A stretch of 64,000 nucleotides of DNA, from assembly GCA_951799425.1 (NCBI GenBank), contig OX637405.1, positions 24,779,635 through 24,843,634 of the forward strand. Reading direction: 5' to 3'. The notes beneath the pieces are model-generated. The model had not been told where the DNA came from and made no database searches. It saw nothing but the letters and a program-made list of their open reading frames with translations. A program made the position numbers and the translations under genes. This document shows, piece after piece, positions 1 through 64,000 of this stretch. The DNA is from Ilex aquifolium (Eukaryota; Streptophyta; Magnoliopsida; Aquifoliales; Aquifoliaceae). Positions within the stretch are counted from its first letter, which is position 1, and each line of letters begins with the position of its first letter.

Positions 1-1452
1 GAAAGTGAATTTGAGTTTTGCCAAAGGACGAGCAAAAGTTAAGTGTGGGGGAATTTGATGAGAATGCAAAATGTCATTTTTTTTTTCTCTTTTAATATTT
101 AGCCTTTTATACTTATTTGGTGCCTAAATGTACTCATTATTCTTATATTTTGATTGAGGATGCAAATGGAGGCATTAAATGCAAAACAAAACTAATTGGA
201 CGATTTTGGATAGTTTCAACATCACTTTGTAATCTAGGAATAACTCTCTCATCTGAGCTCCGATTGAGATGATTCAAGATGCTATGAAACGCCAAGAAAA
301 ATCTCTACAACTTTCATGTTTTGAGTTTTGAGAGATATTGGATGCATCAAGGTCGAAATCGGGCTTGGAGTTGAAGCACGTGCACTATTCACGTTCTAGA
401 ATGTTCTTTAGCCAGCAATTCTAATACCGGTTTATTTTCGGAAGCTTAAAAACCTGGGGCACAAAAATTTCAGAGGATAACACCACTTTCCTAGTTATAT
501 TAGGACTTTATTTTAGTTTTAATCTTTTCCTTAAGATTCAGACTTGGGGAGGTTTTCAGGGAGAAGAGGGACGAACGGGTAAAGAGGAAAAAGAAGAAAA
601 AAAAATCAGCAAACTTCACACGCCGCTATACCCTCCTTCTTCTCTAACTCTTCCTTCCAGTTTTCATGAAGGCCCTATATGGCTAAACTTTGATACTTGG
701 TCAAAGGAAACAGAAGCCTCGGAATCAATAAAACTGTAAGATCTAATTTATTTTTATTGTTCAATTTATGATTTCAGTATCGGATGTTCTGTTGTGCCTA
801 TTTTCAAGATTGTCTCATTTAATTACTAGGAGGCCTACTAGTTTATTATTTTTTGCAATCTACTGCTAGGTTAGATATCAAATCCGTAATTGTTTTATCA
901 CTCTAATTTGTGAAGCAACTAAGATTAAATGATTTGCTGCGTTAGAAATTATTAGGTCTTAGGAAGAACGCTCGACTAAATTAAATGCAACCGCTTGTGC
1001 TTGTGTTGTTTAGTTTCATCGATCTTTCTAAATTCTTAAGGCTACTACTAGATTAAACCTTTAGTACTTGTCTTGGGTTGTTTAGTAGTTAAGGTTAATT
1101 AGATCGCTTGTTTCTAATTAATTGCGACTAAGGATAGATAGGAAGATAGTTTCAACGGTAAATATTCAGATAGTAAATTGATATATACTTGCATTGATGA
1201 TCAGTTGTAAACTTCCGATGGTGGATGTTGACTTAGACCAAGGTTTGTTCTTTTGATTGATTTTGATACTTTAATTTGAATAATTTCTTAGTTGTTTTTC
1301 TTAAAATTGTTTTTGTTAAACTCGAACCCCCTCTATCCTTGTTCACGTAGTATAAAACTAGGCTAGATACTCTCCGTGGGAACGATCCTTACTCGCACTA
1401 CTATATCTATTTTTAGGAGTATAGGTTTTATTTTTGGTTGTCTGCGACAACA
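1..1452 (+). mobile_element. 3' end of an LTR retrotransposon: polypurine tract plus 3' LTR
   Basis: A purine-rich tract (AAGTGTGGGGGAATT, 41-55) is followed directly by TGATGAGAATGC at 56. This is the usual layout of a polypurine tract and the TG start of a 3' LTR. The LTR seems to end at CTGCGACAACA (about 1442-1452), giving roughly 1.4 kb. A purine tract and LTR start of this kind are familiar from plant Ty3/gypsy elements; assignment to the Tat/Athila branch is inference. The body of the element lies left of the window, so no second LTR or TSD can be checked. No coding sequence is seen here. Confidence 0.65.
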
Positions 1453-2341
1453 CACCAATAGCCCACCTCAGAATGTTAGAAGGAAAAGATGCACATGTTC
1501 TTACAAATGAGATACATGAAAACATCGTCAAAGAGAAGACCCAATACAAAAGAGTCAAATCACGAGTGACAAAGTATCAGCACCTTAGCCAATGGAAAAT
1601 GCAGATAAGGGGACCTTGATGTGCACGCACGAGTCTCTTCCCGCAACCAAACAGGTGTAGGGGAAAATGTAGTAGCCTGCAAAATCAAGACACGTGTACT
1701 CATCACAGGGGGACATTTGTCCTGATTAAAAGAAGGGTCACAAGTTGATATGGTAGAATGGGTTCCCTCGAACGGCCAGGGCGGCATTGGATGACTAGTG
1801 ATCACAAAAGGTGCCTAGCATTGCAAAAGTGGCGAAATGGATCCTGATCCAAAATGGATGAGAATGGTACCACAGAAGTCTGCGGACAACCATTGCACAT
1901 CCTATCTGAATCCGCCTCCCTCCACCGTGGAAGTGGATGCACATAGCTGGAGTGCCACGACTTGTAAGGATGGCATTCCTAGAAAATTTTCTAGGGTACC
2001 CTCAAAGTAAGACCCCCAGAGAGAACCTGAAACCCATTGTATGCACATAGTGGTAAGGTCAACCAATGGTATACCGTTGCTCGAATGGCCTAATGGATCA
2101 AAAATAAAGGTCGTCGCCTCGGGATAAGGAAGTATGACCATCCTTTATGGAGACCTAAGCAACAAGAGTTGACAAGCATGATTGTTAATCTCAGCCTTGG
2201 GCAGGGCCTCAAAGGTTTAGTTTGCTTAGGCAAGCCTTCCAGTACATGACTCACTACCCTTTAGGTTACGTTTGACTGGGATTTGGAGAGACTACTAAGG
2301 CACGAGGGGTGAGACGTCTAGGTTAACATATGGGATGATGG
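1453..2341. other. Flanking DNA, no recognisable gene
   Basis: Only short spurious reading frames occur between the upstream LTR and the copia element. I see no conserved motif, tandem repeat or transposon end. Confidence 0.5.
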
Positions 2342-2536
2342 TGTTAGAGTATTTTAGCATATTAGTATTAGCAGTAGTTTAGTCTTCTATGTTGTTTTAT
2401 GATGCCTTACTATATAAGGGTATCTATTGTATTTACTATGTTTTAATGTTGCGGAATTTGATGTGTCGTAATAATATTTTTTTTCCTTTGTTCTCTATTC
2501 TTGCTCTTTTTTCTTGCCTCTTTGATCGAAGTTATC
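2342..2536 (+). repeat. 5' LTR of the copia element
   Basis: It begins TGTTAGAG and ends AAGTTATCA just before the primer-binding site. It contains an ACTATATAAGGG TATA-like box near 2410 and a T-rich end. It aligns along its whole length with 5524-5720. Confidence 0.75.
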
Positions 2537-2548
2537 ATGGAATTAGAG
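2537..2548 (+). other. Primer-binding site, initiator-Met tRNA type (decayed)
   Basis: TGGAATTAGAGC lies directly after the LTR. It differs at a few positions from TGGTATCAGAGC, the common plant copia site complementary to initiator methionine tRNA. Confidence 0.6.
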
Positions 2549-3439
2549 CATACAAAGAATAAATCATAGAAGTCAGCAGAAAAAAAAAATTGCGGGAGAA
2601 TTATGGCAGACATCATCATTAGTTGTGATGATGTCATCAATTCAAAGGAAGGGAGACACTCATTCCACTTGAATCTTGTGGGCTTCGCAATGATATGCTT
2701 GGATTTCAATTTTGTGGCCATCTTATACGTCATTCTATTTTTTGAAGAATTTCGATCAAAATTCTTAGATTTGAATTTCTAGAGGATTTCTTTGAATTTG
2801 ATTGTCGAGATCCTGCCTAAAGGACTCGATTTAGACCTATTGTTGCTTTAATAGCAAATTTGATGAATTTAGAGTGGATCTAGGTGGAATTTGGGTTGAT
2901 ATTGGGTCTTGGCTTCTTCTTTCTTCTATTCAATTGTCGTGTTCTTCTCTTCGATTGCATATTCTTGGTGTTAGATACTCCTATTTTGTCTTGTTGGCCT
3001 ATTGTGTTGTTGATTTACAGATTGGATGCAAAGATTTGGCTTGGGTTTTCATGATTTGAGCTTGGTTGAGGATCTAGGTTTGCTCATTGGGTTGGTGGTC
3101 TCATTTGTTTGGTGGCTATTATTTTGGGTTGGATTTTTATTTGGTTGTTTGGTGGCTGTGTTGTGTTGTTATTTGGGTTGGATTGTTTGTTGGGCTATTT
3201 GTTGATTGTTTGTTAGTGTTTGTTGGGCTATTATTTTGGGTTGGATTTTAAGATTTTTGTAGCTTGTTGGGCTTTTATCTTGCTAGATTTCTTGTGGACT
3301 TAGTGATCTATTGGGCCTCATTTTCTAGTAAATGTTGTTTTTTTGGTGGGCCTTGGTCTCTAATTTTGATTCTCGTGGACTACTCATGGTGACTTATATT
3401 TCACATCATAAGTTCTGAGGTAGAGCTGCTTCGGATGAG

Positions 3440-5420
3440 CATAACTTTTGTTGTAAGAAAGGCCATTGGAAGGCCAAGTGCTCGAAATTGGTGAATAAGA
3501 GTGCTAAGGGGTCAATAAATCAACTATTTAAGTCTACAAACTACCGTACATCATCAGTTACACCACCAGTGGATGATTTATCCTTATCAGCCCCCAGCTT
3601 GACAACGATTGATGATCAATTGCAAAAGCTCCTCATTCTCTATCAGCCTAGTGCTCTCATAATCTCTCCCTCAGTAGGTTCGTTTACTTTAGGTCCTTCA
3701 TGTATATCCCGAACCGCCTAGGTCTTTGACTCAAATGCCACCAATCACATGACTAGTGATTATTCCTTATTTGTATCTCTTATCTTCCCACCATCTATAT
3801 CTTTCATTGCATCCAATGACACTTAAATGTCTTTGGCTAATTTTTGGGACCATTATTTTTACCGAACTCACACTTCCTGATGTCTATTATATTCCTCAGC
3901 TCACTTTGAATTCAATTTTGTTAGTCACTTTTTTATACTTTTGGTTCATTTCTCCTCCTTTGGTTATATTGTGCAGGATCCAAGGTCCAAAAAGCTGATT
4001 GGGACAGGTTGTAGGAAGAAATAGTTGCATGTGTTGGAGGAACTAAATGTTCCAAATGTTGTTGCTTCCACTGTCGATTTATCTTCTTTTTATTTGAGTC
4101 CATGGTCATCTAGCTTTTATTTGTGACATTCTCACCCTGGTCATGTTTCCCATTCACCCTTGAAGTTTTTAGCCTATATTGGTGGTTTGGGTAGTTTAGA
4201 GTGTTATGACATTTCTAATTGTATTGGATGCAAATTAGTCAAATTCACTGCATTACCTTTGAATAAAAGTTTTACTAGTTCTCTTGCACCATTTGATCTT
4301 GTTCATTTTGAGATATGAGAACCTACTCTTATTCCTACACAATGAGGGTCCAGATATTATGTCCCTTTCACTGATGATTATATCAGGCATTTTTGGGTAT
4401 ATTTGATGAAAAAATGCTTTGAATTCTTTTTTATATTTACTATTTTTCGTGCTATGGTACGCACTAAGTATTCTTCAATAATTAAATGCTTCGATGTGAT
4501 CAAGGAGTTATTGGTGAATTGGGTTTTTGTGCTAGTAATCATGATTCGGCTCTCTTTCTGTGACTCACTTTCGCAGTTTCTATTATTGTCTTGTTTTATG
4601 TTCTGATATGATTATTACTGGTGATGATACTACTGGTATCCGGCTATTGAAAAGTCAATTACAGGATTATTTTGAGATGAAAGATTTAAGTTAACTTCGA
4701 TATTTCTTAGGAATGAGGTTACTTCCTCTCCTAAATGTTATCTTCTTTCTCAGTCCAAGTATGTATCAGATATTACTCATTGAGCTCATTTCTCCAACAC
4801 TCTAACGGTTTAGACACCCTTAGAGCTCAATGTCCGTTATTCTTCCTCTGATGGTACTCTCTTGCCTGATCCTACTCTCTATCGCACTCTTGTTGGGAGC
4901 AAGGTATATATGACAGTTACTCACCTAACTATCTCTTATGATGTTCATATAGTTAGGCAGTTTGTTGCCTCACCTACCACTGTTCACTAGACTATTGTTA
5001 TTCTCATTCTTCGATATCTTCGATATCTTCGAGGTACTCTACATTAGATTCTATTATTTTCTTCCTTATATTCTATGGAACTCATGTCTTGCTCAGATGA
5101 TGATTAGGCCTATGACTCTATGGATCGTAAGGTCAACACTGATTTCTGTCTTTTTCTTGGTAATTCTCTTATTTCATGGAAAATAAAGAAGAAAACTATT
5201 ATTGCTTGTTACTTAGCTAATGTTGAATATATACTATGACATCTACAACAACTAAGATAGTCTGGTTATGATGATTGATTACTGATTATAACACCAATGC
5301 TATTTAGATTGCTTACAACAGCCTTCCATGAGCATACAAAGCATATTAAGATTAACTGACACTTTGTACGTCATCATCTTTAGTTGGGCATTATCTCTCT
5401 CCCATTTCTTTCTTCTACCA
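3440..5420 (+). pseudogene. Copia gag-pol remnant (zinc knuckle, protease, integrase, RT, RNase H)
   Basis: Fragments in shifting frames appear in the canonical copia order. A CCHC knuckle (C-C-K-K-G-H-W-K-A-K-C) lies near 3450-3480. A protease-like FDSNATNHMT, with the catalytic D-S-x-A pattern, is at about 3725-3755. Pre-integrase and integrase-core similarity runs over 4020-4410 (the DDYIRHFW stretch). RT remnants ITGDDTTG and YFLGM lie at 4613-4715, and RNase H remnants (FLGNSLISWK and a final H-T-K-H-I-K-I run) at 5140-5370. In-frame stops are frequent and the central RT is deleted. It is non-functional. It would once have encoded the polyprotein for reverse transcription and integration. 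Confidence 0.75.
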
Positions 5421-5523
5421 TGCAACTATCGAATTTATTTACGAAATCCCATACCATCGCACACTTTCCCTTTCTTCTCAGTAAACTCTTGATACGGCTA
5501 CGACATCATGAGTTTAAGGGGGA

Positions 5524-5720
5524 TCTTAGAATATTCTAGCATATTAGTACTAGGGGTAGTTTAGTCATTTATATTATTTTATGTTGCCCTTCTATATAAG
5601 TGCCTCTATTGTGTTTCTTATGTTTTGATGTAGCAAAAATTGATTTGTCATAACAATTTTTTTTTCCTTTATTCTCTATTCTCTCTTTTTTTTGTCTTGC
5701 CACTTGGATCAAAGTTATTA
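5524..5720 (+). repeat. 3' LTR of the copia element
   Basis: It starts TCTTAGAATATTCTAG straight after the purine tract AGTTTAAGGGGGA (about 5511-5523). It ends ATCAAAGTTATTA and matches 2342-2536 with scattered substitutions. Confidence 0.75.
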
Positions 5721-6417
5721 AATGGGACATGTGGATTGGTGGTTAAAGAATCGAAATTATGTGAGGGTCCTTGATTGGGCACCCTGGCAAAGAGCCTCAT
5801 GAGGGATTTCCAGAGGCAAAGGAGGCCCCATGGTACATGTGCACTGAGTGTACCATGGGCATGACCCCTTCCAAGGTCATGCTCCCATGGCAACCCAATG
5901 GCGACCTTTTACCTCGAGTGTCCCCCTTACCTCGGGGAATACATCCCTTCCTCAAGGGCCGAGTCCAGCCTCTATCCAAGGACACATCACATATGTCTAA
6001 TTAATACATGGGATACTTGGTGCGAGGTGAGCGGTCCTTTGTATAGCTGCAGTTAAGGCAGTTACATGTAGGCACAACTATCGCGTATGGAGTTGACTCC
6101 TGTAAAGAGGTAGATGCGGGCAGAACGTAGGGCAGCCTCGATTACCCGAGTTCCTATGCTGTAAGTACCTTCATTACTTGCCCCCAATAATACACACAAC
6201 AACCTTGTCTGAGACAGACATTCCAACTGGTGCAAGAATATTCATTGATTTTCCTTACCCAAGGAACCTTTTGCCCAATGGTTAATAGGCAGCTTCAGTA
6301 CTTCCATCTCATCCATTCATCCTACTCATCTCTCTGAATACAGTGTCATTAGACACTATGTTAACCTATTTTTAACTCCCCGCCTATAAGTACAACATGA
6401 GCGAAATGTGTATATGG
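5721..6417. other. Intergenic, unassigned
   Basis: Moderately GC-rich sequence (5780-6000) with overlapping short reading frames on both strands but no recognisable protein motif. It may be a decayed repeat. I see nothing I can name. Confidence 0.4.
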
Positions 6418-7122
6418 CAGGGGTGAAGGCAGGGTGGGGGCAATTGCCCCCACTGAAATTTTGAAAATTTTTAGGGTTAATTTAAAATTATAATAAAAAT
6501 TAAATTTTTTAATAACTTGTCCCCACTCATTTGTTTTTTTTTAATGAACTAAAAACTTAGACTCAAGGTTCACTCATACAAACTTAATCTCACAATTTTT
6601 TCTTTATTCCTTTTGTAATGACTCGCTTAAGTTACCAAACTAATCCTTCTCCGAATTCGATTACTAAAACATAGATTAATATTTTTGACTAATTATCCAA
6701 GTTCGAATATACCACATCATATTCTAAGATTTTAGATTTGACAAATTTTCATTTGGATGAGTCGAAATCTGATCATTTACAAGCTCACTAACAAAGTGAT
6801 ATGTCAAAATAGCATTCTCTATGAAAACTGTTTTTATTCTAATATTTTATACAAAAAAAAATTATATTAGTTTTTCTTTGTCAAGTCCAATTTTTTTCAC
6901 GTGTATTTATATGTGAAATCTTTGAAAGTAAAAAAAAATGAATAATAATATGAAGAATTATTTTATAAAATGTGTTAGATTAGGAATATTTTTTTATAGA
7001 AAATAAAAATTTTAGAAAACAATCATGTTCACTGGATGAAACGAAATTTGATAGTTATTGTGTAATCGTTCTCTTTAATTTGATGGTTGCTCCACTAGAA
7101 AGAGACTCTGGCTTCGCCCCTG
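6418..7122. mobile_element. hAT-type non-autonomous transposon (705 bp)
   Basis: The left end reads CAGGGGTGAAGGCAG. The right end, reverse-complemented, reads CAGGGGCGAAGCCAGAG, so these are imperfect terminal inverted repeats of the CAGGGGC type common in plant hAT elements. Flanking octamers are GTATATGG (6410-6417) and ATATATGG (7123-7130), an 8-bp TSD with one mismatch. The interior is AT-rich with no transposase, so it would depend on an enzyme supplied elsewhere. Confidence 0.85.
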
Positions 7123-7672
7123 ATATATGGTGACACACGCTGGTTCCTGGCAAGTAGGACTATACATTTTGATGTGTATAACAAAATAACCCTATATCAA
7201 GATTGCACAAGCATCACGTTTGCCACGAATTCTAGTTTTTTTTTATATTGCTAGGTTGTATGCTTTGTTTCATTTGGATGATTTATACTTGGGAGGAATT
7301 TGTATAGGATAATAGAGGGCACGCCCATTTTAGATTCTTCCCAACTGCACTGTTAAGGTGGCTTTTGTTGGCCTCTTATAAAGAGCAGCCATCTTTTTTT
7401 TTGAACAGGACCTAAGAAAGGTTCAATATCCAAATTATATATGAGAGATCTTGGTAGGCCTTTCTATTTAGGCAAGGGGGGGCTCATGAAGTACAAGAGC
7501 TAAAAACCCAAATGGCAAATAACATCTTCCAGACTTCAAAAATTTCAAACAAACCTAAAAAATGTAAAACTAGAATACAGATTTAGACTGTCCATTTAAA
7601 CTTTGAAACTGAAATATCAGATTTGTTAACTCTCAAACTAGGCTTAGCCAACCAAGTGCAAGCATATGAATC
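7123..7672. other. Intergenic; possible antisense LINE tail near 7393
   Basis: No gene is seen. A T-run followed by GAACAGGACC at 7393-7415 resembles the poly-T plus GAACATG start of the antisense LINE fragment at 37991. It could be a short LINE 3' scrap, but the match is too brief to be sure. Confidence 0.3.
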
Positions 7673-8953
7673 CAGGGGCGGCTCGATGCAATCGGGGGCC
7701 TAAAGTGACAAATATAAATGACGCTTTCTATTTTTTTAAAATTATATTAAAATTTTTATTTTATTTTATTTTATTTTTCCTTTTGAGATGAAAATTTCTT
7801 ATTACATTTTTTGTTTTAAGTCTTTCTGATGTATATTTTTTTATTGATATTATGAAAAATTGGCTTAATATTTCTTATGCATTATCGAACTTACGAAGGA
7901 TTTTATTAATTTTAATTTTAAAAATTTTCTTATTGTAAAGCAAATTGTTGTAGAATGTAAATAATATTCCATAAAAAGAATACATTCAAAAAAAAAATCT
8001 AGTATTTTTATATAATTTAGTATCTCAAGTTAGATTTTTTTTTTTTGCTTTTTGTAAAATTTCTGTTAAAGTCCAACTTAGACCATCAATACTAGAGAAA
8101 TTTTTATATTTGGAAATAATTGAGATTAAGACAATATTTTTTAGATTGTTATTGTCTAATGAGTTTAAGTTTTTAAGGGCTTATTTTTATGGAAGTGTAA
8201 ATTTCATTGATACCCCCTCCAGATTGGTCTAATTTCAGAGACATTCCCTATAATTTTTAAAATATCACTATCACCCCCGTCAAATTATGTTTACCCTACA
8301 CATACCCCAATTTAATTTAGAGTTTAGTTTCATCAAATTGAACTTCAATTTCATAAAATTGACATTTAATACCATTAATTTAAATATTAATTTCATCACA
8401 CTAACATCAATTTAATCAATTTAACACCAAATTAATATTTAATTTCAGCATATTAACGTTTTAAAATTTAATTTCGTCCAATTAAAATCAAATTAATATT
8501 TAATTTAGAATTTAGAATTTAGTTTTATCAAATTAACATCAAATTGAAATTTAATTTTATTAATTCAAATATTTCTTTCATTACACTAACACTAATTTCA
8601 TCAATTTACACCAAATTAATATTTAATTTCATCAAATTAACATTTTAAATTTTAATTTTGTCAAATTAAATTTTAATTTATTTAATTTAGAATTTAGTTT
8701 CATCAAATTAACATCAAATTGATTTGAAAAAAATTGAAAACATTAAAAAATTAATTGATTTAATTTCAGCATATTATTTATGATCAATTAAGATTGAAAA
8801 AAATTTATTGTCAAAAATTAAATATAAAAACGTGATCAATATTTTATGTTTTATTTTTAAATAAATAAAAAAATTATAATAATTAAAAATATAATATATT
8901 AATAAGCAAAATATTAATAGGGGCTCGTATGAAATTTTCGGAGGAGCGGCCAC
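7673..8953. mobile_element. Probable DNA transposon remnant with internal AT-rich array
   Basis: The left end CAGGGGCGGCTCGATGC and the right region GAGGAGCGGCCACC look like the partly self-complementary ends of a CAGGGGC-type (hAT-like) element, but no matching TSD is visible. From about 8270 to 8760 it contains many short degenerate repeats built on TTTAATTTCATCAAATTAAC, similar in style to the large arrays downstream. A patch with MULE-like wording (TTTCATTGATACCCCCTCC) at 8200-8225 suggests a nested second element. Boundaries are uncertain. Confidence 0.4.
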
Positions 8954-8986
8954 CAGTACTTTTCTATATCAAACATGAAAATGCTT

Positions 8987-9502
8987 AGGCTAATCTTACT
9001 TTGCACTCCAAAAGATACTTCGATTTTTAATTTGCACCTCAAACACTAAAAATTTTAATTTACACCTTTAATGTTATGAATTGGTAGTAATGTGGACCTT
9101 GTCTACACTGTCGTTCAGTTTCTGTCAAAAATTAAAGCACATGAGTTACAAGTGCTTTGAGTATGAGGATAAGGTATGTCCATCAATGGAGATCTTAGTT
9201 TGCGATCAATTTGATATCTTTTTATGTATCAAAAATAAGGTTTCGTTAATTAATTAGAGGTTAAGTCTATCATGTGCAACTCACATGAGGTGCCAATCAT
9301 TTGTGAAATTATACATAAGTCCATGCCCGAAGTATTTGTAATTCGCATGCTTCAATTTATAATTAAAAATTAAATAGTAGTTTGGGTAAGGTCCATATTA
9401 CTATAAATTCATAGCATTGAAAATATAAATTAAAATTTTTAATATTTAAAGGTACAAATTAAAAATTAAAAAATCTTTCAAAATACAAAATGACATTAAC
9501 CC
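8987..9502. mobile_element. Mutator-like non-autonomous element with perfect 9-bp TSD
   Basis: AAAATGCTT occurs immediately left (8978-8986) and right (9503-9511). The ends form long inverted repeats of about 115 bp. The left starts AGGCTAATCTTACTTTGC and the right, reverse-complemented, GGGTTAATGTCATTTTG. The most similar inner parts read GAATTGGTAGTAATGTGGACC and GAATTTATAGTAATATGGACC. A 9-bp TSD with long TIRs is the hallmark of the Mutator superfamily. No coding capacity. Confidence 0.85.
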
Positions 9503-9511
9503 AAAATGCTT

Positions 9512-9870
9512 GAAAGAGACAAAAAGAAGATGCTCATAGTCATAGCCCTGCTAATGCTAAAGCAAGCGTCAGAGATCTAATTACAGGTTTAACTAGAGAA
9601 TATGGTCAAGATCTAACTATGGTTAGTGGTGGAGTTATATTGGCTGGCAGGTCACATGCCGACAACCTTATCTCAGGTGACTTGCTGCTAGTACTTGGGC
9701 CAGTCTTGTCTCTGTCTTGCCAACTACATCTACCAGACTCACGCGTCACTTTTGTTTTGGATCACGCGCGAGGTAGTTCCAAATTGCAACGGGTGAAGTA
9801 GAGCATTAAAATCTGTTCAAAAAATAAAAATAAAAATAAAATAATACAACAAAAAGAAGTGGAGCATTAA
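9512..9870. other. Intergenic, no gene recognised
   Basis: It contains a 60-codon open frame at 9619-9801 with no recognisable motif. I see no transposon end here. Confidence 0.4.
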
Positions 9871-10293
9871 GGCCATGTTTGTTATATGAGCTTGGATGGG
9901 ATTTAAGGATCGACTTTCATACAAATAGTCTAATACACTCTTTAAACTCATATTTGTAAATTCCACAGATGGAAGTTTGATGAAACCCATGAGAGTGAGT
10001 TTTAAAAATGAAAAATTGGATTTGAAGGTAAAAATATTATTTTATCTAAAAATTCATAGTTCTATTCATTTAATAATGGATATTTTAATGAATTGAGTAA
10101 TATAATTTGACATAAATATATGAATTTCGCATATATTTATATTACCTACTAAATATAGAATTTGATAGAATTTTTTTTAATTCCAAGAACAAATCCTTAG
10201 AATTAGATTTAAGAAACTTTCATAAATCCAATTCAAATCCCCAGTGGTAAAAAAAAAATTAAACCTGCGAAAAATAAACACCCAAACAGGTCC
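9871..10293. mobile_element. PIF/Harbinger (Tourist-like) MITE
   Basis: The left end is GGCCATGTTTG and the right end, reverse-complemented, GGACCTGTTTG. TAA lies on each side (9868-9870 and 10294-10296), the 3-bp TSD typical of PIF/Harbinger. At 423 bp it has no coding capacity. Confidence 0.75.
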
Positions 10294-10662
10294 TAAGAAT
10301 CTGATCCAAATTAGAGTGACAGTTAGTATCACGCGCCCGGTTCCATTACCAATTGGTCTTTAGTTGTTCGATTGGAAAGGTATCTCAGATCTGCTGACAA
10401 TAAAATATCGCCAATGATTTATAAGTGAAACTAGTAGTACCTGTATATTGACTTTCATGTCCTAAGGTTTGATATGGGTCATCGGTAATTGAAGTGCGTG
10501 AAATGACAAATGCACCCTTATCATGTGAGAATTAATCATTCATTATTAACAACATGATCTTGGCAGAGAGTATCAATTACTGGCTTCTCATGCAGTGAAT
10601 TTAGTATTCCAAATCATCCATAGTTGGGGTAATCTATGTAATCATAAAAAGGCAAAAACAAT

Positions 10663-10965
10663 GGGAAAGTCTATGGTACCGCCTTGGGTACCGTATCAAA
10701 AGTTACTACTTTTATAGTAAAGTTACGAATCAAAATGGAGAAGTTACAACTGTTCAAGCAAAGTCTATGATCGATTAAGGGTCCATGATCGATCACAGAT
10801 ACACATGATCGATCATAGACTTCTACTGAGCAGTTATAACTTCTCTCTTTTGAGTTGTAACTTGACTTTTAAAAATTGTAATTTACACCTCAAAAAAATT
10901 GTAACTTAACTTAAAATTATTGTAACTTTTGATGCGATACCTCTTTCGGTATCGTAGTCTTTCCC
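10663..10965. mobile_element. Small fold-back MITE with 8-bp TSD
   Basis: The ends read GGGAAAGTCTATGGTACCG and, reverse-complemented, GGGAAAGACTACGATACCG; similarity continues to ATCAAAAGTTAC on both sides (about 44 bp). AAAACAAT flanks both ends (10655-10662 and 10966-10973). The interior has an inverted pair around AGTCTATGATCGAT and several copies of an approximately 20-bp unit containing GTTGTAAC/ATTGTAAC. TSD length suggests hAT, but one extra shared G allows a 9-bp reading (Mutator-like); superfamily left open. Confidence 0.75.
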
Positions 10966-10973
10966 AAAACAAT

Positions 10974-11122
10974 GGGTCATGGTGTCATGAACATTATCAC
11001 ATAACTTCGTCTTTCTAAAACAAATGGTCACAAACATTGTATAAGTAAAATTTTATTCTTTGAATTGTTTTGAAGTTTCTTTAGTTAGAATTTTTTTTTT
11101 ATTTCTTTTAAACATGGAGAAA

Positions 11123-11159
<37 letters not shown>

Positions 11160-12902
11160 GATGGGTACCTAATTATAACTTATATGTGCTGGTTGTTTTT
11201 AGAGTTAACTTCCATTAACCCCTTCTGCTTTGGTCTTCTAGCATTTCACACCTGGTCGCATAAAAATATCGACATAACCCATTGTGTTGTTTGAGTACAA
11301 TAATCTTTTACCATCGTTAATGGCGATGGCAAGAAGACTTTCGTACTCTAATTGTCTTTTTTTTTTCACTTGAACGAGAATATGTTCATCACCACCTCCA
11401 TCTCACTGACCACAATTACCATGACACTACGCACCACAATCCACTACAAATTGAAATGAATCATTTTGAATAATAGTAGAGGATTTCTCCAGCAACTCGC
11501 AAAATAATAAAAATTGCTTGCTCTACCATTTTCAGTAATTTCTGGTGCATCCATAAACCGCCTATAAGACCGCAAAAAATATTGGATCAATTCATTTACT
11601 AAATCCATGCTTTGACAAGTATTTGGAAGCTAGAGGATGGATAAAATCATCCACTATTGCCCATTCATTTGTTATGTTGTTGGAGGCTCATGAGCCTTGG
11701 TTAAGTTGGATAGTTAAGTATGAATGACTTTGATCTTTTATGCCTCACCTTTTTAAATTTGGTTATATTGGGCTATTTTTTCACAATTTGTTAATTGATA
11801 TCATTTAAGGGATTTGAGGCTCTATTAACTTTTAATCATGTGTTCACATATCACCAACACTTACAATCATGCAAGATCATTAATCAATTAAGCTAACTAG
11901 ACTCTTAAATATGAAAGTGAATGGTTGACGTGTACTTAATTTTTGAATTTTCACAAATCACACATAATTTAAGCACCCTAAAAAATCCATTGCAATGAAC
12001 AGTTAAAGTAAAGCTATCCATGACATCGAAGATGGACTTTTTCAGTGGAGAGATCGATTGAAGGAAATGAGCGTTTAATCATGGTATTAGTTGATGTATA
12101 ATATTCGAGTACTTATAGATTAACCTTGGGATAGTAAATTAAGCTTTAGTGAACCCCACGAGTGGTTTCCGCGCAATTTTTCTTAGTTGGGTTTTTGAGT
12201 CAACAATTGTTCGTCTCCTTATTAATTTATTTGCTTATAACACTTACAATTGATGCTAACACGCGCAATATGAGTTTGATGTTTTGATTGTTTACATTTC
12301 AAATCATTAATAGTGGTTTTTGTGAAATTGTCTTGGTTGGGATCATCTTGAGAGATTGAGGGTTAATCATCAATTGACATATTCATTACATGCATATTCA
12401 TGCTATGTTTGGGTTGCTCTTGTTAGATAGGATTCAAAAGATTAATGGAATAATTAACTTTCAATTTAGTAATTGTGATCGAATTAGGTTAAAATTGATA
12501 TTTATTTAGGCATTAAATTTTAATTAATCTATTTACCTCCTCTAGGTAGTGTCTTAATCCCATGTATATAATCATGAGAGATGATCCATTCTGCATTCGT
12601 TAATTTTCTTAACATTATTTTGTATAAAAACTTTTGTGTTGTTCATTTTTTTTTCCCCATAATGTATAATGTGAGACAAAAAATGGGGAGTTGGTGATGT
12701 CAATTTGGTGCCACTTAAATTCTTGGCTCAAAGTTTGTATGGTTGCAAAGAGGGTAAATCATAATTACATAAGATACTTTTTATTTATATTACTCCATAG
12801 GTGGACACAAAATTTAGGGATCAATTTACTCTCTTAGTTTTATTACCTAGTGTGTTTAGCCACAGGTCCATTGCTAATTTATTAGTATATAGTACAAAAA
12901 AT
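10974..12902. other. Intergenic, AT-rich, no gene recognised
   Basis: Apart from the poly-G run at 11123-11155, I see no long reading frame, tandem array or paired transposon ends in these 1.9 kb. Confidence 0.45.
11123..11155 (+). repeat. Uninterrupted run of 33 G
   Basis: Homopolymer of 33 G following AACATGGAGAAA. Such a long run may be a real microsatellite or may be of uncertain length because of sequencing. Confidence 0.9.
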
Positions 12903-14172
12903 GGAAAACTTTATCCATACCTCTTGTAAATTGCTCTATTTTCAAGTAGACCCCTTATATTATCTGAAACTTCATTACACTCCTTTCTAATTTATATGTT
13001 TATATCGTTCACACCATGTGCCGTGAATCAACATTACTGACAAACTTAAAATTGCTCATACCTTGCAAACTTTTTTTCTTATTACTTATAGTACCCTTCT
13101 ACTCCTCTTTCTCTCACCAAAATGTTGCATCATTGTAATATGTCTATTTATATAAAAAAGTAAAGTCAAATCTATAGTTTATTATTGTATATATAGTTTC
13201 CATATTGGATTTTATTGTAAAAAATGTCATATTCAATTTTTTGATATGTAATAATATTATGATATTATAATACAAACAATAATTTATAATTTAATCAAAT
13301 ACTTTGACAAAAAATATAATATATTTAGATGTGCAAATACTCAAAAAATCAAAATTTTACAATGCAACTCCAATATAAATAAAAGAGGAAATGTTTAAAG
13401 AAGTTGAAGAGATACCTAAAAAAATTACAGATTAAGTACTCAATGAGGAGTAGAAGAAATTATTAATTATGCGTAATAATTAAAATAATAAATAATTATT
13501 CAACATATAATTTATTATTCAGTTAAATTATAAATATAATTTAATTTTGTTATTTAAAAATTATTATTTAAATATTCATATGTAACACAAGTCATGAATT
13601 ACTAGTATAGATAAATACACATTTATGTGTGCATTATATTTGGTCAAATACAAAATAGAGGTAAACTAGTCATAACTGGTGTCAGAAGACACGATAAAAT
13701 ATAAGATTCTAACGTTCAAAAAATTGATCCAATTATACCAAATTTAAAATTAATTTCTTTGCTTATATCATTTAAAATTAATTTTCACCTATTATTTTCT
13801 TAAAAATAGCGTCAAAATTTTCTCAAAATACATAATTCGATAAATTTTTTTAACATGTGTACACTATCATGTATGAAATAAAAGTTGTGTTAAACTATAA
13901 ATTAACTAAATATTAAATGATTGAACATGTGATAAAATTGAGTGATGTGATTTTTTTTGGAGGGAAAATGTATATGAGATAAAAATTTAACTTGCTAACA
14001 GATTTATTATATAGATATTTAAGTTTTGCAGGGGCAACTTAGTAAAAGGTTCACTTTTGTTACTTTTGTTTGGAGACAAACTCTGACAAGGAGTATCAGC
14101 GAAGTTTTAGATAATATAGGGAAGTCTCTTTAAAGATAATATATTTTAGAGGGGGGTGGATGAAATTTTTCC
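12903..14172. mobile_element. Long-TIR DNA transposon, Mutator-like, non-autonomous
   Basis: The left end GGAAAACTTTATCCATACC and the reverse-complemented right end GGAAAAATTTCATCCACCC begin an imperfect inverted repeat of about 80 bp. It includes TATATTATCTGAAACTTC against TATATTATCTAAAACTTC and ends near ACTCC on both sides. Flanks are A-rich (ACAAAAAAT / TTAAAAAAA or TAAAAAAAT), an imperfect 9-bp duplication at best. The interior is very AT-rich with no open frame. Confidence 0.6.
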
Positions 14173-14383
14173 TTAAAAAAATAGGAAAAAAGTTTTTCAA
14201 AATCTTCGCCTCCTAATTTTTCATAATTTTGACTTATTTAATTACAAACATCATAATCAAATCAACTCCATTCAAATTATTTAGAAATTACTTGCACTTT
14301 TATTGTCCATATAATAACTCCTTTAATTTTTTTTTAAAAAAATTAGCTGAGTCCATTAATAAATAGTTTTTCATTATATTAAG

Positions 14384-14610
14384 TTTGACACGATACGATT
14401 AACTAACACAAATCGACACGACTTAAGATAATTTGGGTGAGACCTTAACGGGTTTAAATGGTAAATGAGTTGATCCGTCAAACACGTTTAATAAACGGGT
14501 CGTGTTCGGATGAAACCTGTCAACTCGTTTATCACCGTTTAAATAAAATTAATATAATAATAAATTAATAATTATTTTAAAAAATTAGCTAAAATTTTTT
14601 TTAGTGACAG
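14384..14610 (-). mobile_element. Truncated copy of the 26844-27546 hAT MITE family
   Basis: From TTTGACACGATACGATTAAC through GGGTGAGACCTTAACGGG and AATAAACGGGTCGTGTTC it follows the reverse complement of the right end of the element at 26844-27546, including the downstream AATTAATATAATAATAAATT. The opposite terminus and TSD are absent. Confidence 0.65.
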
Positions 14611-14998
14611 CCACATAAAATATATAAGTCATCTAAAATTGTTATATTATTAGTTTTACCCGTTTAAATAAAATTAATACAGTGCAGCGCTTGTACAGTG
14701 CATCGCACAAGTTATTTGGAATCCAAAATATAAGAAAGATTAATCCCAAATCCCAACTGGGAATTACTCGGAATCAAACATTCCGTTGACTTACGAAGAC
14801 CATAGTCAGAGGACATTCCAGTCATTCACCAAAGGGCATATATGTCCCAGCAGAAAATCCCAATTTTAAAACTCAAATCCCTCATTGTCATTACCTCAAA
14901 ACCGCATCGTGACCGTCAGTTTCCACCATCCAACGGCATCAACGGTCTGAATAAAATAGGAGGGAAACAACACCAGCCGTTGGATCTCACTTCTCGCA

Positions 14999-15006
14999 TA
15001 TATAAA
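14999..15006 (+). promoter_or_regulatory. TATA box of the beta-tubulin promoter
   Basis: TATATAAA lies about 105 bp upstream of the donor site of the leader intron and about 30 bp upstream of the CT-rich stretch near 15030 (ACACTCACTCTCTTCTC). That is a typical plant transcription-start setting. The start site itself is inferred. Confidence 0.65.
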
Positions 15007-15109
15007 CCTTTGTAGGGTTCACACTCCACGCCACACACACTCACTCTCTTCTCGATCGGGTTAATCTCAGAATCGGTCGGAGTTGTTCGAATCTATTCGA
15101 ATTTTAGAG

Positions 15110-16340
15110 GTATAAACTCCTCTTCTCAACTTCCTTTCGTGTACATTTGTGTCGGAATTACATGAAATTCATTAGGTTTGTGTGCGCGTGTGTGCTGATA
15201 TTTGGCCTGCAAAACAGCACGAATTTCTGTAAACTAAGTTGGGATAATTGCTAGATTTCTAGAAAATGTTCTAATTTTGTAGATTTTCTTCTACATTTTG
15301 TATTATTTCTTATCTGCTAGATGTTGTTTATTTACTTTGTTTCTCCTTTGGATCTGTTGAAGATCTTTGAATCTCGTGCCACAACAATTATAATTTTTTC
15401 GGCGATTTTTGGATTATGTTTTATGGTGTTTTGTGTAATATGTAAGGTTTTGGTTGATCTGATCTGTCCATTACGGGTAAAATGCTGCATTGCATTGCTT
15501 AGAAATTTCATTCCATTGCGGGTGGTATCCTTTTTGATACCTAGAGTGTTCCTGGATCTGAAAGCTATGTTTGTCAGAATGGATCTGGAACCGAGGAAAA
15601 GTTATTTCGAATTCTGAACTGAATTTGGCCAATTCCATTTCCAAATCTTTAATCCATGTACTCAAATGCAGTAAATCTGAGTTCCCTGAATTTGTCTCCT
15701 CTCCGATTAGGGATTAGAGGGAGGAAACTGAATGTAAGGATCTCATCGTATTTGAAAAGCCCCCTTGAATTCTTGATAAAGATTAAAATCAACTGATGTG
15801 GATAATTGGTACCTTTCAACTGGCCTGTAATTGGAGAGTATCAAATCGGATCTATACTACCTGATTATCATATGCCGTAGTATAGACAGTTGAAAATTTC
15901 TATATGGTTAATTACTTGCTTCAACTGGATTATTTAGATCTCTTGAAAATCTGGTTACATTGTTGGTACATGTGTCCTGTTACCACAGGGATTTAGCAGT
16001 ATTGTATTCTTACCGTCACGGTGTCGTTGCTTGATTTCAATGACACTAGTTCAAGTTATATTATTTTCTTATCACTTTACTTTTAAATCGAAAGATCTTT
16101 TCTATTTCAATGGAGTCACAAGTTAGCATACTTCCTCTCTTGAGTTTTCAAGAAAGAGAGAAATTATCCACAAATTTTTAGCAAAATTCTTTTCTAAAGC
16201 TATAGTATTTTTTCTTAGTCATTGTCTTTCTGTTTGTCATGAATTGAGTTAGTATTGGTTACGTGTGAATTCACTTTTGGTCTTTTTTTTGGTACTTTGT
16301 AGTTTTTGGTGAATTGACTATTCTGTCTGTTCAATTTCAG
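15110..16340 (+). other. Intron in the 5' leader of the beta-tubulin gene
   Basis: A donor at AGAG/GTATAAAC (15110) and an acceptor TTCAATTTCAG/CAAAA (ending 16340) bound 1231 bp of T-rich sequence. The acceptor lies 5 bases before the start codon. Short open frames inside it (for example 15321-15617) lack recognisable motifs and are treated as chance. Leader introns often support expression in plant housekeeping genes; that role here is inferred. Confidence 0.65.
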
Positions 16341-16345
16341 CAAAA

Positions 16346-19547
<3,202 letters not shown>

Positions 19548-20367
19548 GTGTGAAGTGAAAAGAATTGAAGAAGAAAGCCAGTGCCCCTTGCTGCTCCATT
19601 GTGGAATTTGATGCATTCTATATCTAATCCATTATGTTGTCTAGAAATCTTCTTTCTTTTTTGTATTGGGTGAAGATGGTATGAAACTACCTGGTTTTTA
19701 CTCTTCGAGTCGGTGAGTAATCGAGATAGATATGAGAGTTTGAGAGAAGGATGGGTCTCGGATTTCAGATTGATTATTGTCACTTTGCATATGGTGTAGT
19801 AAATTTCTGCTTATGATATCGTATCCTCTTCAGAAATTCTATCTTCAATTGCCCTCTTCATTTTAATTTGTTCCTTGTGTTGCCTTCTGAGTAAAGAACA
19901 AATTGGAATGGGATGCTTCTATGCTCCTCTTGATTTTTCAATTGAATAATACTATTGAAATTTAACAAATTGATTCAATTTGTTGAACTATTTGTGGTAG
20001 AGACATTGTCCAATAATGTTGTTGTGATTGTAACTCTGAGACTTTTTTATTGAGATTTTATTACTTGTTAGATCATTATGTTAATAAATTAAATCAATTT
20101 TTTAGAGTGTAATAACATTACTCTTTCAATTATTACTTGTTGGGTTGGAGGGTTTGAAGAGTAAACAGAGCCCAAGAAACGAACAAAGCCCAAGAAACAG
20201 GGAAGCCCATGTGGGTAGGATGTATGTCTCTTGACATGAATTTGTTGGTGATTCTATCAATTGGTTTGCCGAGAGAACAATCTGTTGAGATGAATTGATA
20301 GCGCTAGGGTTGTAAAACAAATCAGGGTATCCGGATTTGTGGTTGGTAAGCAATTTTTGTCGAAAAG
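19548..20367. other. Beta-tubulin 3' untranslated region and downstream spacer
   Basis: No protein gene is seen. T-rich plant-style 3' end signals (CTTTCTTTTTTGTATTGGG near 19652) suggest the transcript ends within the first few hundred bases, but no clean AATAAA is present. The spacer runs to the copia insertion. Confidence 0.4.
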
Positions 20368-20566
20368 TAAAAGAGTTAGACAAAATGCTATTAGAGTTGG
20401 ATTTCCTCACCGTAACTGAGATAATTATAATCCTAATTTATATACATGATTTGAATATAAAATTCTGCTACATACATATCTCTTTTGATCTAACAGATAT
20501 CTTGATTGAGCTTGATCCCCATTAGTTTGTTGTTTATCCTTAGCCTTATTACTTGATGATTCAATA
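20368..20566 (-). repeat. 3' LTR of the minus-strand copia element
   Basis: It shares AATGCTATTAGAGTTGG and ATACATGATTTGAATATAA with the other LTR, but lacks about 50 bp present there (the stretch with CTTTCGTATTTATAGGC near 24870). Confidence 0.8.
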
Positions 20567-20807
20567 CGCCTCCTCAAAGTCAACGGGAGGTCAAGGATGT
20601 TGAGCTTGGATCGCAAGGTTGTGTAATGAGTAGAAACAAGTATTTGGTAAGAACATCGGCAATTTGATCTTTACTGGAAAGAAACTGAACGGCGAGATCA
20701 CAATGAGCAATCTTCTCGCGAACGAAATAATAATCAATGGCAACATGTTTTGTTCGATCATGAAGAACTAGATTGGCAGAGAGATAAGTGACACCTATGC
20801 TGTCACC

Positions 20808-21851
20808 TTATAACACAGGAGGAATAGACAAAAAAATTCCTAGATCATGTATAAGTGATTGAATCCAGATTAACTCAGCAGTAGAGTTGGCAAGTGCTAA
20901 ATATTTTGTCTCCGTGCTAGAGTGCGCAATAGTTGGTTGTTTGCGAGAACTCCGCGAAATTAAATTTGACCCAAAATACAAGCAATACCTACTCGTGGAG
21001 CAACGATCATCAGGGCAACCAGCCCAATCAGCATTCGAATATGCACTTAAGAAAGTAGAAGAGGAAGGACGAAAAAGAAGGCCATGACTAATTGTATGCT
21101 TGAGATAGCATAATATGCATTTCATAGCTGACCAATGCGACACTATTGGACAATGCATAAATTGGCAAACACGGTTAACTACAAAGGAAATATCGGGACG
21201 GGTCAAGGAAAGGTATTGCAAGGCCCCATTAGTACTACGATACAAGTGCGAATCAGAAAAGAATGCATCGACAAGCTTGGAAAGAGGAGGCGAAGCAGCC
21301 ATGAGAGAAGTCATGGGTTTGGCAAGATGCATATTGGTTCGCTTGAGAAGATTGAGAATATAACATTGCTGACATAGATGCAGACCACTAGATAAATGCC
21401 GAGCTTTGACACCAAGGAAATAATATAAAGAGTCTAAGTCTTTCACACCAAAGTCGCACTGTAGACTATTAATAAGAGAGGAATCGCTGCATCTTGAGAG
21501 GCAATAACAAGAATATCGTCAACATAAACAAGGACAAAAATGTTCACACTTGGGCTGCCATAAATGAATAACGAAGAATCAGCTTTGGAAGACCGAATCA
21601 AGCTCAATAATCCTATTGGTGAGCCGAGAAAACCATGCTCGTGGTGCTTGTTCTAAGCCGTATAAGGCTTTGTTCAATTTACAAACCTGGAGGTTGTTGC
21701 ATAAAGACAGTTTCTGTGAGGTAGCCATGTAAAAACGCATTTTGAATATCGAGTTGGTGAATTTGCCAACCCCGATAAACAACAAGAGAAAGAAGTAAGC
21801 AAATGGTCTGAGGTTTGATGATCGGACTGTATGTCTCATCGTAATCAACAC
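20808..21851 (-). pseudogene. Copia reverse transcriptase C-terminus and RNase H
   Basis: On the minus strand, the palm-domain segment [15 protein letters not shown] lies in 21579-21851. The catalytic YVDDI motif is readable at about 21495-21530 in another frame. A long RNase H frame (20808-21446) carries YYFLGV, YLSLTRPDI, the DWAGCPDDRCSTS block and a final ALANSTAELIW. These are the expected copia parts in order, split by frameshifts, so no working enzyme is likely. The 3' LTR lies 240 bp further on. Confidence 0.85.
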
Positions 21852-22386
21852 TCGGCTGTTGAGAAAATCCTTTAGCGACTAATCACGCTTTATACCGCTC
21901 AATAGAACAGTCAGAATGTCGCTTTAATTTGAAAACCCATTTGCAGCCGATTATATTCATAGAAGATGTCGCGGGAACAAGACTTCAAGTATTGTTTTTT
22001 AGGAGAGCATCAAATTCAAAATTCATGATCGATCGCCACGACGGATGTGTTGCGGCTGAAGAGTAACAAGTTGGTTCAATTTCATCGAGTGAAGAAGTAG
22101 CCAACATTGCTTGAAGGAGAGGATAAAGAGCATCCCATCAGTGTATTGTTTTTCTTTAACAATATTGTTGTGCAATCAAGTGACCATGGGATGAATGGAA
22201 TGGTGAGGGGATGTTGTGGTAGTTGTTGAGCATGAGGAGTCAGCTAGTGGATGATCAGAAGAGGGACATGAGGAGTCCTCTGGACAGGGTGCACTATGGT
22301 TGAACATAGGAGCAGTGGTTGAAACTGAAGTGTGTTGGACCAGAGCAAAGGCAGAAACATGCGCATAAATTGTGGGGACAACCATG

Positions 22387-23910
22387 CTAGTTTGGTAGTG
22401 ATTCATGAGATGCAACTGGTGTTTGGCAGATTAGAAGAGTCCAAGTAGGCAGAGACAATGCCTGTGGAGTTTCTATAGTCGAAAAATCAGTAGCAAAAGG
22501 AAAACAAGTTTCATCAAAAGTCACATTTCGAGAAATATACAATCGACCAGAAGCAACAAGCAAACACTTGTATCCTTTGTGAGAACTGCTACATCCCAAA
22601 AATACACACTTAATAGAGCGAAAATCCAATTTATGTGTGTTGTAGGGACGAAGACAAGGCCAACAAGCAAAACCAAAACTTTTAAGAAAATAATAATCAG
22701 GTGAAATTTTAAATAACCATTCAAAGGGAGACTGATTTTGTAAGGTGGGTGAAGGCAAGCGATTTATCAAGTAATAGGCAGTAAGAAAAGAATCTTTCCA
22801 AAAATTAGAGGGAACATTAACCGTAGCCATTAATGAGAGGCCCGTCTCAACAATGTGACGATGCTTGCGTTCAACAGAACCATTTTGCTGGTGGATATGT
22901 GGACAAGTGAGACAATGGGTGATCCCAAGAGAGTGACAATAATTGTTTATTCAACGATAGTCACCTCCCCAATCCGTTTGAAGGGATTTAATTTTCCGAT
23001 CAAATAATGTTTCAACAAGAAGTTGGAATTTGTGAAATATAATTTCACATCAGACTTGCGTTGGATGGGAAACAACCAAGTAAACCGACTATAATCATCA
23101 ACAAATAAAACTTAATATTCCATTATTTGAAGGTAGAGGTGCAGGGCCCCATACATATGAGAATACAAGTTCAAGATGAAATTTAGATTTCGATAGTGAA
23201 AGAAAAAATGGAAGATTGTGACTCTTAGCACATTGACAAGAATTACACATAGTAGAAACTTTTTAAGAAGTCACTGGAAGATTATTGGATGAAACAACTT
23301 GACGAACAGTGTGAAGTGCTGGTTGTCCAAGTCGACGATGCCACTGATCCAATGATGCCCGTTCACCGAGCAAGGCAAGTTGAGCAACATTATTGAGGGA
23401 GGACATTAGAAGTTTGGAAAGACCATCATCATTCAGGCCTTGCAGAAGAATTATCCCCATGAGCCAATCCTGAAGAAGAAAATAGGAAGGGTGAAATTCA
23501 AAAAATATGATATTCTCAAAAGCAAACTGACTAACAAAAAGGAGATTTTTTTTTTATGTCAGGGACATGCAAAACATTATTTAAGTGAACAATGGAGTGA
23601 GAAGTAAGCAATTTAGTAGACCCAATATGTTTGATAGGAAGGTTGGTACCATTGCCTCGAATGTGATCACTTCCTGTATACTCATCAGCCCGAACATTTA
23701 AAATTTTGAGATCAATTGTCAAATGGTTGGTTGCACCCAAATCTGGGTACCAGTTAAGGTCAGAAACATTCTGTGCAGTAGAAATGAAAGCACTTAGATT
23801 GCCAACTTGATCACCGTGATAAGCGTGGTTAAAGTGTTCAAAACATCGGAGAGTAGTGTGGCCAGTTTTATTACAAACTTGACAAATTGGTTTGTTGCAT
23901 AATTGTGAGG
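22387..23910 (-). pseudogene. Copia zinc knuckle, protease and integrase region
   Basis: Minus-strand pieces in changing frames. A CCHC knuckle (CQVCNKTGHTTLRC) lies near 23845-23895. The protease site is DLGATNH, where a leucine replaces the serine of the usual D-S-G-A, at about 23730. The pre-integrase segment DQWHRRLGQPALHTVRQ is at 23280-23365. The late integrase region with NFWKDSFLTAYYLINRLPS and KCVFLGCSSSHKGYKC is at 22480-22800. The catalytic core between them is disrupted. Together they would have matured and inserted the element; now inactive. Confidence 0.8.
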
Positions 23911-24202
23911 AATCGCCTCATCAACACCCCATGCCACGCTGCTGCCTAGAATAATTAGAAGAATGATTTTGATCTGAAGAATATGTGGAAGATCGATTGG
24001 GATTAGTTGAGAAGGAAGATGATTTGCAACGGCCGCAGTTGGTATTATTTCGAGAGGCAACATTTGCAGTTCCTAGTGAAAAATCAGCAGCAACTGTATG
24101 GTGCCCCAACTAAAGTTCATAGGATAAAAGATGACCATACAGATCATCAACTATCATAGGGTCAATTCGAGTAGTCACAGAGGTGACTAAGGAGTCATAA
24201 TC

Positions 24203-24772
24203 TTAGCCATCTACCAAGATGTAAGAAATAATATCAAAATTATTGAGTGGTTGGCCAATGGAGGCAAGAGTATCCACAAATCCTTTGACTTTTTGAAAAT
24301 AGTCCATGATTGAAGAAGTGCTCTTTTTAATTGTAGCAAGTTGGTAACGAATCTGCATGATCTGTGCCTTTGAGTGCGAATCAAACATTTTCTCCATTGT
24401 GATCCATACATCGCGTGAAGTGGAGCAGCCCACCACATGAGCAATGATTCCTTTGAAAAGTGAAGAAATAATCGAATTGAGGATAATCTGATCCTGTTGC
24501 AACCAGAATAGATAATCTGGATTGCTGATTGTGGTGGACTCACCATCTTGAGATGAAGAATTCGAAATAGACAGAGAATGAATGGTTATGGTTCCATCAA
24601 GATAACCGAAGAGATATTGACCTCTAAAATATGGAACTACTTGTGTTTTCCATAATAAGTAGTTGTCATGGTTCAAATTTATGGGAAAAGGATGATTTAG
24701 ATTTGTAAGGTTAAGTGTGGGAGGGATTGAAGTAGTGGTTGAAGAAATCAAAGATGATGAACTACTAGCCAT
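24203..24772 (-). pseudogene. Copia gag (capsid) region
   Basis: The frame reads MASSSSSLISS then HPFPINLNHDNYLLWKTQV, the start of the UBN2/copia-type gag fold, followed by LDGT and a helix-rich capsid stretch ending LVDG*. I chose the methionine at 24772 because the frame upstream runs into the primer site and LTR. The gag continues in other frames to about 23800 (the G-rich and S-rich linker), so it is broken by an early stop. It encoded the particle protein. Confidence 0.75.
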
Positions 24773-24793
24773 ATAGGAGCGTGTCAATGACTT

Positions 24794-24804
24794 CTCTAAT
24801 ACCA
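24794..24804 (-). other. Primer-binding site, initiator-Met tRNA type
   Basis: Minus strand TGGTATTAGAG directly after the 5' LTR, one base away from the standard TGGTATCAGAG. Confidence 0.75.
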
Positions 24805-25058
24805 TAAAAGAGTAAGACAGAATGCTATTAGAGTTGGATTTCCTCACCTTGACTTTGGTTGAGGTTTTGCTTTCGTATTTATAGGCAACTTCTTTACAAC
24901 AGAGATAATGATAATCCTAATCTATATACATGATTTGAATATAAAATTTTGCTAACTACATATCTCTTGTGATCTAATAGATATTATGATTGAGCTTGAT
25001 CGCCCTTGGTTTGTTGCTTATCCAGTTATCCTTAGTCTTGTCACTTGATGATTCAATA
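24805..25058 (-). repeat. 5' LTR of the minus-strand copia element
   Basis: 254-bp copy holding the segment missing in the 3' LTR, including a GCCTATAAATAC box on the minus strand near 24875, a likely LTR TATA element. Confidence 0.8.
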
Positions 25059-25319
25059 AAAAGCAAGCTAAGCTTGAACTTGTGAAATTTTTATGTGGTT
25101 TGATTATGGCTTGGCAAGTTTGATAATGTTTTAACCTATTTAATACATCAAACTACTAGAAACTGCTCAACTAAGGTTTGTTTGATATTCATTCATGCAA
25201 TAAATGGATCAAGTTGGAGAACTAGATTGAATTTTGAACAAGCTTGATTCTACTTAGACTCATTAGATCCTCAGGCAAGGGTATGTAATCAAATGGAATT
25301 TTATTCATCCAGAGTGCAG

Positions 25320-25938
25320 TACGGGTGCAACTTGGGTGGATTAATTCAAACCCAATCCAAACGTAGAGCAAAATATTCCGCATTTGGATTGATGTTTGTA
25401 GTACTTGGGTTAGGTTGGGCAAACAAATCTCAAATCCAATTGAATTCGTACAATACTCGGGTTGGAGCTTCGAGCTGACAGGTTCAACCGGAATCCAACC
25501 TCATTTAAGAAATTGAATTCAACCCGAAATTTTAAAGCAAATAAACAATCACAAATACAAATCTATAAAATATGTTCCCACATCTACGCTGCACCTCTCA
25601 ATCATTGTTATTGATGTGTGAATCCAAGTTGCAAATGTGAAATTTGTTCTTTTTATTTCTAATTAGTTTTGATTAATGAAAATTTTATAAAATTTAGGTT
25701 CAATTTGAGGTTGAACACAAAATTGAACCCTATTTTTGGTTTATTTGATTTTGATTCATGCAAAACCCAATTTCAAACAAAATAATATAACCTGAGCTCA
25801 ATTCGAGTTCAAAAACTTGATCACAAGTTGGGCTCGAGTTGAGCACAAGTTGGGTTGGACTCAGGTTAAAGTTTAATATTTTTGGTTGAGCTTAGAGTCA
25901 CCCCTCAACTCGTCCAAGCCACCCGATTTGCACCCGTA
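25320..25938. mobile_element. TIR transposon remnant, possibly hAT
   Basis: The left end TACGGGTGCAACTTGGGTGG and the reverse-complemented right end TACGGGTGCAAATCGGGTGG are clear inverted repeats. The interior has many AATTCAACC/GGGTTGGACTC-type words. Flanking octamers do not match, so TSD support is lacking. Confidence 0.55.
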
Positions 25939-26209
25939 GAATATAAGAGACAAGTAATGCTCACCTATGCTATGGTTTTCTTTTTTCAAAAAATGAGTCC
26001 ACTATGCATGGTAAAAGTGTTGCTCTAACAACAGCTACATAGTTTTATTTTGAGCACAATTGCATGCTCACATCATGTGATGGACTACACTTTAGTACCG
26101 CTACTTTGCTTTATGGTACCATACCAAAAAGTAAGAGACCTTCCTTACATGATACTTGTCCATTAAAAAGTCTATGACTGGTGAAACCAATATTGTATAT
26201 TTGAAATAT

Positions 26210-26800
26210 GTTGTAACTCCACAGGGGTTGTAACATAACCAGAAAAGTTATAACTCAACCCTAAAACTTGTAACACCGCCCCCAAAATGTTGTAACCTCA
26301 CCTAAAAAAATTATAAACCAAATCGAAAAAGTTCTAACCCTACCAAAAAAGGTTTTAACAAACCCAAAAAAGTTGTAACCCCAACCAGAAAAGGTGTAGC
26401 CCCACCCCAAAAGATTGTAACTCAATTCAGAAAAATTATAACCCTACCCCAAAAAGTTGTAGCGCCACCCAAAAAAATATAACCTCAACCAAAAAAGGTA
26501 TAATCCCATCCCCAAATGTTGTAACCCAATCTAAAAAATTGTAACCCCTAATAGCCGTAGTGCGATCCTCCCACTGGGGGTCCACTATGCCAAAAGCAAG
26601 AGAAACCATATCCCTCTCTTTCCTTTTTTCACCCCCATGTCGCCACACGGTGGGACATAGGGACGACCCAAAAGGTTGTAACCCAATCTAGAAAAGTTGT
26701 AACCCCACCCCAAAAAATTGTAATCCCTCCTTAAAAAGTTATAACCCCACCCAAAAAGTAATAATTCCACCCCCAAAAGGTTGTAACTTAACCCAAAAAG
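26210..26800 (+). repeat. Minisatellite of approximately 20-bp GTTGTAAC units
   Basis: Roughly 23 degenerate copies of AAAAGTTGTAACCCCACCC, in two blocks (about 26210-26555 and 26668-26800) separated by 110 bp of unrelated sequence. Units vary at most positions, so the array is old. Similar units occur in the small MITE at 10663-10965. Confidence 0.8.
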
Positions 26801-26843
26801 GTGGAGTTAGACTTTTGGGTAAACATATCACTGCTAGGGTGAG

Positions 26844-27546
26844 TAGGGGTGTCAAACGTGTCGGGTTAAACGGGTGACGGGTGAAAAATATGTAAACCCA
26901 TACATGACACGTTTAATAAAAGGGTGAAAAATTTTAACACGAACACGACCTGTTTAATAAACGAGTAACACGACACGACTCGTTTAACCCGTTTAATTTT
27001 AAAAAAATTATATCAACAAATTTTAATACTCCACTTTTTTTTATTGTCAATTATACTTATCTCAAAAAAGAAGAATTTTTAGTCAAATCCCATAAAAGTC
27101 AGACTTGAAGGCTTAAAAAAAATGAAAGAGGCTATTGCCTTTTATAGGCAACTCACCCTCCCCATCTCCCCTCATTTTCCAATGTGGGACAAAAACAAAA
27201 GGCATTGGTTTGCCTTTGTCTTTGAAGTGCTCCCCATCTCCCCTCCTTTGTCTTTGAACTACTACTTTACTTTTTTTTTTTTGTTTGTATTGATTTATTT
27301 ACTTCTTTTTTTTCTTGCTATTTTTTTTAAAATAATTATTAATTTATTATTATATTAATTTTATTTAAACGGGTAAACATGTGATAAACGGTTTGACAGC
27401 TCTCACCCGAACACGACCCGTTTATTAAACGTGTTTGGCGTGTCAACCCGTTTATCATCCAAACCCGTTAAGATCTCACCCAAACCCATTTAATTCGTGT
27501 CGATTCGTGTCGGTTAATCGTGTCGTGTTGGATTTTGACAGTCCTA
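26844..27546. mobile_element. hAT MITE with perfect 8-bp TSD
   Basis: AGGGTGAG lies on both sides (26836-26843 and 27547-27554). The ends are TAGGGGTGTCAAA and, reverse-complemented, TAGGACTGTCAAA. Subterminal regions are rich in GTGTCGGGTTAAACGGG-like words and their complements (AACCCGTTTATCATCC). The centre (27100-27260) is a non-repetitive CT-rich stretch with CCAATGTGGGAC, perhaps captured sequence. No transposase. Confidence 0.88.
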
Positions 27547-27789
27547 AGGGTGAGGTTACCAATTTTTGAGATGATTTACCACTCCTATATTAGAAGAAAG
27601 GTTGAAGGACCATATTTGTTAAATTAGGTACGGTCATAAGTAGTCATGACTGATCATAATTTAACAAATGGGTTAATAATACTTTTTTCCCTAAAGTTAT
27701 ACACGTTTTGTTAGTTTGGTCCCTAAAGTATCGATTTTGTCAATTTAATCTCTAAAGTATTCAATCTGTGTTTAAATAGTCCCAAACGA

Positions 27790-28329
27790 ATCGTTAACAT
27801 CCAAAATCAATTTATCAAATTAAAATTAAAGTAACATACAATTCCAGCCAATTAATATTCAATTCATTAAATTTATACCAAGTTGACATTCAACATCAAC
27901 TAATAAACATTTAATTCATTAAATTAACATTCAAATTCAACTAGTTAACATTAAATTCAACAATTTAACATTAAATCTCATTCAATTAATCAAATTAACA
28001 CAAAATTAACATTCATTTCATTCAAATTATATTCAAATTTAGTCAATTAATACCCAATTCATCAAATTAACATTCAAAATATCCAATAAAATTCAATTTA
28101 TCAAATCAACACCAAAGTAGCATAGAATTTTATCGAATATACACATTAAATCAACACCAAATTAATATTTAATTACATCTAATAAGCATTCGATTCATCA
28201 AATTAACATCCAAATTCAACTATTTAACATTAAATTCATCAAATTAACATTTAATTTCATCCAATTAATATTTAATTCATCAAATTAACACCAAATTAAT
28301 CTTCAATTCACATAATTTATATTTAAATT
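27790..28329 (+). repeat. Forward AT-rich array, first segment
   Basis: Repeats of the type ATTCATCAAATTAACATTCA with the landmark ATCCAATAAAATTCAATT near 28080. It is interrupted by the hAT element at 28330. Confidence 0.75.
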
Positions 28330-31300
28330 TAGGGGGGGCAATTCTTGCCCACAACCCACTAACCCGCCAAATTCGTCCATAAATTAATGGGTTGGGTATC
28401 TGTTTTTATTAATATAGGTTAAAAATGGGATGGGTACTATTATTTAGTTTAAATTTATGGGTTACATCGGGTTTAAAATAGGTACCCATTGGGTTCTCCT
28501 TCTTAAAAACCAATGAATACTAAATACACACACCACCCCCACCTCTCCAGCCGTTAGACTCCCATGGAGCCTCTTGACTTTAAAAGACAAATCATCCACT
28601 ACACACTGCCAGTCTAACCTCTATTGTTACTCCGACTGGAATTCGGCTACTCCAAACTGGAATTTGGCTATTGAATCTCGCATCTCCTCATCATTCAAGC
28701 TTGCAAAGTGAGTTCCCTCAGATTTTATTGTTGAAATTTCCCAAAACTTTTCTACCTCGGTTAGCATTAGCTTTGTTTTTCTTGAATTAGATATTGAATT
28801 ACGTGAGTTATATTTTTGGCTAAAAGACCAGTTGTGACATGCCTACAACGTGTTTGATGAAATACCCAAAAGTTGTTTAGGCATCCCAAAATGAGCGTTA
28901 GCTAAATTATTATAAGTTCATGTTTTTATTTATGAAACTCTTCAAGCAGTGCCTTAAAAAATTCAACAATGAAGAGAGTAATACAGGTCTTCCATGAATG
29001 GACTAGTGTTGGATGTTCAATTTCATGGAAACTGGGTGTCCATTTACTTTCTCAAGCAGGATAGACAAGCCCTTGTGGGTCTAGTTTGCAGTGGATGAAA
29101 TTTGTGGTATAGTCGTTGGTTATGGGATTTGGCTTCAAATTTTTTTTCTGCCTTTCTGTGCAATAGTTTTGTCCAGGACATGAAATATTGGAGGAAGCTT
29201 GATATATAATCCTTGTCTTTTTAAGAAGAGGCAATAGCCATAACTGTCAAGAAACCAATGTGCATACCCTAAATAGTCAGTGTTGCTCCAAGGTGAGATT
29301 ACTATATCAAGCAATTATGAAAGCAGATTTTACATTGATTGTTGCTATGAAGCACAATATTTAGCAAGAAAGGCCAGGAAAAGGTTCACAAAAAAGCTTT
29401 GATTACACGTAGATTTGAACTATCATACCTAATTGCTATGTTTAAATTTTGAATTCTATCCATAGTCAGTTGATCTTGCCTGGACACCCCATGTAATCTA
29501 ACTAAAAAACTTGACCTTTTTGTAATTGGACCCATCTGCCATGTCTATATTTTTATATCAGAGCCCGTGGTTCATTTTCCTTGAAAGTTCTTGTTAAATT
29601 GGTTAGCTAGTACTCATATCTATCCTGGTTTACATTGTAGAAGCAACTCCGAAGACACTTATGAGAACAATGGGGGTTAAAGGCCTCACCTTCTATCATT
29701 TGAAGTCACATCTTCAGATATGTTGTTCCCTGATTTTGTTTGGGTCATGATTATGCTACTGTTCTCACTATTTATTTAGTTGCACAAATAGCCTACCCCC
29801 CTCCACCACCCCCCCCCCCCCCAAAAAAAAGAAATATGACACGCCAACACAACCATATGATCCTGGGTGTTAAGTAATTTGAACACCGGTTAGGAAGCTG
29901 CTTCTAAAAATATTTGCTGCTTCCCTTTTTGTAATGCTTCGCAGGTAATATGATTTAGTCTATTCATGAGCATGAAAGTTTTCTGCATTTTCATGTCTTG
30001 TCATTGCAAAAGTACCGGCTCGGGAAACAATCCTGCAGGGAGTCAACTAACAACTCTAAAGATGGTATTAAGTTCGATCTCTTTATGGCGAGTTGATGTT
30101 TGCACAATGCCGAACAAAATTATAGATATATTTTGTTCTGCATGTCTGCTATTTTGAGTTTGGAAAACCTCTAACCTTGGAAGGTTGTCTGCTTTGGAAG
30201 CTTAAAAAAGGCAGTAAGAGATAATATATGGGACTGAGTTTATTATATATTATTTAATGCTTATTTTTGTGGGTGTAGATTCATATTGAGGCCACCATGT
30301 CTTCAAAAGATAATATAAGGGAAGATAATATTGATTATAGTGAAGAAAGTTTCGTTACTGGAAAATGAGGTAGAAAGTCTCCCTCTACAGTTTGGGATAT
30401 TTTTTAGAAATTACCTATTAATAGTGAGGGGAGACAAAAGGCTAGGTGTACAAAGTGTGATCAACTGTATATGGCAGACTTCAAGTCCGGAACATCGAAT
30501 TTGAAGCGACATCTCAAAACTTGTTGTCCTGAACATGACACAAATGAGTTGGAGCCACAACTACCTTTTGATCAAGATGCCTATCGAAAGAAGCTTTCTG
30601 ATGTCATAATCAAGCATAATTACCCCTTTAACTTTGTGGAACATGAAGGAATCAGAGAGTTGCATAATTTATTGAATCCAGATGTGAAATCAATCTCAAG
30701 AAACACCGCAAAGTTGGACAGTTTGAAAGCTTATAAAAGGGAGAAAGAACAACTTAAACATACATTGGAATTAATTCCAAGTAGAATTTGTTTGACTTCA
30801 GATTTATGGACTTCTCTCACCACAGACGGTTATATGACTTTGACTGCTCACTATGTGGATGAACATTGGGTACTGCAGAAAAAGATATTAATCTTTTGTC
30901 ATATACCCCTTTCTCATAATGGACAACTTTTAGTAGAAAAAGTGATTACTTTTCTAAAAGAATGGGGAATTGAGAAAAAAAATTTCACCATTACTTTGGA
31001 TAATGCAAAATATAATGATGGTTTGATTGATTTGTTGAAGAATCATCTTTCTTTAACAAATGTTTTGATATGTGATGGTGAATTTCTTCATGTACGTTGT
31101 GGTGCGCATATCTTGAATCTTATTGTTCAGGCGGGCTTGAAAATGATTGATGGATCTGTGTATAAGATTTGAGAAAGTGTCAAATATGTTAGGGGTTCAG
31201 AGGGAAGGATGATCAAGTTTGCAGAATGCATTGCACAATTGTCCATAAAAAGTGGTAAGAAAGTATGCCAAGATGTGCCAACAAGATGGAATTCAACTTA

Positions 31301-32213
31301 TCTTATGCTGGAATGTGCTTTATTATATCGTCGGGCATTCTGCCAGTTGCAATTGATTGATACTAACTTCAAAACTTGTCCATCACAAGAGGAATGGAAC
31401 ATGGTTGAACGGATATCAAAGTTTCTCAAACTTTTTTATGACATTACTACATTGTTTTCAGGAAGTCAATATCCCACTTCAAATTTGTATTTTCGTAGCA
31501 TATGAAAAATTCAAATACTCATACTAGAGGAACTGAATAGTCCAAATAAAGTTATAAGTTCCATGACACAACAAATGAAGGGGAAATTTGACAAGTATTA
31601 GGATTGTTATAGCATAGTGTTTTCCTTTGTCATATTGCTTGATCCTCGTTATAAGTTAAAGTTTGTTGAATTTGCATTTGCAAAGCTTGATCCTGAAACA
31701 TGTGAAGAAAAGATAAGGAATGTTCGGATGAAGTTGCATTCACTCTTTCAAGAGTACAAGTGTTTCTCCCTGTCTGCTTTTGCAACTAATCCATCGACAA
31801 TGAGAAATGCTTCTAGTGGAGTAGATGAAGATGAAATGGATGTAAGTAACATCACTAATTGTCATATTTATACTTTCATAGATTTATTAGTAATTTTCTT
31901 ATATATTGTGTTTATATTAATGTAGGAGTTTGAGGTGGCGTTTGGTAACCGGCAGTTTTCGTTTTTTTCCGTTTTTGTTTTCATTTTATGGCTAAAAAAA
32001 AAACAAAAATACGTTTGGTGATTGTTTTTATTTTTTTTTTAACATCTCCGTTTTAAAAACAAGACTAAATTATGGAAACATCTAAAATGATGTTTTTGAA
32101 AACATCCAAAAAAGAAACACGCGCAAAGGTTTAATGAGGTCTTAGCTTCAATCCTCCATAGCAACAAAAATCCTCCTTTTTTTTGCTTGGCTATAAAAGG
32201 CCATCTCTTTCTG

Positions 32214-32342
32214 TCCTCTCTCTCTCTCGATCGATGCCATCGCCAATCGTTGAAGCCGAAGGAGGACGAAGGACTCCATCTGGGTCTCTCTCTCTCTCTC
32301 TCTCTCTCTCGACTCACTGTCTCTCTCTCTCTCTCTCTCTTT
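32214..32342 (+). repeat. CT microsatellite
   Basis: CTCTCTCTCT runs at 32217-32228, 32284-32311 and 32321-32340, inside the MITE. Confidence 0.9.
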
Positions 32343-32369
32343 TTCGCCCTATGGTTTTGCTGGGTAGTC

Positions 32370-32885
32370 GGTTTTGCTGGTTGGGGTTGGATTTCGGTGG
32401 TTGGGGGTTGGGGGTGGGTTTCGACGGTGGGGGTTGGGGGTGGGTTTCGATTGTTGGGGTGGGTTATGGGTTTTGATTGTTGGGGTTGGATTGGGGGTGG
32501 GTTTCGGTGGTGGAGGGGGTGGGTTTCGGTGGTGGGATTGGGGTTGGGTTTCGGTGGGTATGGTTGTGGTGGGGTTTCGGTGGTGGTTTGGGGTAGGTTG
32601 GGGTGGGTTTTGGTGGTGGGTTTCGGTGGGTGGGGTTGGGTGGTCAGTGGGGGTTGGGTAGTGGTTTTGGGTGGTCTGTGGGGATTGGGGGTGGGTTTCA
32701 GTGGGTGGGGTTGAGTGGTGGGTGGGGTTGGTGGTGGTTTTGGGTGGTCTGTGGGGGTTGGGTGGTGGTTTTGGGTGGTTTGTGGGGGTTGGGGGTGGGT
32801 TTCAGTGGGTGGGGTTGAGTGGTGGGTGGGGTTGGTGGTGGTTTTGGGTGGTCAGTGGAGGTTGGGTGGTGGTTTTGGGTGGTGA
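32370..32885 (+). repeat. G-rich GGGTTGGTGG minisatellite
   Basis: Half a kilobase built almost only of G and T on this strand, from words such as GGTGGGTTTCGGTGG and GGGGTTGGG. A larger unit of about 104 bp is duplicated near 32691 and 32795. Open frames exist in several phases but their glycine/valine/tryptophan repeats are a by-product of the DNA repeat. Confidence 0.85.
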
Positions 32886-33548
32886 ATTTTTGGTATAATA
32901 CCAAATAAGTTTTTTATTTTTGTTTTCACAATTTTTTAAATATAAATGACTACCAAGCATGTTTTATATTTTTAATTTTTATCACCAAAAAAACAAAATT
33001 TAGTTTTGTTTTTTTTATAAAAAAAAACATAAAAACGAAAACGTTACCAAACGCACCCTGAGTTATTTGAGAGAGAACGTTCCGGATTGAACAAAAATAA
33101 ATCACAGTTGGATCTATACTTAGAAGAATCTTTACTTGATCGGAGACAAAATGCACAGTTGGATGTTCTATGTTTTTGGAAAGCAAATATGACCCGATAT
33201 CCAGAGCTTTCATTGATGGCCCGTGATGTGTTGAGCATTCCCATTACTATAGTTGCCTCATAATCAACTTTTAGTATTGGAGGCCGTATCATTGGAAAAT
33301 ATTGTAGTTCAATTTTGCCGAAGAATGTAGAGGCATTATTATGTACTCAAGATTGGTTACATGGTTTAGAATGTAAAATTAACTCTTGCAATTTCATGCT
33401 AATATTATAATTAATTGTTTTGAGATTTACAATATTATAATTTGATGTTATGCACTTGTTTTAAGCAGTTCAAGAAGATTCAGATGATGAGGAAGAACTT
33501 GCAATTGACATTGAAAAATTAATTTCTGGATTTGGTGGCTCTTCAAAT

Positions 33549-34140
33549 TAGGCCTGACAATCGTGTCGAGTGGAACGGTTTCGTGTCGGGTGGAACGGGT
33601 TTGTGTCAAAAAACCCTCCATCCATACCCCATTCGTTTATATAAACGAGTTCAACTATCACATCCATACACAAATCATTTATTAGACGGGTTACCCGATA
33701 CAACCCGTGTGTCACCCGCTATATAAGAGAATAGGTTAGAGTATTTCAAGTACACACAAAAAATCATCAACTTACTACACATTACACATGTTTGACCTGT
33801 TTATTATAACAATAAATCATGGCTGAACAAAAAAATTAAAGACAAAAAATATACATTAAATGACTACTAAATTTGAATGAGTCTAAGAGATGAGAGCTGT
33901 GAGATGAGGTACAGGCTAAGAAACCTAACTTTTTAAAAAAAAAATTATAGTACAACTGTTAACGGGTTAAACGAGTTGAAACGAATTTATGGGTTAAACA
34001 CGAAACCGGTTCATTTATTTCACGGGTCTGCCGAGTTAACCCGTTAATCACCCGAACTCGTTAAGACTACACCCAAACCCGCTAAATCCGTGTCGGATTC
34101 GTGTCAGTTTCACGAGTCGTGTCTAAAATTGTCAGGCCTA
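33549..34140. mobile_element. hAT MITE inserted in the hAT transposase gene
   Basis: CTTCAAAT is duplicated exactly (33541-33548 and 34141-34148). The ends are TAGGCCTGACAAT and, reverse-complemented, TAGGCCTGACAATTTTAGAC, a 13-bp perfect terminal match. Subterminal words (GGGTTAACGGGT-like, GTGTCGGATTCGTGTC) tie it to the family at 26844-27546. At 592 bp it has no coding capacity. Confidence 0.88.
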
Positions 34141-34599
34141 CTTCAAATGATATGGAATGAATCTTGGGAAGTTGGTGTGGAGTCTAATAATTATGCTGCA
34201 AATGGATATGTAAGGTTTTTTTGTGATTATTGTGAATTTGGTTCAACTTTTCGTTTAGTTTTTGCTTTTGAGACTTATAGTATATTCAATTTTTTTTTTT
34301 TGGTTTAGGATGAAGAAGGTTCGTCAAAGAAGGAAGTGAAGTTTGACACAATATTTGACAATGAATAGCATGTCTTATAGTAGATTTCGTAATGTTCTTT
34401 TTAAACATGTCCTAATGTTTGGTTGTGCATATGTTCCATTTTCTCTGCCCAACTTGTGAGTATTAAATGATAAGGAGACATGGTGCTATGATTATGTGTA
34501 TCTTTTTTTGGATTATTTCTTGTTATGATGAAACATTGCTGTGAATTATTAGTATGAAATATGCTATGCGATGAAACAGTAATTGTGTTTGTGTTTTTA

Positions 34600-34925
34600 T
34601 TTTGTTAATGTGTAAGTGTTTGTATGTCACATTGTATTAAGATTGTGTGTTTGCGAGCGGCACTGTGTTTATTTTTTTGTTGATTAGTGTGTGTTTATTT
34701 TGGTGTAATAGTATGTGTGTGTATTTTGGTGTAATAGTATGTATGTGCATGTATGCATATATTTTGGTGTAGCAGTGTGTGTATTTTGGTGTAGTAGTAG
34801 TGTGTGTGTATTTTGATGTAATATTATGTGTGTGTATTTTGGTGTAATAATATATATGTATGTATGTATTTTGATGTAATAGTATGTGTGTTTATTTTGG
34901 TGTAATTGTGTGTGTGTGTAATTTA
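34600..34925 (+). repeat. Minisatellite with GTGTGTATTTTGGTGTAATA units
   Basis: About nine irregular copies of a 25-35-bp unit of GTGTGT, ATTTTGGTGTAATAGT and variable TATG spacers, located between the transposase gene and the right end of the hAT element. Confidence 0.8.
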
Positions 34926-35073
34926 TGGGTTAATGAGTTTAACTCAACCCGTTATAAACCCAACCTATTATAACCCATTTACTACGTGAGTGAAAAATGG
35001 ATTGAATTTATTTTAGTCCAACTCAATTTAACCTAACCCAAAATCAACCAAACCCACCCATTTGACACCTCTA

Positions 35074-37003
35074 TTTAAATTTATTCAATTAACCCTAAAT
35101 TCATTAAATTAACACCCAAAATCATCCAATAAAGATTCAATTTATCAAATCAACACCACAATCATTCAATTTCGAATTAACATTCAATTCAACAAATTAA
35201 CATTCAATTTCATATAATAAACATTCAATTCATCAAATTAACATTCATAATCAATTTATCAAACCATAGTAATATGCAATTTCATCAAATTAATATGGAA
35301 TTCATCAAATCAACACCAAATTAACATTTAAGTCATTAAATTAACATTCAATTTCTTCTAATAAAAATTAGTTCATCAAATTAACATTCAGTTTCATCTA
35401 ATTAATATTCAATTCATCAAATTAATACCAAATTAACATTCAATTCAATTCAATTGAATAAAAAAAAACATTCAATTCATCCAATTAACACTCAATGCAT
35501 CAAATTAACATCCAAAATATCCAATAAAAATTCAATTGATCAGATCAACACCAAAGTAACATGAAATTTCATCGAATAAACATTTCATTTATCAAATTAA
35601 CATCAAATTAACATTTAATTTCATCTACTAAGTATTCAATTTATCAAATTAGCATTCAAATTCAACTACTTAACATTAAATTCATCAAATTAACATTCAA
35701 TTTCATGAAATTAATATTCAATTCATCAAATTAACACAAAATTAATATTCAAATTCATCCAATTAACAATTAATTCATCAAATTAACATCCAACATCATC
35801 TACTAAAGATTCAATTTATCAAATTAGTACCAAAGCAACATAAATTTCATCCAATAAATATATAATTCATAAAATCAACACCAAATTAACATTCAATTTC
35901 ATCTGATAAGCATTCAATTCATCAAATAAACATTTAAATTCAGCTATTTAACATTAAGTCATCAAATTAACATGCAATTTCATTCAATTAATATTCAATT
36001 CATCAAATTAACACAAAATTAACATTCAATTCATCAAATAAACATTCAATTTTATCTAATAAATATTTAATTCATCAAATTACAATTCAAATTAAACTAG
36101 TTAACATTAAATTTATGAACTTAACATTCAAATTCATCCAATTAATATTCAATTAATTAAATTAACACCAAATTAACATTCAATTCACCCAATTCATATT
36201 CAAATTTATCCAATTAACACTCAATTCAATAAATTAGCATCCAAAATCATCCAATAAAGATTCAATTTATTAAATTAATACCAAAGTAACATGCAATTTC
36301 ATTCAATTATGATTCAATTCATCAAATTAAAAACAAATTAAGATTTAATTCATCAAATTAACATTCAATTTCATCTAATAAACATTCAATTCATCAAATT
36401 AACATTCATACTCAACTAGTTAACATTGAAATCAACAAATTAACCTTCAATTTCATCCAATTAACACATAATTCATCAAAATAACACCAAATTAATGTTT
36501 AATTCATCTAATTAACACTTAATTCATCAAATTAAGATTCAAAATCATCCAATAAAGATTAAATTTATCAAATTAACATGAAATTTCATCTAATTAATAT
36601 TCAATTCATCAAATTAACACCAAATCAACATTCAATTTAATCTAATAAACTTTAAATTCATCAAATTAACATCTAAATTCAACTAGTTAACATTCCATTT
36701 CATCAAATTAATACCAAATTAGTATTCAATTCATCCATTTTATATTCAAATTTATAAAATTAACACTCAATTAAATAAAATAACACAAAAAATAATCCAA
36801 TAAAAATTTAATTTATCAAATCAACACCAGAGTAACACGAAATTTCATCCAATTAAAATTCAGTTCATAAAAATAACATTAAATTAACATTCAATTCATC
36901 AAATTAACTTTCAATTTCAACTAGTTAACGTTAAGTTCATCAAATTAGCATTCAATTTTATCCAATTAACACCCAATTTATCAAATTAACATAAAATAAT
37001 TTT
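35074..37003 (+). repeat. Forward AT-rich tandem array, main segment
   Basis: Short unit about 25-30 bp (ATTCATCAAATTAACATTCA). Over it lies a longer repeat of roughly 250-450 bp, marked by AAAATCATCCAATAAAGATT followed by ACACCAAAGTAACATG. Marks occur near 35110, 35515, 35790, 36240, 36540 and 36790. No protein frame is maintained. Confidence 0.85.
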
Positions 37004-38838
37004 AGAAGTTAATTTGATAAAATGAATATTAATTTGATGAATTGAGTGTTAATTGGATGAATTTAAATATAAATTGGACAAATTGAATGTTAACTTTGTA
37101 TTAAGTTGATAAATTGGGTGTTAATTGGATAAAATTGAATGTTAATTTGAGAAATTTAATGTTAACTAGTTGAATTTAAATATTAATTTGATTTATTGAA
37201 TGTTTATTAGATGAAATTGAATGTCAATTTAGTGTTAATTTGATGAATTGAATATTAATTGGATGAAATTGCATGTTACTTTAGTTTTAATTTGATAAAT
37301 TTAATCGTTATTGGATGATTTTAGATGTTAATTTGATGAATTGAGTGTTAATTGGATGAATTTGAATATAAATTGGATGAATTGAATGTTAATTTAGTGT
37401 TTGGATGAATTGAATGTTAATTTGATGTTAATTTTATGAATTGGGTGTTAATTGGATGAAATTAAATGTTAATTTGATTAATTTAATGTTAACTAGTTGA
37501 ATTTTAACGTTAATTTGATTTATTGAATTTTATTAGTTGAAATTGAATCTTAATTTGATGAATTGAATGTTAATTTGATGTTAATTTGATGAATTAAATT
37601 TTAATTGGATGAATTGAATGTCAATTTGATGTTAATTTGATGAATTTGGTGTTAATTAGATAAAATTGAATGATACTTTGATGAATTTAATGTTAACTGA
37701 TTGAATTTAAATTTTATTTTTATGAATTGAATGTTCATTAGATGAAGTTGAATGTTAAGTTGTTGTTAATTTGATGAATTGAATATTAATTGGATGAAAT
37801 TGTATGTTATTTTGGTGTTGATTTGATAAATTGAATCTTTATTGGATGATTTTAGATGTTAATTTGAGAAATTGAGTTAATTGAATAAATTTGGATATAA
37901 ATTGGATGAATTGAATGTTAATTTGGTGTTAATATGATGAATTGAGTGTTAATTGGATGAAATTGAAGTTTAATTGGATAAATTTAATGTTTTTTTTTGA
38001 ACATGTAAGATTGTATTGCACTATGAATCATTCACAAAATTACAATCAATTGCAACAAAAAGTGAAAGTTCCCTTGGCGGGTTAATAAACCAGTTTGCTG
38101 GAAGAAAATGCTTTTCCTGGAATGCAGCAATCCAATGAGTTGGTTTGTTTTGCTCCAGGAAGTGTGGGCAAAAGTCAAATTAAGGGCCTTGGCATGGTCT
38201 CTAAATGTCTTAAATGAACAGAGTGACCTCTTATGGAGGTACATCTTCTGTCGAACTTAGTTGGATAGTTTTGAAGCTATCTGATTCAACAATTGCATTC
38301 TCTAGATTTAGTTCTTTTGTCAGCAGGCATGGACCCTTACAGCTTGAGCTTCTGAAAATCTACTAGAAACGTAAGGGATGGACTTTGCTTTCCCTTCAAT
38401 TAAATGTTCTTTGTAGTTCCTGATGATCATACCCATTGCTGCCTACTTTGGATTAGTCTGAAAGGCACCATCACAATTGATTTTGAGCCTATTCTGAGTG
38501 GGAGGAGTCCAGCATAGTAGTTGATCCTGATGATTTGCTTCATGCTCCACAGAACAATTTCTTTTCTATTAGTTGAAAGAATCTCCCCCCATGTTGCTTC
38601 GGCCTGACAAATAGTCGCAATGGGATTGAGGTCCTTTTAATGTTCACTAGATGAAATTGAATGTTTATTAGATGAAATTGAATGTTAATTTGATGAATTG
38701 AATCTTAATTTGGTGTTAATTTGATGAATTAAATTTTAATTGGAGGAAATTTCATGTTACTTTGGCGTTGATTTGATAAATTGAATCCTTATTGGATGAT
38801 TTTGGATGTTAATTTGTTGAATTGAGTGTTAATTTTCC
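37004..38838 (-). repeat. Reverse-orientation arm of the AT-rich array
   Basis: From AGAAGTTAATTTGATAAAA onwards the repeats read as the reverse complement of the forward arm: TTAATTTGATGAATTGAATG, with the landmark ATTGGATGATTTTAGATGTT near 37310, 37845 and 38790. It is broken by a LINE tail at 37991-38635. Confidence 0.85.
37991..38635 (-). mobile_element. 5'-truncated LINE, antisense, with TSD
   Basis: It starts with a poly-T run (poly-A on the minus strand) and contains minus-strand RNase H coding similarity (INCDGAFQTNPK, AAMGMIIRNYKE, about 38430-38510). TTTAATGT flanks it at 37983-37990 and 38636-38643. Close to the RNase H region of the LINE at 38839-56385 (INCDGAF there too). Confidence 0.75.
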
Positions 38839-39211
38839 TCACCAAAATCAAAACGAAGGAAAGCTTTAACGGAACAGGGAATTCAATTGAAGCCGGAACA
38901 AAGAGGACAAACTCTCAGGATTGTTCTTGCTGATACAAAAAGAAGCAATCTAAAGGGAGTTGAGGCATAGCAGGAAGAAAGAAAAGTAGTATAAAAGAAA
39001 ATTATAATTTGCTGGTAGACATTCCAGTACAACTGATTCAGGAAATTGAACAGGCGGAACAGGTGGAAGGGGAAGCACAGGATTAAAGTAATATGGAGAT
39101 TTGTTATTCTGATTGGGTGTTTCAAGATTGTGGCATGTTTCTGGAGGAGGAGGAGACAGACTCGGTCCTTAAAGAGACGGTGGTGGCTGGCCCTGAACAG
39201 CCAGAAGATCC

Positions 39212-40730
39212 ATGTTAGTGCTCTCTTGGAACTGTCAGGGAGTGGGACAACCCCGGACAGTTTGTACATTGCGAGGGCTAATCAACACCCATCGTCCAGA
39301 CATAGTCTTCTTGATGGAAACTGAAAATAAAATAAGGAAAGGTATCCAAATAGCGAGTATGTGGACACTATTGTTTATCTAGTGGATTGGCTCTTTAGAG
39401 TGGTGATTCAATCAAAGGATAGCAACATGATCTACACAAGTTGTTCGTCTCAGAAACATAGGCTGGTATGGCTAACCTCCTTTGTTTATGCAGACCCCAA
39501 ATATGAAAAACGATAGAAGGTATGTCAAGCCCTCAGAAACATTGCCCATAATATGACAGGAGCTTGGTTAATTGCTGGGGATTTTAATATTGTTAATTCA
39601 GTTTGGGAAAAGAAAGGTGGGAGGGTGAAAAATTCAAGGCAAATTGAAGAAATGCAGCAGCTAGTCACGGACTATGGAGTGATGGAGATGGATTTTAAAG
39701 GTCTGAGTTTCACTTGGTGCAACAATAGGCCTAGTGTTGGAAACGTACAAGAAAGGTTGGATAGAGTTCTAGCTAATCCTCACTGGAGAATCATTTTCCC
39801 AAATGTACAGGTCTTTCATGAGTCAATATTTGGGTCGGATCACTGCCCTTTACTCATTAATTTTGGACGTAAACAAAAGAAGGTGCCTTACCAGTTCAAA
39901 TTGGAGGCAATCTGGCTTGAATCAGAATAGTGCGAGGAAAGGCTTAAGAAGAGTTTGGAAGAGGAAATTCAAAACCAGGGCATCCAAAAGAAGTTGGAAA
40001 TCTGTAGCACGAATTTGGCGCAAAGGAGCAGGCAACAGTTTGGTAATAATAAGAAAGCAATAGCAAGGCTTCAAGAGGCTTTACTCAGAATCCAAATAAA
40101 GTAGCCAACCAAGGAAAATTTTCAAGTAGAGAATGAAATTAAAGCCAATCTGGATGCAGCAATGCAAAGGGAGGAGGCGTATTGGCTTATGCGATTGAGG
40201 ATTTATTGGTTGGGGACAGGAGACAAGAATACAAAGTTCTTCAATATGCCAGCAATTCAGAGGAGGCAAAGAAACTAGATTCTCAAAATCAAGAGGAAGA
40301 GGGCGAGTGGTTGGAGAAAGAAGATGAAATAAACGATCATGTCAAGAACTATTTTCAAAAACTTTTCAAAACTATGGGACGGAGGAACCTCACAGATCCA
40401 CTGGATGTGATTCCTTCACTGGTGTCTGACAGAATGAACAATAGGCTCCTGCAACTGATAACAGACCAAGAGGTGCATAAAGCAGCCTTTCAACTGGAAT
40501 CCCTCAAATCCCCAGGCTCCGACAAATTCCAAGGTATCTTCTATAAAAAAATTCTGGCATTTAGTTGGTCAAGAGGTTTGTGATATGGTTAAAAGATTTT
40601 TCATAGATGCTCATTTTCCCCCAAGAATGAACCATACACATATTATACTAATCCCAAAAGAGAAGGCCCATGAAAATATGAAACAATTTCGCCCGATCGC
40701 TTTATGTAATTTTATCTATAAGATTATTTC
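39212..40730 (+). pseudogene. LINE ORF2 part 1: endonuclease and start of reverse transcriptase
   Basis: The start at 39212 gives MLVLSWNCQG, the usual first motif of plant L1 ORF2 endonucleases. A frameshift follows before 39553, from where AGDFNIV, FTWCNN and GSDHCPL supply the later endonuclease motifs (39553-39880). Linker and RT fingers follow in other frames: SLKSPGSDKF at 40498 and FRPIALCNFIYKIIS at 40686-40730, where the gypsy element interrupts it. Upstream, 39030-39210 holds the C-terminal end of ORF1. Several frameshifts make it inactive. Confidence 0.8.
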
Positions 40731-41446
40731 TGATGGTGTAAATCTACGTGAATGAGCTATGGAACCGAATGGTTCATTATGGACGGTCTGCGTGGATTTA
40801 AGTGTTGTATCTGAGCTGCAAGGCTCGTTCTTGATAATGTAGATTGATGGTTAGGGGGTTCGGGGAAAGGGTTGATAGCACGGCGGAAGTATAGTGGTTC
40901 ACCGGCCTGAGCTCGGCTAGTCCACTCTGCAATGGAGTCAGATGGCTCCTCTCTTTCTTATTGATCAAGTTTTGCGTATTACCGTAGGATACACAGGGTA
41001 TTAGGGTTTCTCCTCCTCTCTCTTGTTAGGGCTTGCCCTCCCTTTTTATAGCCTCATGCTTACCTCTAATTCGAAATTATTTCCTTTATTGAAGGGATCG
41101 TGCCCTATCTTCATCTATAACCCTGGAGTTATTTAAACTCCTTAAGGCAGGCTCCCACCGGCGAGATCCTTTCCTTATATCAAGGGATCCTCTCCTTAGC
41201 GTTAGGAGAGGATCCTGGTTAGTTACGGGTTTCATGCCTTGGATCGACTCAATTCCCCTTATTAAAGTATCTACTGTCATCTCGCTGTCCTCCTGTCGTT
41301 TCTCAATTCGTGTTCTCAGCGGGGAGCTCTAGTACCGGCCGGATGAGCTCAGACTATGGCCGGATGAGCTCTGCTTACCTTACCTGAGCTCCTGAGCTGA
41401 GCTCACTTTCTGAGCTCGTGTCTGGGGTTTATTTTAGGTATCATCA
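40731..41446 (-). repeat. 3' LTR of the gypsy element
   Basis: TGATGGTGTAAATC to GGTATCATCA on the plus strand, the same length as the copy at 53174. Carries GGCTATAAAAAGGG on the minus strand near 41040. Confidence 0.93.
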
Positions 41447-41460
41447 GTTGCCCCCCAACT
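41447..41460 (-). other. Polypurine tract
   Basis: Minus-strand AGTTGGGGGGCAAC abuts the 3' LTR, the primer site for plus-strand DNA synthesis. Confidence 0.8.
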
Positions 41461-41624
41461 CTTGCTCTAAGTTAGCTTAGGTAAGAGCTGAACTGCTTCT
41501 CAATCTGAGCTGGATCTACACGTGGTCTCCCTAGGCTTCTCACGTGGCTGAAGATTTTTGACGGTTTACAACAATCATGACTCTCCTCGATTCCCGCGCA
41601 TGTCTCAACCCACGTCCCCCAAGC

Positions 41625-41632
41625 TTTAAATA
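41625..41632 (+). promoter_or_regulatory. Possible TATA box for the first antisense gene
   Basis: TTTAAATA lies 180 bp inside the 3' LTR boundary, pointing towards the gene at 42096, followed by a CT-rich leader with a possible untranslated intron (donor CTAG/GTACGTG at 41836). Position and composition fit, but no start-site evidence is available. Confidence 0.4.
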
Positions 41633-42095
41633 CCCGAACGGCTATCTGAACCGCTTCTTCCACCGTTCAACTTCTTCTCTGTCTTCTAGCTTTCTGTCCT
41701 TGCGAATTCTTGGTTTTCTGTCTTCAGACTTTCTGATTCTCACTCTAAATCGGTTCCCCTGTGTTCGATTTGAAGACCCACAGTGCCACCCCTTCTGATT
41801 TGGCCCTTGGTTTGTTCGTTGCTCTTTTTCCACTAGGTACGTGCTTTCTGCCCCTTTCTTCATTCTGGATCCCTCGAGTTCGAGGTGGTTGTTGCGTTTT
41901 TAGTCCTTTAGGTTCTTTTATTTCTGGAATCGTGATTATTGCTTATCCCCTCTTCCTCGCTTCGTGGGCTGGAGTTCGATTGTGCACATACTCGCTGTTG
42001 GTAGCTATTGTGCTGACCCTAGGGTTATTAGGGAGAGTTTGATCAGTGTCCCCCCTCTTTATCGCTCCTTTAATCTTCCTTTTTCCTGCCCAATC

Positions 42096-44730
42096 ATGTC
42101 TGCCTCCTCCGGTGCTACTAGTTCCTCTGTCTCCTTACTGGGCAATAGGTCTGAGGACACTGATTTAGGAGACGTGGGTGACGAAATTGATAACTTTCCT
42201 GGTGTGGAGGCTGTAGAAACCGAGGTGGGTACCGAGGAGCCTCCCTCTACTTCTTCTCCCATGCCCCCCAGACCTGATAAAGGCAAAGTCAAGGTGAGTG
42301 GAGTCGGGGTTGAAGAGAAGACCTCATATTTGGGGTCGGCCTTCAGGCATGCCGAGTCTGTGGGCTACAGTAAAGAGGCCCCTGAGCTAATGAAGGCTTA
42401 TAAAGTTCGGTATGGTTTTCCTCCTGGGGTCGAACCCTGGTGCCCAGATAGATCCGTCTACTACGTAGAACAAATACGCAATAGGGTCTGTTTCTTCCTT
42501 GCCGCCTTTGACAACGGTCTTCGCTTTCCTCTGCACCCCTTTATTAAAGCTGTTCTGCAACATTTTCATGTGTGCCCTTCCCAGATTTCCCCCAACTTCT
42601 ATGGCGTCATGGTTGGTCTTCTAGTCATTTTTAAGAAGCATAAACTCGGGGTTCCTAGCATTTCTCTGCTTATGGAGCTCTTCAATGTCAAACTGACCTC
42701 CGCTGAAGGTTTTCTGTATATTTCCAAGCGGACTAAAGCTAAGAAAATTATTACTGACCTCCCCTCTTCTCACAAAGCGTGGAAAGAGCATTTCTTTTAC
42801 ATTGGGGGTACCAATTGGGAGTACAATCCTGCTGATAAGACAGATACTCTTGGTATCCCTACGGCTTGGACAGAACCAGACAACTTGGGTGAGTCTTCAC
42901 TTGAGTCGACTGAGCTCTGATCTGGAACTTATAGACCTCTTGCCTTTCTCTTATTTGCACACTTTCTTCTTTTCAGGTGGTCGCCCTGAGCTCAGCCTTG
43001 AAGATCAGAAGGTGCTAGTGAAGTTGGAGAAGATTAAGCCAGAGAGGTACGCCGACCTGATTGAGTCTCGAAATTTGGTGAGGCTAGGTCTGAGTCCTCC
43101 TGCGGTGATCCTAGCTATTCCATTATCTGTTTTAGGGGCTGAAGAAGGTAATTTCATTGTCACTTTCTTTCTCTTCCTTTTTCATCATCTTTCCTTCTCC
43201 TCCTCTTCTTTTTACTCCTCCTCGTTCTATTCAGACCTTCCAAGTCCTTCTACCATGAAGTCTACTCCAGAGGAGCTTCAGGCTAAGGTTGAGGAACTGT
43301 TGAAAGGAGGCAGATCTGGCAAGCGCAAGGCTCGGGTTAGCTCTGGGAGTGGTCCAAACATCCGGGCTAAAATCCCCAGGTTGGAGGTGCCTTCACCCCC
43401 CTCTGCTACCGAAGAACTGGTTCCCAATAAGGCACCGCCTTCCTCATCCAGCACCCCTCAAATTGCCGTTCCTCCTTCCCCTCCGGTGGCCCATCCTGGG
43501 TTGGTGCCTGCTCAAATGGGAGATCAGGCTTCCCCTTCCTCTTCTGAGGTTGAGAAAGCTTTGGGAGTCATCCCTGATCTCCAACCCAGAAAGTTCTCAT
43601 ACACTACTTCTGGGAAAGAGATAAAATCTGAGGGAGAAGACGAGGATTTTTTTGACAACATGGATCTTGCTGCAGGAGCTCTTTCTTCTATTTTTTCTGA
43701 GTCTGATGTCCTGAAGGCTGCTTCTATGCCCCTTGAGGAGTCCATCTCTTCAGCTCTTCAGGGAGCAGCTGCTGTAAGTGCTAGCATTTTCCCCCCTTTA
43801 CTTGTTTTTATTTGGTGATCTGGCGCAATTTACTGAACTTTATATTCTCAGGCTGCCCTCCATGCGAAAGGTCTGCTGCACCGGGTTCGGTCTCAAGAGA
43901 GCTCTTTCAAGGTTCTGAAAACGTATAAAGTCAAGGTTTCTGAATTATCCCTTGAGAACGAAAACCTCAGGGCTCAGAATGAAGACCTCAGGGCTCATGT
44001 GGAGAGCCTCAAAGAGCAAACGGTGAAGCAAGCCTCCGACCTCAAACACACATTAACTGTCAAGTTCAGAGCTGAGGAAGGGGAGAAAAAAGCTCGAGAT
44101 GAGCTAAGGCTAGTTAAGAAGGACCTGCAGCTTAAAGTTGAGGCATGGTCCAAAGCTAGCCAAGAGGCTTTTGATGCCAGGAAAGAGCTCATTCGGGTTA
44201 ACCAAGATTATCTTGCCCTCAACGAGGCAAACGGCAAGCTTTGCGAGGAGCTCGGACAGCAGAAAGATTTGGTCAAACAGAGGGATGACGAGATTGCCGA
44301 GCTAAGAGATGAGGCCACCACTTTATGGGCTACTGGATGTCTTGCCTTTAGGCGCAAAGCTATCCAAGCTTTCCCAGACCTTGACTTCAACTTCCCTATC
44401 CCTACCGAGGAAGAAATGGAAGAGTCTGGCTCTGATCATGAGGTGGATGTCTCGATCCCACCGGCTGCTTCCTTGAGTCAGGACACACCTGCCTCTGGGA
44501 CCTCTGGAGCTCTTATCGTGCGTCCCGAGCCCTCAACTGCGACTTCTGAGCTCCCCACTGTAGATCCTATTTTTCCTGCTGCTATATCGTTTTCAGCCGA
44601 CTTAGTAACTGAGGCTCTTGCTCAGGATCCGGACTCAATGGAAGTAGGGGCTCCAGGCATTTCTTCTGTTGCTGAGGGTTCATCTACCGAGCTGCGAGAT
44701 CCTTCGGCCACCCCTCCTCCAGGAACTTAG
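42096..44730 (+). CDS. Antisense accessory gene A of the gypsy element: exons 42096-42888, 42977-43147, 43235-43773, 43852-44730
   Basis: Splicing three GT-AG introns (88, 87 and 78 bp) gives 2382 bp, 793 residues, without a stop. The start MSASSGATSS was preferred over a longer in-frame start at 41964, whose extension looks like leader. The acidic N-terminus is followed by a domain at about residues 120-240 with GLRFPLHPFIKAVLQHF and CPSQISPNF. I read this as the 'putative gypsy type transposon' / plant mobile domain family (PF04195-like). A basic, proline/serine-rich linker follows (GKRKARV), a possible nuclear signal. A long coiled coil (about 510-640; LSLENENLRAQNEDLRAH) and an acidic, serine-rich tail end it. 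Function is unknown; such proteins accompany Tat-type elements. Gene B downstream is a shorter relative. Confidence 0.75.
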
Positions 44731-45640
44731 GATTTTTAGCTGTAATCTCTTTGTACTTTGAACTTGTGTTTTGGAATATAGACTTCATAGAGCATTTTCT
44801 GAATCTCGCCTTGAATTGTGATATGTAATGTGTTGTGATTTGAGACATGAGCTAGATGGTTTTGTTACAATTTTACTCTTCTGAATTTTCCTCTCTTTTT
44901 GCACTTCCCCCTTCCCCTTTTGCTTCGAGGGGTGCTGTGCACTTCTTGAAGCAAAATTTGATGAGTATAAAAGACTTGGTATTGCGTTCAAGGGCCTCTC
45001 TCTGAGCTACAGGGCTCGAGTTTGTGGACTTAGGACTTCTTGCTGAGCTAAAAGCTCACTCTGAAATGACAATTTTCTATCCCTTTACTTTTCTGATCTT
45101 TTACCTGAGTTTTCTTTTTCTTGTACTTCCCTTATCCCCCTTGCTTTGAGAAGTGTTCCCAACCTTCGTCAAGCAAAACCACGGACATCCTTAGCTGCTA
45201 AACTCTTTCGAGGAACTGAGGGACCCACCAGGAACTTTTCCCTTCTGGAGTGAACAGGGCTCTTGGAACTGTAGGTCTCAAAGACTTGCTACACAGGTGT
45301 TCAGCTTTTGACCGAGCTGAGCTCAAAACCCGAAGAATATTCTACTTGGGTGGGGCCATAATTTTCCTTCGGTTGTTTTGAGTGCAATAGGAGGGTTAAT
45401 CTTGGTTATTTCCATTTCCCGCCTTTTTCCCAACCGTTTTCCATAATCATAACCGTCTTCACTAATTAAGAAACTAAAGGGACAGTCGATATGCTTCTTG
45501 GTTTCCTAAAACTTACAGCCTTCTTTAAGTCTCCTCTAACCTGCTAAGCTTCTTTCTCCTTTGCCAAAAATACTCCTGAATTTCTTCTTGGATTCTTCTT
45601 GATTCTTCGTGGCCATCCTCTGCTTTCTTCGCAAGCTTCA
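44731..45640 (+). other. Spacer between the two antisense genes
   Basis: No gene. TTTGTACTTT occurs 20 bp after the stop, as it also does after gene B, perhaps a 3' end element. Two related segments at about 44897-44960 and 45115-45180 both run from a TTTTT/ACTTCCC start to (A)AGCAAAA; each holds a small hairpin-like pair TTGCTT...AAGCAA. Confidence 0.5.
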
Positions 45641-46731
45641 ATGGCTGCCCCCACTTCTACTCTGTTCCAAGAAAGGACTTCGTTCGGGATTGAATGGACG
45701 TGGCACCGTCGATACTTGATTCCTTCGACCATGGAACCTTCTGATTTAGCGGCCATTAAGAGGCGATTTTTCCCTGATCTTGACCTTTCTCTTAGGGTTC
45801 CTACTCCTGATGAGCCCTGCAGCTTCCTCTCGCGGGGGGAGGTTTGCTTTTTCGAAGGCGCCATGGACATGGGCTTGCGCCTCCCTATTCATCCCGCCAT
45901 AGGGCGTGTTCTTGCCTACTATGGCCTGTGCCCCTCTCGCCTTTCCCCACGAGGATGGGCCGCCATGGTTAGCTTCTTCCTGTTCTGCCGCCTACATGGT
46001 CTCGGCAGGTTCCCTTTTGTCTCTGAGTTTCTATACTTCTTCGAGATCGAAGAAGACGATGCCCCCTGTTTCAGCTTCTTCCATTGGACAAATTTCAAAT
46101 TACGGCCTTTGGTCTTCGGCTTCCCCTCCAATCCTGAAGGATGGTCCAGTCGCTTCTTTTTTGCTTCTGGGGAGTCCTGGCGGTCCCCTGAGGATCGTTG
46201 TCGTGAGGCTAGGATCCCACGGTCTTGGAAGAGCTTCTCTCGCATTGGTAAGTTCTAGCCGACCTTTCTTGTCTGTAAGTTTTTCTTAAATACATGTTCT
46301 TACTACACTCTGATTGTTCAGGTCCCCCTGAGCTAGATGTGCCAGAGATGGTGAGTACTGATAAGTTGCTGCTCGTCGAGCCTAGGTCTTATTCTGAGTT
46401 AATGACGAGTGCAAACCTTTATCTGCTTGGGGCTGAGGCCACTGAATACGAATTTTCCTTTGTCCCCAACCCTTCCTGGACCTCTTTCTCTGATTCTGAC
46501 GAGGAAGGGGATTCTGACGAGGATGGGGATGCTGGTGCCAGCTCGAAGAGGCGTAGGAGGGAGGGCTCTTTTTCCCCTGACTCTCTGTCCACTATCTTTC
46601 TCACTCCGGTAGGTCAGAAGCTTCTTGATTCTCTTTATAAGGCTCAGCAAGAAAGGGACGAGTTGAAGGAAGAGAATGCTCGTCTGAAGGAGGAAGTGGC
46701 TGAGCTGAAGTCCCAGCTTAAGAAGGACTAG
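45641..46731 (+). CDS. Antisense accessory gene B of the gypsy element: exons 45641-46247 and 46322-46731
   Basis: Splicing one 74-bp GT-AG intron yields 1017 bp, 338 residues, starting MAAPTSTLFQ; upstream in-frame codons lack an ATG. The central domain (about residues 60-145) has GLRLPIHPAIGRVLAYY and CPSRLSPRGW, matching gene A's GLRFPLHPFIKAVL and CPSQISPNF, so both belong to the same plant mobile/gypsy-type transposon family. After the intron come PPEL and SYSELMTSANLYLLG (gene A: RPEL and RYADLIESRNLVRLG), an acidic run (DSDEEGDSDEDGD), a basic patch (SKRRRREG) and a C-terminal coiled coil (ELKEENARLKEEVAELK). No stops. Role unknown; possibly DNA or nucleoprotein binding, inferred from the basic patch and coiled coil only. 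Confidence 0.75.
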
Positions 46732-47638
46732 GAGCTCTTCCCCTTTGTACTTTCTTCTTTACTTGAGTGACGCCAAGCTATGACTTTCCTTATATTTTTC
46801 TGAACACTTGTACTGTTGGATACTCTGAATACCAAATCTTTTATTTTTGAATATGCAATTCTTTATGAGCTGACGGGCTCGTTCCGAACTCTGTAAGGTT
46901 ATTTTAGCACGCTCTTCGTGTTCAGAACACGAACGTGAATGGAAAACAGAAGATCATGTTTTGCACTGCCCTTAGTTCCTGACTGATTCCATCGGTCGAA
47001 CCACGAACATTGATGGAAAACAGAAGATCATGTTTGCACTGACCTCAATTCCCAACTGATTTTGTAGCTAATCCCTGCTGTATCAAATATATTGGGGTCT
47101 TCGAGTACGTAGGCAGTGCACAAGGACCACTAGTCGTGGGGGAAAGACTGTTGGTGTCTCCAAGAAGAGACCAGCTTTGAATTCTATGAGCTTAGAGGCT
47201 TGTTGCTTGTGTACGGGCCGAAGAGCTCATCTTGTATTTTATAAGCTTATAAGCTTATCTTTTATTTATGAGCTGAAGAGCTCATCTTGTTCTTTATAAG
47301 CTTAGAAGCTTATCTTTTATTTATGAGCTGAAGAGCTCATCTTCTATTTTATAAGCTTAGAAGCTTATTTTTTATTTATGAGCTGAAGAGCTCATCTTAT
47401 ATTTTATAAGCTCAGAAGCTTATCTTTTATTTATGAGCTGAAGAGCTCATCTTATATTTTATAAGCTCAGAAGCTTATCTTTTATTTATGAGCTGAAGAG
47501 CTCATCTTGTATTTTATAAGCTTAGAAGCTTATCGTTAGCTGTAGAGCTTACTACACATTCCTTTACTTTGGGAATTATATAAGGGTGAATAAAAGACTC
47601 GTTTATTCTTATTAAAACAGCTCTACTACAAGTAACAC
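46732..47638. other. Noncoding region between gene B and integrase, with direct repeats
   Basis: Two copies of a 75-bp segment containing GGAAAACAGAAGATCATGTT (about 46915-46975 and 46990-47045) precede the 55-bp minisatellite. The two convergent transcripts (gene B and gag-pol) must end in this interval. Confidence 0.6.
47223..47540. repeat. 55-bp minisatellite made of two palindromes
   Basis: Six near-identical copies, starting at 47223, 47278 and so on. Each unit contains ATAAGCTTAGAAGCTTAT and ATGAGCTGAAGAGCTCAT, both able to form hairpins, separated by AT-rich spacers. Confidence 0.9.
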
Positions 47639-48751
47639 TTACTGAAAGAACTTCTTAAGGTGTTCGACATTCCAAGAGTGTGGTAGGTCCTTCCCCTCCT
47701 CTGTTTGCAACTCATAGTTCCCTAGTCTGATTACCCTTGATACGATATAGGGTAATTCCCAGTTGGGTCCCAATTTCCCATGCGTGGGATCCTTCCTTGC
47801 AAGCAGAAGCCTCCTAAGTACCAAGTCTCCAGCCTTGAAACTTCTGTACCTTACCTTCCTGTCGTAGTATCTTGCAGTTTTCCTTTGGTAAAGTCGGACA
47901 CGATGCAGAGCTCTTTCTCTCTTTTCATCCAGGAGATCGAGGTTTAATAAGAGAGACTCATCATTGTGTTCGGCATCTGCAAATTCCACCCTTGGTGATT
48001 GGAGCCCCACCTCAACAGGGGCTACTGCTTCGGTCCCAAAGGCCAAAGTGAAGGGGATTTCCTGAGTTGCTGACCTGACGGTGGTCCTGTAGGCCCACAA
48101 TACCTCAGGGATGTACTCCACCCACTTGCCTTTTAGGTTTTCTAATTTAGTCTTCAGAGCTGTCTTTATGGTTCTGATTGTGACCTCTGCTTGCCCATTG
48201 GATTGAGGGTGTGTAGGAGCTGAGAAATAGTTCTTTATCCCAAGCTCAGCACAAAAGCTCTTAAATTTTGAGTTGTCAAACTGCTTCCCATTGTCAGACA
48301 CGACTGCTCTGGGAACCCCAAATCTGCAAACTATCGATTTCCAAACGAAGTTTTGGACTTTTTGTTCGGTGATTGTTGCCAAAGGTTCGACCTCCGCCCA
48401 CTTGGTGAAGTAATCCACCCCTATAATAGCAAACTTGCATTGTCCCACACCGGTGGGAAGGGGTCCAAGAATATCCAAACCCCACTGTTGGAAGGGCCAG
48501 GGGCTCACCACCGAGGTTAGCAGCTCGGGTGGACAATGGGAAACATTGGCATGCTCCTGGCAAACCTTGCATTTTTTTACTAAATCGGTGGCGTCTTTGA
48601 GCATGGTTGGCCAATAATATCCTTGTCTTAGTACTTTTCCTGCCAAGGCCCGAGCTCCTATGTGATTGCCACATATCCCCTCATATACTTCTCTGAGTAT
48701 ATAGTTGGCACTTTCATCTCCCACGCACTTGAGGAGAGGCGTTGAGAACCC
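47639..48751 (-). CDS. Gypsy integrase
   Basis: Inserts the cDNA copy into the genome. The zinc-binding H-H-C-C region (HIGARALAGKVLRQGYYWP, then CKVCQEH) is followed by the D-D-E core: LDILGPLP, VVSDNGKQFD and HPQSNGQAEVTIR. It continues to a C-terminal GDLVLRR segment and ends LKKFFQ. It is in the same frame as the upstream RT and follows a UAG at 48752-48754, so it has no obvious start of its own; the first ATG-like option is inside the region. It is complete in length and motifs. Without readthrough of the UAG it would not be made. Confidence 0.9.
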   Translation of the reverse strand, partial: GFSTPLLKCVGDESANYILREVYEGICGNHIGARALAGKVLRQGYYWPTMLKDATDLVKKCKVCQEHANVSHCPPELLTSVVSPWPFQQWGLDILGPLPTGVGQCKFAIIGVDYFTKWAEVEPLATITEQKVQNFVWKSIVCRFGVPRAVVSDNGKQFDNSKFKSFCAELGIKNYFSAPTHPQSNGQAEVTIRTIKTALKTKLENLKGKWVEYIPEVLWAYRTTVRSATQEIPFTLAFGTEAVAPVEVGLQSPRVEFADAEHNDESLLLNLDLLDEKRERALHRVRLYQRKTARYYDRKVRYRSFKAGDLVLRRLLLARKDPTHGKLGPNWELPYIVSRVIRLGNYELQTEEGKDLPHSWNVEHLKKFFQ

Positions 48752-50962
48752 CTATTTGTATAGATTTCCTTGCAACAAGGAAAATCTAGCTGACCTAGTC
48801 CTCAGCTTGGAAGCCTCCTTGGCATCGCTTGGCAGAGTCCCATTCTGCAAATACCCGATGATGGGGTCCATCCAACCCGGCTGAGCTCCGATTGATAGTA
48901 TATTTTCTTCTTCGAAACTTACTGAAGGTTCTGGAAGGTGCTCTACTGGTATTAGCCTATCCAAATCTTCTTGTGAGGCCGTTGCTAACCTCGCCAATGC
49001 ATCTGCTCGCGCGTTCTCTGCTCTAGGCACGTGTCTGACCTTAACCTGCACAAATTTCTTTATTAATTCTCGTACCTTTCTGAGATAAAGAACCATCTTT
49101 TCGCCTCTCGCTTCGTAGGACTCCTCTATCTGCTTTACCACCAGTTGAGAGTCACTGCAGAGCTCCAGCTGCTCTGCTTCCATAGAATAAGCAAGATTGA
49201 GCTCAGCGATGACAGCTTCATATTCTGCTTCGTTATTTGAAGCCTTGAACCCAAATCTAAGGGCATACTCGACATCTATTCCTTCTGGGGAGGTTAAGAT
49301 CATTCCTGCACCGCTTCCCTGAGCATTGGCAGCTCCATCTACTGAAAGCCTCCATACGGGGAGGTCTGGTATTAAACCTGTGGTCTCCATGGGCGCTGCT
49401 GCTGCGAACTCTGCAATGAAATCCGCCAAAATTTGCCCTTTAATGGCAGTTCTTGGCTTATATCTGATGTCAAACTCACTGAGCTCTATGGCCCATTTAA
49501 CCAACCTCCCCGAGGACTCTGGCTTATGTAGTACTTGCTTCATCGGCTGGTCTGTTGGAACCTCGATAGTATGAGCCTGGAAATAGGGCCTGAGTCTTCT
49601 GGCTGTTGTCACCAACGCTAAGACGAGCTTTTCCATCTTTGGATATCTCTCCTCTGCCCCTCTCAGAGCTCTGCTACAGTAATAGACTGGTTGCTGAGCT
49701 CTGTCTCGCTCCCTAACCAGCGCTGCACTAGTCGAAAAATCTGAAACTGTCAGGTAGAGAGTAAGGACTTCCCCTTCTAAAGGGCTCACCAGAACAGGAG
49801 GAGAGCTCATATAATCTTTCAGGGCTTTAAACGCTTCTTCGCACTTGGCATCCCACTGGAACGCCTTTTTTAGTATCTGAAAGAATGGCTGGCATTTATC
49901 ACTTGATCTAGACACGAAACGGCTCAAGGCAGCTATCCTGCCTGTCAAGCGTTGCACCTCCCTTGTGTTGGATGGTGATTGCATCTCCATCATTGCCCTG
50001 ACCTTCTCTGGGTTGGCTTCAATCCCTCTGCTGCTAACTATAAATCCCAGGAATTTTCCTGCCGAGACCCCAAATGCGCACTTCGCAGGGTTGAGCTTCA
50101 TTTTGTACTCCTTTAGAATCTGGAATGATTCGGCTAGGTGGTCAATGTGGAGCTCTGCTTTTAGTGATTTCACCAGCATGTCATCGATGTAAACTTCCAT
50201 GGAAGCTCCTATTTGTTTTTGGAACATCCTATTCACCAATCGCTGGTAAGTGGCTCCGGCGTTCTTTAACCCGAAAGGCATGACCTGATAACAGTATGTT
50301 CCTTGCTCAGTTACAAAGGAGGTCTTCTCTTGGTCATTGGGGTCCATCCTGATTTGGTTGTAGCCTGAGAAGGCGTCCATGAAGCTAAGGAGCTCATGCC
50401 CGGCAGTGGCGTCCACTATCAGGTCAATCCGAGGTAATGAGAAGCTATCTTTGGGGCATGCTCGGTTGAGATCAGTGAAGTCAATGCACAATCGCCACTT
50501 TCCATTGGTTTTCTTTACAAGAACCACATTTGCTAACCAGGTGGGGTAATCAACCTCCCTGATAGCCTCGGCATGGAGGAGTTTGCTGACCTCCACATTG
50601 ATTGCCCTTTGTCTTTCAGAGGCAAAGCTCCTCCTCTTCTGTTTGATGGGTTTGCAGGTTGGGTTCACGCATAGCTTATGGGTAATAACCGAAGGGTCAA
50701 TTCCTTCCATGTCTTCTTGCTTCCAAGCAAACACTCCTATATTCTCTTTTAGGAACTGGACGAGGATACTTTTGAGCTTTGCGTTTAGTCTGGAACCCAC
50801 ATAAACGAGGTGTTCTGGCTCTTCATCAAGCTGTATTGGTTCCAGCTCTTCCGATGACATTGGTCTTGTCTCCATTTCATCTCTCATGTCGAGTTCATCT
50901 AATTGGATGTTCTCAACCTCCTTCCTTTTTACAGAGGCCATATAGCATTCTCTTGCTATATG
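48752..50962 (-). CDS. Gypsy reverse transcriptase and RNase H
   Basis: Copies the element RNA into DNA and degrades the RNA strand. RT motifs in order: NGKWRLCIDFTDLNRACPKD, VMPFGLKNAGATYQ, the catalytic VYIDDMLVKS (50170-50200), and KCAFGVSAGKFLGF. Then a connection region with YCSRALRGAEERYPKMEK, and a second RNase H-like region with VDGAANAQGSGAGMI (49310-49350) and a later LCSDSQLV. Two RNase H-like segments (a decayed one after RT and an active-looking one) are known in Tat elements. The frame is continuous with gag-protease except for one UAG at 50963-50965; M at 50941 (MASVKRKEV) is the first methionine after it. Confidence 0.93.
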   Translation of the reverse strand, partial: HIARECYMASVKRKEVENIQLDELDMRDEMETRPMSSEELEPIQLDEEPEHLVYVGSRLNAKLKSILVQFLKENIGVFAWKQEDMEGIDPSVITHKLCVNPTCKPIKQKRRSFASERQRAINVEVSKLLHAEAIREVDYPTWLANVVLVKKTNGKWRLCIDFTDLNRACPKDSFSLPRIDLIVDATAGHELLSFMDAFSGYNQIRMDPNDQEKTSFVTEQGTYCYQVMPFGLKNAGATYQRLVNRMFQKQIGASMEVYIDDMLVKSLKAELHIDHLAESFQILKEYKMKLNPAKCAFGVSAGKFLGFIVSSRGIEANPEKVRAMMEMQSPSNTREVQRLTGRIAALSRFVSRSSDKCQPFFQILKKAFQWDAKCEEAFKALKDYMSSPPVLVSPLEGEVLTLYLTVSDFSTSAALVRERDRAQQPVYYCSRALRGAEERYPKMEKLVLALVTTARRLRPYFQAHTIEVPTDQPMKQVLHKPESSGRLVKWAIELSEFDIRYKPRTAIKGQILADFIAEFAAAAPMETTGLIPDLPVWRLSVDGAANAQGSGAGMILTSPEGIDVEYALRFGFKASNNEAEYEAVIAELNLAYSMEAEQLELCSDSQLVVKQIEESYEARGEKMVLYLRKVRELIKKFVQVKVRHVPRAENARADALARLATASQEDLDRLIPVEHLPEPSVSFEEENILSIGAQPGWMDPIIGYLQNGTLPSDAKEASKLRTRSARFSLLQGNLYK

Positions 50963-53110
50963 CTAGTCTCCTCGGACTGCTCCGATTCCATTTTCTGTAG
51001 GGAATTTTACGACTAAGTGATAGGCTGATGGGATTGCCTTCATGGAATTAAGGGATGGCCTTCCAAGCAGGATGTTGTATGCAGAGGGTGCATCGACCAC
51101 TAGGAACTTTACGGTTGTGGTGGCTTGGCAAGGTGGGTCCCCTAGGGTGAGCACGAGTTGGATCGAGCCCAGAGGGAGCACCCTTTCTCCGGAGAACCCC
51201 AGCAAGTGAGTGTGCACAGGTTCAAGTTTCTCTCTTCCTATGTCCATTTTGTCGAATGCAGGTGCGAAAATGATATCTGCCAAGCTTCCGTTATCGACTA
51301 GAACTCGATGAACGGTTCTGTTAGCCACCACGGCTCGCACCACCAACGGATCATCATGAGGGTACTGACATCCCTCCAAATCAGCATCTGAGAAAGTGAT
51401 AACTGTATCTAAGCGTGGCGCTTTGGATACAGCGTGCACTTCGAGAGCCTCTTCGGCTCTGATCAGTCGAAGGTGTGCTTTCCTAGCTGAGCTAGATTCT
51501 CCACCTCCTGCGAACCCTCCAGATATTACTCTGATCTCACCTAGAGGCTGCTGATGTGGTGCAGGTGCCGGCTGCCGAGGTGGTGGAGGTGGGAGAGCTC
51601 GATTCTGATCGTCATGAGCCACAAAACGGCGTAGCTGACCTCGCTGGATCAAGAACTCGATTTCCTTTTTTAGTTGAATGCAGTCATCAGTGTGGTGACC
51701 ATGATCCCTGTGGTAATCGCAGTACTTTGTGGGGTCTCTCTTGGCTGGATCTGCCTTCATCCGGGGTGGCCATCTCAGGAACTTCTCGTTTTGGACCTCA
51801 TACAGAACTTGTGACACAGCGGCAGTGAGTGGGGTGTATTGTTGAGGTCCGTACCTGGGCTGCAGCTCGGGCTGCGGGGGGCCCAGGCGATCTCTGACAT
51901 TTCCTCTTCTCTTTGGCGAGCGGTCCCTATCCCTTCTCGGAGACCTCTCTCGTCCTTTTTCCTTCTTGGGACTCCGGTCCCTTCTTTTTTCTTCTTTCTC
52001 CTTCTTCTTCCCTGAGGATGTACCCCTTACTTTGGAAAGGAGTGCCTCTTCACCGTTTATATATTTCTCTGCCTTGGCTAGCACCTCAGCCATGCTGGCC
52101 TGAGGGTTCTTCGATATGGAAAACATTAGATCCTTTGATTGTACTCCCAATCCTGCAATAAAGGCAGTTATGACGAATTTTTCGTCTGGAACGTCTACTT
52201 TTAGTGTCTCTGAGTTGAACCTTTGGACATAAGACCTCAGGTTTTCTTGAGGCCCCTGTTTCACATTCAGCAGGTGGTAGCTCGGTTTTCGGTATATCCG
52301 GGCTCCTATAAAATGAGATACGAAAGCTATGGAGAGCTCTTTGAAGGATGAGATCGAGGCTGGTGGGAGCCTGTGAAACCAGGCTAGGGCGGAGCCTTTT
52401 AGTGTGATGGCGAAAGCTCTGCAACGTACAAGATCCTGGTATCCATGTAGCTCCATCTGATTCTTGTAAGTGTTGAGATGATCTACGGGATCTTTTGTTC
52501 CGTCAAAGACCTCTATTTGTGGCATCCTGAACTTTGGTGGGAGAGGAAAGTGCAGCATCCCAGTGGTGAATGGGGACTCGGTTTGTTGCACCAAGACGTC
52601 CATTGTAACCGGAGCTTTGCTTCTTACAGCCTCCTTCATGTGGCTGAGCTCTTGCTTTATGTCTTTGAAGCGCTGCTCCCAGTGTTGCTCTCTCTTGTCT
52701 TGCGAATAAGGGAAAAAATCGTCCCTCTCGCCCCCATCGTTCTGACTTTGCACTTCCTCGTTGTGGCCATTCCTAGGGGGTAGGTAGGGAACATGTCCCC
52801 TGGTCTGGCTGCTTTCTCCTCCTTCGTTGACCTCTCTAAGGGGGTCCCAGGGTCGTTGTTCCCTATGAGGGGGATTATTCTGGCCTTCTTGGGCCGGTCG
52901 TGCCTCCTGCGGGCGCTGTATGAGCTTTGATAACTCTGCATTTTCCTTTAGCAAGCGTTGGTTAACGAGGCGAAGGGCCTCCATCTCGTTATTAATGGGG
53001 GAATTGGCCTCTTGGACGTTCCCAGGTTGCTTGCCGTTGGTGGCTTCCTGCTGATCCTGCATTCGTGGTAGGTTTGTTTGACTTCTGCTCATATTTCGAG
53101 TTGTTAACAT
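50963..53110 (-). CDS. Gypsy gag and protease
   Basis: Forms the particle and matures the polyprotein. The start MLTTRNMSRS lies 63 bp from the 5' LTR edge, just beyond the primer site. A helix-rich and glutamine-rich N-terminus is followed by the retrotransposon gag core (SALAWFHRLPP, LNVKQGPQENLRSYVQRF; about residues 230-370) and a very basic KKKEKEEKRRDRSPKKEKG linker. A zinc-knuckle-like CDYHRDHGHHTDDC follows near residue 475, then the aspartic protease VLVDNGSLADII at about residue 610. The frame ends with UAG (50963-50965), after GAVRGD; translation past it continues straight into a polymerase-style ARECYMASV. No other defects are seen. Confidence 0.92.
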   Translation of the reverse strand: MLTTRNMSRSQTNLPRMQDQQEATNGKQPGNVQEANSPINNEMEALRLVNQRLLKENAELSKLIQRPQEARPAQEGQNNPPHREQRPWDPLREVNEGGESSQTRGHVPYLPPRNGHNEEVQSQNDGGERDDFFPYSQDKREQHWEQRFKDIKQELSHMKEAVRSKAPVTMDVLVQQTESPFTTGMLHFPLPPKFRMPQIEVFDGTKDPVDHLNTYKNQMELHGYQDLVRCRAFAITLKGSALAWFHRLPPASISSFKELSIAFVSHFIGARIYRKPSYHLLNVKQGPQENLRSYVQRFNSETLKVDVPDEKFVITAFIAGLGVQSKDLMFSISKNPQASMAEVLAKAEKYINGEEALLSKVRGTSSGKKKEKEEKRRDRSPKKEKGRERSPRRDRDRSPKRRGNVRDRLGPPQPELQPRYGPQQYTPLTAAVSQVLYEVQNEKFLRWPPRMKADPAKRDPTKYCDYHRDHGHHTDDCIQLKKEIEFLIQRGQLRRFVAHDDQNRALPPPPPRQPAPAPHQQPLGEIRVISGGFAGGGESSSARKAHLRLIRAEEALEVHAVSKAPRLDTVITFSDADLEGCQYPHDDPLVVRAVVANRTVHRVLVDNGSLADIIFAPAFDKMDIGREKLEPVHTHLLGFSGERVLPLGSIQLVLTLGDPPCQATTTVKFLVVDAPSAYNILLGRPSLNSMKAIPSAYHLVVKFPTENGIGAVRGD

Positions 53111-53152
53111 CAGTCACTGAGAGATCAGCTTATTTGTAAATAAGAACAGTCG

Positions 53153-53170
53153 TTCCCACAGACGGCGCCA
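53153..53170 (-). other. Primer-binding site of the gypsy element
   Basis: Minus strand TGGCGCCGTCTGTGGGAA, three bases after the 5' LTR. This wording is common in plant Tat/Athila-type elements; the tRNA is left unnamed. Confidence 0.8.
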
Positions 53171-53173
53171 AAC

Positions 53174-53889
53174 TGATGGTATAAATCTACGTGAATGAGC
53201 TATGGAACCGAATGGTTCATTATGGACGGTCTGTGTGGATTCAAGTGATGTATCTGAGCTGCAAGGCTCGTTCTTGATAATGTAGATTGATGGTTAGGGG
53301 GTTCGGGGAAAGGGTTGATAGCACGGCGGAAGTATAGTGGTTCACCGGCCTGAGCTCGGCTAGTCCACTCTGCAATGGAGTCAGATGGCTCCTCTCTTTC
53401 TTATTGATCAAGTTTTGCGTATTACCGTAGGATACACAGGGTATTAGGGTTTCTCCTCCTCTCTCTTGTTGGGGCTTGCCCTCCCTTTTTATAGCCTCAT
53501 GCTTACCTCTAATTCGAAATTATTTCCTTTATTGAAGGGATCGTGCCCTATCTTCATCTATAACCCTGGAGTTATTTAAACTCCTTAAGGCAGGCTCCCA
53601 CCGGCGAGATCCTTTCCTTATATCAAGGGATCCTCTCCTTAGCGTTAGGAGAGGATCCTGGTTAGTTACGGGTTTCATGTCTTGGATCGACTCAATTCCC
53701 CTTATTAAAGTATCTGCTGTCATCTCGCTGTCCTCTTGTCGTTTCTCAATTCGTGTTCTCAGCGGGGAGCTCTAGTACCGGCCGGATGAGCTCAGACTAT
53801 GGCCGGATGAGCTCTGCTTACCTTACCTGAGCTCCTGAGCTGAGCTCACTTTTTGAGCTCGTGTCTGGGGTTTATTTTAGGTGTCATCA
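53174..53889 (-). repeat. 5' LTR of the gypsy element
   Basis: Same length as the 3' LTR with about 10 substitutions. The upstream (U3) part contains six GAGCTC sites in 100 bp (53764-53862). Confidence 0.93.
53486..53493 (-). promoter_or_regulatory. TATA box in the gypsy 5' LTR
   Basis: Minus strand GGCTATAAAAAGGGAGG, about 320 bp before the end of the LTR, as expected for an LTR promoter driving gag-pol. Confidence 0.65.
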
Positions 53890-53894
53890 ATTTC

Positions 53895-56364
53895 CAAAGT
53901 GCTAGCAAACAGGTTGAAGCTTATTCTTCCCCATCTAGTTTCTCACAACCAAGCAGTGTGCTTCAAAAAAAGATACATGACAATATAATGATAGCAAATG
54001 AAGAATTCCATGCGATGAAGCTCAAGAAGAAAGGAAAAAAGGCTATTATGGCAATCAAGCTGGATCACAACAAGGCCTACAACAAAATGGAATGGGATTT
54101 TTTTGGAGAGGGTCCTGACAAAAATGATATTTGATCCTAAATGGGGGAGACTTATAATGCAATGTGTTTCAATATTCAGCTTTGAGATTGTGATGAATGG
54201 GGAAAAAAGAGGGGAAGTTATTCCACAAAGGGGAATAAGGCAGGGTGATCCTTTGTCACACTACGTATTCCTCTTAATAGATGATGCCCTATCAAGAATG
54301 ATCTAGAAGGAGGTTGCTAAGGGGCGAATGGAAGGTTTCAAGATCAGAAAAAGGAGCCCAATGCTCATTCACCTCTTATTTGCAGATGACTCTCTATTTT
54401 TTCTCAAAGAAGCATAGAATGAAGGAATTAAATTCAAAACTATTCTAGCTACAGACTGTGAAGCTTCTGTTCAAGAAATCAATCTCTCAAAGTCTGGTGT
54501 ACTATTCTCTAAAAATGCTAGTGAAGAACTAAAACAGTCGCTAGGACAAATCTTCCAAATTCCACCAGAGTCAGGAAATTGCAAGTACTTAGGGATCCCC
54601 ACCTTCTGGTGCAGAACTCGAGCATAAACTTTCACTTATCTGTTGGAAAGAATTCTGAATAAAATCCGAGGGGGGAAGAATCTTTTTCTGTCGCAAGCGG
54701 GAAACGAGGTTGGGATAAATATGTGGCACAAGCTATTCCTTCTTACACTATGTCATGCAATCACTTCCCTCAGAACTTTTGTGAAAAGATTAATTCATAC
54801 ATCCAAAATTTCTGGTGGGAAGATAATTCTGAAGCAAGCAGAATTCACTGGCAAAGTTGGCATACTCTAACTCAAGGCATTGGGAGGGATATAGGTTTAA
54901 AGGACTTCAAATGTTGGAATCAAGCTTTATTAGCAACACAAGGGTGGAGGTTGCTACAATTTTCTTAGGCATACTGGGTACAAATTATGAAATCCATTTA
55001 CTTCCCAACATCTGATTTCATGGAAGCAAAGAAATGGTAAGGGAAATAAAATAAAGTTTTGGGAGGTTAAATGGCTTCCAACTAGCCATTCCTTCACTAT
55101 TTTATCCCCTCGTCCAGAGGACAACGAGATCAAATTGGTTCATGAAGTTATTGATCAAAGATATGGAGAATGGATGCAGGATATTCTCTGATCGATTCTG
55201 AATAAACATAATGTCAAATAGTGCAAGCAATACCATTGTCAAATGTGGTGGTGGAAGATAAGAGGGTATGGCATTTTGATTAAAAAATGAAAATATTCAG
55301 TTAAATCTAGTTCCTGGTTAGCCCAAAATGGAAAAGAAAACACAAGAGCAAGAGGAGGGGAGTCATCTAGTTCTCTTCAACCTTTTATGTGGAACTATAG
55401 TTGGAATCTCAAGACTATTCCAAGGATTCGGCACTTCTGGTGGAGGGTGGTTTCAAACTCTTGAGCAACTCAACATAATTTGTTTTAAGGGAAATCCATA
55501 GCAGATCCAGTTATGTCAAATATGCAAGAGCCAAGCAGAAACTATAGAACATCTTTTGTTCGAGTGTAGCTGGACACAGAGAGTATGGTTTGGACTGGAA
55601 TTGGGATACAGAGCAGAGGCAGAACCAGTCTTTTCGATCCAACAATGGATAGTTAAGCTAATAGAAAATCTTGGCAACCACCAAAAGGCAATAGAGGTTC
55701 TCAGCAGAGTGGCTATGACAACATGGATGATTTGGAAAACAAGGAATGAAACTGTCTCTAATGGCCATGAACTGAACCTAGTCACGACTTTGTTTAGAAT
55801 CCAGCAACTATGGGGAGAAGCAAAGTATACTGATAGACCAAGAGTAGATTCCCATCCTTGCAATAAAGAAAATTCTATGGGCCAGTCAGTTTGGCTCCCA
55901 CTAGACCCCTTGCAGCAAAGGATAAATTGTGATGGTGCTTTCATACTTATCACTAAATAAGCTGCTTTGGGGGTATTTATCAAAGACAACAGAGGGCGAT
56001 TATCAGAGGGAACAATGAAATATTTTAAAGCCATCTCCATTCGAGTAGTTGAAGCAGAGACAGTAAGAGAGGCCTATCTTTTGGCTCAATCCTTACAGCT
56101 GAGAAATGCAATTGTGGAGAGTGACAATCAGGATGTTATCCGGTTAAGCTCAAAAAAGGGGGAGGTAGATGCTATTGTCGAAGGTATTAGAGCATGCACA
56201 AAATTACTTCATCTACAATTTTCCTTTGTATCCCAAGCTTTTAATCAAGCAGCTCATTGGGTAGCTAGAGTCAAATTAACCCATTCTCTTCCAAGGCATT
56301 GGGTGGGCAGCACACCAATTAAGTTAAGGGAAATATTAGCTTTTGACCTTAGTGATTTTGTTTA
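53895..56364 (+). pseudogene. LINE ORF2 part 2: rest of reverse transcriptase, zinc-binding region, RNase H
   Basis: It picks up at KVLANRLKLILPH, then IKLDHNKAYNKMEWDF (54049-54100), GIRQGDPLSHYVF (54230-54270) and the catalytic LLFADDSLFFL (54375-54410). The zf-RVT region follows around 55420-55570 (RIRHFWWRV). An RNase H-like tail at 55920-56364 has INCDGAF and AETVREAYLLAQSL, ending LSDFV*. Frameshifts and stops are spread throughout. RNase H at the C-terminus is typical of plant L1 LINEs. Together with 39212-40730 this is one ancestral ORF2. Confidence 0.82.
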
Positions 56365-56385
56365 GATGAAATGGAATTGAATTGT

Positions 56386-56835
56386 TAAAAAAAATATATA
56401 AATTGGAAGAATTAAATATTAATTTGGTGTTAATTTTATGAATTGAGTGTTAGTTGGACGAAATTGAAGGTTCATTTGATGAATTTGAATGTTAAATTGA
56501 TGAATTGTTTGTTTATAAGATGAAATTGAATGTTAATTTGATTATTTGAACGTTAATTTGTTATTAATTTGATAAATTGAATATTAATTGGATGAAATTG
56601 CATGTTACTATGGTTTTGATTTGATAAATTGAATCTTTATTGGATGATTTTGGATGTTAATTTGATGAATTGATTTTTAATTGGATGAATTTGAATGTAA
56701 ATTGGATGAAGTGAATTATCATTTGTTGTTAATTGGATGAAAATGAAAATGAATATTAATTATTGTATTGAATGTTTATTTGATGAATTTAATGTTAACT
56801 AGTTGAGTTTGAATGTTAATTTGATGAATTGAATG
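56386..56835 (-). repeat. Reverse array arm, resumed after the LINE
   Basis: Same repeats as 37004-38838; landmark TTATTGGATGATTTTGGATG near 56640. Confidence 0.8.
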
Positions 56836-57063
56836 TCATGGGCCAATTTGTGGATTAGATTCAAGCTTACGGTGATCAAGTATTGAAATTTTATGCATCA
56901 TGGATTCGTAGATCAGGGAATAATGTTGCTAAATATGCTATTTCTTGTAAGGATGGTGTAGTAGAGAGGATATCCTAGAGTTTGTAATATATGCTCTCCA
57001 TGACGATATCTCTAGTATTTAATCTATAACAATTTCATCGTTTCTTATAAAAAAAAAAAAAAA
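56836..57063 (+). mobile_element. Short LINE 3' tail with poly-A
   Basis: Unique sequence ending TTTCTTATAAAAAAAAAAAA, inserted in the array, which resumes briefly with GAACATGAATGTTAATTTT. The coding match is weak; the A-tail and position suggest a heavily truncated LINE. Confidence 0.55.
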
Positions 57064-57209
57064 GATGAACATGAATGTTAATTTTGGGAGAGTACATGAA
57101 TCGTCATGCTTTATAATGATCGATCCTAATTTAATAAATCTCTTGATAAACCACAACCTATCCTGATTGTCAATCAAGATAGGTTATGATTTATTAAGGC
57201 AGATCCTAA

Positions 57210-58009
57210 TTTAACAAATTGTTAGTAACACTTTTATTTCTAAAGTCTACACGTTTTATCAGTTTAGTCTTAAAATATCAACTTTGTCCGTTTAGTCCCT
57301 AAAATATTAATTTTATTATTTTTATCCCTAAAGTATTCAATTTGTATTTAAATCAGCTAATAAAAATTTAATTTATCAAATTAATATCAAAGGAATATGC
57401 AATTTCATCTAATAAATATTTAATTCATCAAATCAATACCAAGTTAACATTCAATTCATCAAATTAACATTCAATTTTATCCAATTAATATTCAATTCAT
57501 TAAATTAACACCAAATTAACATTTAATTCATCCAATTTATATTCAAATTCATCCAATTAACACTCAATTCATCAAATTAACATCCAAAATCATCCAATAA
57601 AGATTCAATTTATCAAATCAACACCAAAGTAACATGTGATTTCATCCAATTAATATTTAATTCATCAAATTAACGTCAACTTAATATTTAATTCATCAAA
57701 TTAACCTTTTATTTCGCCTAATAAATATTTAATTCTTCAAATTAACATTCAAATTCAAATAGTTAATTAAAATTTCATGTAATAAACATTGAAATCATCG
57801 AATTAGATGAAGTTGAATGTTATTTTTGTGTTATTTTGATGAATTAAATATTAACCAGGATAAAATTGAATGTTAATTTGATGAATTGAATGTCAATTTT
57901 GTGTTAATTTGATAAACTAAATGTCAATTTAGTGTTAGGTCGATGAATTTAATGTTTATTGGATGAAACTGAATATTAATTTGTTGTCAACTTAATGAAT
58001 GAAATGTTA
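57210..58009. mobile_element. Second, shorter fold-back copy of the array family
   Basis: GTTAGTAACACTTTTATTTC and the following TTTAGTCCCTAAAATATT align with the left end at 27670. A forward array with the landmark AAAATCATCCAATAAAGATT (about 57587) follows. Orientation flips near 57800 to GAAGTTGAATGTTATTTTTG. The LINE at 58010 cuts off the right end. Confidence 0.65.
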
Positions 58010-58087
58010 ATTGAAATAGGGATTGAATTGATCAATTTGGCTGCTAGAGAGAGAAGCTCTGACTTCTCTCTAAAATTTTCCAAGTTC

Positions 58088-59713
58088 ATGAGTGACACAC
58101 CAAGTTCATCCCATATTCCACCAAAACCTCCTGATCTACAACCTGTTAATCAACCGCACGCACAACCTACCCATGTTTCTCTCTTCAAACAATCATCTAA
58201 ACCTGTTTTTGTTGAGGAGCCTTTACCCAAGATTGAAAAACCTATTGTGTTTTATGAGGGGGAGCCTGCTTTTTACTTCACAAATGAAGAGGTTAAACAA
58301 TCATGTTTATCTCTTCAACATGCGTTAATAGGCAAGTGTGCCTATGGAAGACCTAGCCTGGGTGTGATTCGAGAAGTGATAAGGTCCAAATGGGGATTAA
58401 AAGGTGAATTTGAGTTGGGTTCAATAGACCCAAGGCATGTGTTAATACGTTTTGAAAAGCAAGAAGATTATGTGAAGACATGGTTGAAGGATGCTACAAT
58501 GATTGAAGACTATTTGTTTAGATTCTTTAAATGGTTTCCAGCGTTTGTACCAGGGATTAAGCCTTCAATTGTGCCTATGTGGATATCATTACCTGGTTTG
58601 CCACTGAATTTTTTCAAGAAGCCATTTTTGGAGCTGCTAGTAAAGCCCATAGGTAAAGTTTTAGCGTATGATCCTGCTACACTCTCCTTAGCTAGGCCTG
58701 GGGTAGCAAGAGTATGTGTGGAGGTTAACCTGCTAGCCAATAATCCTAACAGAATTTGGATTGACATGGGAGTTGAAGATGCAAGATGGCAGCGGATAGT
58801 CTATGAAAGAAACAAAAAATTCTGTAAAAATTGCAGGAAGCAGGGACATGATGAGCTTGAATGCAGGAAGAAGAAGCAAATGGAGATGACGATAGTCCCA
58901 GAAGGAAAGGATTCAGTCCCAGATTTTGCGGGTGAGGAAAGGGAAGTTAAGAATAAGACAAAAGGAAAGCAGATTCTAATAGAAGAGAAGGAAGGATTGC
59001 AGAATCCTCTGATGGACTATGGATTTAAGGAAACTCAGGGCCATGGGAAAATACAGTCACAATCAAAGCAAGTAAATCTGCCTAATCAACCGAGAGGTGT
59101 CTGGAGGAAGCAGCAAGATAAAAATCCCAACAAGGAAACAATAGCTGAGTTTGGAAAAGTTACAGAGCAAGTTTTGGAAAAGGGAAATTCGATTATGATC
59201 CTGCAAAGAGGGAGTAATTTGGGTAAGGATAATTTAAATGAAGATTCAATTATGATACTGGAAAGGGGGAGTCATTCGGGTAAAGATAATGGAAAGGAGA
59301 ATCTCTACAAGGAAAGTGCTCCTATTCAAGATCTTGAGAATCCATCATTCCCAAATTCGAACATGGTTATGGTGAACGAAGATCATGCTGTACAGAATGA
59401 CTATGACTTACCCAAGTCTTCTATAGATGATCAGGGTCAGCAGAATGAGGAGGGTATGGCTAAGGAGGGGTTGAGTTCTGCTCGTAAAGGTGACTGCAGC
59501 ACTCAGGATCTTGCAAATGGTGGAGTTTTAATTGAAGTTCCTATGGTTCTTTCTTTGGTTGAGCCGAGGCTGGCTTCATTACTGGGAAATGGTTTCCAAG
59601 TCAGCAAGAATTATGTCAGACAAATATGCAAGGCCTCACATTTTCAGATTCATCTTTTCTGCTGGACCATAATTACTCTCGTAGAAGTGATCCCAAGGGT
59701 GTTATGGATATGA
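58088..59713 (+). CDS. LINE ORF1 (DUF4283-type, zinc knuckle)
   Basis: The start MSDTPSSSHIPPKPP was chosen because codons further upstream lie in the leader and array. A proline-rich N-terminus is followed by a DUF4283-like region (about residues 75-230; SLQHALIGKCAYGRPSLG and WISLPGLPLNFFKK). A zinc-binding stretch ending VEVNLLAN comes next, and a knuckle CKNCRKQGHDELEC near residue 247. A long charged, low-complexity tail contains an internal duplication (IMILQRGSNLGKDN / IMILERGSHSGKDN). Such ORF1 proteins bind the LINE RNA. The frame is intact, 541 residues, stop at 59711; the last 40 residues after GNGFQVSKN may be shifted relative to relatives. Confidence 0.8.
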   Translation: MSDTPSSSHIPPKPPDLQPVNQPHAQPTHVSLFKQSSKPVFVEEPLPKIEKPIVFYEGEPAFYFTNEEVKQSCLSLQHALIGKCAYGRPSLGVIREVIRSKWGLKGEFELGSIDPRHVLIRFEKQEDYVKTWLKDATMIEDYLFRFFKWFPAFVPGIKPSIVPMWISLPGLPLNFFKKPFLELLVKPIGKVLAYDPATLSLARPGVARVCVEVNLLANNPNRIWIDMGVEDARWQRIVYERNKKFCKNCRKQGHDELECRKKKQMEMTIVPEGKDSVPDFAGEEREVKNKTKGKQILIEEKEGLQNPLMDYGFKETQGHGKIQSQSKQVNLPNQPRGVWRKQQDKNPNKETIAEFGKVTEQVLEKGNSIMILQRGSNLGKDNLNEDSIMILERGSHSGKDNGKENLYKESAPIQDLENPSFPNSNMVMVNEDHAVQNDYDLPKSSIDDQGQQNEEGMAKEGLSSARKGDCSTQDLANGGVLIEVPMVLSLVEPRLASLLGNGFQVSKNYVRQICKASHFQIHLFCWTIITLVEVIPRVLWI

Positions 59714-59922
59714 CCAGGGATTAATATGTTGCAAGAGTCCACCTTTCAAGGGCTATCATTCTGACTCTGAACTATCACCAAGCATTGAATGCTATGAAGT
59801 TGATTCTCCAGGCTCTGAGTCAACAGAAGCACAAGTATCAGTCTTACCCAGACAGGTACCTATTTACTCAGGTGTTGTTACTAGATCAAATTCTAGCAGA
59901 ATCCCACCATCATCTCATTTTA

Positions 59923-62900
59923 ATGATTAATCTAATTAGTTGGAACGTGAGAGGAGCTGATAAAGAATCCTCTAGAAGGAGACTAAAGAAACTACTTAAG
60001 CTACATGACGTTAGCTTGGTGTCTATTTTGGAGCCTAAATTAAATCCATCCAAGTTGCAGATGTTGTGTAATAGTTTGGGGTTTTCTTCATTTCTTGCTA
60101 ATCCACTCGCAGAAAAGCACATCTGGATACTCTGGGATTATAGAATGCAGGTGCAAGTTGTTGCTTTTCATGAACAAGTCTTAACTGTGGAAGTTGCTTT
60201 TATGGGGTCGGATAAATTTCATGTCTCTTTTGTTTATGCAAAGTGTGATCACATACTCAGAAGGCCTCTGTGGTCTCATTTACTCAGTCTCAATTTATAT
60301 TCTGATCATTGGATGATTGTCGGGGATTTCAACACCATTGTATCCTTTTCTGAAAGGAAAGGAGGATCGCCTCCTAGTTTCTCCATCATGTCAGAATTTA
60401 TTGGCTTTATTAATTCTTTGGGTCTGCTAGAATGTGGATTTACAGGCTCTCCCTTTACATGGTGTAATAACCACCATGATATGACTCGTATGTGGCAGAG
60501 ATTGGACAGGGCTCTTGTTAATGTTGATTGGGGTGACAAATTCTAAAGTACAGAGGTGGTGCATGTTGCAAGAGGAGGATCTGATCATTCACCTCTGATC
60601 ATTAAAATTTCAGATAATGCTGCTACTAGAAGGATTAGTTATTTTAAGTTTTTAGACATGTGGGTTGAACATGCTGGTTTTCTGCCCTTAGTACAGTCCA
60701 ATTGGATTGGTTCTTTCTCTTCAAATCCTATTGAAAATGTCTTCCAGAAACTCAAGCATTTAAAAGGGGAATTGAAGAAATGGAATTTTAATACCTTTGG
60801 GAATATCTTCGAAAATGTCAAGAGGCACGAGGCGCTGCTTTTTGCAAGCTGAACAGGAGGTTGAGATGAATGCTTTTGAAACTAATCATCAGAATTTGAT
60901 TAAAGCAAGGAAAGACTCGGATGACTATCTTAGAATGGAGGAGATCTTTTGGAAGCAAAAAGCTAATATCAAATGGTCTATGGAGGGGGAAAGGAACACG
61001 AAGCTTTATCATGCCATTGCCAAGGGGAAAACAATCAGAAATAGAATTTCAAGAATTAAAAATTCTGTTGATGTTTGGGTTGAGGGAGAGGAGGAGATCA
61101 CAAATTGTGCTGTATCTCATTTCTCTGCGCTTTACGAGTCCGAGCCACATTCTTTGGAAGATGATTTATTTTTTTCTATCCCTGCTTTGGTTACAGAGGA
61201 AGATAATGCTATGCTCACTTCACCAGCAACAATGGATGAACTCAAGCAAGTTATTTTCTCTATGTCTGTGCACAGTGCACCGGGTCCTGATGGGTTTTCA
61301 GTCAAGTTTTTCCAATCTTCTTGGGATATAATTAAATTTGATTTACTTGGTGCTTTGAATTTTTTCCTGCAAGGGGGTGCGATCCCAAGATCGGTTAATT
61401 CTACTTTGCTCATTCTCATCCCCAAGAAAGATCATCCAGTGTCTTTCTCAGAGTTCAGACCAATTAGCCTATGCAATTTTTTATATAAAACATTCACAAA
61501 GATATTGTCCAGTAGACTAAGTAATATTCTTCCCAAGCTTATTTCCAAGGAGCAACATGGCTTTGTCTTGGGGAGGAGCATTGGGGATAGTATTACAATA
61601 GCTCAGTTTATGGTTAATGAGCTGGAAAGGAAGGTAGAGGCGGGGAACGTTATAGTAAAGCTTGACATGATGAAGGCATTCGATCGAATGGAATGGGATT
61701 TCTTAAAGGAGGTTCTCAAAAGATTTGGTTTTTCTCAAGGTTTTGTGGACATAGTTTCGAACTGTTTTCAAAACCAGCACATCTCTGTGGTTCTTAATGG
61801 TGTTCGTCATGGTTTCTTCTCCACCTCTAGAGGGTTAAGACAAGGTGATCCTTTGTCTCCCTCTCTCTTCATTCTTGCAGAAGAAGTCTTAAGCAGAGGA
61901 TTGCGGGCTCAATTTCAACATGGTCTTATTAAAGGTTTTCACACAGGGAGGGGCTCTGAACTTCTTTCTCACTTATTATTTGCTGATGACACCCTTATTT
62001 TCCTTAAAGGAAATAAAATTTCTATGCAGAATCTCTTAAAGTTCGTAGCAAGATATGAAGCATCTTCTGGGCAAAAAGTAAACAAAGACAAGAGTTCTCT
62101 TTATTGCTCTTCTAAAATCTCTGCTCCTAGGAGGCATAGGTTGTCTCGAGTTGCGAATATTCCCTTAAGAGCTTGTCCCCTTTTCTATTTAGGGTGTCCT
62201 ATCATTAAATGGAGGGTGAAGTTGAGATATTTTGAGTAGTTGGTGGGGAAGTTTCAAGCTAGATTGGAAGGATGGTACTCAAAGCTTCTATCGAACATGG
62301 GTAGAATTGTACTCATTCAATCTGTTTTGACCTCGATACCAGTCCATTTGTTAGCTTCTCTAAATCTGCCAAAAGGAATCATAGCCAGGCTAAACTCAAT
62401 TATGGCTTCTTTTCTTTGGTCGGCAAAATCAGGTGTTAAGAAACGTCATTGGTGTTCTTGGGATAGGATAACTAAGCCAAAAGAAGAAGGGGGTCTGGGT
62501 ATTAGAAAGTTTGAGGATGTGCAAAAGTCTTTCAGAATGAAGCAGGTTAGGCAACTATTACAAGGTACCTCTTTATGGTCTTCACTTTTTGTTGCCAAAT
62601 ATCTTAAACAATAGCATCTTCTAAGGAATCAAGGAAGTAGTCACTCTAGAGTATTTACATCTCTAGCACCTTTTTTCGAAATCATTACTTCTAACTCTCA
62701 GAAGCTAGTTGGAAATGGAAATTCTATTGATTTTTGGTGTGACAACTGGACTGGTATGGGGCCTTTGATTTTGAGGAACTCTGTCACTCCATTATTTTAT
62801 CCTAAACTTTCTGAATTATTCGTTAATGGTTCCTGGTTTCTTGATGATGTTAGACAACACTTGGATGATCAGCTTGCTCAAGAGGTTTATGACACTCAGA

Positions 62901-64000
62901 TAGTTTTCTCTGCTGAGGATGATGTGTTAATCTGGAAGCACACTACTCTTGGTAATTTTAGTATTAAAACTGCCTGGGATCTTGTCAGGCAACATGACCA
63001 GTTAAATCCCCAGGCTGCATTGATTTGGAAACAAGCTGCCCCCCTCCCCCCCCCCCCCCCCCCAAGTGCTCAGTTGATGTGCTGGAAATTAATGAGGGGA
63101 ATTCTTCCCATGGACTCAACTTTCCAAAAAGGTGGAGTCTCAATGGCCATTAGGTGTGTTATGTGCTGCAATACATTAGAAACTCCCACTCATCTTTTCA
63201 TTGATTGTAGATATGTTAGTTCCTTATGGAATAAAATTTCAGCGGTTTTGGGCTTTCAACTTGTTGTTCATGAGGAGCCTATGCCAAGAATGATGAGGCT
63301 AGCTAGAATCTATAAGAAGGACTCCCTAAGTCATGCTTTACTAAGAAGCATCTCCTTGCTGGTTTATTGGATTATATGGAAAGAAAGATGTAGAAGGCTG
63401 TTTGAAGATCAAAGGCAACCTCCCTATTCGCTCTTTATGATTGTTATGCATATTTGGAGACTGCAAGCATATTGTGTCAGACCTAAGGTTTTGGATTCTC
63501 AAACAGAGAAGGAGATGCTTGCTGCTCTTAATGTTTACTCTTTTTTCCAGATTTCTATTCAAGTTAAATGGATAAGTTGGTCTTTGCCTCCTGAGGGATC
63601 GATTAAATTGAACATTGATGGTTCCTCTAAGGGGAATCCAGGATTGTCTGGAGGAGGAGCTGTCCTAAGGAATCACTGGGGTCAGTTTATTCTTGCTGGT
63701 TCATACTTTTATGGAGTTTGTACGAATATGGAGGCTGAACTGAGGGCGCTATTGGACGGGTTACGATTGGTGTTGCAATTTGGGTTAGAGGTATATCCTC
63801 TTGTTATTGAATCTGATTCTCAGATTCTTGTGGACCAGGTAAACTCTGGTATTCTAAATCGGTGGAAGTTCAGGTCTCTTTCTCACTTAATTTTCTCTCT
63901 TCTCCCAAAGTTCAAATACAAGTTAGTCCACACATACAGGGAAGGTAATGCAATAGCTGACTATTTGGCTAATATTGAAGGGCAAGGTGTTTCTTCGACT
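59923..64000 (+). pseudogene. LINE ORF2: endonuclease, reverse transcriptase, RNase H (partial)
   Basis: MINLISWNVRGADK opens the endonuclease; IVGDFNTIV, FTWCNNHH and GGSDHSPLI complete it. RT follows: HSAPGPDGFSVKFF, FRPISLCNFLYKTF, IVKLDMMKAFDRMEWDF, GLRQGDPLSPSLF and the catalytic LLFADDTLIFL (61970-62010). A zf-RVT region (about 62930-63230) and RNase H (LNIDGSSKGNPG from 63609; EAELRAL, ESDSQILV) run to the window edge. Defects: stops at 60544, 62237 and 62612, a one-base T gain near 60837 (five Ts instead of four) and a C-run at 63043-63063. Inactive, but only lightly damaged. Confidence 0.85.
63043..63063 (+). repeat. Poly-C run inside LINE ORF2
   Basis: CCCCCTCC followed by a long uninterrupted C-run within the zf-RVT coding region, encoding prolines not expected there. 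Length may be unreliable. Confidence 0.8.

What the first reader, a model, noticed from the sequence alone, without database searches (positions are those of the whole stretch)
42096..46731. Two diverged, spliced antisense genes in one gypsy element, with an intron at the equivalent point
Genes A and B both carry the same domain (GLRFPLHP...CPSQISP against GLRLPIHP...CPSRLSP). Both have a phase-1 intron ending just before G(x)PEL, the same following motif (RYADLIESRNLVRLG against SYSELMTSANLYLLG), a coiled-coil C-terminus, and TTTGTACTTT shortly after the stop. This points to an old duplication of a whole spliced gene within a retrotransposon. Single extra antisense frames are known in Tat-type elements; a pair with retained introns in a young copy is unusual. 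A retroelement's own RNA is unspliced for antisense introns, so introns on this strand survive reverse transcription. That explains how they persist.
Basis: partly seen in the sequence, partly recalled or inferred. Interest (0 to 1): 0.8.

Follow-up and report, generated by a model that had tools for sequence, protein, structure and literature searches.

The report
Paired spliced antisense genes in retrotransposon
A common jumping element of this plant genome carries, on the strand opposite to its own replication genes, two distantly related genes whose introns and protein-coding frames are kept by selection from copy to copy, which suggests that it makes two spliced accessory proteins of still unknown function.

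Summary
The window contains a structurally complete Retand-type (Tat, Ty3/gypsy) element on the minus strand (LTRs 40731-41446 and 53174-53889, 10 differences in 716, 5-bp target duplication). Between integrase and the 3' LTR lie two plus-strand genes, both matching Pfam Transposase_28 (TRP28): A (4 exons, 793 aa) and B (2 exons, 338 aa). In 40 further copies, chosen for a word in A, both genes are present (40 of 40); the four introns keep GT-AG apart from one lost acceptor, while their lengths vary. In the spliced frame dN/dS is 0.23 (A) and 0.14 (B) between subfamilies, against 1.1-1.6 in shifted frames. A third TRP28 lineage about 30% identical has an intron at the same point and phase, so the intron is old. 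An A-only family also exists, and A and B reassort between families, so 'duplication inside one element' is possible but unproven. The shared TTTGTACTTT is not a kept feature. A single antisense TRP28 gene is a published Retand hallmark; that it is spliced and comes as two selected paralogues I did not find in print. No RNA evidence was available. Function (nuclear regulator, HBZ-like) is inference.

The parts
40731..41446 (-). 3' LTR of the element (element reads on the minus strand), 716 bp; 5-bp target duplication ATTTC just outside (40726-40730)
   Evidence: 706 of 716 positions equal to the other LTR; same 5 bases flank both ends
41447..41465 (-). purine-rich stretch next to the 3' LTR, candidate polypurine tract
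   Evidence: minus-strand reading ends AGTTGGGGGGCAAC before the LTR; by eye
42096..42888 (+). gene A exon 1 (start codon; carries TRP28/PF04195 at 42486-42692)
42889..42976 (+). gene A intron 1, phase 1, 88 nt; equivalent to the gene B intron; evolves slower than other introns
42977..43147 (+). gene A exon 2
43148..43234 (+). gene A intron 2, phase 1, 87 nt
43235..43773 (+). gene A exon 3 (basic NLS-like KRK at residue 351)
43774..43851 (+). gene A intron 3, phase 0, 78 nt
43852..44730 (+). gene A exon 4 (coiled coil around 43927-44019), stop at 44728-44730
45641..46247 (+). gene B exon 1 (start codon; TRP28/PF04195 at 45842-46048)
46248..46321 (+). gene B intron, phase 1, 74 nt, same alignment point as gene A intron 1
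46322..46731 (+). gene B exon 2 (NLS-like KRRRR at residue 278, coiled coil around 46633-46725)
47126..47565 (.). tandem array, 55-bp period, between gene B and integrase; arrays are reported in about half of Retand clusters
   Evidence: family D7; PMC11963269
47639..48751 (-). integrase ORF (Integrase_H2C2, rve)
48752..50962 (-). RT, RNase H and second RNase H (RVT_3) ORF; in-frame TAG separates it from integrase
50963..53113 (-). gag ORF; ends at an in-frame TAG
   Evidence: only Retrotrans_gag matched; no protease family at E 0.001
53174..53889 (-). 5' LTR, 716 bp; target duplication ATTTC at 53890-53894; primer-binding-like TTTGGCGCCGTCTGTGGGAAC follows on the minus strand
   Evidence: primer site by eye

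Best explanation
The element is a Retand-lineage Ty3/gypsy retrotransposon whose long pol-to-3'LTR region holds a two-gene antisense module. Each gene is most likely transcribed on the strand opposite to gag-pol, spliced by the host (three introns in A, one in B) and translated into a TRP28-plus-coiled-coil protein with a basic NLS-like patch. Shown by comparative sequence: gene structures, homology of A and B, shared ancestral intron 1, presence of both genes in every one of 40 copies examined, purifying selection in the spliced frame, reassortment of A and B between families. Inferred: that splicing really occurs; nuclear location; that the two proteins bind nucleic acid and may pair through their coiled coils; and that they regulate the element's own transcription or the nuclear step of its cycle in trans, working like the spliced minus-strand proteins of HTLV (HBZ, APH-2). 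The introns persist because the RNA that is reverse transcribed is the opposite strand, on which they are not recognised as introns.
For: Exact gene models and A/B homology across the junction; PF04195 in both; element anatomy with second RNase H between RH and integrase and intact ends. 40 copies: A 40 of 40; B 38 of 40 in the 5-kb stretches (6 of them cut short) and the other 2 in extended stretches. Splice sites: A introns 1 and 2 GT and AG in 41 of 41 rows, intron 3 GT 41 of 41, AG 40 of 41; B intron GT-AG in 40 of 40. With gaps set aside, other GT and AG dinucleotides are kept on average in 68% and 67% of copies in A, 59% and 66% in B. dN/dS between subfamilies: A 0.23 (617 pairs), B 0.14 (443 pairs); shifted frames 1.12-1.58; within subfamilies 0.29 and 0.22, shifted frames 0.78-1.18. 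Indels in A exons are multiples of three in 244 of 318 cells, in A introns in 23 of 108; in B exons 4 of 7, in the B intron 16 of 31 (cells not events). Intron 1 at the same column in A relatives L064 and L066, in B and in the third lineage L065, and by eye in L067. A listed B lies 2.9-6.1 kb downstream on the same strand for 41 of 149 A hits and 3.2-4.3 kb for 18 of 150 PF04195 hits.
Against: No transcript data at all: splicing, promoters and protein are inferred. Many copies seem broken (A passes a strict intactness count in 14 of 41 rows; the count is sensitive to alignment ends). NLS and coiled coil rest on simple pattern scans. The structure models were too poor to use (pLDDT 39.8 and 32.9). 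The 40 copies all carry an exact A 24-mer, so the sample is chosen for A and for this family. Some ordinary GT/AG dinucleotides are also fully kept (19 of 114 and 26 of 204 in A, 13 of 50 and 20 of 70 in B). Free reassortment of A and B argues against a tightly matched A-B partnership.
Confidence: 0.78

Rival explanations
1. B did not arise by duplication of A inside one element; A and B are old members of separate TRP28 lineages brought together by recombination (template switching) between Retand families.
For: A and B groupings disagree; window versus L047, L035 and L066 shows A and B with different nearest relatives; a third lineage is about equally far from both (28% and 29%); A-only family.
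Against: Recent reassortment says nothing about first origin; shared intron and shared domain order fit duplication equally well; with three lineages an unrooted tree cannot decide.
Confidence: 0.45
2. The proteins act at the pre-integration complex (nuclear import or target choice) rather than in transcription.
For: Coiled coil, NLS-like patches; a role in nuclear entry or regulation is discussed for Retand/Grande antisense proteins in PMC7264820.
Against: No Pfam family other than PF04195 reached its cut-off in any exon; nothing here separates this from a transcriptional role.
Confidence: 0.3
3. The antisense RNA itself (double-stranded RNA, small RNA) is the functional product and the frames are passengers.
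For: Antisense transcripts of plant retroelements may feed silencing, as discussed in PMC7264820.
Against: dN/dS of 0.14-0.23 in the spliced frame against above 1 in shifted frames between subfamilies; conserved splice sites.
Confidence: 0.04
4. The introns are misread degenerate sequence and the frames are chance open stretches.
For: Introns are short (71-106 nt) and no RNA was seen.
Against: Same four GT-AG pairs in 40 copies at median intron identities of 65-90%, and intron 1 read base by base in two A relatives about 55% identical, whose matches also break at the points of introns 2 and 3.
Confidence: 0.02

Closest known systems
Antisense TRP28 (PF04195) ORFs of Retand elements (Vicient 2025, PMC11963269, abstract, sections 3, 11, 12 and passages; Retand ORF4, RIRE2, Grande gene23 via PMC7264820, parts 1 and 2 of 3)
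   Same: Same Pfam domain, same place between pol and 3' LTR, same orientation, long internal region, tandem arrays nearby; Smc-like antisense ORFs
   Different: Here two TRP28 genes per element, both with introns, with selection measured; the 2025 paper's main text never uses the word intron and counts ORFs, so exons of one gene may have been counted as separate ORFs
HTLV-1 HBZ and HTLV-2 APH-2
   Same: Minus-strand accessory genes transcribed from the 3' LTR side, spliced; HBZ has a C-terminal bZIP (PMC3391691 passages); both nuclear (PMC11963269 section 3)
   Different: No sequence relationship tested or expected; single gene; HBZ transcription starts in the 3' LTR, whereas the start of A and B transcription is unknown (the A start codon is 650 bp from the LTR)
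Ogre elements (Tat): extra ORFs with plant mobile domain, and a sense intron between gag-pro and RT (PMC6317226 passages)
   Same: Sister group in Tat, extra ORFs, splicing known in the element
   Different: Ogre's published intron is on the sense strand; its extra ORF carries another domain (pfam10536), not found here

Membership tests
Retand lineage (Tat, Ty3/gypsy) | Ty3/gypsy order gag, RT, RNase H, integrase | tested here: met
   on three separate ORFs; no protease family matched at E 0.001
Retand lineage (Tat, Ty3/gypsy) | second RNase H between RH and integrase (Ogre/Retand) | tested here: met
   RVT_3/RNase_H at residues 541-660 of the RT ORF, after RT_RNaseH and before integrase; criterion from PMC6317226
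Retand lineage (Tat, Ty3/gypsy) | long pol-3'LTR region (2.9-6.6 kb) with antisense TRP28 ORF | tested here: met
   6.2 kb between integrase stop and LTR; PF04195 in both genes; range from PMC11963269
Retand lineage (Tat, Ty3/gypsy) | place in the RT/RH/INT phylogeny | not tested
   no reference plant elements could be fetched with these tools
TRP28 (PF04195) protein family | score above the curated cut-off | tested here: met
   A 32.8, B 40.6 bits, cut-off 26.2
HBZ-like minus-strand retroviral regulators | spliced minus-strand transcript | not testable with these tools
   gene models and comparative data only; no RNA
HBZ-like minus-strand retroviral regulators | bZIP domain | tested here: not met
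   bZIP families only far below their cut-offs; no membership is claimed, only a similar way of working
Ogre lineage | plant mobile domain extra ORF | tested here: not met
   no plant mobile domain match in any exon of A or B at E up to 10 (HMMER's filters drop most very weak matches)

The most novel reading that the evidence does not exclude
The spliced form is ancestral to the antisense genes of the Retand lineage: TRP28 genes carried intron 1 before A, B and the third lineage split, and the separate antisense ORFs (TRP28 and 'Smc'-like) listed in surveys are largely exons of single spliced genes. Some families then hold two such genes as exchangeable modules, encoding a pair of nuclear proteins whose combination is reshuffled between element families.
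Probability: 0.5. Interest if true: 0.7.

Novelty: new variant of a known kind. Interest (0 to 1): 0.6.

Why it matters
[quoted passage not shown] Evidence that they are multi-exon genes changes how they must be annotated and cloned, makes RNA detection straightforward (spliced reads prove strand and product), and gives a natural explanation of how introns can live inside a retroelement. A deep shared intron also bears on origin: it fits capture of an intron-bearing gene in antisense orientation, or at the DNA level, better than capture of a spliced sense mRNA, though later intron gain is not excluded. Reassortment of the two genes between families makes it testable whether they work together.

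Tried and rejected
Rejected: TTTGTACTTT as a relic of duplication. A first look found it in 4 of 40 stretches, once each, but many stretches end before the B stop; recounted where readable it is exact after A in 2 of 39, after B in 2 of 13, after both in 0 of 12. 131 of 20000 shuffles of the two post-stop stretches share some 10-mer, so the match in the window is uncommon but was picked after the fact. Absence of B in L028 and L043 was an artefact of 5-kb stretches; B was found in L055 and L056. The splice count for B had misaligned rows from six cut copies, so I recounted with separate anchors (40 of 40). That recount showed exceptions in A: L028 intron 1 (wrong hit), L023, L028, L030 intron 2 and L029 intron 3 (off by a base or so); the full alignment shows GT/AG in those rows; L015 intron 3 is a real acceptor loss. 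The dinucleotide control counted gaps and cut ends as losses, so repeats it without them. One search used only part of the hit list; one search repeats it with all 150 PF04195 hits (same result, 10 of 17). Structure prediction of both domains gave unusable models, so no fold search was run. PDB sequence search gave only weak matches with a two-row profile (best E 0.0049), taken as chance. Relatives were sought with B exon 1 in viral contigs (none) and with an A-B alignment in genome contigs (none). An A-B-C tree was not built, since three unrooted lineages cannot date the duplication. Papers sought by id and not held: (meant for Steinbauerova and colleagues' survey of extra ORFs, recalled only; it may already mention introns).
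Full report
What the window holds. The stretch 40731-53889 is one structurally complete LTR retrotransposon on the minus strand. Its LTRs are 716 bp each and differ at 10 positions; the same five bases ATTTC flank both ends. With the often used plant rate of 1.3e-8 per site and year (recalled, not from a call) this is roughly half a million years. Three separate sense ORFs give gag, then RT with RNase H and a second RNase H, then integrase; no protease family matched. A second RNase H between RH and integrase is the published mark of Ogre and Retand (PMC6317226, passages); antisense TRP28 is the published mark of Retand (PMC11963269, abstract, sections 3, 11, 12 and passages). No RT tree was made, so the lineage name rests on these features. 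The sense frame is broken by stop codons at 50963 and 48752; the first may be normal for Retand, where gag and pol are on two ORFs in 26 of 63 published clusters (one search gives one ORF in 37).

The two genes. Between the integrase stop and the 3' LTR, on the plus strand, lie gene A (42096-44730, four exons, 793 aa) and gene B (45641-46731, two exons, 338 aa). All introns are GT-AG, 74-88 nt. The spliced proteins align over 235 aa with 29% identity, E 1e-30, straight through the intron point. Each first exon alone matches Pfam PF04195 above the curated cut-off. In both proteins the intron splits a glycine codon in phase 1 just before (G)xPEL.

Are the genes real? The window's own genome (800 Mb, 103 contigs) could be searched. 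A 24-base word from gene A occurs 126 times, against none for the reversed word. I fetched 40 of these places (of 100 listed) as 5-kb stretches. A is present in 40 of 40; B in 38 of 40 (six of them cut short by the stretch), and in the remaining 2 once longer stretches were read. The copies fall into several subfamilies; median identity to the window is 78-86% per exon and 65-90% per intron. The splice sites hold: A introns 1 and 2 in 41 of 41 rows (window included), A intron 3 donor 41 of 41 and acceptor 40 of 41, B intron 40 of 40 copies. Intron lengths meanwhile vary between 71 and 106 nt. Other GT and AG dinucleotides of the same regions are kept, gaps set aside, in 68% and 67% of copies on average in A and 59% and 66% in B; 19 of 114, 26 of 204, 13 of 50 and 20 of 70 of these are also fully kept, so it is the set of all eight sites, not one, that is telling. 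Between subfamilies dN/dS in the spliced frame is 0.23 for A (617 pairs) and 0.14 for B (443 pairs with at least 150 codons; six B rows were cut short); frames shifted by one or two bases give 1.12 to 1.58. Within subfamilies it is 0.29 and 0.22, shifted frames 0.78 to 1.18. Pairs are not independent, but the contrast is large. Exon by exon the ratio is 0.16, 0.24, 0.24, 0.27 in A and 0.12, 0.19 in B. So both genes have been kept as spliced proteins while the element multiplied. Many single copies seem broken now: A passes a strict count (length a multiple of three, no internal stop) in 14 of 41 rows, a count that alignment ends can lower.

How widespread, and one gene or two? Only the best 150 of 7833 (A), 7233 (B) and 5837 (PF04195) first-look candidates are scored by the tool, so full counts are unknown. 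Among these lists, leaving out the window itself, 44 of 149 A hits have a listed B hit downstream on the same strand within 20 kb, 41 of them 2.9-6.1 kb away; on the opposite strand there are 4, upstream 1. For PF04195 hits it is 19 of 150, 18 of them 3.2-4.3 kb away, against 2 and 3. Three distant loci were read as 8-kb stretches. L066 has an A 56% identical over its first part (about 50% after) and a B 91% identical to the window's. L064 has an A about 55% identical and no B: a tandem array and then integrase follow the A stop; intron 1 was read base by base in both, introns 2 and 3 appear as breaks of the match at the same points. The L064 copy is itself broken. A 24-base word at its array-integrase junction occurs 17 times; 10 of 17 places have a listed PF04195 hit 2.6-3.4 kb upstream on the same strand (L064 among them), none of the 17 has a B hit from the capped list within 20 kb, and 7 of 17 could not be judged. 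So one-gene and two-gene families very probably live in the same genome. L065 is a third lineage with one TRP28 gene in the stretch read, 28% identical to A and 29% to B; L067, L068 and L071 belong with it.

The shared intron is old. In L065 the similarity to A and to B ends at the intron point, where a phase-1 GT-AG intron of 66 nt lies; the split residue falls in the same alignment column in A, B, L064, L066 and L065. That L065 copy has a stop codon soon after the junction and is left as it is. In L067 the same junction is followed by an open exon 2 resembling those of A and B (by eye). Introns 2 and 3 of A have no counterpart in B.

Duplication or exchange? The two genes of one element do not share one history. 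Window versus L047: three A exons 94-99%, B exon 1 82%. Versus L035: A 86-90%, B 97.5%. Versus L066: A 62-68%, B 90% (ten copies compared). A and B are therefore modules that recombine between families. This makes 'duplication of a whole spliced gene within a retrotransposon' one possible origin only; the alternative, that B joined from another Retand family, is about as likely. The decamer TTTGTACTTT after both stops is not kept in copies and is evidence for neither.

How it most likely works. Where transcription of A and B begins is unknown; the A start codon lies 650 bp from the LTR. In maize Grande the antisense gene23 has its own promoter upstream of the gene and its product is nuclear (PMC7264820, parts 1 and 2 of 3 read). 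Both proteins here combine TRP28, a basic patch and a coiled coil. I think they are nuclear, nucleic-acid-binding regulators of the element, possibly forming homo- or heterodimers, comparable in way of working with HBZ and APH-2 of HTLV, which are spliced minus-strand genes (PMC3391691, passages). This functional step is inference. The introns survive because the RNA that is copied into DNA is the other strand; none of 40 copies has lost one.

What is new. Antisense TRP28 ORFs are known. In the papers I could search (listings; most subscription papers are not held) I found no report that these genes are spliced or come as two TRP28 paralogues; the 2025 survey's main text has no occurrence of 'intron'. 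It lists 104 antisense ORFs in 63 clusters, some TRP28 in short ORFs and 11 Smc-type domains; by analogy with gene A, where domain and coiled coil lie on different exons, part of these may be exons of one gene. That is a prediction, not tested here. I rate this a new variant of a known kind.

Noticed in passing
42889-42976: Gene A intron 1 differs between subfamilies less (0.151 per site) than introns 2 and 3 (0.266, 0.306) and than fourfold sites of the exons (0.21-0.35); cause unknown, perhaps a signal on either strand.
   Followed up: partly
L064 6357-6890: In the A-only copy a roughly 42-bp unit, related to the spacer after gene A in the window, is expanded into a tandem array just before integrase.
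   Followed up: partly
35000-38000 and 56300-57900: AT-rich minisatellite-like arrays in opposite orientations on both sides of the element region, with extreme GC skew at 35001-38000.
   Followed up: no
20808-24916 (-), 30408-31172 (+), 57980-64000 (+): ORFs that look by eye like a Ty1/copia element, a BED-finger hAT-type transposase and a LINE with RT and RNase H.
   Followed up: no
16313-19547 (+): Exons that look by eye like a beta-tubulin gene.
   Followed up: no
G000: Thousands of first-look TRP28 candidates in the genome, including groups of many places with identical scores and frame length, which suggests recent bursts. The PF04195 control also rang in E. coli, below the cut-off.
   Followed up: no
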